This document shows, in pieces, positions 1 to 39,787 of a stretch of DNA of 39,787 nt. The stretch spans positions 1-39,787 of the forward strand of contig CAMARB010000014.1 in assembly GCA_945860355.1 (NCBI GenBank), written 5' to 3'. The number at the start of each line of letters is the position of its first letter. The first letter of the stretch is position 1. The notes below the pieces were generated by a model, which did not search any database, was not told where the DNA came from, and saw only the letters and a list, made by a program, of their open reading frames with translations. Both the position numbers and the translations under genes were made by a program. Origin of the DNA: Chthoniobacter flavus. Lineage in GTDB: Bacteria > Verrucomicrobiota > Verrucomicrobiia > Chthoniobacterales > Chthoniobacteraceae.

Positions 1-142
1 CGTTATGGCCTGCTGGTTCAGACGATGTCCCGCTTGCGGCTTCGGCCTCGCGGCTTCATTCCGGACATCGCTTTCGGTCGTGAACCGTCTAATTCGACCG
101 GCGGGACTTTCACCCGCGTGGACGCCAGATTCCCCAGCGCAC
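1..142 (-). ncRNA. Structured RNA, candidate 5' end of a group II intron (cut by window edge)
   Basis: Read on the minus strand, the segment starts with GTGCGC at 142, the usual first bases of bacterial group II introns. It carries a GGGTGAAAGTCCC hairpin (101-105 pairs with 113-117), also common near the start of these introns. Further in, two nested helices are perfect: 81-86 with 15-20, and 63-69 with 24-30. They enclose a GC-rich stretch. No reading frame explains the stretch. The rest of the intron, including any reverse transcriptase, would lie left of the window. The hairpins are directly visible; the group II assignment is from recall of the 5' consensus. A different structured RNA is possible. 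Confidence 0.42.
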
Positions 143-293
143 ACCCGAACTCCGAAGTTTCAGAGAAAGATTATTTTCACGCGGAGACGCGGAGAACGCG
201 GGGAGCTTTTTGAAAGTCACGGAAAGCCAAGGCGTTGCGCTTCAGTAATCGGGGGGCACTCTGCTGGAGCTTCGGTTTTCAGGATAAACCGCC
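143..293 (+). repeat. Dispersed MITE-like GC-rich repeat, copy 1
   Basis: The stretch begins with an ACCCGAACTCCGAAGTTTC-type end and closes near 269-293 with a related inverted end (CTTCGGTTTTCAGG). The core at 179-224 contains the CGCGGAGACGCGGAGAACGC motif followed by AGCTTTTTGAAAGTCAC. The core recurs at 11336-11385, 28989-29032, 39226-39275 and 39553-39600, in both orientations. No protein-coding signal is visible. It sits between the intron-like RNA and the minisatellite, downstream of the glycan operon. Confidence 0.6.
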
Positions 294-307
294 GCCACAG
301 CAGCCGA

Positions 308-406
308 CCGTCCATCCCGTCCATCCCGTCCATCCCGTCCATCCCGTCCATCCCGTCCATCCCGTCCATCCCGTCCATCCCGTCCATCCCGTCCATCCCG
401 TCCATC
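308..406. repeat. Minisatellite, 11 perfect copies of a 9-bp unit
   Basis: Eleven uninterrupted copies of CCGTCCATC run from 308 to 406. Because the unit is a multiple of three, all six frames stay open, which creates spurious reading frames of repeating Ile-Pro-Ser, His-Pro-Val or Met-Asp-Gly. I do not consider any of these a gene. The array lies in the 3' region of the glycan operon. Confidence 0.95.
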
Positions 407-415
407 AAGGGCTCA

Positions 416-448
416 ATGGACGAAATGGACTTGATGGACAATATGGAC
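416..448. repeat. Four 9-bp-spaced ATGGAC units complementary to the minisatellite
   Basis: ATGGAC occurs at 416, 425, 434 and 443, with the same 9-bp period as the preceding array but in the opposite sense. GTCCAT units of the array can therefore pair in register with these ATGGAC units, giving a long hairpin with 3x3 internal loops. It lies about 35 bases beyond the stop codon of the acetyltransferase gene, so it could act in transcript ending or RNA stability. That function is inference. Confidence 0.6.
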
Positions 449-482
449 CCTGCCCAACCGCTCATCCAGCACGTCGCCGACT

Positions 483-992
483 TCAGCGCCCCTCTTCGCC
501 AGAGCGCAAAATCCGGGCCGGGTTCCCCGCCACGACCGCCCCGGCCGGCACGTCCTTGACCACCACCGAGCCCGCACCGATCACCGCGCCCGCCCCAATC
601 CGCACCGGGCCGATCACCACGGCGTTGGCCCCGATATCCACCCCGTCGCCAATCACAGGGCAACCCGTGGAAGACCCGTCCGCGCGGGTTTTGTTGCCGA
701 TCGTGGTGGACTGACGCAGCGCGCAATCGCGCCCCAGGATCGTCCCCTCGTGCACCACCAATCCCTGGCCGTGATACAGGCGCAACCCGGGCCCCACCCG
801 GGTCTTGAACCGCAGCTCAATCCCCAGCACCCACTCCACAAACACCCGGTAAAAAGCCAGATACGGCGCCAGCAACAACCACCACGGCGACGGCAATCCG
901 CGCGCCCACTGCGCGAGACGAAAGAGCACCATCACCAGGCGCCCCTTTGGATTCCCCGCGTTGGCCGCCCAATCACAAAACACGCCGCTCAT
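483..992 (-). CDS. Serine acetyltransferase-like O-acetyltransferase (left-handed beta helix)
   Basis: The protein has 169 residues. It resembles the CysE/WcaB group of hexapeptide acyltransferases, which transfer acetyl from acetyl-CoA to a hydroxyl. The N-terminal ~55 residues are helical and hydrophobic. The rest is built of hexapeptide turns such as IGDGVDIGANAVVIGPVRIG. YHGQGLVVH carries the likely catalytic histidines, and the chain ends in the family's GNPARIL motif. It is shorter than housekeeping CysE, and its place as last gene of a glycosyltransferase operon points to sugar O-acetylation, not cysteine synthesis. The ATG at 992 overlaps the previous gene's TGA by four bases, suggesting translational coupling. 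The sugar substrate is unknown. Confidence 0.88.
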   Translation of the reverse strand: MSGVFCDWAANAGNPKGRLVMVLFRLAQWARGLPSPWWLLLAPYLAFYRVFVEWVLGIELRFKTRVGPGLRLYHGQGLVVHEGTILGRDCALRQSTTIGNKTRADGSSTGCPVIGDGVDIGANAVVIGPVRIGAGAVIGAGSVVVKDVPAGAVVAGNPARILRSGEEGR

Positions 993-2104
993 CCTCGGGC
1001 CTCCCGGAAACAGCTCTCGTAAACCGACTCCACACGGGTCGCCATCACCCGGGCCGAATACTCCGTCTGCGCCTTCTCAAAGGCCGCCAACGCCAACGCA
1101 TCCCCCAGGGCCGGCTCCTGCCAGAGCCGGTGCAACGCCCGCACAAACCCCTCCCGATCCCCGGGCTCCACCAGCAGGGCGTCCCTGCCGGAATCCAAAA
1201 CCTCAGCGAGCCCGTCCAAGCGCGAGGCCACGATCGGCAACCGCATCGCCATCGCCTCCAGCGCCGTGAGCGGGGTGCCCTCAAACCGCGACGGCATCAG
1301 CAGCGCGTCCGCCTCCGCGTACAACCGGGCCGTGTCCGTCACATGCCCGAGGAACTCCACTCGCTTCTCCAAACCAAGCGCACGCGCCTGGGCGCGCAAC
1401 GCGTTCTCCTGCGGCCCGGTCCCGGCGATCCGGCCACGGACCGGCACAGCGGCCGCCGACAACCCGGCGAGAACCTCAAGGAAGAGCGCGAAGTTCTTCT
1501 GATCCGTCAGACGCCCCACCCCCAGCACCGTCCACTCCGGCCGCCGCGGCCGGGAGGCGGGCGGCTCGAACCGGCGCAGATCCACCCCGTTGTAAACCAC
1601 CGACACCCGGTCCGGGGACAGCCCCTCGTCCCGGACCAGGAAATCGCGGGTCGATCGTGAGACGGCGCACACATGGGAGGAGAGACGGTTGGTCCAGCGA
1701 TCCAGCCAAAACGCCGCCCGGCTCTCATACCGCAGGGCGTCGTTGCACTGGTCGTGGTTGACCCGCACCGGAACGCCGAGCAGGGCCGCAAGGGGTTTGG
1801 CGATCCAGTTGGACCCGAACAGATGGCAGTGCACCACGTCGGGCCGGAACCGGGCGATCACCCCCGCCAGGCGCGGCAAATAAAACGGCGCGTATTTGCT
1901 CGGGGACAGGGAATGGACCGGCAATTGAAGCGCCTCGAACTCCGGCCAAAACACCCCGCGCCCGTGCATACAAGCCACCTCGCAAACGTGCCGGGCGGGA
2001 TCCAGCTCCCGGAGCAGATTGAGCAGGGCCGTTTGGGCTCCGCCCAGGTCGAAGCTGTCGATGACATGCAACACCCGGAGCTTTTGGGGGCCGTCCGCGT
2101 TCAA
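989..2104 (-). CDS. Glycosyltransferase, GT4 family
   Basis: The 371-residue protein has the two-Rossmann GT-B layout. The N-terminal domain opens with LRVLHVIDSFDLGGAQTALL, the glycine-rich acceptor-side loop typical of GT4. The C-terminal nucleotide-sugar domain has GVGRLTDQKNF and, near residue 280, EGTPLTALE, a complete EX7E motif. It should transfer a sugar from a nucleotide-sugar donor to a growing glycan on the cytoplasmic side of the membrane. The start is TTG at 2104, overlapping the preceding TGA; the only later candidates fall inside the first beta strand. It overlaps the acetyltransferase gene by four bases. The transferred sugar cannot be read from the sequence. Confidence 0.9.
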   Translation of the reverse strand: MNADGPQKLRVLHVIDSFDLGGAQTALLNLLRELDPARHVCEVACMHGRGVFWPEFEALQLPVHSLSPSKYAPFYLPRLAGVIARFRPDVVHCHLFGSNWIAKPLAALLGVPVRVNHDQCNDALRYESRAAFWLDRWTNRLSSHVCAVSRSTRDFLVRDEGLSPDRVSVVYNGVDLRRFEPPASRPRRPEWTVLGVGRLTDQKNFALFLEVLAGLSAAAVPVRGRIAGTGPQENALRAQARALGLEKRVEFLGHVTDTARLYAEADALLMPSRFEGTPLTALEAMAMRLPIVASRLDGLAEVLDSGRDALLVEPGDREGFVRALHRLWQEPALGDALALAAFEKAQTEYSARVMATRVESVYESCFREARG

Positions 2105-3234
2105 GCCGGCGCCCCGGTTGGCGCCGACCTCGTCGGGTGACTGATCCCCTCCGGGCCGAGCCCAGCCAGGAAGGCGTCCACGTTGCGGCCGGTGTCGTGG
2201 AGCTCCGTCACGAACCGCAGCGCCCGACCCTGGAGCTTCTCCAGACCGCCCCGGTCGCTGACGAGCTGTTCGGCCAGCTCAAAGAACCACTCCAGATTGT
2301 CGCCCGCGCAAAGCCCCGCGCCGAACCGGGTCAGCACCCCGTCGGGATCCACTGCGAGGGAAAGAATCGCAGTGGCCCCCTGCGCCGCCTGGATAAAGCT
2401 GTTGGGGAACCCTTCCGCCTCGGAGGTGTTCACAAAAAGCTGCGCCCGGTCGTAGTAATCCTGGATCTCGTGATACGGCACCCGGATCAGGAAATGCACG
2501 TTGGGCAGGTTGCGCGCGCGCAACTCGAGCGACTCCCAGAGCGGCCGGTCTTCGTCCGGGCAAACCATGACGCAGCGGGTCTCCGGCAGGCGCGCCGCCA
2601 GATCCAGAAACAGATGCGGCCGCTTGATCGGCTGGCAGCGGGCGACCCACAGCAGGCCGATATCCTTGGGCGCCGTGCGCGGCTTGGCCCGGGGCAGGAT
2701 GAGATTGCGGTAAAGCCCGCAGGACAACCCCAGGCGATGGAACTGGTCCCTCTGGTAGTCGGTCATCGCCCAGCGGAAATCGGCATGGCGCACCCCGTAT
2801 TCAAACAGGAAGCCCCGGAAGGGGTTTTCCCGGCGGAACCCGCCGTTGACCTCCGTGTCCAAGCCGCAGATGAACCCGAGCCGGGTCCGCAACCAGCGCC
2901 TGAAAACCAGGAGGAAAAACATCCAGCTCGTCCAGCCCAGGATCAGCGTGTGATCGGGCTTCTCGCGGGCAATGATCCGCAGCACCACCGGCAGCGCCTT
3001 GAGCGTGTCCCAAAGTTTGCCCGTGTGGAATTTGCCGCCCAAAAGTGTCCGCACCCCGCGCAGACGCCGCTCGTCGGGCTGCCCCGTGTCGCCCCCCACA
3101 ATCACCGCCTCGTGCCCGCGCTCCACCAAGGCCGCGGCCAAGAGCGCCACCTGCAGCTCCGCGCCTCCCGACACGGCTTTCGCGGCCGGATCGAGCGCCA
3201 GATGCGCGTGACTTGAAAGAAAGAGAAACTTCAC
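2101..3234 (-). CDS. Glycosyltransferase, GT4-like, variant donor-site motif
   Basis: The protein has 377 residues from a GTG start at 3234. An upstream extension to 3306 is rejected because it runs through the decayed 3' end of another gene. The N-terminus (VKFLFLSSHAHLALDPAAK, then GGAELQVALLAAAL) is a GT-B first domain. In the second domain the EX7E position near residue 270 reads EGFPNSFIQ, so glutamine replaces the second glutamate. Such changes occur in active enzymes, but the residue normally contacts the donor sugar. The stop overlaps the next gene's TTG start. The first ~110 bases lie in a direct repeat whose second copy is at 5470-5583. Confidence 0.86.
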   Translation of the reverse strand: MKFLFLSSHAHLALDPAAKAVSGGAELQVALLAAALVERGHEAVIVGGDTGQPDERRLRGVRTLLGGKFHTGKLWDTLKALPVVLRIIAREKPDHTLILGWTSWMFFLLVFRRWLRTRLGFICGLDTEVNGGFRRENPFRGFLFEYGVRHADFRWAMTDYQRDQFHRLGLSCGLYRNLILPRAKPRTAPKDIGLLWVARCQPIKRPHLFLDLAARLPETRCVMVCPDEDRPLWESLELRARNLPNVHFLIRVPYHEIQDYYDRAQLFVNTSEAEGFPNSFIQAAQGATAILSLAVDPDGVLTRFGAGLCAGDNLEWFFELAEQLVSDRGGLEKLQGRALRFVTELHDTGRNVDAFLAGLGPEGISHPTRSAPTGAPA

Positions 3235-3294
3235 TTGGGAAATACAAATGGTCCGGAAACACGGTCCGCTGCAAGGCTGAGGATCGCGCCCGGG
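3181..3294. repeat. Direct repeat copy 1 flanking the methyltransferase+GT block
   Basis: This segment aligns without gaps to 5470-5583. Across 3232-3294 I count about 6 differences in 63 bases; similarity is lower but clear over 3181-3231. The copy spans the start of the intact GT at 2101-3234 and a stump of a GT2 3' end. Confidence 0.9.
3231..3293 (-). pseudogene. Stump of a GT2 gene 3' end
   Basis: The minus strand encodes PGAILSLAADRVSGPFVFPK followed by TGA. The intact GT2 at 5520-6587 ends PGAILSLAADRIFGPFVFSK and stop. Here the sequence has no upstream frame belonging to a GT2, because the 3' end of a different GT gene stops at 3303. It therefore marks where that GT2 once ended directly before the GT gene that starts at 3234. 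Confidence 0.85.
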
Positions 3295-3302
3295 CGCCCT
3301 TT

Positions 3303-4481
3303 TCAAGCCCCCGGGGCGACGGCGCCCGCGAGGTTTTCAAAAATCTCCCTGTGCCGGGCCAGCCACGATTCCACGGCAAACCGCCGGAGCGCCCCGGCGC
3401 GGGCCCGGTCCTGCCAGGCGGGCAAATCCCGCGCAATCTCCAGGACAGCCCCGGCGAGAGCCCCGGGATCAGGCGCGTGCAGCCGATCCCAGTCCTCCGT
3501 GACAGGCGCCAGGCATCCGCCCAGAAGCTCCGGAGCTTCCCCTGTCCCCAGCAACTCGGGCAGCCCGCCGCTTTGAGGCCCCACCACGGGCAATCCGCTG
3601 GCCAGGGCTTCAATAACCACCGTCGGACAGGGGTCCATGTATTTGGGATGCAGCAGAACGTGGTGTTCCCGGTAAATCCGGGCCGCCTGCGCCTGGGAAA
3701 ACGCCGGATGCCGCGTGACGCACCCCGACAAACCCCACTCCTGCGCGCAGCGCTGCACCTCCGCCTCCGCTCCGGGCCACGTCATCGGCCCCGCAACGGT
3801 CAACACGGCGTCCAACCCCGTTGCGCGGAGCTTTTCCAGGCAACGCAGCACCCCCAACACGCGCTCCGGATACGTGTGCGTGCCCATCGCCAGCAACCGC
3901 AACGGCCCGCCCGGCAACGGCTCCGCAGGGGGGGCGAAAAACGCCGTGTCCACCGGGTTGAAAAGCACGGTGGCCGGACAGGGCGCCGCGCCCAGGAACC
4001 GGTCGGCTGACACCCGGCAAAACGCGCTCTGGTAAACCACGTGATCCGCCAGGGCGAGCAGTTCGCGCATGGGCTGGTTGACCTCCTCGCTGAACGGGCC
4101 CGCCCAGGCGGGATACGCCACGCCGTTCTGATTCCACACCAGCCGCGCTCCGCGGCGTTTGGCGAACCGGACCAGGTCCAGCGCATGGGGCGGGATGGCG
4201 CTGCTGACCAGGTAGAGAAGGTTGTACCGGCGCAACTGCTCGGGATAAATCCGGTCGAGATGCGTGAGCTTCACCTTGCCGCCGTTGACAATCGCCCCCG
4301 GCGCGCGCGGCAGCACCCCGCCGTAATGCACCGCCGGACCGTTTTCGGCCAGTTCCATGCCCGAAAGATGGAGCCGCGCCAGAGCCCGCAACCGGGCCGG
4401 GACGCTCACCGGCGCCCGCAACAGCCGGCGCACCGGACGCGGCAGTGCGCGGGCCAGAAAATCTCGGGCGCGATCAATCAC
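3303..4481 (-). CDS. Glycosyltransferase, GT4 family
   Basis: The protein has 392 residues from the GTG at 4481, which overlaps the TGA of the methyltransferase gene (GTGA), a usual coupled start. The open frame runs back to an ATG at 4556, but that would overlap the previous gene by 79 bases. The first domain includes a KLTHLDRIYPEQLRRYNLLY segment; the second has LLAMGTHTYPERVLGVL and a donor site DPCPTVVIEALASGLPVVG, where aspartate stands in for the first glutamate of EX7E. It probably adds one sugar to the cluster's glycan. It travels with the methyltransferase inside a repeat-flanked block. The substrate is unknown. Confidence 0.87.
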   Translation of the reverse strand: MIDRARDFLARALPRPVRRLLRAPVSVPARLRALARLHLSGMELAENGPAVHYGGVLPRAPGAIVNGGKVKLTHLDRIYPEQLRRYNLLYLVSSAIPPHALDLVRFAKRRGARLVWNQNGVAYPAWAGPFSEEVNQPMRELLALADHVVYQSAFCRVSADRFLGAAPCPATVLFNPVDTAFFAPPAEPLPGGPLRLLAMGTHTYPERVLGVLRCLEKLRATGLDAVLTVAGPMTWPGAEAEVQRCAQEWGLSGCVTRHPAFSQAQAARIYREHHVLLHPKYMDPCPTVVIEALASGLPVVGPQSGGLPELLGTGEAPELLGGCLAPVTEDWDRLHAPDPGALAGAVLEIARDLPAWQDRARAGALRRFAVESWLARHREIFENLAGAVAPGA

Positions 4482-5350
4482 CGCTCGACGCGAGGCTCCG
4501 AGGGAAAGGCTTGGGGCGCGTGGCAAAGCCGCAGCATCCAACCGGCGACCTTCCACCCCAGCAGCTTCCAGCGGTTCACCCCGGCGCCGGAGAGCCGGCT
4601 TTCGGAAAGTAAAACCATGCCCCGGGGCGCCTCCGGATGCTCGGCGCCCCCGAACACCAGGCCTTCCGTGGGAAAAATCTCCACTTTGCCAAAGAACCGA
4701 TGCGCGTGCTGGGCGGCAATGCAGGTGCCGAGCCCGAACTCCTCCATCGGCGCGAAGTCGTCCATGAGAATGGCGCCCCCCTCGGCCAGCACCTGGAGAC
4801 TGTAGCTCAGGTCATGCACCACGGAGTAGAGATCATGCCCCGCGTCGATGAACACGAGGTCGAACCGGGCCCCCGACTCCGCCAGTTCCGGCAGGGTGCG
4901 GGTGGTGGGGCCGATGACTTCGGCCACCTGGTTGCGGACGGCGGGATCGATGTGTTTTTCCCAGACCTCCTTGCGGCTGGCGAACCGGATTTCCCGGCGC
5001 CCTTCCACCTCAATGGGCCAGCGCTGGGGGGTCTCCGCCGGGATGATATCCAGCGTGGTGATCCGGGCCTCCAACCCGCAAGCCCGCGCCGAGGCCGCCA
5101 TACTCATGCATCCCAGCCCCCGGCCCGTTCCAATCTCCAAGATCCGCGCGGGCCGGCGCAGCCGGATCAAGCGGTCGAGCACCAGGGCGCGCTCGAAGTT
5201 GGCCGGGGTAAACACGCCCTGTTCGTTGCCGCGCAACCCGGTCAGCAGACCCAGCGCCCAGATCCGTTCGCGGCACTCTGGGTTTTCGGCGCTTTCGAGC
5301 CAAGCATTGCGGACGGGCGCCGCTCCGGGGTTGGGGTGAGTGTTCATCAT
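4478..5350 (-). CDS. Class I SAM-dependent methyltransferase (Methyltransf_24-like)
   Basis: The protein has about 290 residues. Near residue 70, ARILEIGTGRGLG is motif I, which binds S-adenosylmethionine. Further on are ITTLDIIP (acidic residue of motif II), LVFIDAGHDLYSVVHD, and GGAILMDDF, as in methyltransferases that modify sugars or small molecules in glycan clusters. The ATG pair at 5350/5347 is the preferred start; the frame is open to 5563, but that upstream part is a decayed copy of another gene's start. It is translationally coupled to the downstream GT gene. The C-terminal ~50 residues are basic and could touch a membrane or lipid-linked substrate, which is inference. Confidence 0.85.
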   Translation of the reverse strand: MMNTHPNPGAAPVRNAWLESAENPECRERIWALGLLTGLRGNEQGVFTPANFERALVLDRLIRLRRPARILEIGTGRGLGCMSMAASARACGLEARITTLDIIPAETPQRWPIEVEGRREIRFASRKEVWEKHIDPAVRNQVAEVIGPTTRTLPELAESGARFDLVFIDAGHDLYSVVHDLSYSLQVLAEGGAILMDDFAPMEEFGLGTCIAAQHAHRFFGKVEIFPTEGLVFGGAEHPEAPRGMVLLSESRLSGAGVNRWKLLGWKVAGWMLRLCHAPQAFPSEPRVER

Positions 5351-5457
5351 GAGAAATTGGGGGCCGCGCCATCGGCAGCCGCGGAAAGGCATCGGCTCCA
5401 GAGCCAAACGCCACCGGACAGGCCATGGGCGCGCCCATTCAATCGCCGCCGCTCGCG

Positions 5458-5523
5458 CTGTCGAGTTTTCGCGGCGGGATCGGACGCCAGAGGGGCGTGC
5501 ATGGAGAGAAGGGACAAATTCAC
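5458..5523 (-). pseudogene. Stump of a GT4 gene 5' end
   Basis: The minus strand from a GTG at 5523 reads VNLSLLSMHAPLASDPAAK. The intact GT gene at 3234 begins VKFLFLSSHAHLALDPAAK, and the GTG codons align exactly. After roughly 22 codons the similarity is lost. The stump sits directly after the intact GT2 end, the position the GT4 gene would have held before the methyltransferase+GT block came in. Confidence 0.82.
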
Positions 5524-5583
5524 TTCGAAAATACAAATGGTCCGAAAATGCGGTCCGCCGCAAGGCTGAGGATCGCGCCCGGG
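5470..5583. repeat. Direct repeat copy 2 flanking the methyltransferase+GT block
   Basis: This copy partners 3181-3294 at an offset of 2289 bp, in the same orientation. It contains the intact 3' end of the GT2 gene and the decayed start of a GT4 gene, the reverse of the situation in copy 1. Confidence 0.9.
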
Positions 5584-6587
5584 TGCAGAGCCAGCGCGCG
5601 GCAGGCGGCCCCCGCCCCTTTCAAAGCCCCGACCCCGCACAGGTCCCGGGCCAGCTTGGCGCCGTGCAGGGCGCGGGTCCGGCGAAAATCTTCAAGCGCG
5701 GCGACCCCGGGGTTGAGCCCGGCGTAAAGCGCCCAAAACCGGGTGTAGAGATCCCGGAACGCCTCCACCCGGCCGCCGAGCGACCCCGTGCGAAAGGCCC
5801 ACAGGAGCTCGCGTTCCTGGGCGCCAAGGGGCTGCCCCGGCAAGAGCCGTCCCAGCACGCGCTCAAGCACACGTTCCACCTCCTGCCGCGCCCGGTCCCG
5901 GCCGCTGTGCTGGAGGGAGTCCGGACTGCACCGGTAAGTCACCAGGCGCCGGGCGAGGTTGGCCGCGGGATGCCGCCGCACGATGCGCTCCCAGAGATCG
6001 TAGTCCTGGCAGATCGTGTACGCCGCGTCGTAGCCGCCCAGCTCCAGCGCCGCGTCCCGCCGAAACAACGCCGCGGTGTGGACCACGGGATTCTCCCACA
6101 ACATCGCCCAGGACAAACTCTCCGGCCCGCACGGCACATTGAGCAGTCCGGCGAAACGCCCGGCCGGGTCCGCCAGCCACGCCTGGGCGCCCACCAACGC
6201 CAGCTCCGGGCGTTGCCCGGCCAGCCCCATCTGCAGCCGAAGCCGGTCGGGATGCGAGAGATCGTCGGCGTCCTGGCGGGCGATCCACTCCCCCCGGGCC
6301 AGCGCGAGCCCCTGGTTGAGACAGGCGGTTTGGCCTTGGTTCACGGGGTTGGCCACCAGCCGGATCCGGGGATCGTTGTAGGCGCGCACGATTTCGACGC
6401 TGCGGTCCCGGGAGCCGTCGTCGAGGATGAGGAACTCGAAATCCCGCCAGGTCTGGGCAAGCACGCTGTCCATCGAGGCCCGGAGATCTTTCTCCGCCTG
6501 ATACATCGTCATCAGTACCGTCACCGAAGGCCCGGATCCAGCCGCCGGGGCGGGATCGGCGGTGGAAACGGGGGAAAACGCGCTCAT
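5520..6587 (-). CDS. Glycosyltransferase, GT2 family
   Basis: The protein has 355 residues from the ATG at 6587 (MSAFSPVS). VTVLMTMYQAEKDLRASMDS is the classic GT-A start; LILDDGSRD and, near residue 104, QDADDLSHPDR provide the DXD metal and nucleotide-sugar site. ICQDYDLWERI is the region of the catalytic base. The last ~100 residues form a helical tail of unknown role. It is probably a cytoplasmic inverting transferase in glycan assembly. Its last 21 codons lie in the direct repeat shared with 3231-3293. About 420 bp without a gene, containing IS remnants, separate it from the upstream GT gene, so it may have its own promoter. Confidence 0.9.
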   Translation of the reverse strand: MSAFSPVSTADPAPAAGSGPSVTVLMTMYQAEKDLRASMDSVLAQTWRDFEFLILDDGSRDRSVEIVRAYNDPRIRLVANPVNQGQTACLNQGLALARGEWIARQDADDLSHPDRLRLQMGLAGQRPELALVGAQAWLADPAGRFAGLLNVPCGPESLSWAMLWENPVVHTAALFRRDAALELGGYDAAYTICQDYDLWERIVRRHPAANLARRLVTYRCSPDSLQHSGRDRARQEVERVLERVLGRLLPGQPLGAQERELLWAFRTGSLGGRVEAFRDLYTRFWALYAGLNPGVAALEDFRRTRALHGAKLARDLCGVGALKGAGAACRALALHPGAILSLAADRIFGPFVFSK

Positions 6588-6808
6588 GGAAACGCCGAAC
6601 CTAGTCAACCCGGCGCACGGGACGCAAGCGGGCGCCCGTTTCCGGCAAAATGAGACAGCCTTTTGGGGACAGGCAAGAATGCTGCTGATTGCAGGCTTTC
6701 GCTGGCGCTATCAATGGCGCTCACTTAAGGACCATTTGGGACGATACCGTCCTCTGCAAATCTCCGAGCATGGAGGCTTGCCAAAAGCTCACGCCGCCGT
6801 TGGAGCCC

Positions 6809-6872
6809 AAAGTGGCACAGCCATCCTGGCTGTGACTGTCACAGTTCACAGGCTGGAAGCCTGTGCCACTTT
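6809..6872. repeat. Palindromic two-hairpin repeat, copy 1
   Basis: A 12-bp perfect outer stem (6809-6820 with 6861-6872) surrounds two inner hairpins: CACAGCCATCCTGGCTGTG at 6816-6834 and CACAGGCTGGAAGCCTGTG at 6847-6865. Inner and outer stems compete, so either a Y-shaped fold or one long stem can form. A second copy lies in inverted orientation at 39347-39404. Confidence 0.8.
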
Positions 6873-6906
6873 CCCCAACGAAACACCGCAAACCTCCCAA
6901 AGTGAG

Positions 6907-6930
6907 CTTATCTAAGTGCCATTCGGGACA
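6907..6930 (+). mobile_element. Solo IS4-type element end
   Basis: These 24 bases are the exact reverse complement of 39654-39677, which contains the last codons and stop of the IS4-type transposase at the right edge plus the bases just after it. No transposase sequence precedes the copy here, so it is a remnant of a deleted or imprecisely excised element. Confidence 0.7.
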
Positions 6931-7011
6931 GGCAAGAACGGGACGGGCAAGAATCTTCCGGGAAGGGCCAAAGGCCGACGGAACACATCCGGGCCACGCC
7001 GGGGTTCCCGT

Positions 7012-8913
7012 TCAAACCTGCGCGAGCTCTTTGCAGGTCGCCGCCAGGCGCAGCAGTCGATCCACCAAGCCCGCGTCGGACCCCGGCACCGCGAGGCGCG
7101 CCAACACGGGGTAATCGGCGCGCACCGCCTCCAGCTTCTCCTCCAGCTCCGATTCGGAGTCGAAAGCCAGGCCGCCAAACCACACCAGCCAGTTCCAGTG
7201 GGACGCGGCCGGGTAAACCACCGGGACGCCCAGGGCCAACGCCCGGTCGATCACCGCCGCCGCCCAGGCCGGCCCGGGGAACACCAGCAACACGTCTTTT
7301 CCAAAAAGCTCCCGATCCACACGCTCCGGCTCAGGACTCGAGGTCAGCGAGTGCAACTCAAACCTCTGCGGATCCAGCCCCACCGGGGCGCCTCCCAACA
7401 CGCCGACCCGGAGCGGGCGATCCCCTTCAAAGCCGCGTTTTTCAGCGGGCCCGGCCGAGACCGGTCCGAGCACAACGGAGCGGGCGGGCAGAAGGTTCCT
7501 TGAGCGCAAATCCAGGTACGTCGCGAGGGAGGAAACCAACGCGCCGTGAGCGGTCGCATGGAGCCGCGCAAACTCCTCGTCGGCACGGCCCGGCTCGGCG
7601 CTCTCGTCCAAAAGCCGGATCACGGGCACCGCCCCGACGGACAACGCCCCGGGCGCGGGCAACCTTCCCGCGAGGATCAGATCCGGCGCGGATTCCGCCG
7701 TGTTGAGGGAGACGGCGCAGCCGCAGGCCACGAAAGCGTTGCGGAGTTGATCGAGCCAGGCGTCGAAAAATGTGCCCGGCTCGGGCGTGTGCAGGATCAG
7801 GATCTCCCGGACGCGGACCGGCTTTTTGAACCGGCCCAAGGCGCGTTGGGCGGTGTGCCGCGCCGTGGTGCGAAGGCCCTGCACCAGCGCGGAAACCCCG
7901 GTGCGGACGGGCTCCAGCGCCCCGTAAATCTCCAGCAAATGCCGGCGCAGGACGGGCTCGGTGTGATGCGCATGGGCGCGCTCAAAATGCGGCTCCACGA
8001 ACGCGTCGAGGAACCGCTCGGACACGTCGCGCTGGATGATTTCGCCGGCCTCCACCACGTCGCGGAACACACACTCCGCGGCGAGCACGTCCGGGGCGAT
8101 GCCGTTGGGGGTGCTCAGCACCTTGCAACGGGTCGCGGCCGACTCCAGCACCGAGTGCGGGCCGCCCTCCCAGCGCGAGGAGATCAAATAAAGATCCGCG
8201 ATGTTGTAGAGAAGGTTCAGCACCCGGCGCGGCAGGATGTTCACCGAAAAGTCGTCCCGGTCGCCCGTGTCCACTCCCACGAAAGTGAAGGGAACCCCGC
8301 GCTCGCGCAGTCGCCGGCGCAGCCAGAACCGGCGCGGCCCGGCCAGCAGGACGTGGATCGGCAACCCGCGCTCATGAAGCCACGCCACGGTTTCCAGAAA
8401 CGCGTCGGGGCCTTTCTGGAGCTTGGGCGCGTTGAGATTGGCCCCCTCGGTGTCCCGGTGGAAGTTCGCGATCAAATAACGGTCCGTCGGGATCCGCCAT
8501 TTTTGGATCCATTCGCGGAGCTCGGGATGATCCTTGGGCAACGGATGGAAGACGTCAGGGTCGAAAGTGTAGGGGGCAAACCGGCTTTCCAGCCCCAGCG
8601 CGGTGAACTGGGCGATCGCCTCCCGGGACCGTCCGATCCATTGGGTCACCAGGGCGCAGGCCTTGAGAAAGTCGGGTTCGCTGACGTAGCAGAACGGGGC
8701 GTTGTCGGCGTAACACAACACATGGCGTCGGCCAAATTCGCCCAGCTGATACTGGAGGAGTTTCGCCCACCAAACGGAGTGCACCGCTTCGGCTCGCGCC
8801 AGCGAACTGAGCTGGCAGACGCCGGCCAGCGAGTTTTGCAGGAGCCGCAGATCCTCGTCGATGGCCCAGCCCGACTCGTCTCCCGCCGTGAGATGCACGC
8901 GACGCACAGCCAT
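7012..8913 (-). CDS. Two-domain glycosyltransferase, GT4 plus second GT-like domain
   Basis: The protein has 633 residues. The ATG at 8913 overlaps the preceding TGA by one base (TGATG), with AGGAGG about seven bases upstream. Residues ~1-350 form a GT4-like unit: LIANFHRDTEGANLNAPKLQKGPD is the donor-domain entry and EGGPHSVLE near residue 245 is a complete EX7E motif. Residues ~385-633 begin with REILILHTPEPGTFFDAWL and look like a second Rossmann pair, with LRVGVLGGAPV and a late DRALALGVPVVYP segment but no EX7E. It could add two sugars, or the second half may serve only in binding. That distinction cannot be made from sequence alone. Confidence 0.8.
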   Translation of the reverse strand: MAVRRVHLTAGDESGWAIDEDLRLLQNSLAGVCQLSSLARAEAVHSVWWAKLLQYQLGEFGRRHVLCYADNAPFCYVSEPDFLKACALVTQWIGRSREAIAQFTALGLESRFAPYTFDPDVFHPLPKDHPELREWIQKWRIPTDRYLIANFHRDTEGANLNAPKLQKGPDAFLETVAWLHERGLPIHVLLAGPRRFWLRRRLRERGVPFTFVGVDTGDRDDFSVNILPRRVLNLLYNIADLYLISSRWEGGPHSVLESAATRCKVLSTPNGIAPDVLAAECVFRDVVEAGEIIQRDVSERFLDAFVEPHFERAHAHHTEPVLRRHLLEIYGALEPVRTGVSALVQGLRTTARHTAQRALGRFKKPVRVREILILHTPEPGTFFDAWLDQLRNAFVACGCAVSLNTAESAPDLILAGRLPAPGALSVGAVPVIRLLDESAEPGRADEEFARLHATAHGALVSSLATYLDLRSRNLLPARSVVLGPVSAGPAEKRGFEGDRPLRVGVLGGAPVGLDPQRFELHSLTSSPEPERVDRELFGKDVLLVFPGPAWAAAVIDRALALGVPVVYPAASHWNWLVWFGGLAFDSESELEEKLEAVRADYPVLARLAVPGSDAGLVDRLLRLAATCKELAQV

Positions 8914-10097
8914 CAGCAGACCTCCTCTCGCGTCCCGGCAACGGCCCCGCGCCCGGCCCCCGTCGCGCTTTCCATGGCGCCTCTTCGATCCAGCACGGCT
9001 CGAATTTCCGCCGCCATACGATCCACCACAACGGGCCACGAAAACCGTTCCCGCGCCAGGCGCAACCCGGCCTGCCCCATGGCCCGGGCGCGGTCCGGGT
9101 TTTGGAGCAGGCGCAGAAGCGCCTCCGCGAGGGAATCCACATCGCCCGCGCGCACCAGGTAACCGGTCTCGCCGTCGAGCACCCGGTCGGGTGTGCCGCC
9201 GCCGAACGTGCTCACCACGGGCAGCCCGTGGTGCATGGCCTCGGCGAAAACCGTGGCCGACGGCTCAAAATAACTAGGCAGACAGAAGACGTCGGACTCC
9301 GCGAAGTGCCGTCCCACCTCCTCCAGCGGCACGCGCCCGAGCACCTCGATCCTCGGGGAGGTCACCCGGGGGGCGCACCCCAAAATCCGCAACCGGGCCT
9401 GGGGATGGGCTTCCAGGACCCGGTCGAACGCCCGGAGCAGATCCGGGCCGCCCTTGCGCTCCCAGTCGATCCCGACAAAAAGCACCCGGCTATGGAACCC
9501 CGCGGTTTGCGCGGCCGGCTCGTGCCCGGCGTTGGTCCCCGAATACACGCACATCGCCCGGCTCGGATCGATCCCGTGATCTTCCACCAGGGAATCCGCG
9601 GCGAACCGGCTGGTGGTGAATGTGCGGTCGGCCGCTTGGTAGATGGTCCGTTCCACCGCCAGCCAGCGCGGATCGAGCAGCTCGGGGCTCACCGGCCTCC
9701 CATACCGCAGGTTCGCCGCGCAGGTGTGATCCGTGTAAACAAAATGCGCCACCCCTTCCCGGTGCGCGTCGAAGAGGGACTGCGTTTGGAACGTCCACGG
9801 GGTTTCGGCCGGGTCCACGTTTTTTTCCACCCACCGCTGGATGACCCGAAAAGCCGCGGGCGTTCGCAGCAAGTAATCGAGGGGTTTGCGCCGGTTCAAA
9901 AAAATCTCCCGGGGATAGATCCGCACCACGTCCAGGAGCGCCCGGGCGACCGCCCACGGCCGGGCACGGAGGATGTCGCTGAGCACGTCGATCACCCGCA
10001 CGCCGTGCTCCGGAAACGCGCGCTCCAGCTCCAATCGGACGCTCTCGTTGATGTGCGAGAACGAGCCGGTTTTGAAAAAGAGGATGGGGCGTTTCAT
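8913..10097 (-). CDS. Glycosyltransferase, GT4 family
   Basis: The protein has 394 residues from the ATG at 10097 (MKRPILFFKTGSF); a longer frame to 10238 has no family support and overlaps the previous gene. The first domain contains HFVYTDHTCAANLRYGRP. The second has VLFVGIDWERKGGPDLLRAF, the lysine- and arginine-containing phosphate-binding loop of GT4 enzymes, and EPSATVFAE, a complete EX7E motif followed by HHGLPVVST. It closes with a helical tail. It overlaps the next gene by one base, and 34 bases separate it from the GT upstream, consistent with a single transcript. Donor and acceptor are unknown. Confidence 0.9.
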   Translation of the reverse strand: MKRPILFFKTGSFSHINESVRLELERAFPEHGVRVIDVLSDILRARPWAVARALLDVVRIYPREIFLNRRKPLDYLLRTPAAFRVIQRWVEKNVDPAETPWTFQTQSLFDAHREGVAHFVYTDHTCAANLRYGRPVSPELLDPRWLAVERTIYQAADRTFTTSRFAADSLVEDHGIDPSRAMCVYSGTNAGHEPAAQTAGFHSRVLFVGIDWERKGGPDLLRAFDRVLEAHPQARLRILGCAPRVTSPRIEVLGRVPLEEVGRHFAESDVFCLPSYFEPSATVFAEAMHHGLPVVSTFGGGTPDRVLDGETGYLVRAGDVDSLAEALLRLLQNPDRARAMGQAGLRLARERFSWPVVVDRMAAEIRAVLDRRGAMESATGAGRGAVAGTREEVC

Positions 10098-10131
10098 CTC
10101 GGCGCGTTGACGGATTTGAACCAAGGCCGAC

Positions 10132-11163
10132 TCATTTCCGGGCGTTGACGATCTCGCGCTGCAGCACCTCGCGGTAGTCGGTGCACATCCGGGCGCCGGA
10201 CGGCGGATCGTTGAGCACGCGTTGACGCAGCCCGGCATACGCCTCTTTCCACTCGCGGACGCCCCCGAGCAGATCGTCCCGGAAACCCACTCCGAACTTT
10301 TCCCCCAGCTCCACGATGCCGCCGCCGTCCAGGTGGTAGAGCAGCGGGAGCCCGCACTGGAGGCCTTCGATGAAATGCATCCCGCCGGGCTCGTGCAACG
10401 AGGCGGTGATGTACCCGTGGCATTGCCTCAGCAGCCCCGCCAGGCCCGCCCCGTGATCCGGCGGGAATGTCCGCGCCGCTTTCCACTTCAAATCGCTCGG
10501 CCACCGGCCGATCACCCAGAGCTCGACCCCGGGCAGTTCGCCCCCGGCGATGCGCGCGTCGAGCTCGGCGTACTGGGGAAAACCCTTCTTCGGGTTGGCG
10601 GACCAATGATGGGTCACCAAGCGCAGGGGCGTCCCGGCGGTCCCGGGCCAGTCGCGGCTGCCCACGGGATGAAACACGCTCGGGTCGGCGCCGTTGAGGA
10701 TCGTGCAATGGGGCCGGGCCGGGTCAAACCAGCGGGCGGCGTGATAATCGCGAAGCCAGTCGGAGATGAACACCGTGTAATCGGCCACGGCGTTGAACCG
10801 GGCCAGCAACGCGTCCATCCGGTCGGTCTCCTTGCGGATGTCGTTGTCGTTGACGCGGTGGATGACGCGGACCCGCGGATACCGGCGTTTGAACGCGGCG
10901 ATTTCATCCACGCCGAAGGTCATGTCGTCGTTGAGCCCGGAGTGGTTGATGAAAATGGCGTCCACCTCCTCGCGCAGATCAAAGCGCACCGAGTAACCGC
11001 TGTAGCCCAGGTGCCGCGTCATCTGCAGCAGCCACTGGTTGCCGCCGCCCCAGGAGGCGAAAATCGGCCGCATACTGATGGCCACGCGCCCCACCGGTTG
11101 CACGGGCGGCCGGACACGCGCCAGCTCGCGGGCGCATCGGATTCGGTCAAAAATACGTTTCAC
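10132..11163 (-). CDS. Glycosyltransferase, GT4-like
   Basis: The protein has 343 residues from a GTG at 11163 (VKRIFDRIRCARELARV); a TTG four codons earlier is the alternative. RPIFASWGGGNQWLLQMTRHL is the glycine-rich first-domain loop, and IHRVNDNDIRKETDRMD follows the second strand. The donor domain has LVTHHWSANPKKGFPQYAELD and EPGGMHFIE, a complete EX7E motif. This subtype resembles glycosyltransferases of polysaccharide clusters that read a short glycan acceptor, but the precise role is not visible. An inserted MITE-like element separates it from the GT2 gene upstream, which may reduce read-through. Confidence 0.85.
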   Translation of the reverse strand: MKRIFDRIRCARELARVRPPVQPVGRVAISMRPIFASWGGGNQWLLQMTRHLGYSGYSVRFDLREEVDAIFINHSGLNDDMTFGVDEIAAFKRRYPRVRVIHRVNDNDIRKETDRMDALLARFNAVADYTVFISDWLRDYHAARWFDPARPHCTILNGADPSVFHPVGSRDWPGTAGTPLRLVTHHWSANPKKGFPQYAELDARIAGGELPGVELWVIGRWPSDLKWKAARTFPPDHGAGLAGLLRQCHGYITASLHEPGGMHFIEGLQCGLPLLYHLDGGGIVELGEKFGVGFRDDLLGGVREWKEAYAGLRQRVLNDPPSGARMCTDYREVLQREIVNARK

Positions 11164-11266
11164 AGGCGGGATCAAAGGGGATCGGGTTCAAGGTCAGTCT
11201 CCCTTATGACCCCAGCCGCGCGGGAGCGCCAGCCGCTGAAACGCGGGGGGTGATGTTCCACGACGG

Positions 11267-11420
11267 CGGGTTCATCCTGAAAACCGAAGTTCCAGCGGAG
11301 TGGCTGAAAGGACGGGCGTGCAACGCTTTGGCGTTCAGTAATTTCCAAAACGCTCTCCGCGTTCTCCGCGCCTCCGCGCGAAAATGATTTTTCTCTGGAA
11401 CTTCGGTTTTCGGGTTCATC
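11267..11420. mobile_element. MITE-like element with terminal inverted repeats and 10-bp flanking duplication
   Basis: The perfect 17-bp inverted repeats GAAAACCGAAGTTCCAG (11279-11295) and CTGGAACTTCGGTTTTC (11395-11411) bound a ~130-bp body. The body contains the GC-rich core shared with four other copies in the window. The same 10 bases, CGGGTTCATC, occur at 11267-11276 and 11411-11420, as expected for a target-site duplication, although the right copy shares one base with the inverted repeat. The right copy includes the stop codon of the GT2 gene at 11416, so the element landed just at that gene's end. It encodes no protein. Confidence 0.75.
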
Positions 11421-12237
11421 GGAAAAAAGAGGCCGCATCCACACGGACACGCGGACCGCGCCGGTAACGCTCCAGCTTCCACACCGAGACCGCGGCGCGG
11501 CCGGTGAGCCTGGCGTAGAGCCGCCGGATCCACGCCGTCAGCGAGTACTTGTGGAGATCCATGATGTTTTCCCGGGCGGGAAGCGCGCCGTCGGCTCCGG
11601 CGTTTTCCGCGGCCGGCTCGGCGCTGCTGCGCCGGACAAAACAGGTGTGCAAACAGCGGAACACCGACTCCTCCCAGGAGATCTGCTCGTGGAGGTTCAA
11701 CCGCAGGGAGGCGTCAAACCCCTCCTTAAAAACGATCCGCCCCCCGTGCAGTCGCTCCGGGGTGTCTCCGTCCCAGGCATGGATCAGAGAAAAGTTGTAA
11801 AGTTTGGTGATGCTCCGGCAGGGCGGCGCCAGGTAACCGGCCGCATCGCCCCCGGCGGCGTCCACCCAGTCGCAGTTGAGCACGTTGCCAAAAATCATCC
11901 ACCAGCGGTCATACACCCCGGCCAAAATCCGGGTCCGCAACTCGGCGAGCCCGGCCGGATCATAAATCTCGTCGCCGTCCACGGCGAAAACCCAGGTATC
12001 GCTTCCCGCGTATCCGCTGACCAAGGCGTGGGACTCCCGCGGGTGCGCCACCGGGTGGAGTTCCACGTGGGGATACCGCGCCGCCAGGTCCGCGAGAATG
12101 GCCGGGGTTTGATCCTCAGAGCGGTGATCCGCCAGGAGGATCCGGTCGCAGAACGCCGTGATATTGGCCACCGCGCGGCCCACATGGATGTCCTCGTTCC
12201 GGACCAGAACGAGACCGACGATCTGCTTGGCCGACAT
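11416..12237 (-). CDS. Glycosyltransferase, GT2 family
   Basis: The protein has 273 residues from an ATG at 12237. IVGLVLVRNEDIHVGRAVAN and ADHRSEDQTPAIL are the GT-A entry segments; VFAVDGDEIYDP near residue 85 carries the DXD motif for metal and nucleotide sugar. It belongs with GT2 enzymes of the WaaE/KdtX-like kind, which modify lipid A core or related glycans, but the assignment to a sugar is open. The stop codon lies inside the 10-bp duplication next to the MITE-like element; the original end of the protein may have been only slightly affected. It is separated by 65 bp from the upstream methyltransferase gene. Confidence 0.82.
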   Translation of the reverse strand: MSAKQIVGLVLVRNEDIHVGRAVANITAFCDRILLADHRSEDQTPAILADLAARYPHVELHPVAHPRESHALVSGYAGSDTWVFAVDGDEIYDPAGLAELRTRILAGVYDRWWMIFGNVLNCDWVDAAGGDAAGYLAPPCRSITKLYNFSLIHAWDGDTPERLHGGRIVFKEGFDASLRLNLHEQISWEESVFRCLHTCFVRRSSAEPAAENAGADGALPARENIMDLHKYSLTAWIRRLYARLTGRAAVSVWKLERYRRGPRVRVDAASFFR

Positions 12238-12302
12238 GGGCTATTGCGGTTCCGGGAAATGGTTCCCCGCTCTATGCACGGGCAAACACCGCGAGGCCGA
12301 CG

Positions 12303-13256
12303 TCATGCGCGCCTCCCAAAGAGGTAATAGTTCCCGGGCGACTGCGAGATATGCTGCTTGGTCCACTGGATCCGGTCCTGGGTGCGGGCCCGGAATTGCT
12401 CGAAATACTCCGAGTTATCCACGCCGTAAAACCCGCCCTGGAAAGCGAGGAGCAGGGCGTCAAAGGACTCCACGAGCGGGAGAAAACGCTCCCGCAATTC
12501 GAAAGGCGACTCCGAGAGGGACCACGTGGCGATAAACCCGCGCCGGGCCTGATCGGGCACCGTGCCCAAGGCGGCCCGCAACTGGTCCAGGTCGCTCAAC
12601 AGCGTGACACCCGGGGCGGTGCTGCCGTCGGTGTGCAGGGGCAGACCGAGGCTTGCAAGGTAGTACCGCTGGAGGGCGGTGAACTCGGGCAGATCATAGA
12701 TGAAATAACGGCCCTTGAACCCGAGCCGGTGCAACAGCGCGCACATATTGCCGTAGCCGCCCCCGAACTCGACGATCACCTCCATCTGCGAGAGATCGGT
12801 CCCGGTGAGCTCCTCGAACCGCATCAGGTGATAGCAGTGATGCAGGAGGTTGCCGTTGGAGCGCGGGTAATAAATGAAGGGCACGGGATCGCCCACCCCT
12901 GGATCCTCCACGGCCGGCTGGTACCGGGGCCATTGCGGGCTGTTCCGGAGGGCGAAGTATTCGGGCACCACGGCGCCTGAATTGGTCAGGCACATCGAAT
13001 GCCGCACGATGGACCAACGCAGAAACGTGCGGGGATCATACGCATCAAAATCGCGCCGGACCTGCTCGCGAAACGCCACCCAGATGGGCAGCGTGGTCAC
13101 CGACGAGGGGCGGGTGAGTTCCTCGCGCAACTGTTTTTCAAGTTCCTTGTCGCGCGCGCTGGGCTCCGGCAAGGGCTTCCTCAAAAACCAGTCCGCCAAC
13201 CTGTCGCCAATGAGCTTGTGCCATTTGACGAACTGCCACATCAGGGTGCCGTTCAT
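12303..13256 (-). CDS. Putative sugar O-methyltransferase (NanM-like)
   Basis: The protein has 317 residues; the ATG at 13256 is chosen because GGAGG lies nine bases upstream. Near residue 163, EVIVEFGGGYGNMCALL is a SAM-binding motif I, followed by YFIYDLPEFTALQRYYLASLG (acidic motif II). The FIYYPRSNGNLLHHCYHLMRFEEL segment and overall layout match the putative sugar O-methyltransferase family found in glycan clusters. It is the first gene of the minus-strand cluster, so a promoter is expected in 13257-13430, though none is obvious. It probably caps or decorates a sugar with a methyl group in the cytoplasm. Confidence 0.78.
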   Translation of the reverse strand: MNGTLMWQFVKWHKLIGDRLADWFLRKPLPEPSARDKELEKQLREELTRPSSVTTLPIWVAFREQVRRDFDAYDPRTFLRWSIVRHSMCLTNSGAVVPEYFALRNSPQWPRYQPAVEDPGVGDPVPFIYYPRSNGNLLHHCYHLMRFEELTGTDLSQMEVIVEFGGGYGNMCALLHRLGFKGRYFIYDLPEFTALQRYYLASLGLPLHTDGSTAPGVTLLSDLDQLRAALGTVPDQARRGFIATWSLSESPFELRERFLPLVESFDALLLAFQGGFYGVDNSEYFEQFRARTQDRIQWTKQHISQSPGNYYLFGRRA

Positions 13257-13730
13257 ACGCAAGCGCCTCCGCAAAAGAGGGTTCCTCCTTCTTTTTCAAA
13301 GATAAAACCCCGGGGCTCCCAGGTGTCCCGCCGCAGCGGGGATCGGAGGACTGTGCGCGTTTGCATAAAACCCCCAGACAACCATCGCCGGGGACGGCTT
13401 GTAAAGGCTGCCGCTGTTTTCAGCCAGTGCTCACGCATCTAAAAGTTAGCAGCGGGGGGGGAGGGAAAGCACAAGTTCTCAGAGCGCGCGGCAAAGCGGG
13501 GGGCTGCTGCGCGCTCCCAGAAATTGCGCGTTCCTTCCCGGCTCCAAAAAGCCTTCACTGCACAACGTTCGGCGTAGAGGCTCAATTTTAGATGCGTGAG
13601 CCCTGCCTCAGCCTCCCCCTTTGCGCACTCTGCGATCCTTGCGGTTATTCCCAGAATCCGGGCCCGTGCAGTTGCGTGTGAGCGAAACCGGCCCCTAAGT
13701 TTGGAGCCCCGAACGGATTCGAACCTTACC
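13257..13730. other. Divergent intergenic region
   Basis: This spacer separates the minus-strand glycan cluster from the plus-strand exported-enzyme genes. It must hold promoters for both directions. The only structured item is the inverted-repeat element at 13429-13601. No further gene is supported. Confidence 0.5.
13429..13601. mobile_element. 173-bp inverted-repeat element (MITE candidate)
   Basis: The bases GCTCACGCATCTAAAA at 13429-13444 recur as a perfect inverted copy at 13586-13601. The ~141 bp between are non-coding. The size and perfect 16-bp ends suggest a non-autonomous element, but no clear flanking target duplication is visible. A long-range RNA hairpin is the alternative. Confidence 0.5.
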
Positions 13731-16700
13731 ATGCGACGCATCTTCCCCATTCTCGCAACCGCCGCCTCCGGCCTGATCGCCCCGGCCCTCCACGGCCAGG
13801 TCGAGTTTGCCCAGGACACCACCGTGGTTCTCTACGGCAACTCCCTGGTGGAACGGCTCTGCGAACACGGCGAAATGGAGGCCTGGATCCAACTGGCGCA
13901 CCCGGGAAAAAATCTCCGCTTCCGGAGTCTCGCATGGACGGGCGACGAGGTGGGTTACCGGCTCCGGCCGGAGGGTTACGTGGAGCATCTCAAAAAGCTG
14001 CACGCCCAATGGCCGGCCCAAGTGGTGATGGCCGGGTTCGGGCTCGCGGAATCTTTCCGGGGCGAAGCGGGGCTCGAGGAGTTCAAAACCCAGCTCGAGG
14101 ACTTTCTGAGGGAACTCCAGCGCATTCATCCCGGCGCAAAAACGGTGCTGCTCACGCCCACCGCCGTGGACGCGGATCGGTCGCCGGAAGGGGTGGACGC
14201 GAAGAAACGCAACGCCGACCTGGCTCTTTACGCCGCAGCCATCCAGGCCGTCGGCCGGAACCACCAGGCCCAGGTCGTGGATCTCTTCCAGGAAAGCCTC
14301 GCCGCCTACGCGAAGTCCCGGGACCCGCTCACCTCCAACGGACTGCACCTCAACGAAGCGGGCAACCGCTGGATGGGGCGCTGGATCGCCCAACAACTCG
14401 CGGGGGAACCCGCTCTGGCCCGCGTGGACGCCACCCGCGTCGCCGAGGTGGCCAAAGCCGCCGCGCTCAAGACGGCGGCTGTCGCGGATGTGGTCCGCCC
14501 GAAAAACGCGGTGGTGTATTTCGGGGTCCGCAAACGGCCCGAGGAATACGAGGCGGAAATCCCACGCTACCACCAGCTCGTGGACGCCGCGGACGCCACG
14601 CTGCACGGCCTGGTGGACAATCCCAAAAGCCATCTGGCGGATTTTCCCGCGCCGATGCTTCCACCGCCGGCGCCCTCGTTGTCCAAACCCGCCGCGGCGC
14701 TGGGTGTGATCAAATCCCCCGCCGAACAACAAAAAGACATCAGCGTTGCCGACGGCTTCGAGCTCAACCTGTTCGCCTCCGAGACGGAGTTCCCCCTGCT
14801 CAAAAACCCCGTCCAGATGGCGTTTGACGCCCGGGGCAGGCTCTGGGTGGTGACCATGCCCTCCTGGCCGCACACCTTCCCCGGCGATCAGCCCCGGGAC
14901 AAGATCCTCATCCTCGAGGACCGGGATCGGGACGGCAAAGCCGACCAATGCACCGTGTTTGCCGACGGATTCAACGCGCTGGACGGCGTCGCGTTCCACG
15001 AGACCGGCGTCATTGTTTCCGCGCAGCCCCGGCTCCTTCTGCTCCAGGACACGGACAACGACGGAAAAGCCGACACCCGGCGGGAACTCTTCCGGGGCAT
15101 CGACGTCACCGACTCGCATCACGGGGGAATGATCGCCACCGATCCCATGGGACACGTCCTTTTTTGCGACGGCGTGTTTCACCGGTCCCAGTTTGAAACC
15201 CCCTTTGGCAGCGTCCGCGGCGTGGACGCCACGACTTACCGGCTTGAACCGCGCACCGGCAAAGTCTGGACCGAATGGCAGAGCCAGACGCCGAACCCGT
15301 GGAAAATGACGTTCAACCGCCAGGGCAGCCCGCTCCAGATGTACGGCGACGGGCTCGTGCTCGACGGGCTGCAGCTGACCTGGACGCCGCTGGGCGCCTA
15401 TCATCCCTTCGGCCGCGGAAAAACCCTCGGCTACGGAAAAGGTTCAGGCGCGCAAACCATCTCCAGCCCCAATTTCCCGGACGATTACCAGCAGGGCATG
15501 GCCTCCGCCACGCTGCTCGGCCGATACTTTGTGGCGCTCTCCAAATACAACGCCGATTCCGGGCCGTTCGCCGCCACCGACCGCGTCGATGTGCTCCGCT
15601 CAGAAAACCCGGCGTTCCGCCCGGTGGACCTCGCCTTCGGCATGGACGGCGCACTCTACGTCTCGGATTTCTCCAGCAAAATCATCGGGCACGCCCAGCA
15701 TCCCATGCGCGACCCGCTCTGGAACCATGAACATGGCCGGATCTGGCGCGTGATCTCCAAACTCAAACCGGTGGTCAAGGACTGGCCCCGGATCGAGGGC
15801 GCCTCGGTGCCGGAACTGCTCGCCCTGCTCCGGCATCCTCAGGATCTAGTGCGTGAACACGCGCGCATCGCCCTCCGCAAAGCCGACGCGTTGCCGGCCT
15901 TGGAGAAATGGGTGGAGGCGTTGGATCGCAAGGATCCCGGGTTCGGCCAGGCGGCGTTGGAAGCCCTCTGGATCTTTGAATCCAAAGGCATCGCCCGCCC
16001 GGAACTGCTCCAGGAAACCCTTAAGGACCCGGATCCTCTGGTGCGCGCGGCGGCCGTGTCGCTGATCCGCTTCCAGAGCGCCCGGCTCCCGCAGTCGGCG
16101 CAGTGGCTGGACGCGCTGTCCAAGGACCCGCATCCGCGGGTGCGCATGGCGGTGGTCAACGTGGTGGCGTTTTTGCGCCCGCAACATCCGGAGCTGGAGC
16201 CGGTGGCCCAGAGCTTGGCGACCGCGCCGGAGCCGGCTGTCAAACAGATGGTGGCCGACCTGCGGTTTGGTGTGCGTCCATTAAAAGGCCGCAGCGTTCC
16301 CGTGCTGGAGGTGGAAAAGAACGCGCGACTGCGGTTCTGGGAAACCCGCGACATGGTGTTTGACGCCGAGGCGCCATGGCCCGCAAAAACGAGCGGGATC
16401 GGCGCGTATCGGACCCTGGTTTCACTTGAAGAAGCGCGGACGGCGATTCTGAGCGTCCGCCACGGCGCATTGGATTTGGCCGTCAACGGTGTGCAGATCC
16501 TCTCCACCGAAACCATGTGGACCAGCGAACAGCAGGCGCAGGTGGAACTCGGCAAAGGGCTCAACCTCATTGAAATCACCTTCCGCGGATTGAAGGGCGC
16601 GCCGCCCCCCGTGTTCCTCTACGACACCGTGGGGCGGCGGTTGGACCGTGCGCAGTTGCCGGAGACCGCAGAAATACTCGCGTCACTTTCGGCCACTTGG

Positions 16701-17099
16701 AAAAAGGAGCACGCCGCCGAGGAAGGCGCATTGACCGTGCGCGCCGTTCCCAACCAGCTGCAGTTCGCGCCCAAGGAAGTCCGGGTCAAAGCCGGGCAAC
16801 CCGTCCGGCTCGTGTTCGAGAACCCGGATCTGATGCTGCACAACCTGGTCCTGGTCGCGCCGGGCGCGCTGGAGGAAGTCGGGCAGCTCGCTGACAGCAT
16901 GGCCACGCAACCCGACGCCCAGGCCAAGGGGTTCGTCCCGGACTCCAAGAAGGTGCTCTTTGCGACGGCTCTGGTGGGGCCCAACGGCAAAGCCGAGCTC
17001 CAGTTCGTCGCTCCGAAAGAACCTGGAAGTTACCCGTACCTCTGCACGTTCCCCGGCCACTGGCGGATCATGCAGGGCCACCTCGTCGTCGAGCCTTAG
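13731..17099 (+). CDS. Exported GDSL/beta-propeller/HEAT/cupredoxin fusion protein (PVC-type)
   Basis: The protein has 1122 residues from the ATG at 13731, which gives a signal peptide (MRRIFPILATAASGLIAPALHG). Residues ~30-215 are an SGNH/GDSL-like domain: GNS at 35-37 and a late HLNEAG block. Residues ~338-680 match the PVC membrane-bound dehydrogenase-type propeller, with LWVVTMPSWPH, LILEDRDRDGKAD and DSHHGG. Residues ~690-830 look like HEAT repeats. Residues ~1000-1122 form an auracyanin/plastocyanin-like cupredoxin with type-1 copper ligands H1037, C1105, H1110 and M1114. No CXXCH heme motif is present, although many relatives end in a cytochrome c. It is probably periplasmic and redox-active; the substrate is unknown. 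A broken copy of its last ~95 bases lies at 25745-25840. Confidence 0.88.
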   Translation: MRRIFPILATAASGLIAPALHGQVEFAQDTTVVLYGNSLVERLCEHGEMEAWIQLAHPGKNLRFRSLAWTGDEVGYRLRPEGYVEHLKKLHAQWPAQVVMAGFGLAESFRGEAGLEEFKTQLEDFLRELQRIHPGAKTVLLTPTAVDADRSPEGVDAKKRNADLALYAAAIQAVGRNHQAQVVDLFQESLAAYAKSRDPLTSNGLHLNEAGNRWMGRWIAQQLAGEPALARVDATRVAEVAKAAALKTAAVADVVRPKNAVVYFGVRKRPEEYEAEIPRYHQLVDAADATLHGLVDNPKSHLADFPAPMLPPPAPSLSKPAAALGVIKSPAEQQKDISVADGFELNLFASETEFPLLKNPVQMAFDARGRLWVVTMPSWPHTFPGDQPRDKILILEDRDRDGKADQCTVFADGFNALDGVAFHETGVIVSAQPRLLLLQDTDNDGKADTRRELFRGIDVTDSHHGGMIATDPMGHVLFCDGVFHRSQFETPFGSVRGVDATTYRLEPRTGKVWTEWQSQTPNPWKMTFNRQGSPLQMYGDGLVLDGLQLTWTPLGAYHPFGRGKTLGYGKGSGAQTISSPNFPDDYQQGMASATLLGRYFVALSKYNADSGPFAATDRVDVLRSENPAFRPVDLAFGMDGALYVSDFSSKIIGHAQHPMRDPLWNHEHGRIWRVISKLKPVVKDWPRIEGASVPELLALLRHPQDLVREHARIALRKADALPALEKWVEALDRKDPGFGQAALEALWIFESKGIARPELLQETLKDPDPLVRAAAVSLIRFQSARLPQSAQWLDALSKDPHPRVRMAVVNVVAFLRPQHPELEPVAQSLATAPEPAVKQMVADLRFGVRPLKGRSVPVLEVEKNARLRFWETRDMVFDAEAPWPAKTSGIGAYRTLVSLEEARTAILSVRHGALDLAVNGVQILSTETMWTSEQQAQVELGKGLNLIEITFRGLKGAPPPVFLYDTVGRRLDRAQLPETAEILASLSATWKKEHAAEEGALTVRAVPNQLQFAPKEVRVKAGQPVRLVFENPDLMLHNLVLVAPGALEEVGQLADSMATQPDAQAKGFVPDSKKVLFATALVGPNGKAELQFVAPKEPGSYPYLCTFPGHWRIMQGHLVVEP

Positions 17100-17279
17100 C
17101 CCGCTTCCAAGCCCTTCCCGATCCTTCAGTGCCCCCACCGGGGAGTGTGTCTCGCCGTCACCTCGGCCGCGAGGCCCTCGTGCAGTGCGGCGGCATGAGG
17201 GGAACACGACCCCCTCCGGGAAGGCCGCCCACCAGGCGGAGGTTCCCGGGCGATTCCGACTCAGGTCCCGGACAGGCCG

Positions 17280-20200
17280 TCACGGGGTCGCCACGTTCAT
17301 TTTCCCGCTCTCCTTGGTGGCACCCGGCGCCGGGGCCGCCAGGAAATACCCGTGGCCACTCCGAGTCTTTTGAAAGACGGCGCCGCGAATCCGCGTGACC
17401 GGACCCGTGCCCTGGAATTGGCCCCCAATTTTGCCATCCGCACCCAGCATCAACCGAAGCCGGGACGAGGGGCTGCCTCCCACCGGCGCGCCCTGGTCGA
17501 TGACGGCGCGCAGACCCACCGCGAGTCGATTCACGAAATCGAAGGGCTCGCCACCGCCGGTCAACAGGAGCAGGGCGTTGGCCGACGGCGCAACGACCGG
17601 CTCCACCCCAAGCACCGTCTTCTGGGTGACCGCCGGGGGAAGAAACTTGGAGGCGAAAAAGTCCACCCGGATCCCGCCCGGCCAGCCCTGCGGATAGGCC
17701 GCATCGCGAGGGTTGGCGCGCTTAAACCAACGCAGCCCCGCGGCATCCGCGTCGCTCTGCCCTGGCACATCGCGAAAGGTGATTCGGCCACTGGCTGAAC
17801 CGCCGCCTCCGCCTCGCGCCACGTGGAACGGAAGCACCCGGTCCTGGGAGAGATAATTCGTGTAAGTAAACGCCTGGCCATCGGCCAGCTCGCCCACCAT
17901 CGACACCGCCCCCGAAGAACGCACGGTGAGAACCGCCCAGCCGTCGCCTTGCGGATATGCATTTTCCTCCAGCCCCTGTTCCTCGGGCGAGAGCGCCTTA
18001 AAGAAGGCGGTGTACCGGCCGTTGTCGGTCGCCGGATCCAGCACGTCCACCGGCACTTTGATCCGCGGCGCAACGAGATTGGCCGCGGCGGAGTAAAGCC
18101 GACGATTGAGCACAAAATCGGCGACCTGCTGGGAGTTGGAGCTGAGCGTTCCCACAATCTGGTGGGTAAACGGGAACTGCACGTCCATGCGCATGGAGAG
18201 GGTCAGCGCGGGCCGACCCGGCGTGCTGATCACGAGACTGTCCGTCGTCGCACGGGAGCCAAATCGCGCCACCCCGGAAACATCCATCACCCCCCGGAGA
18301 GACACGGGCGTTGCCCGGCCGCCCAGCAGCAGTTTTCCTGAAAATGCGCCGGTCCGGCTCACGGTCATCCCTAGCAGAGCCACAGCCGAGCCCGGGTCCG
18401 GTGTGTCCGCAACCGGCACAGCGACGCCGTCATACGCCCCGGCGAACCCGGGCTGGCGGGTGATCGTCAGCGTGTAGGTTTTGGTCGTGACGCCATCTTC
18501 GGCGGTCACCACCACGGCGATTGCGTTTTCACCGGGCGCCAACTTGTTCCAAGCACTGGCGCGTCCCGAGGGGACAGTCACGCCGCCCACCGTGATCAAG
18601 GAGCGCGGTTGGGCGGCCTCGGCTGTGACCTTCACGGCGGTGACGGTCTCCGGCACCAATACCGCGTACTGCGTTGTGTCTGCCGAAAACGCCGGGGAAA
18701 GGCTTCCCTCGCTGAGTCTGAGACTCGAAAGATCCGCGGCGGCGATGGCAGGACGCCGGACTTCGACGGTGTAAGTGCGTTGGGTGACGCGGTCCGGGGC
18801 GGTCACCACCACTTGGATCGTGGACTCGCCGACGGGCAGGGCGATGTCTGCGCTGAATTTGCCGGACGCCACGGGTTTGCCGTTGACGGTGACCTTCTGG
18901 CTCGTGTGCCGGGTGACAGGCAGGAGCCGCGTGGAAAGCACCGGGGTTGTATAATCGAGCCGGTAACTGGTGGTGTTCACGTCGAACACCGGGCTCAATG
19001 CGCCCTCGGCGGGTGTTAACCCGGCCAGACCCGTGTCGTTTGCGACCGGGGCGCGGGTGACAACCACCGCGTAGGATTTTGTGGTGGTAGCGTCCTCGGC
19101 GGTGACCACCACGCTCACGGTGTTCGCTCCGACGGCAAGTGGAATGGGCTCACTGGCGGTTCCGGAGGCAACCGGCGCACCGTTAACTTTCACCGTCGCG
19201 CTGGGGTGAACGGTCCCCGGTGCAAGCCGTATCGACTCCACGGAGTAGGGAACAGCCAGAGTGTAGCTGGTTTGGCTTGGATCAAGTGTCGGGCTGAGTG
19301 TGCCCGTGGACGGCGCCAGCGCGGAAAGATCGGCGTTTGCCGACGGCGCCGTGCGTGTGACTAAGACGGTATAAACGAGGGCCGTGGTGGCGTCCTGCGA
19401 GGTGAGCCCCACGCTGATCGTGTTCAACCCGGCTTGAAGGGGAATCGGCGCGCTGGCGGTCCCGGATGCGAGCGGCGCGCCGTTCACCTGCACGGAGGCG
19501 GTGGCATCGGCCGCGATGGGCGTGACCGTGAGCATGGCGGTGTCGTAGGGCACCGTGAGCGTGTATTGGGTGACGGTGCTTGAGAAGGCCGGGCTGAGCG
19601 GGCCCGAGCTGAGCGTGAGCCCCGCAAGATCCGCGTTCGAACTCGGGGCACGGCTGACGGATACCGTGTATGTGGCCACCGTGGTCTGGTCCTGGGCGGT
19701 GACAACGACCCTGATCTGGTTGACCCCGACGGCCAGTGTGATCGGGCTGCTGGCGGCTCCCGAGGAGACGGGCTCGCCGTTGACCCGCACCGAGGCGGTG
19801 GCGTCGGCCGTTGCCGGGGTGACCGTCACCGAGGCGGCTGCGTTGGATACATTGGCCGTGTATTGGGTGACGCCGCTCGAGAACACCGGGCTCAGCACAC
19901 CCGAGCCGAGCGCGAGTCCAGCGAGCTCCGCATTGGAGCTCGGGTCGCGAAGAACGCGGACGGTGTACACCCGCTGGGTGACGCCGTCCTGCGCGGTCAC
20001 GACCGTGGTCATCGTGTTAGAGCCCACGGAGAGGGCAACAGGTGCGCTGGCCACGCCGGAGGCCACCGGCGACCCGTTGATCCGGAGGTTTGCCGTCGGA
20101 TCGAGGGTCACCGGAACTAGGCTCAGGACGGAGGTCGCATTGGGAACCAGCGCCGTGTAATCAGTCACCTCGCGGGAGAACGCCGGGCTGAGCGTGCCGG

Positions 20201-23200
20201 AGCTGAGCGCAAGCCCCGCAAGATCCGCAGTGGAACTCGAGGCCCGTCTAACGGACACCGTGTAGGTTTTGATCGTGGAGGCGTCCTGGGCGGTGACAAC
20301 GACGCTGATCTGGTTGTCCCCGACGTCCAGAGCGGTCGCGCCGCTGGCGGCTCCCAAGGAGACGGGCTCGCCATTGACCCGCACCGACGCAGTCGAGTCG
20401 GCCGTTGCCGGGGTGACCGTTATCGATGCGACTGAGTTGGGAACATTGGCCGTGTATTGGGTGACGCCGCCGGAGAACACCGGGCTCAGCCCACCAGAGC
20501 TGAGATCAAGCCCAGCGAGATCCGCATTGGAACTCTGGGCGCGAACGACGCGGACGATGTACACCCGTTCGGTGACGCCGTCCTGCGCGGTCACCACCGT
20601 GGTCATCGTGTTGGCGCCCACCGAGAGCGCGACGGGCGCGCTGGCCACGCCCGAGACAACCGGCGCGCCGTTGATCCGGACCTTTGCACTCGGCTCGAAG
20701 GCCACCGGAACCAGGCTCAGGGCGGAGGTCGCGTTGGGAACCAGCACCGTGTAATCAGTGACTCCGCTGGCAAATGCGGGCGAAAGCGAGCCGGTGCTGG
20801 GAGTCATATTCGCCAGGAATGCGTTGCTGTCGCCGGGGTGAAGGAATCGGGCGGTGAGGTTCCCCTCGATCTGGCGCCGCTCTGCGGTGGTAAGCGCCAC
20901 GCCGTAGACAAAGACGTCGCCGATATTGCCGTTGAAAGTGGTCCACCCATCCGGGTTGTTTCGGCCGACATTGAAGGCGTTGGCAAAGGGGCCCGCCACA
21001 TTGGGCAACAGCGAGGTCATATCGCTGGCGGAGCTTTCATTCAGGATCTCGGCGCCGTTGGCGAACACCTGGAACTGCCCCGTCGGCTGGACAACCAGGC
21101 TGAGGATGGTGGCCTCGCCGTCAGGAATGGTGGCGCTGCTGCTGAAAAAGGCGCCGTTGCGGAAACCGACCACCTGCCCGGTGCTGTTGCGGATGCCCAG
21201 AGTGAGCCGGTTGTAGAAGAGGTCCACAATCGAAGTCCACGGCGTGGCAACGGAATTGCGCTTGGGCCGGACCGCCACGACGATCGTCGCCCCGTGGATT
21301 TTCACCGGCTCGCTGTAGAGGCCCTGGCGGAATCCGTCTCCGTCCAGATACCGATTATCCAACCAGCGGACACCGTTGAGCGTCTCGGTGGCGGGTGAGC
21401 CCATTGCGGCCAGGGTCTGGCCCGGGGGCTGATGAGCCACCCAATCGCCGGTGTTTCCGATGGCGGGCAGGTTGGATGTCACCGCCGAAAAAAGCAGCTC
21501 GGCCGGACGCGGGAGATCGATGCCGTTGAGCACGAAGTTGAGCTCGGCGGGAGCGGGGCCGGCGACGAGGATCGTCTTTTCGGCGGAGGGCTGAAAGGCG
21601 CCCCCGCCAGCGGCCACATACCACAAACCGTCCTGCACGGCCTGGGTGAAGTTGCCAGCCTCGTCCGTGGTCGCCGTGAAAGCCGGGTCATCGGCGGCGC
21701 CGACGGAACGCGAAAACCAAACCGATGCGCCCGCAGCAGCCGAGCCGTCGCTCCGGCGGATCACACGGCCGCTGATCCGCGCTTTCGGCGCCAATGTGAA
21801 ACTGATACCGGAGATGTTTGCAGTGCTGACCACGACCCTCTGTTCGGCGGAGGCATTGTAGTCGGCCCGGGCGGCTGTCAGATACCAGGTGCCGGGAGTC
21901 AGCGCCCGACGGAAGCCACCGGCCGCATCGGCCACCGCGGAAATACCCGCGCCTCCCGGGGCATCGGCTATGGTGACGGTGGCGCCCGCGAGCGGCTCCC
22001 CCGTGGAGCTCATCACCGAACCGGCAACCGTGAATTGGGGTGGAGTGTTTTGCGGGTCGATCGGGCTGGAAGCGAAGTCGGCTTCCACGTTGTCGTTGAA
22101 ACCGTCGCCGTCGCTGTCGAGCACGAGCTGCGAGGCAGAGAGGAAAGTTTCGTGGACGCGGGCGTTGAGGATCAGCCCGTCGAAAAACTCGCGGCTCGCG
22201 GTGTCGCTGGTGGTTTGCGAGTAACCGACGCGAGAGCATTTGCCTTGTGCAGCGGCATCATTGACCGGGCCGTTGTAAGAGCGCGTCGCGACCCGCACGC
22301 CGTTGAGGAAGAAGTGGGCGGTGCTGCCGTTGAAGGCGAGCGCCACATGCTGCCATCGGCCAAGGGCGGCGCTGACATTGATGGGCCAGAGCCCCGCCCC
22401 ATCAAGCCGCGCCATCCATTGGCCCGCCCGCAGCCCAAAACCGCTTCCATCCCCCCCTGCGAACTCGTTGCCGCTGTCGAACACCGCCTCGTAGTTGACT
22501 CCACCTTGGGATGCGCGCGGTTTGACCCAGGCCGAAAGGGTCCGGACGCGGCCGTTGCGGGCCCCGCTTTGGGCGATGGTCGAGGTGCCGTTGAAGTCTG
22601 TGGGCGTGACCGGCGAGAACGCGGCCAGCAGGTCGCCGCGCCGCGTCAACTCCTGGCGCACCTCAGAGGCAGTCAGCGGCACATTATAAAAGCGCACATC
22701 TTCGAAACTCCCCTTGAAGAGGCTGCCAGACCAGCCGCGACCCAGGTAGTTGGCCTGCATGGCTGTGGGACCGTTGGCGGCAAGCACGTCCAGCGGCGTG
22801 AGGGTCGTGGAGGCAGAGGCCTCCTGGACGCCGCCGACGTAGAGTCTGGCGTTGCCACCGTCGAGGCTGAAGGCGAGATGCTGCCAGGCGCCGGGAGTGA
22901 GCCGGCTGGTGCTCGTGAGCGTGGCGGTGGTTTCCCCGTTGCTGACGGAAAGCACCGCGTTGCCCGACGCGTTGCGCACAAGCTTCAGCGCGGCGGCAGC
23001 GCTTTTGCCCAGGAAAAGGAGGGGTTCCTCCACGCCCATGGCGTTGGCCGGTTTGACCCAGCAGGAAAAGGAAAGCGCGGGAGCATCGGCGAGGCTGCGG
23101 TCCAGAACGGCGTAATCGTCGAGGCCGTCAAACGTCATCACAGAGGAGTTGAAGGCGGCGTCGGGACCGTGCTCGGGAGCGCCTCGGAGAACGGCATGGA

Positions 23201-25598
23201 GCGCGCCAAACTCATCCCACCAGATTTGACCGTCGGGTTCCTCAGTTCGGTAGCTGGCGATGAGTCCGCGCGGTTTGGTGAGGCTCTGCGCATAAAAGGC
23301 ATCCCACCAGCCGCCCCAGGGGATGTGGCTAAAATGCACACCGTCGCTGACCGACCACCACATCGAGTAGTCGTGATCGGCGATGGCGGTGCCGCTAAGG
23401 ATCCCGCCGAGCGGCTGTGCGCATCCGCGCACGATCGCGTCGTCCTGAATGGTGGTGCCGTCGATGCGGCTGTACCCGCCCACCAAGGCGCGGCCACGCA
23501 CGACGGCTCCCCACTCCAACTGGGCGCGGTCGCGGACGCGTGCTTTGCCTTCCACCAGCGCGTTGCCCTCCACCAGTGCGCTGCCGCTGACAGTCGCTGA
23601 ACCTTGGACGGTGGCGCTGCCCTGGACAACGGCGTGGTCCTCCACGCGCGCCGCGCCGAGCACTTTGGCCGACCCGAGCACTTTGGCATTGGGCCCGACA
23701 TAAGCCGTGGAGGAGACCGTGGCCAAGGGGCCCACAACACCGCCGCCATTGCCGTGTGTGCGGTGGCCGTTGGGGGTGGCCACTTGAAAGGAATGCGGCG
23801 CGGGCTCGGCGTTCAACAGGCGCACCTCGTAGGCGTAACGCAATCGGTCGGCGTGTTTGTCGATGGGCTTGGTGTTCCTGAGGCTCTCAAGCTCAAGCGC
23901 CGTTTTGGCAGGCGTGGCCGCCACGATGAGGAACGCCTGGGTTTCGTTGGCGTTTAGGGTGAAGCTCTGCGTGCCCGGCGCCCAGACCGGCGAATAGCGG
24001 ACGGTGTCCCCGGCGGAAATTGCGGCAAGACACCAGCGCCAATCCTCACCGGCCCCCGCCAGGTCAAGACCGCGCAATTCGACGGTGATGGTGGCGCCCG
24101 GCGACGCCGTCAGATCGTGCATCTGATAAGCCCAGCTGTCCGGCGCGCGCTCCAGCGGCACCCGCCACCAGCCCGGTTTGTCCTGCTGCGGGATCAACTG
24201 CGCCCCTTGTTTCCAGAAATGCTCGGCCCGGTTGCTCTCGGTCCCCCAGTGCTGGGCGCGCAACCGGGCCTTTTCCACGAAATCGAGCATTGGCCAGCGC
24301 TTGCAGCACTCTAAGGCGACGTCCTTGACCGAAGTGCCGACGGGGAGTGCCGCGGCAAGCTTCTCGATCAGCGTCAGTTCCAGAGGCCCATCGCGCCATG
24401 CCTTGGCCGTGAAGTTTTGGGGCAACCCGAACTGCGTGCCGTAATCATCGAGAGCCAAATAGTAGCGTTGGTCGGCGTAAATGTGGCGCTTATGGTCGGG
24501 GCGGTAGTTGGAGTTTCCGGTGAGGTTGTCGATCGCGGGGATGGCGTTGGGAATGGCCGCGAAGAAGTGGAGATTCCGCGCCGCCCGCAAATAGTTGGCG
24601 TGGCTTTCCCAGTGGCCGCCGGTCAAAAATCCCGGCTGGTGCATCTGGATCACGTGGCCGAACTCATGCGGCACGGGGTTGCCCCAGCCCTCATCGCCCA
24701 AGCCACCCCAACCCACGTTGAGGTAGCCGCGATTCGTGGAGTGACCACCGGCCCAAAATCCGCCGTACCACGTGACAAAGTTGACTTTGGAACGCGGTCC
24801 CGTGGCCGACTTGAAATCGAGGAAGGGCTCGTTGTAGCCCAGTTTCTTGCAGTAAACCTGATAACTTTCCTCGCACATGCGCAGCGCGCGCCGGGCGTGG
24901 GTGGGGGTGAAACTGGTGTCGGCCGGATTCCACCAGACGCAGACATGTTTGCTTTCCATACGCGCGGCGGTGGCGGCGCTCAGCGGCGGGAGGAAATTGG
25001 TGTTCCGGTCGAGCGCGGGAGCGCTGCCCCCGACGTCGCCGACCTCCACGTAATCGATCTCAAATTGACCGCTCCCCTCCACGATAGGGGTGATTCGTAG
25101 GTCGCGCAGATTGTCGCGCCAGAACACCTCCAGGCCCATGTCGAGGCGGTAGGTGTGGAAGGCGCCGTCTTTCGGGATGCTGGCCGATGGCATCACAAAC
25201 CTGCGGCTGGTTTCGAAGCCGATGCGGGTTGATGTGCCGAATTCAAACTGGACGTCGCCGGTATAGCCAGCGGGCAGCTTGACGCGGATCTGCAGGTAAT
25301 CGTTGAAGCCCAGGTCGAGGTCGGGCCCATTGGCAAGGGCATTGAGGCTGATGGAAGCGTCGGTGCTGGCGGAGCTGTCATCGCCCACGAGAAGGCCGCC
25401 CGTGACGCCCAGTCCGCTGGTATGGGAGCCGATCCACCCCTCCAGATTGCCGTCGGTGTTCCATGCGCCCAACGAGGTGCTACCAGTCAGCCGGTCGACC
25501 ACATCGACCCCGACCACGGTGACGTTTTGCTGAGCGACGGCGGCCCGGGCGGCGATAGAGAGGAGTGCGAAGAGGAGCCAAGAGAAAATGTTACGCAT
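17280..25598 (-). CDS. Giant secreted multidomain protein with metalloprotease-like, hexapeptide, LamG and cadherin-like domains
   Basis: The protein has 2772 residues. The ATG at 25598 gives a signal peptide (MRNIFSWLLFALLSIAARAAVAQ); the frame upstream is not leader-like. Visible parts, by approximate residue: 30-190 a beta-sandwich; 210-480 a DUF6055-like domain with HEFGH at 311-315, a zincin-type metal site; 633-730 hexapeptide repeats (SATVQGSATVSGSALVEGNA); 820-980 and 1000-1155 LamG/concanavalin-like sandwiches; 1189-1340 two carboxypeptidase-regulatory-like folds; 1363-1586 another LamG-like domain; 1590-2385 eight cadherin-like repeats; 2387-2772 a tail (GAFSGKLLLGG) like those ending other verrucomicrobial surface proteins. 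It is probably a cell-surface or released glycan- or protein-binding enzyme. It runs against its neighbours and lies between direct repeats. Confidence 0.85.
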   Translation of the reverse strand: MRNIFSWLLFALLSIAARAAVAQQNVTVVGVDVVDRLTGSTSLGAWNTDGNLEGWIGSHTSGLGVTGGLLVGDDSSASTDASISLNALANGPDLDLGFNDYLQIRVKLPAGYTGDVQFEFGTSTRIGFETSRRFVMPSASIPKDGAFHTYRLDMGLEVFWRDNLRDLRITPIVEGSGQFEIDYVEVGDVGGSAPALDRNTNFLPPLSAATAARMESKHVCVWWNPADTSFTPTHARRALRMCEESYQVYCKKLGYNEPFLDFKSATGPRSKVNFVTWYGGFWAGGHSTNRGYLNVGWGGLGDEGWGNPVPHEFGHVIQMHQPGFLTGGHWESHANYLRAARNLHFFAAIPNAIPAIDNLTGNSNYRPDHKRHIYADQRYYLALDDYGTQFGLPQNFTAKAWRDGPLELTLIEKLAAALPVGTSVKDVALECCKRWPMLDFVEKARLRAQHWGTESNRAEHFWKQGAQLIPQQDKPGWWRVPLERAPDSWAYQMHDLTASPGATITVELRGLDLAGAGEDWRWCLAAISAGDTVRYSPVWAPGTQSFTLNANETQAFLIVAATPAKTALELESLRNTKPIDKHADRLRYAYEVRLLNAEPAPHSFQVATPNGHRTHGNGGGVVGPLATVSSTAYVGPNAKVLGSAKVLGAARVEDHAVVQGSATVQGSATVSGSALVEGNALVEGKARVRDRAQLEWGAVVRGRALVGGYSRIDGTTIQDDAIVRGCAQPLGGILSGTAIADHDYSMWWSVSDGVHFSHIPWGGWWDAFYAQSLTKPRGLIASYRTEEPDGQIWWDEFGALHAVLRGAPEHGPDAAFNSSVMTFDGLDDYAVLDRSLADAPALSFSCWVKPANAMGVEEPLLFLGKSAAAALKLVRNASGNAVLSVSNGETTATLTSTSRLTPGAWQHLAFSLDGGNARLYVGGVQEASASTTLTPLDVLAANGPTAMQANYLGRGWSGSLFKGSFEDVRFYNVPLTASEVRQELTRRGDLLAAFSPVTPTDFNGTSTIAQSGARNGRVRTLSAWVKPRASQGGVNYEAVFDSGNEFAGGDGSGFGLRAGQWMARLDGAGLWPINVSAALGRWQHVALAFNGSTAHFFLNGVRVATRSYNGPVNDAAAQGKCSRVGYSQTTSDTASREFFDGLILNARVHETFLSASQLVLDSDGDGFNDNVEADFASSPIDPQNTPPQFTVAGSVMSSTGEPLAGATVTIADAPGGAGISAVADAAGGFRRALTPGTWYLTAARADYNASAEQRVVVSTANISGISFTLAPKARISGRVIRRSDGSAAAGASVWFSRSVGAADDPAFTATTDEAGNFTQAVQDGLWYVAAGGGAFQPSAEKTILVAGPAPAELNFVLNGIDLPRPAELLFSAVTSNLPAIGNTGDWVAHQPPGQTLAAMGSPATETLNGVRWLDNRYLDGDGFRQGLYSEPVKIHGATIVVAVRPKRNSVATPWTSIVDLFYNRLTLGIRNSTGQVVGFRNGAFFSSSATIPDGEATILSLVVQPTGQFQVFANGAEILNESSASDMTSLLPNVAGPFANAFNVGRNNPDGWTTFNGNIGDVFVYGVALTTAERRQIEGNLTARFLHPGDSNAFLANMTPSTGSLSPAFASGVTDYTVLVPNATSALSLVPVAFEPSAKVRINGAPVVSGVASAPVALSVGANTMTTVVTAQDGVTERVYIVRVVRAQSSNADLAGLDLSSGGLSPVFSGGVTQYTANVPNSVASITVTPATADSTASVRVNGEPVSLGAASGATALDVGDNQISVVVTAQDASTIKTYTVSVRRASSSTADLAGLALSSGTLSPAFSREVTDYTALVPNATSVLSLVPVTLDPTANLRINGSPVASGVASAPVALSVGSNTMTTVVTAQDGVTQRVYTVRVLRDPSSNAELAGLALGSGVLSPVFSSGVTQYTANVSNAAASVTVTPATADATASVRVNGEPVSSGAASSPITLAVGVNQIRVVVTAQDQTTVATYTVSVSRAPSSNADLAGLTLSSGPLSPAFSSTVTQYTLTVPYDTAMLTVTPIAADATASVQVNGAPLASGTASAPIPLQAGLNTISVGLTSQDATTALVYTVLVTRTAPSANADLSALAPSTGTLSPTLDPSQTSYTLAVPYSVESIRLAPGTVHPSATVKVNGAPVASGTASEPIPLAVGANTVSVVVTAEDATTTKSYAVVVTRAPVANDTGLAGLTPAEGALSPVFDVNTTSYRLDYTTPVLSTRLLPVTRHTSQKVTVNGKPVASGKFSADIALPVGESTIQVVVTAPDRVTQRTYTVEVRRPAIAAADLSSLRLSEGSLSPAFSADTTQYAVLVPETVTAVKVTAEAAQPRSLITVGGVTVPSGRASAWNKLAPGENAIAVVVTAEDGVTTKTYTLTITRQPGFAGAYDGVAVPVADTPDPGSAVALLGMTVSRTGAFSGKLLLGGRATPVSLRGVMDVSGVARFGSRATTDSLVISTPGRPALTLSMRMDVQFPFTHQIVGTLSSNSQQVADFVLNRRLYSAAANLVAPRIKVPVDVLDPATDNGRYTAFFKALSPEEQGLEENAYPQGDGWAVLTVRSSGAVSMVGELADGQAFTYTNYLSQDRVLPFHVARGGGGGSASGRITFRDVPGQSDADAAGLRWFKRANPRDAAYPQGWPGGIRVDFFASKFLPPAVTQKTVLGVEPVVAPSANALLLLTGGGEPFDFVNRLAVGLRAVIDQGAPVGGSPSSRLRLMLGADGKIGGQFQGTGPVTRIRGAVFQKTRSGHGYFLAAPAPGATKESGKMNVATP
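18444..20829 (-). repeat. Eight tandem cadherin-like repeats (~298 bp each) inside the giant gene
   Basis: Each unit encodes about 99 residues with the pattern ADLAGLxLSSGxLSPxF, then VTxYT, VRVNGxPV, and VVVTAQDxxTxxTYTVxVxR, matching the cadherin-like beta-sandwich family PF12733. Units 1 and 3 are much more alike than either is to unit 2, and units 2 and 4 pair likewise, showing a duplicated two-unit block with a 594-bp period. Units 5-8 are more diverged. Confidence 0.9.
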
Positions 25599-25744
25599 AA
25601 CGGTGCACTCCGCTTCTCTCCTCAAGCCGGAGTCAAAGTTACATTTTTTCCGACACTTTCTTCCGAGCAGCACAAGAATGAGTGGGCGTGATACCTGCGG
25701 AACATTCACCAAAGAGCCCGAGAAGCGCGGGTGACCCGCAAATG

Positions 25745-25840
25745 GTTCGTTGCCCCGGAGAAGCCGGTGAGCTACCCCCTATCTCAGGGCCTTCCCCGGC
25801 CACTCGCGGATTATGCAGTGCCGCCTGGTCGTCGAAACCC
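25745..25840 (+). pseudogene. Decayed 3' end of a cupredoxin-domain gene
   Basis: The plus strand here matches 17003-17097, the last codons of the fusion protein, at roughly three quarters identity. It still reads WFVAPEKPVSYP, a one-base insertion shifts the frame, then FPGHSRIMQCRLVVE follows, against FPGHWRIMQGHLVVE in the intact gene. The intact gene's stop codon has been lost, so the frame would run into the SGNH hydrolase gene. No upstream part of such a gene remains. It could come from the gene at 13731 or from a paralogue. Confidence 0.85.
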
Positions 25841-25857
25841 ATTCCACCCTCAATCCC

Positions 25858-27312
25858 ATGCGTATCCCCCTCGTCCACAGCACCCTCTGGAGCCTGAGTC
25901 TGGCTGTTGCCGCCGTTTCCGGCCCCCTCCGCGCCGCCGAATCCGCCGCGCCCCAGTTCCAAAACGCCGACCGTGTTTGTTTCGTCGGCGACAGCATCAC
26001 GGCCGGGGGCGTCTATTCGACTTACCTCAAGATCTTCTACGCCACGCGGTATCCCGGCCGCGAAATCGCGTTCTCCAACGCCGGCAAATCCGGCGGAAGC
26101 GCCGCGGACGCCTTGAACCGGCTGGCCTGGGATATCCTGGTCAATCGTCCGACCGCAGCGACGGTGTCCTTTGGGATGAACGACATGAGCCGGCTGCACC
26201 TGGGCTTGAGCGGGACCCCGGAAGCGCTGGAGCAAGCCGTCCAAGAACGGATCAAGACCGTGGAAGCGAATTACAACAAGCTGCTCGACGGTCTTTCGGC
26301 GGCGAAACTCACCCTCATCGGCCCGTCGCCCTACGACGACACGCTCCAGGTCGAAACCAAAATCGAACGTTCCAACCTCGCCATGGCCAGGTGGACCGCG
26401 CGCCTTGAACAAATCGCCAAACAACGCGGCGCGGGGTTCGTGGACATGGGCGCCGCATTAAACCCGGTCAACACGCGGCTCCAGGCGGCGGACCCGGCGG
26501 CAAGCATCGTGGGCAAAGACCGGGTCCATCCCGGGCCCGCCGGCCATCTCCTGATGGCCATGGCCATCCTCAAGGCCCAGAACGTGGATCCCGAGGTCTC
26601 GCGGATCCAGATCGACGCCGGGACCGGCAAACCCGGGCCCCTGGTCAACTGCGCGGTGGAAGAACTCCGGACCGGCGCGCAGGGAGTGGATTTTTTCTGC
26701 CGCGAAAATGCGCTGCCCTTCGTGCTTCCGCTCGAGGGCGGGATGCGCGGGGCGGCATTCTGGGGCATCGCGGAAAAGGCGGCGGCCCAGATCGAAGCCG
26801 TCGGCGGCCCGGAGCTGATCCCGTTCCAGAGCGAACTCAACCGGGAGACCCTCCGTGTGACGGGGCTCAAGGGCGGCCGTTACGAGGTGCGGATCGACGA
26901 GCAGCTGATTGGCGAATACGGGGCCGAGGAGCTCGGCGCCGGGATCAACCTGGCCGACAACCCCAAAACGCCGCAACACGCCCAGGCGCTGGCCCTGGCC
27001 AAATCGCTGGAGGCGGTCCGCGGCCTGGACAGCACGTTTTTCCGGCTGGTCGCCCACGTCCGCGGCAGTTTCCTTGAGCCCGCCAATGTGGCCATCCAGG
27101 ACGAGGCCGCCGTGGAGCAATGCCTCAAGGAGGCGATCGCGAAACTGCCGCCGGACAACTACGGCCGGGGCATGGCGGAACGTTACTCAAAGAGCGTGCC
27201 GGGCCAGGCGGCCAAAAAGCTGGAGGAACGCGAGAGGTTGCTCGCCCAAATCCGCGAACAAAACGTCCTGAAACCGCACCGGTTCCGCGTCACGCGCACC
27301 GCCGCGCAGTGA
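25858..27312 (+). CDS. Exported SGNH/GDSL hydrolase-family protein
   Basis: The protein has 484 residues. The ATG at 25858 starts a clear signal peptide (MRIPLVHSTLWSLSLAVAAV); an earlier ATG at 25813 belongs to the decayed cupredoxin stump. Block I is FVGDSITAGG with the nucleophile S46, block III is GMNDM with N108, and the catalytic D221 and H224 are in KDRVHPG. The C-terminal ~250 residues are an additional region not typical of small esterases, with helical segments resembling those of PVC exported proteins. It probably de-esterifies a carbohydrate (acetyl or similar) outside the cytoplasm. It precedes the sulfite dehydrogenase pair by 81 bases and may share its transcript. Confidence 0.87.
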   Translation: MRIPLVHSTLWSLSLAVAAVSGPLRAAESAAPQFQNADRVCFVGDSITAGGVYSTYLKIFYATRYPGREIAFSNAGKSGGSAADALNRLAWDILVNRPTAATVSFGMNDMSRLHLGLSGTPEALEQAVQERIKTVEANYNKLLDGLSAAKLTLIGPSPYDDTLQVETKIERSNLAMARWTARLEQIAKQRGAGFVDMGAALNPVNTRLQAADPAASIVGKDRVHPGPAGHLLMAMAILKAQNVDPEVSRIQIDAGTGKPGPLVNCAVEELRTGAQGVDFFCRENALPFVLPLEGGMRGAAFWGIAEKAAAQIEAVGGPELIPFQSELNRETLRVTGLKGGRYEVRIDEQLIGEYGAEELGAGINLADNPKTPQHAQALALAKSLEAVRGLDSTFFRLVAHVRGSFLEPANVAIQDEAAVEQCLKEAIAKLPPDNYGRGMAERYSKSVPGQAAKKLEERERLLAQIREQNVLKPHRFRVTRTAAQ

Positions 27313-27393
27313 CGCCGTGGACCGGTTCCCCGCCGGAACCCGAGGGTGACCGTTGCGCTTGCCCCAAAGGCAAATCCCTCTAGTTTCGCGGCC

Positions 27394-28632
27394 ATGGACA
27401 TCCCTCCCGTTCCGGTTCCCCGGTTTGCCCGGCGCGATTTTCTTCAGCGAACGGCTTGGCTGGCAGCCGCCGCGGCAACGTCCCCGTGGCGGATGCTGGC
27501 GCAGGAAACGGCGACCCTGCCCTTCGCCAACGGGGAACGTCCCCTGGTGCGGTATCCCCAGAAACGCCCCCTGCTCCGGCTCACCTCGCGACCGCCCCAG
27601 CTCGAGACGCCCTTCGCGGTTTTCAACGAGGGCCCCATCACCCCCAACGACGCCTTTTTCGTCCGATACCATCTGCCCCAAATACCCACCGAAATCGACC
27701 CGGACACGTTCCGCGTCACGATCCGCGGCAACGTGCGCGCTCCGTTGAGCCTGTCCCTTGCGGACATCAAAACCGGCTTTGAGGAGGTGGAACTGGTGGC
27801 CGTCAACCAGTGCTCCGGCAACAGCCGCGGTTTTTTCGAGCGCCGCGTGGGCGGCGGCCAGCTCGGCAACGGCGCCATGGGCAACGCGCGTTGGCGCGGG
27901 GTGCGGCTCAAGGATGTCTTGGAAAAAGCCGGGGTCGGTTCGGGCGCAAAACAGGTCACGTTCAACGGGCTCGACCAGCCTGCGGTGGCGCAGACCCCCG
28001 ATTTTGTGAAGGCGCTCGAGATCGACCACGCCCTCGACGGCGAGGTGATGCTCGCCTACGGGATGAACGGCGAGGATCTCCCGCTCCTCAACGGATACCC
28101 GCTGCGCCTGGTGGTGCCGGGTTATTACGGCACCTACTGGGTCAAACATCTCAGCGAAATCACGGTCGTCGACGAGGTGTTCGACGGGTTCTGGATGGGC
28201 ACGGCTTACCGGATCCCGAACACGCCGGGCGCGTGCCTGCCCCCGGGGACCGCCGCCAAATCGACGGCGCCGATCGGCCGGTTCAATGTGCGCTCGTTTA
28301 TCACCAGCCCCGGCGACGCCGCCACTCTGACCGTCGGCCGCGAGATTTTTGTGCGCGGGATCGCTTTTGACGGAGGCGCGGGCATCCGCGAGGTGCTGGT
28401 CTCGGCCGATGGCGGGCGCTCCTGGCAGGCGGCCCAGCTCGGGAAAGATCTGGGCCGGTATTCTTTCCGGGAATGGACCCTCGCGTTGACTCCCACCGCG
28501 GTCGGCGCGTTGGAGTTGAAGGTCAAGGCCACCAACCGCCTCGGTGAATCCCAGCCGCTGGAGCCCCTGTGGAACCCGGCCGGCTACATGCGCAACGTGG
28601 TGGAAACCGTGCGCGTCCAGGTGACGGCCTAA
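27394..28632 (+). CDS. sorA: Molybdopterin sulfite oxidase-family dehydrogenase, SorA-like
   Basis: The protein has 412 residues. The ATG at 27394 gives a twin-arginine signal (RFARRDFLQRTAWLAAAAA), as needed for export of folded molybdoenzymes. NQCSGNSRG contains C140, the expected cysteine ligand to molybdenum, and LRLVVPGYYGTYWVKHL is a cofactor-binding segment of the family. A Mo-co dimerisation immunoglobulin-like domain follows (REVLVSADGGRSWQAAQLG). It should oxidise sulfite to sulfate in the periplasm and pass electrons to the cytochrome encoded ten bases downstream, as in SorAB. Other substrates of the family cannot be excluded, so the symbol is a working name. Confidence 0.85.
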   Translation: MDIPPVPVPRFARRDFLQRTAWLAAAAATSPWRMLAQETATLPFANGERPLVRYPQKRPLLRLTSRPPQLETPFAVFNEGPITPNDAFFVRYHLPQIPTEIDPDTFRVTIRGNVRAPLSLSLADIKTGFEEVELVAVNQCSGNSRGFFERRVGGGQLGNGAMGNARWRGVRLKDVLEKAGVGSGAKQVTFNGLDQPAVAQTPDFVKALEIDHALDGEVMLAYGMNGEDLPLLNGYPLRLVVPGYYGTYWVKHLSEITVVDEVFDGFWMGTAYRIPNTPGACLPPGTAAKSTAPIGRFNVRSFITSPGDAATLTVGREIFVRGIAFDGGAGIREVLVSADGGRSWQAAQLGKDLGRYSFREWTLALTPTAVGALELKVKATNRLGESQPLEPLWNPAGYMRNVVETVRVQVTA

Positions 28633-28642
28633 CTTTTCTCCC

Positions 28643-28957
28643 ATGAAAACTCGCCTCTCCCTTCTCCTTTGCGCCGCAGCGTTGAGCGCCCCGGGGTTTT
28701 CCAAGCCGCTCAAAATTGAGCTACCCCCTGAAACCGCGGGGTTTAAGCCCGGGCCGGGCGCCGAACTCGCGACGGGCCAATGCCTGGCGTGTCATTCCGC
28801 GGAATACATCACCACCCAACCGCCGCTGCCCGCGTCGTTCTGGAAAGCCAGCATCGAAAAAATGCGGACGAAATACGGCGCGCAGATCGCGCCGGACCAG
28901 GCGCAGGCGCTGGTGGATTACCTCGCACACTCCTCGGCGGCGCCGGAAAAGAAGTAG
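28643..28957 (+). CDS. sorB: Mono-heme cytochrome c, SorB-like electron acceptor
   Basis: The protein has 104 residues with a signal peptide (MKTRLSLLLCAAALSAPGFS). The heme motif CLACH is at 47-51, followed by SAEYITTQPPLPASFWKASI and KMRTKYGAQI, which match SorB-type small cytochromes; the methionine there is the probable sixth ligand. It should accept electrons from the adjacent molybdoenzyme. Spacing of ten bases indicates co-transcription. A decayed second copy lies at 35877-36050, on the far side of the pseudopilin operon. Confidence 0.88.
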   Translation: MKTRLSLLLCAAALSAPGFSKPLKIELPPETAGFKPGPGAELATGQCLACHSAEYITTQPPLPASFWKASIEKMRTKYGAQIAPDQAQALVDYLAHSSAAPEKK

Positions 28958-28988
28958 CCGCAACTCCGGAGGGGGCGGACACCTTCAC

Positions 28989-29032
28989 GCGGAACAGCGG
29001 AGAGCGCGGAGAGCTTTTTGAAAATCACTGAA
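28989..29032 (+). repeat. Dispersed GC-rich repeat, copy 3 (short)
   Basis: This truncated copy reads CACGCGGAACAGCGGAGAGC and continues to AGCTTTTTGAAAATCACTGA. The typical ends are missing. It sits just after the sorB gene, at the left border of the block holding the pseudopilin operon. Confidence 0.65.
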
Positions 29033-29123
29033 TCGGAGCCGGGATCCGTCCCCCGTTCCCAGATCGTCCCCCCCCTGGACTGGGCATCATCCGGCTTGGA
29101 CGCCGAGAACCGTGGCCGTTCGT

Positions 29124-29912
29124 TTAACGCCCCTTGCCGCTGCCTTCGGGCTTGGCTCGCTGACTCAGATACGTTTGATACGCGGCGAATTCATCCATTT
29201 TTGCGCGCACGACCGCTGGCACGTGAACTCCACTGCTCGGTGGCGCCTCAAAGGTGAATTTGCCGAGCGTGTGGCCCGCCTTAAATGCAACCGGCAAACC
29301 TGTCTCAACGTTAAACCACGCTTCGCGGACGTCTTGTTTTGAACCATCAAGGATGGCATCCAGCTGTTCCGGGTTCGCTGGCTCCCTTCCAACGTCGCGG
29401 AAATATGCGCAGAGCTGACCTTGGGCGGCTTCGACTTTGACGAAAAGTTTCGGCGTAACCCAGTGGACGCCCGGAATGTGCTTGCGAAACAGTTGCTCAA
29501 CCGTCGGATAGCTGGCCAGATCCTGGAGTAGGACATCCTTGCTCCGCGCAGTCGCCAAAAACTCGTAGTTCCCGGATTGAAATGCCTCCTCCTTCTGGCC
29601 GCTTTCCATAACGGTGATCCGCGCGGATACCGGCTCGGCGATCACGTAGCGGACAGCCGCCTCGCGCGACCCTGCGGCGGGATCGATGGCTTTTTCGGCC
29701 CCCCCGTCTTTTCTGCCATTTTCGCGGGTCTCTTTGTAGCTGTAATGCACCGTCCACGCCAACGGACCTGGCGGCGGGACGACGACAACTTTTGGCGGGC
29801 CCGCCAATTGCGGTGCCGCCGACTGTGAATAGCCAGCCAGCACCCCGGCCAAGCTCAGACACACCGCGCTGACGTGAACACCGAGCCGCTGTGACAAAGT
29901 TCGCGTATTCAT
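29124..29912 (-). CDS. Exported hypothetical protein, last gene of the pseudopilin operon
   Basis: The protein has 262 residues and I do not recognise a family. A signal peptide is visible (LGVHVSAVCLSLAGVLAGYSQ), then a proline-rich linker (KVVVVPPPGPLAWTVHY). The rest appears alpha/beta, with a YSYKETRENGRKDGG loop near residue 60 and one later cysteine in GQLCAYFRDVG. It starts 12 bases after the stop of the cassette A gene and is on the same strand, so it is likely co-transcribed. It may be a secreted substrate or assembly partner of the pseudopilin system, which is inference. Its 3' end is the left limit of the block. Confidence 0.7.
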   Translation of the reverse strand: MNTRTLSQRLGVHVSAVCLSLAGVLAGYSQSAAPQLAGPPKVVVVPPPGPLAWTVHYSYKETRENGRKDGGAEKAIDPAAGSREAAVRYVIAEPVSARITVMESGQKEEAFQSGNYEFLATARSKDVLLQDLASYPTVEQLFRKHIPGVHWVTPKLFVKVEAAQGQLCAYFRDVGREPANPEQLDAILDGSKQDVREAWFNVETGLPVAFKAGHTLGKFTFEAPPSSGVHVPAVVRAKMDEFAAYQTYLSQRAKPEGSGKGR

Positions 29913-29924
29913 AAATGTTGCAGC

Positions 29925-32900
29925 CTATTCGAAGATCGTTTCCCGCTGGATATCGACAATCTCCCCCGTGAACCGGTCGATCGCGATATGATACCAGAAC
30001 CGGCGTTCGCCGGACCTGATGAACGTAGCCAACGATGTGGCGGAGGGCGGCAGCTTGCCGCTTTGCGCGATGACATCCACCAACAAGTTCCAAGTCCGGG
30101 TATTGGCCGGATCCGCCAGGGCGCGGGTGATGACTTGGCGATCCTTATGGTTAACCACTCCAGTGACGCCGATGTTGCTGTCGACGGGGATGCTCGTGGT
30201 GACTTTCCCCGCGAGCGCGGCAATACCCGCCGGGTTGAGCAACGGTTGCGCATCGAGTTCGGCCCGAATCGCGAGGGCGTAGTCTTTTGCCTTCTGGCTC
30301 GGGAGCGCCGCCCCTTCGCGGATCGCCGCCCCGCTCAGCAGCGCCTCCAGCACCGCCGCCGGTGCCGCGTTGGGATTGACCACCCCGGCACGGATCGGTT
30401 TTTCCGTCAAACTGAAGAGGTCGAGCAAAGCGCCGTCGCCCGGGTTGGACGGGTCGTCCGGGTCGCCAAACAGGTTGAGCGACGTCCAGGGATCATCCCG
30501 AAATGCCAAGCCCATGTCGGCCACGCTTTGGAACGGTCGATTGAGGATCTCCGGCCGCTGGCTGGGCACGGTAAAGGGCGCGCCAGCATCGGCCGGCCGC
30601 CGTATGCCATCGCGATTGACGATCACGGAAGGACTACCAATTTTGGGATTAGACTCGTATTGCTCGGGGATTCTTCCACCAGGCGACGTCCACGCGGCTG
30701 GCGGCCAAAATAGGTGAGTATAACGCAGGGGGCCGGTGGTTTTATTGATCGCAAGGCTTCCCCCGGTTGTGGAGGAGAGTCCGTAACGCGTGGTGCGCGG
30801 ATCGATAAACATCGCATGTAACTGAACGTGGTTTCCTCTCGTGGCAACGAGAGCGTTGGTGTCCCCAGGCAATACACTCACCACATAACCATGAGTTTGC
30901 GACCAATTAGGGATCACTTGATAATTTACCCAGACTCCGCCGATGTTCTTCTGCAGAGCGAACGTCATCGGCACGTTGTAGTTTGAAAACAGGCCATGCT
31001 GCCCATAGCGCTGGTTATGGAGCGCTGCACTGGTATAGGGAGCGTTCACCTCACCGACGTTATAGCCAATCACCGGCATGCTCGCTCCCGCAATGGTGTC
31101 GATCGGCTGGGCTGATGTCGCTCTCGCCACGGTCGGTTTCAGATAGATTGGCTGCGAAAAGCTGTTCGCGGCATCGACATTGAATCCGATATAGTCTGTC
31201 GCGAAAGCCGCCGTCCGGACCGGCGATTTTACTTCATAACTACGATTGTATACAGGATCGGGGTCAGTGTAGTCCTGCGCACGTAATGTGAACCATGTCA
31301 TATGGCTTTGCCCGGCGAAAGCGATGCGGAAGCTCCCCGCCGCGACTCTGCCATCCGCCACGTTCTTATGCGGATTCCACAGCTGGAAGGTGATGAAGGT
31401 GGCGGCCTTCGAATCATTGGGCTCCGGAGCCAGGTCGCGTCGGCGGAAGCGCGACTCGCCGAGAAAATGGAAATAGGGCAGATTTTCCACCCCCGCGACA
31501 TCATCGACGCGGACGCCGGTCAGGGGATTGGCAACGCCGTATTGGATGATGGTGGGGTCATCGTTGGCGTCCCACTGATCGATAATCGAGGCGCCGATGC
31601 GCAGGATCTGGTAGCTGCTCTTGTTGTCACGGCCTGTGTCGGTAAAGAGGCTGTCCTGAAGCATGGGATTGGCGATAGACCCCTCCAGCAATCCCGCCTT
31701 GAGCATTTCAAAAAAATCCGGCTCGCGATTGGCCGCGGCGACTTGGTCGAGCCGCAACACTGTCACGTTGGTCGAATTGCGATAGAGCCACGTGCTGCCG
31801 CCAGTCCCGTTGACCGGTGTCAGGCCGAAATACAGCGCGATGTCGGCAAGGTTTTGGGGAGCTTCGAAGGCCTTGAGTTTGGACAGCGGGAACCGGGTGA
31901 GAATCAACGGTTCTCCGACGACAGCGGTTGTGCCGTCGCGCCGGGTGAACGGACTCAACACGCGCACACCGGTGAAGCGTCGATTGACGGCAGTCGGCAG
32001 GTCTTGATTGGTCTTGTACTGGAACCCGGTGCCGGCATCGATGGTCGGCGCCCAGGACGGCTGGTTGAGTTCGCGACTGGCGGTGGTGAGAAACGGCAGC
32101 AATGCGGCGGGCAAGAGCGCTGGATTGGCCTTTTGGTAGGCGATCAGGTCGTTGCGGCCCAGGAACAGATTATCGGATTGCCCGCCTACTACCGGTGTGC
32201 GCATCCAGCCATAGGGTTCGCCCCAGGTCTTCACCAGCGCTTGCAGCGCATTGGCGCCGCCGGCCGGGTGGCGCCAATCGACGACCTTGCTGATGTTCGT
32301 GGTGGCGCCGGGCAGAACTTTGAGATCAGCCCAAAGCAGCGAGCCTTTTCTGGAAACATCCAACGCCGGCGCGGCATTGCCATAACCGGCGACGTTGATG
32401 TCGAGCAGGCCGGAAACATCGTAAACCTGATAGGCATAGCGGCCGACGACATAATCCGGGTTCGGCGCGCCAGTCGCGGTGAGCGACGTGGCGTTGGCTC
32501 TGGCGTTGTTATCCGTCGTCGGATTGGTCCCATTGCGCGCGGTGTAAATCCAGTCTGGGACTTGCCCCGTCTGAAGGTTGAGGGCGGGCTCAAAAAAGAC
32601 CGGCGCGCTCCAACGGGTTTCCGCCACCTTGCGGCCATCCATCGCCGGCGTGGCGGTGGAGACGTTTGAGGCCCGTGCGCTGCCGGCGGGCGGATTGAGG
32701 GCGGCATTGTGGAATGGCACATTATTGGCGCTCTGTTTGAACAATAGCGCAAGTCTCGGATCGGCCAGCACCGCCGCTTTAACCGCGCGCTCGGGTCGCA
32801 TGCTGGCAGGGGTTTGGACGCTGAAGGAGTTCTTCTGATCGGGCGTGACACTGAGGCTGGTGGCGCCCGCCTTCATTTCGCCCACGAGATCGGCGATCAC

Positions 32901-33101
32901 GGTGGATTTGGCCAACTCCGCGATAGTCTCGGCCTGGCGGATTGCGACGTCGGCGACCGAACGGTTGCCGTTGGTAGACGCCGTCAGCATGAAGGCCAGG
33001 ATCAACCCCAACAGCAATGCCACCAGCGACAACACCACCACCAGCGCGACCCCCGAATCACGGGTACTGCCACGGGCCAGAAAAACGGAGGAAGCTTTCA
33101 T
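29925..33101 (-). CDS. Verru_Chthon cassette protein A-like, large PilX-type protein
   Basis: The protein has 1058 residues. The ATG at 33101 overlaps the stop of the previous gene (ATGA); an earlier TTG at 33128 is rejected. After a short basic leader comes SGVALVVVLSLVALLLGLILAFMLT (shown here only in part as SGVALVVVLSLVALLLG), a single hydrophobic helix like the N-terminus of PilX/GspK minor pseudopilins but lacking the usual Glu5. The rest is a long extracytoplasmic region without cysteines of note, rich in Asn, Thr and aromatic residues. It matches the A member of the four-protein cassette known from Verrucomicrobium and Chthoniobacter. A role in tip formation or export of a pilus-like machine is inferred, not shown. 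Confidence 0.82.
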   Translation of the reverse strand: MKASSVFLARGSTRDSGVALVVVLSLVALLLGLILAFMLTASTNGNRSVADVAIRQAETIAELAKSTVIADLVGEMKAGATSLSVTPDQKNSFSVQTPASMRPERAVKAAVLADPRLALLFKQSANNVPFHNAALNPPAGSARASNVSTATPAMDGRKVAETRWSAPVFFEPALNLQTGQVPDWIYTARNGTNPTTDNNARANATSLTATGAPNPDYVVGRYAYQVYDVSGLLDINVAGYGNAAPALDVSRKGSLLWADLKVLPGATTNISKVVDWRHPAGGANALQALVKTWGEPYGWMRTPVVGGQSDNLFLGRNDLIAYQKANPALLPAALLPFLTTASRELNQPSWAPTIDAGTGFQYKTNQDLPTAVNRRFTGVRVLSPFTRRDGTTAVVGEPLILTRFPLSKLKAFEAPQNLADIALYFGLTPVNGTGGSTWLYRNSTNVTVLRLDQVAAANREPDFFEMLKAGLLEGSIANPMLQDSLFTDTGRDNKSSYQILRIGASIIDQWDANDDPTIIQYGVANPLTGVRVDDVAGVENLPYFHFLGESRFRRRDLAPEPNDSKAATFITFQLWNPHKNVADGRVAAGSFRIAFAGQSHMTWFTLRAQDYTDPDPVYNRSYEVKSPVRTAAFATDYIGFNVDAANSFSQPIYLKPTVARATSAQPIDTIAGASMPVIGYNVGEVNAPYTSAALHNQRYGQHGLFSNYNVPMTFALQKNIGGVWVNYQVIPNWSQTHGYVVSVLPGDTNALVATRGNHVQLHAMFIDPRTTRYGLSSTTGGSLAINKTTGPLRYTHLFWPPAAWTSPGGRIPEQYESNPKIGSPSVIVNRDGIRRPADAGAPFTVPSQRPEILNRPFQSVADMGLAFRDDPWTSLNLFGDPDDPSNPGDGALLDLFSLTEKPIRAGVVNPNAAPAAVLEALLSGAAIREGAALPSQKAKDYALAIRAELDAQPLLNPAGIAALAGKVTTSIPVDSNIGVTGVVNHKDRQVITRALADPANTRTWNLLVDVIAQSGKLPPSATSLATFIRSGERRFWYHIAIDRFTGEIVDIQRETIFE

Positions 33102-33940
33102 GGAATGAGAAACGTGCGTTGATAACAACCAATGGCTTGCAGCGCTTCCCTGGGGAGCCCGCCGTAGCCTCCCCTTGCCAGCGAATCCCGGATGCTTGCC
33201 CAGTTCGCAAGCGTGCTGGCGCCGCCGGCCGCGTCCGGGAGCGCGTCCGGGAATTGGGCAGCTAATTGCGGCAGGAAGGTCGCCCCCACCGCGCGCCGAT
33301 TGCGGTCGTTCATGACGACCAAGCTGATAACCAGTCCACGCAGATTCGCGCTGGTGGCCGGCGCCGTGGTTTCACGGGTAATGCCGGCGGCGCCTTGGAT
33401 GAGGTATTCGATTTCAAGGCGCAGGACGCTGCCGGAGATGGCCTGCACATTGTCCGCGGGGACCGCCGGGAACGGCTGCGATGCATCGAGATTGAGCGCG
33501 GCGCCGGTGGCGGAGCCGAACGTGTTGCCAATCGAGCCTCGCTGCAGAATCTCACCCTCGTTCGCGCTGTGCGTGAGCGAGTATGTCACCAATGAGACGG
33601 CTCGGGTGCCCACGCCGCCGAGGCTGATCAGGCCGCGGCTTCTGGCGAGGAACGACATCTTGTCATTTCCGGCAACCTGCGGAGTGCCATTCAGCGAGCT
33701 GAATTCGATCCGCGCGTCCTCGCGGATCACTATTTGGGAAAGGTCTGCAGCGATTTGGTTGAAGACCTGGCGCGCGATCGCGTCGTTGGCGGATTTGCTC
33801 TCGGCGCCGCGGATGGAATTGCGGGCAGAGTTTGTCACTTGCAGCGCCAATAACAGGATAACGCTTAAGACGGACATCGCCGCCAGCAACTCGATGAGAG
33901 TGATACCCGCCAGCCGCCTGCCCTTGCTGCTGGGGTTCAT
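33098..33940 (-). CDS. Verru_Chthon cassette protein C-like pseudopilin
   Basis: The protein has 280 residues from the ATG at 33940, which overlaps the previous stop (ATGA). The leader ends RRLAG and is followed by ITLIELLAAMSVLSVILLLA, a prepilin peptidase site with Ile at +1 and Glu at +5, then an N-methylated-type hydrophobic helix. The soluble part has NSIRGAESKSANDAIARQVF, a GspJ-like start, and a C-terminal LGRR-free globular region. It should be processed by a prepilin peptidase and inserted in the inner membrane. It fits the C position of the cassette. Confidence 0.84.
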   Translation of the reverse strand: MNPSSKGRRLAGITLIELLAAMSVLSVILLLALQVTNSARNSIRGAESKSANDAIARQVFNQIAADLSQIVIREDARIEFSSLNGTPQVAGNDKMSFLARSRGLISLGGVGTRAVSLVTYSLTHSANEGEILQRGSIGNTFGSATGAALNLDASQPFPAVPADNVQAISGSVLRLEIEYLIQGAAGITRETTAPATSANLRGLVISLVVMNDRNRRAVGATFLPQLAAQFPDALPDAAGGASTLANWASIRDSLARGGYGGLPREALQAIGCYQRTFLIP

Positions 33941-34425
33941 CGCTGAAATGCCGCCACAATTTCCACCGCCCCCTGCTCTTTACCAGCCGCCGCTTCTGCC
34001 GGCCAAGTCGCGCGAAGATGCAGGCTCGGCGGTTCCGACCTGGCACCGCCCGGTATCGTGAGGGCTCCGATGATCCGGCACATCGGGTTGCCAGTCGGGC
34101 CGGCGATGTCGCCATTATCCAAAACTTTGAGATCCACCGCAGTGGTCGCGTTGTCGGCCGACGCGGCAACTATTGGAATAGCCAGCTTGTAAAGGCGGCT
34201 TTCGGACGATTTGGACTTGAGCGCCAGGTTGACGTCGTCGCGGATACTTTCCATCGCCGACATCGCGTTGCCTTCGAGGGTGGAGGCCTGGATTTGGAGC
34301 ATCCCCACTGGAATCACCCCAATCAGCGCGGTAAGCGCGAAAACGAACAGGCCCAACGCGATGACGACTTCCACCAGCGTGAAACCGCTGGCGCTGAGTC
34401 GCGGGATTAGGGTGGGGTTTTTCAT
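33937..34425 (-). CDS. Verru_Chthon cassette protein B-like pseudopilin
   Basis: The protein has 162 residues from the ATG at 34425. The leader ends LSASG and is followed by FTLVEVVIALGLFVFALTAL, a standard type IV pilin/GspI-like processing site with Phe at +1 and Glu at +5. The soluble part is short, with EGNAMSAMESIRDDVNLALK as the helix extension. It starts 15 bases after the D gene stop and its own stop overlaps the C gene start, so the four genes are tightly coupled. It fits the B position of the cassette. Confidence 0.84.
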   Translation of the reverse strand: MKNPTLIPRLSASGFTLVEVVIALGLFVFALTALIGVIPVGMLQIQASTLEGNAMSAMESIRDDVNLALKSKSSESRLYKLAIPIVAASADNATTAVDLKVLDNGDIAGPTGNPMCRIIGALTIPGGARSEPPSLHLRATWPAEAAAGKEQGAVEIVAAFQR

Positions 34426-34440
34426 TCTGGCAAGACTCGC

Positions 34441-35127
34441 TTAGCGCGCGAACTGCAAGCTCTGGCCGATCAGACCGGAAACTTGAACAGCGGCGACTTG
34501 GGTTTTAACCGAGCCCACCACCTGGCCACCGCGTGTGGCTTGTAAGCCAATCTCCGTCCAGCGGGCGAGCGTCCCGACGTCCGCAGGCGGGACCATTCGG
34601 ACGCCACTTTCTTTCGAGGAAGCAGGCAGAACCCAAGCCTCGCCCGCGGGCGAGAAGCGAATCCAAGCCGCGTCCTTCGGCCGATCGCCGTTTTGCACGA
34701 CGGGACGAATGAAACTCGAATCGAGATCGTCGCTGAGTTTGTAATCAGCAAAGCGCGGGGCGGTCCAGGCGGCGCAGGCAGTGGCCCTCGATGTCGCCGA
34801 GTCGGCGCCGTCAATCGACTCATAGACCCCGACAAAGAATTCGGTCTTGGACTCGCTAACCTGGCCCAAGCGCACCCAAACATAGGTATTCCTGGCGATC
34901 GCATGGCTTCTCGCCCGATCGAGTTGTCCGGCCACGCCCGCGGCGACGTTCACCGGGCTTTGCGCGCTGCTCTGGATGCTGAACACAGTCCCAGCCGCGC
35001 CCAGCAGAATCGACATAACACTGATGACGGCGAGCAATTCAATCAGCGTGAAACCGCGCCTGCGACGCACTCGACAGCGGGTGCTCTGACTGGGTTGGAC
35101 AACCAACATGGGAGACGGCCTTGGCAT
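34441..35127 (-). CDS. Verru_Chthon cassette protein D-like pseudopilin
   Basis: The protein has 228 residues from the ATG at 35127; another ATG at 35109 and a TTG at 35199 are possible starts. The long basic leader (QSTRCRVRRRRG) precedes FTLIELLAVISVMSILLGAA, a GspH-like pseudopilin start with Glu at +5. The soluble part includes VAAGVAGQLDRARSHAIARN, as in GspH proteins. It is the first gene of the operon. No prepilin peptidase, ATPase or secretin is encoded nearby, so these must be supplied from elsewhere in the genome if the four proteins form a pseudopilus. Confidence 0.83.
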   Translation of the reverse strand: MPRPSPMLVVQPSQSTRCRVRRRRGFTLIELLAVISVMSILLGAAGTVFSIQSSAQSPVNVAAGVAGQLDRARSHAIARNTYVWVRLGQVSESKTEFFVGVYESIDGADSATSRATACAAWTAPRFADYKLSDDLDSSFIRPVVQNGDRPKDAAWIRFSPAGEAWVLPASSKESGVRMVPPADVGTLARWTEIGLQATRGGQVVGSVKTQVAAVQVSGLIGQSLQFAR

Positions 35128-35538
35128 AAGCTCAACAAGCAAAAGCGGATATTTAGACACCACGATAAGAAAGCTATCGTACAGCCGGAGACCCTTCAAG
35201 ACACTATTTGATGTGCAGCTGATTTCCGGACCTTATTGCGGGTTATTTTGCGGGGTGAAACTGGGTCCCAAACTGGCTCGGGGTTTTGTATCCTGCGGCG
35301 GCCCCGTTCTCCGGCAAGGGATTGGCTAAATTGAGCTATGGCGGCGGGGACTTGGGTTGAGGGAATCGCTGCTTAAAGGCAGGAGCACGAAACGAGCCAC
35401 CATTGGATTCAAAAACGGGGGAGTGCCGAGGGTAAAAAGGGGCTACGCCAGCAATCGGGCGGCTACAAAGCGGGTCGACGGCGCTAAAAGACAACGCCGC
35501 AGCATGCGTTCGATGCCAGCGGGACGCCTCCCGCGTTT
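35128..35538. promoter_or_regulatory. Upstream region of the pseudopilin operon
   Basis: No gene is visible. The promoter of the D-B-C-A operon should be here, on the minus strand. A small hairpin (ACGATA 35162-35167 with TATCGT 35175-35180) lies ~35 bases before the D start. AT-rich stretches occur at 35225-35260, but a specific -35/-10 pair cannot be chosen. The left part of the IS3 fragment begins at 35539. Confidence 0.35.
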
Positions 35539-35870
35539 TGAGGTGGACCCCGAAAATCGGGCCAGAGGATAAGCTATAGAAAACCGGCGACGGGGCGTAT
35601 CAACACAACCCAAGAAACCACCGCGAATGAAAGCCAAACGCCGCAGACACGATCCAGAATTCAAAGCCCGGGTAGCCCTCGAGGCGCTCAAGGGCATCAA
35701 AACAATCCAACAAATCGCCAAGGACTACGTGGTGCACCCCGTTCAGGTCTCCGACTGAAAAAAGAAGTTACAAGAGGGAGTGGCCTGGGTGTTCGAGCAA
35801 GGCGGCGCAGACAGGGGCGAGGAGGAGTTTGAGAGCCTGCAAGGGGACAGACAAAATCTCAGAGAAATCT
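35539..35870 (+). mobile_element. Truncated IS3-family element
   Basis: The left end TGAGGTGGACCCCGAAAATC at 35539 resembles IS3-family terminal inverted repeats, and an orfA-type gene starts 88 bases inside, as usual for the family. No orfB and no matching right inverted repeat are present. Similarity to the family stops near 35870, where the broken sorB copy begins. Confidence 0.75.
35627..35868 (+). pseudogene. IS3-family transposase orfA, nonsense mutation and truncated
   Basis: The frame reads [20 protein letters not shown], then [17 protein letters not shown] and TGA, then KKKLQEGVAWVF. Related proteins have Trp (TGG) at the place of the TGA. The helix-turn-helix region is intact but the chain loses its second half, so no active transposase is made. 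It borders the right-hand flank of the pseudopilin block and could have taken part in its arrival. Confidence 0.85.
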
Positions 35871-35876
35871 CAGCGC

Positions 35877-36052
35877 CCTCTCCTCATGGGTGCCGCAGCG
35901 TTGCGGCGTTGAGTATTCCGGGGTCGTCAGAGCCGCTCAAGATGAGCTCCCCGTGAAACCGCCGGGTTCAAGCCCGGACCAGGAGCCGCGCTCGCGAAGG
36001 GCCAATGCCTAGCGTGTCATTCTGTGGAATACGTCACAACCCAGCCCAATCC
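35877..36052 (+). pseudogene. Decayed copy of the sorB-like cytochrome gene
   Basis: The segment aligns to 28655-28826, from the signal peptide region past the heme motif, at roughly 80 percent by eye, with several one-base indels. The heme site reads TGC CTA GCG TGT CAT in the original frame (CLACH), but indels upstream break the reading frame and it has no start codon. It ends where the DUF167 gene stop codon lies, so the 3' half is missing. It is the right-hand partner of the direct repeats around the pseudopilin operon. Confidence 0.87.
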
Positions 36053-36347
36053 TCAGCGGCGCGCTCCCGGAACGGATTCCAGCAAACGCCGACGCAATTC
36101 CCCGCCGTTGAGCCCCTCCACAGCCACCACTTTGTCGCGGCTTTTTTCGCCGGAAACAAATTCCACAGCGCGCACGGAAACACCCAGTCGCTCGGCCAGA
36201 AAACCCCGGATCGCCTCGTTGGCTTTTCCCTCCAGAGCGGGCGCCGCGATCTTGATTTTCACGGTGTCGCCGTATTCCCCCCACCACCTCGTCGCGCCGG
36301 GCGTTGGGGATGACCCGTAGCCGAAGGGTCCCGGGAACTGCCGACAC
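36053..36347 (-). pseudogene. DUF167/YggU-family gene with a frameshift in a G6 tract
   Basis: From a GTG at 36347 the frame reads VSAVPGTLRLRVIPNARRDEVVG. A run of six G (six C on the plus strand) near 36278-36284 then shifts the frame. In the +1 frame the rest continues EYGDTVKIKIAAPALEGKAN and on to RDKVVAVEGLNGGELRRRLL. With five G the two halves give one normal ~96-residue DUF167 protein. The gene follows the CHAP-like gene by one base. Either it is a true frameshift, slippage corrects it, or the tract length is a sequencing error. Confidence 0.85.
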
Positions 36348-36348
36348 C

Positions 36349-36858
36349 TTACGTCCGGGGTTTGACGTACACTCCGATCAGCGGCCTGTGCGACGGTTTC
36401 GGTGAGTTGAAGTCGCTCACAAAACCTTGCGCGGTGCGGATTTCCACATGGCCCGCTCCCCGCCCGCCATAAACAATCACCGAACCCAAGGGCGCCTTGT
36501 AGGGGTCCTTCACATTGAGCTTTTTAAATCCGTAACTGCGCTGCAATTCCGAGCCGGCCTCCTTGGCGGTGGCGGTTTTTGGATAGGAATCGATGGTTTT
36601 GGAGGCGAGCAACGCCGTTTTCACATACCGCCAGCACCGGCTGATGGAATGTCCGCGCGCCCGGGCCTGCGCGATCTCGGCTGCCCGCAGCATCCGCGAA
36701 TCGTATCGGAAACGGCTGGATTGCGGGCCGAACAGTGAGATTTGGTCCGGATCGAGTTTCTTGGCCGTGGTGCGGTCGTACAGAGAGTCGCTCGCACGGG
36801 CACCTACCGGGAGGAGCACGAGCACAAGAACGACCAAGCTGAGCAGAGACCGGAACAT
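36349..36858 (-). CDS. Exported CHAP-like (NlpC/P60-type) protein
   Basis: The protein has 169 residues from the ATG at 36858, which starts a signal peptide (MFRSLLSLVVLVLVLLPVGA). A longer frame to 36966 adds a charged non-leader stretch and is rejected. SISRCWRYVKTALL (Cys near residue 74) and GSVIVYGGRGAGHVEIRTAQ (His near residue 137) resemble the catalytic Cys and His blocks of CHAP amidase/peptidase domains that cut peptidoglycan. Similarity is by motif only, so a non-catalytic relative is possible. The DUF167 gene follows by one base, suggesting coupling. Confidence 0.65.
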   Translation of the reverse strand: MFRSLLSLVVLVLVLLPVGARASDSLYDRTTAKKLDPDQISLFGPQSSRFRYDSRMLRAAEIAQARARGHSISRCWRYVKTALLASKTIDSYPKTATAKEAGSELQRSYGFKKLNVKDPYKAPLGSVIVYGGRGAGHVEIRTAQGFVSDFNSPKPSHRPLIGVYVKPRT

Positions 36859-37022
36859 GGGGCTGAAGTAAAACCGGCGGGAGGCTAGCCCAAGTTGGGG
36901 GCGGGTCAACCCGCTATTTTCCCGGCCCGGGCGGACGCGGGATTCCCTCGGGAAAGGCGGGTCCACCCGTCGCGGCGCCGAAAAACTTTCCCCGCCGCCG
37001 CCGCGCGCTAAGGTGCGGGCCT

Positions 37023-39191
37023 GTGAATCTGCACACGGCTCTGAGCGATCTGGATTGGCTGCCCCCGCAGCGCAGGCGCCAACTCGCCCGCTGCGAGCTG
37101 CAAACCGTCGAGGATCTGCTCTGCCATTTCCCGCGCCGGTATGAGGATCGCACCCGGTTTGACCGGTTTCCCCGGGGCGACCACGAACAACCTGTCTGCG
37201 TGTGCGGGACGGTCAAAAAGGTCACGCTGCGCCGGCTCCGAGGACGCCAGAAGATGTTCGACGCGGTGCTGGAGGAGGACAACGCACACGCCCTGAGCAC
37301 GCCCTTGGTTTGCCGCTGGTTCAACGCGCATTGGGTGGAGAAAGTCGTGGCCTGCGGGGTCCGCCTGGTGGTCTATGGCAAACCCAAACGCAGCGGCTCC
37401 CAGGTGATCATCTCGCATCCGGAGTTTGAGGTGGTGGAGGACGACGCCGAGAAAAGCGTGCATCTGGAGCGGATTACGCCCATCCACCGGGCCACCGCGG
37501 GGCTCTCCACCCGGGCGCTTCGCCAGCTGCTCTGGGAAACCCTCCACAAGCTCGAAGCCCGCGACGTCCCGGAGATTCTCCCCGCCGGACTCGATGAAAC
37601 GCCCCGCTGGCAGGCGCTGCGGCAGATCCATTTTCCCGACTCCTGGGAGACCTTGGCCCGGGCCCGCAGACACTTGGTGTTGCTCGAGTTTTTCGGGCTC
37701 CAACTCTGTGTCGCCGCCCGGCGCGCTGAACAACAGGCGCAACCGGGCCAGGCCCATTGCGGCTCCGGCGCGTGGATGGACCGGTTGCACCGGGCGCTGC
37801 CGTTTGCGCTCACCGGGGCTCAACAACGGGCCATCGGAGAGATCCGCGCGGACTTGGAGTCCCCTCGCCCGATGAACCGGCTCCTGCACGGCGACGTGGG
37901 TTCGGGCAAAACGCTGGTGGCCCTGAGCGCCATGCTGCTCGCGGTGGAAGCCGGGTATGAGGCGGCGCTGATGGCCCCAACACAAATCCTCGCCGAACAA
38001 CACTATCTCCAGTTCAAGCGCCTGCTGGAGCCCTTGGGAATCGGCGTGGCTCTGCGCACCGGCGCCCGCCGGGAGGACCCTCTGCCGCTGTTTAACCAAG
38101 GGATCCAACCGGCGCCCCCGGAGGAACCAGCGGCTACAGGGAAAGAGCGGAACGCCGCCCGGAACGCCCCCAAGAGAGCACTCCAGAGTTCCTCCCAGAG
38201 CTCCCCCCAGAACGGCGAGGCGCAGATTTTTGTGGGCACCCACGCCCTGCTGTTTGAGGGCACCGGACTGAACCGGCTGGGCCTCGCGGTGATCGACGAG
38301 CAGCACAAGTTCGGCGTACTCCAGCGCGCCAAACTGCGCGAACACGGCTCCGCGCCCGACGTCCTGGTGATGACCGCCACGCCCATTCCGCGCACCCTGA
38401 CCATGACCCTGTTCGGGGACCTCGATGTGAGCACCCTGGACGAGTTGCCGGCCAACCGCGGAAAAATCATCACCGCCGCCCGGGACAGCGCGAAGCTGCC
38501 CGAAGCGGTGCAATTCCTCAAAACCCAGCTCCAAACCGGACGCCAAGCCTACATCGTTTATCCGCTGATTGATGAGAGCGAGAAACTCGAGGCCAAAGCC
38601 GCCGCCGCCGAGTTCGCCCGCTGGCAGGAGTTCCTGGCCCCGATGCGCTGCGAGCTGCTCCATGGCCGGGTGCCGCCGGAGGAAAAAGACGCCATTATGG
38701 GCAGGTTCCGCCGGGGCGAAACCCAGGCGCTGGTGGCCACCACGGTGATCGAGGTGGGGATCGACGTGCCCAACGCCAACCTCATGCTCATCGAGAACGC
38801 CGAGCGGTTCGGCCTCGCACAGCTCCACCAGCTCCGGGGCCGGATCGGCCGGGGCGCCCACAAAAGCTACTGCGTTCTGCTGAGCTCGAAACTGGAGGAA
38901 CCCGAGGCGCGAGAGAAACTCGAGGTGCTCTGCGCGCACCACAACGGATTCGAGATCGCCGAGGCCGACCTGCGTCTGCGCGGCCCGGGGGACCTCCTCG
39001 GGACGGCCCAAAGCGGGCTGCCGCCGATCCGCATCGGCGACCTGCTGGCCGACACCGACCTCATGATCCTGGCCCGCGAACAGGCGCAGGCCGTTCTTGC
39101 GCGGGATCCCCGGCTGGAAGCGGAGGAACACCGGGTGTTGCGCGGTTTTTTGGAGGAGCCCCGGAAAATCACGCTGGCCCAGGTGAGTTAA
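37023..39191 (+). CDS. recG: ATP-dependent DNA helicase RecG
   Basis: The protein has 722 residues from a GTG at 37023, with AAGGTG about 10 bases upstream. It has an N-terminal wedge/OB domain (CVCGTVKKVTLRRLRGRQKM), Walker A GDVGSGKT at 290-297, DEQH at 425-428, MTATPIPRTL, and the late motifs ATTVIEVGIDVPNANLM and QLRGRIGRG. RecG remodels stalled replication forks and Holliday junctions. Between motif Ia and the IFVGTHALL block, residues ~343-405 hold a Pro/Ser/Gln-rich insertion about 30 residues longer than the usual linker. Otherwise the enzyme looks complete. It marks the core-genome side of this window. Confidence 0.97.
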   Translation: MNLHTALSDLDWLPPQRRRQLARCELQTVEDLLCHFPRRYEDRTRFDRFPRGDHEQPVCVCGTVKKVTLRRLRGRQKMFDAVLEEDNAHALSTPLVCRWFNAHWVEKVVACGVRLVVYGKPKRSGSQVIISHPEFEVVEDDAEKSVHLERITPIHRATAGLSTRALRQLLWETLHKLEARDVPEILPAGLDETPRWQALRQIHFPDSWETLARARRHLVLLEFFGLQLCVAARRAEQQAQPGQAHCGSGAWMDRLHRALPFALTGAQQRAIGEIRADLESPRPMNRLLHGDVGSGKTLVALSAMLLAVEAGYEAALMAPTQILAEQHYLQFKRLLEPLGIGVALRTGARREDPLPLFNQGIQPAPPEEPAATGKERNAARNAPKRALQSSSQSSPQNGEAQIFVGTHALLFEGTGLNRLGLAVIDEQHKFGVLQRAKLREHGSAPDVLVMTATPIPRTLTMTLFGDLDVSTLDELPANRGKIITAARDSAKLPEAVQFLKTQLQTGRQAYIVYPLIDESEKLEAKAAAAEFARWQEFLAPMRCELLHGRVPPEEKDAIMGRFRRGETQALVATTVIEVGIDVPNANLMLIENAERFGLAQLHQLRGRIGRGAHKSYCVLLSSKLEEPEAREKLEVLCAHHNGFEIAEADLRLRGPGDLLGTAQSGLPPIRIGDLLADTDLMILAREQAQAVLARDPRLEAEEHRVLRGFLEEPRKITLAQVS

Positions 39192-39225
39192 TCGCGGACT
39201 CCCAAATTCCAGGCAAAAATCATTC

Positions 39226-39275
39226 CCGCGCGGAGTCGCGGAGAACGCGGAGGTTTTTTTTGGTGATCACTGAAG
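39226..39275 (+). repeat. Dispersed GC-rich repeat, copy 4
   Basis: The core reads GCGCGGAGTCGCGGAGAACG and is followed by a T-rich run and TGATCACTGA, like the ends of copies 1 and 3. It faces copy 5 in opposite orientation. Confidence 0.65.
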
Positions 39276-39346
39276 CTGGCTTGAGGACGTATTGAGGCGG
39301 CGGCCTTTCGTGTGGGAGATCGCCCATTTGGCGTAGATTTCGGAAG

Positions 39347-39404
39347 GGGGCACAGGCTTCCATCCTGTGATCTGGGAAAGCCACAGCCAGGATGGCTGTG
39401 CCCC
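39347..39404. repeat. Palindromic two-hairpin repeat, copy 2
   Basis: The outer stem GGGGCACAG (39347-39355) pairs with CTGTGCCCC (39396-39404). Inside are CACAGGCTTCCATCCTGTG and CACAGCCAGGATGGCTGTG. Order and sequence match the reverse complement of 6809-6872 with a changed middle. Confidence 0.8.
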
Positions 39405-39552
39405 TTTGGTCTCCACCGGCGGCGCGCGCATCTCCCAACGCTCCCCACTCGGAGATTTCCAGAAGAGGGTGTCGTCCCAAACCATCCTTAAGCCCGAAAA
39501 CGCAAGTTTCAGCCGAACGGCTGCGCACGCGAAAGAACAAAGCCTTTGCTGT

Positions 39553-39636
39553 CTGTCATTTACAACCCGTTCTCCGCGCCCTCCGCGTCTCCGCGTGGGA
39601 AAGTTCCGTCTCTGAAACTTCGGAGTTCGGGTTAAG
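39553..39636 (-). repeat. Dispersed GC-rich repeat, copy 5 with its terminal end
   Basis: On the minus strand this copy opens with ACCCGAACTCCGAAGTTTC, the same end as copy 1 at 142-164, and continues to CACGCGGAGACGCGGAGGGC. It lies against the hairpin beside the IS4-type transposase. Confidence 0.65.
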
Positions 39637-39641
39637 TTAGC

Positions 39642-39666
39642 GCCATTCGGGTCTGTCCCGAATGGC
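39642..39666. terminator. Hairpin after the IS4-type transposase gene
   Basis: GCCATTCGGG (39642-39651) pairs perfectly with CCCGAATGGC (39657-39666) around a 5-base loop, directly after the transposase stop codon. It may serve as a terminator or lie at the end of the element. There is no T-run on the transcribed side, so factor-independent ending is uncertain. Confidence 0.5.
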
Positions 39667-39668
39667 AC

Positions 39669-39787
39669 TTAGATAAGGGGCTTCTTCGCGCGATGGCGGT
39701 GCTGCACTTCTTGGAAGGAAGAGCGTGGCCCGGTGAGGCGCTGGTAGTTCTTTGGACGACGCTTGACCGCGCGTGGTTCGCGCCGGT
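39669..39787 (-). CDS. IS4-type transposase, C-terminal fragment (cut by window edge)
   Basis: The minus strand encodes 38 residues and TAA: RREPRAVKRRPKNYQRL, then TGPRSSFQEVQHRHRAKKPL and a final Ile. The basic RREPRAVKRRPK..Y..L..PR tail is typical of the C-terminus of one IS4-family transposase group. The catalytic DDE part lies beyond the window. The tail's DNA is also found, without the gene, at 6907-6930, so the element has moved or rearranged in this genome. Confidence 0.72.
   Translation of the reverse strand, partial: RREPRAVKRRPKNYQRLTGPRSSFQEVQHRHRAKKPLI

Follow-up and report, generated by a model that had tools for sequence, protein, structure and literature searches.

The sorB-like stump to the right of a pseudopilin cassette in Chthoniobacter flavus is confirmed as a decayed sorB, and it is on balance probably the remains of a decayed second copy of sorAB, cut on its left by an IS3-type element and lying on its right at a rearrangement breakpoint. 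Judged from sequence comparisons, the stump is most likely an ordinary scar of IS rearrangement and not the footprint of a cassette that landed in a sorB-DUF167 neighbourhood. The window analysed (39,787 nucleotides) is the whole of contig C14 of a draft genome that comprises 276 contigs and is 86.5% complete.

The intact locus consists of sorA, encoding the catalytic subunit of a sulfite dehydrogenase (27346–28632, plus strand; NCBIfam SorA 683.7 bits, cut-off 600), and sorB, encoding its c-type cytochrome subunit (28643–28957, plus strand; NCBIfam SorB 103.9 bits, cut-off 93). In exceeding both cut-offs the pair resembles the known SorAB sulfite dehydrogenases, from which the window differs in having an additional decayed sorB fragment 7 kb downstream. 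Left of sorA, a 2810-aa reading frame (17280–25712, minus strand) contains repeated stretches that look cadherin-like by eye, and a short dispersed repeat, of which the genome has about 27 copies, lies between sorB and the cassette (28984–29032). The decayed 5' part of the second sorB (35868–36047, plus strand) was detected by blastn, tblastn and a shuffle-tested alignment. Positions 35903–36046 matched 28676–28821 of the intact gene at 119 of 146 positions (82% identity, two gaps, E 1e-33 by blastn), and the best reading frame shared 28 of 33 amino acids with it (E 2e-16 by tblastn), which bears out the sequence-only reading that a second sorB match, with indels and without a start codon, is present to the right of the cassette. 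Weaker homology extends leftwards to approximately 35841–35868, into the region of the sorB start and perhaps also of the sorA stop; the joint left alignment scored 16 against a shuffle mean of 7.7, a score reached by none of 1000 shuffles, while sorA-derived sequence to the left of the stump, before the start codon, was not significant alone in alignments against shuffles. Significant sorB homology combined with disabling changes (two 1-bp deletions, an 8-bp insertion and loss of the start codon) identifies the stump as a sorB pseudogene. It stops after codon 60, the second half of the gene (codons 61–104) being missing, and its last homologous position is 36047, five bases short of the stop codon of DUF167 (36053–36055), so that it does abut that stop as had been noted.

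The DUF167 (YggU) gene (36053–36347, minus strand; PF02594, 81 bits with both frames joined) is frameshifted in the assembly and appears as two overlapping pieces in different frames, with the shift near a C6 run at about 36277–36285 (region 36270–36295) reflecting a genuine pseudogene or else a fault of the assembly. Together with an adjoining uncharacterised conserved gene (36349–36966, minus strand) and recG (37023–39191, plus strand), it forms a block that is conserved, in the same order, in relatives. Neither DUF167 nor recG was found near sorAB in any of approximately 108 fetched loci (flanks up to 10 kb), and none of 27 DUF167 loci contained sorB. The abutment had been taken to imply an older sorB-DUF167 neighbourhood, but no fetched locus places the two side by side, and the proposed synteny check, in which sorB and DUF167 would be convergent neighbours where the cassette is absent, found no such empty site among these loci. 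The gene convergent with DUF167 was instead a U32 peptidase (named from its sequence), located 5–70 bp away in G002 (same genus), G017 and G008, three relatives belonging to three genera, and about 3 kb away in G012; these arrangements indicate that the U32 peptidase is the ancestral convergent neighbour. In the present genome the U32 gene is on contig C7, where its upstream neighbours are conserved and its 3' side carries a small gene and dispersed repeats, not DUF167. The U32-DUF167 junction is therefore broken here and, given the intact pair in relatives, the contact between sorB and DUF167 is a derived junction or breakpoint. A weak U32 tail that looks decayed adjoins the DUF167 stop in G003, of the same genus (locus L060, 9209–9307; E 4.5 alone), which hints that the U32-DUF167 junction may decay repeatedly.

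Between the two sorB copies lie the D-B-C-A operon, an exported protein gene and an IS3 orfA fragment, as described earlier. The minus strand encodes homologues of Verru_Chthon cassette proteins A (29925–33128; TIGR02600 18.6 bits, cut-off 332), C (33098–33940; TIGR02599 38.5 bits, cut-off 256.5), B (33937–34425; TIGR02598 27.4 bits, cut-off 51.4) and D (34441–35199; TIGR02596 36.0 bits, cut-off 70; TIGR02532 above its cut-off), the true start of D probably being an internal ATG closer to 35130. Adjacency on a single strand, the D-B-C-A order, prepilin-like N termini (D, B and C) and a large A protein are shared with Verru_Chthon cassettes, several of which occur per genome in the same order of bacteria, and protein A has homologues over its full length in other Chthoniobacterales cassettes (35–37% identity, about 1045 residues). 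The window cassette differs in that none of its four proteins reached the curated cut-off of its A, B, C or D model, for which reason it is termed Verru_Chthon-type and the models do not place it among the members, and in the conserved secreted fifth protein that follows A. Literature searches on the cassette names, within the papers available, yielded nothing useful.

The fifth gene, here 'E' (29124–29912, minus strand), encodes a 262-aa secreted protein for which no family model or structural relative was found in Pfam, NCBIfam or PDB. Adjacent homologues were present downstream of A in other genomes: of 18 other cassettes that had a readable A end, 14 or 15 carried a recognisable relative that began at most about 30 bases from A (phmmer 1e-5 to 1e-44). 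These secreted proteins of 210–280 aa share W, G, T and P residues that are invariant, as well as an IDxETRLPV motif conserved at the C terminus, and are encoded directly downstream of A in most of the cassettes examined across the order, a pattern which argues that the gene belongs with the cassette and is not a stray gene.

Since the sorB copies form direct repeats, oriented alike, around a block whose G+C is a little lower (0.59–0.63, against 0.65 for the window), and since no close relative of the window cassette was found in the genus, a DNA circle or a fragment from outside that bore the cassette together with part of sorB could have recombined at a resident sorB, leaving one intact and one truncated repeat. 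We regard such an insertion footprint as unlikely: at 18% divergence, a 150-bp stump under no selection would have to date from a very distant event; after a single crossover a complete 3' end would be expected beside the old downstream neighbour, whereas the second half of the gene is missing; and the ancestral neighbour of DUF167 was not sorB.

The relationship between the two copies bears on a different history. Among all sorB sequences fetched they are mutual nearest relatives, the next best sorB sharing 26 of 33 residues with the intact copy and 23 of 33 with the stump. sorB was present in 15 of 40 genomes of the family, with a second match only in this one; a complete second sorAB on the right in relatives, which had been named as the finding that would speak for an old duplication, was accordingly not seen, no relative carrying two sorB copies. 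Base differences between stump and intact copy numbered 3, 6 and 14 at codon positions one, two and three (14 of 23 at third positions; p 0.005 against a uniform distribution), an excess which shows that coding constraint acted at some stage of their divergence, a good part of which therefore took place while the sequence was coding. Changes in the intact copy itself favour third positions too (p 0.18 as a bound, and about 0.065 if a more realistic share is assumed) and, because it adds third-position changes of its own, the codon test does not separate a late-decayed duplicate from a copy that was dead since the duplication. The distribution of sorAB in the family is patchy and the sorA tree does not follow genus, this genome grouping with G029, G002, G012 and G006 and with G001 and G003 (same genus) placed elsewhere, which points to sorAB either moving between lineages or being duplicated, lost and kept patchily. 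Under a replacement, the stump would be what is left of the original resident sorB, and a related bacterium would later have supplied the intact sorAB together with its left flank. Such a history would agree with this patchiness, with a tree that mixes genera and with the finding that no window gene left of sorA adjoins sorAB in the fetched loci, but it is improbable given that the collections yielded no sorB closer to the stump than the intact one. The nearest sorA sequences are only 75–80% identical, so that no compared genome is near enough to show the state before the cassette, and a sorA scan of genome contigs turned up neither a relative exceeding 73% identity nor a linked DUF167.

A chain of touching dispersed-repeat fragments makes up the spacer from D to the stump, two IS3-type ends and one of IS5 type among them; the sequence-only reading had recorded the IS3 fragment but missed the remainder. 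The chain comprises repeat R1 (35207–35308; copies on C44 and C34, 84–87% identical); an inverted IS3-type right end (35302–35360, minus strand; 93% identical to C82:2199–2141, the right end of the C82 IS3-type element); an IS5-type remnant on the minus strand (35357–35538) in two pieces (35357–35503 and 35498–35538), which lacks the transposase-coding part and whose two pieces recur on C20 on either side of an IS5-type transposase C-terminus; and an IS3-type left end with part of orfA (35539–35835, plus strand; 96% identical to C82:701–997; HTH_Tnp_1 30.7 bits; transpos_IS3 E 8e-6). The IS3 match ends at 35835, immediately before the first stump homology. As in the scars of IS-mediated deletion and rearrangement, the truncated ends of IS3-type and IS5-type elements lie directly against one another and against a truncated gene, and the window shows no difference of principle from such scars with pseudogene stumps. 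A composite transposon was considered and rejected, as the same IS was not found on both sides of the block; no IS remnant was found left of the cassette (28958–29123), the remnants lying on the right side only. A false join of two unlinked regions at the IS3 repeat would be favoured by the 96 bases (35591–35686) identical to C82, by the number of contigs in the draft and by other repeats at contig ends. The other repeat fragments are, however, only about 80–94% identical to their copies, a level that assemblers separate, and the mutual nearest relationship of the sorB copies fits a single genome, making an assembly artefact a decidedly remote explanation.

A second cassette on C20 (18809–25952) contains D-B-C-A and a fifth gene, although the product of the latter has no recognisable homology to the window protein, and is bracketed by inverted IS5-type transposase remnants; at the window cassette the same IS5-type remnant occupies the corresponding position upstream of D. 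No such remnants were found at the cassettes on C26, C111, C133 and C3, and a protein search found the IS5-type transposase C-terminus only on C20. That the pseudopilin cassettes of this lineage were carried by IS5-type elements, with the sorB copies marking an IS-driven capture of a sorB segment, is very doubtful. The C14 and C20 copies of the IS5 remnant share 81% identity, against a far greater divergence between the two cassettes, so that remnants and cassettes did not spread together recently.

For the decayed second sorAB, we propose that a copy sister to the intact one, presumably once a complete sorAB, would have come to lie beside DUF167 after the U32-DUF167 junction broke. An IS3-type element would then have made the left cut, removing sorA and the sorB start, and a breakpoint just past the DUF167 stop would have cut the right end of the second sorB; the order of these events is likewise conjectural. 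The interval between the copies is occupied by the cassette and nested IS remnants, and the cassette may have been inserted between them. This reading draws on the sister relationship of the copies, the third-position bias, the IS3 end at the stump, the intact U32-DUF167 pair in relatives and the patchiness of sorAB; counting against it are the equivocal codon test, the lack of a proven sorA remnant and of a second copy in relatives.

Analysis of the stump thus sets right a synteny inference that was tempting but wrong and illustrates how a pseudogene stump can lie at a derived breakpoint, and the conserved fifth protein, a family without a model, provides a concrete handle on the pseudopilin cassette system.
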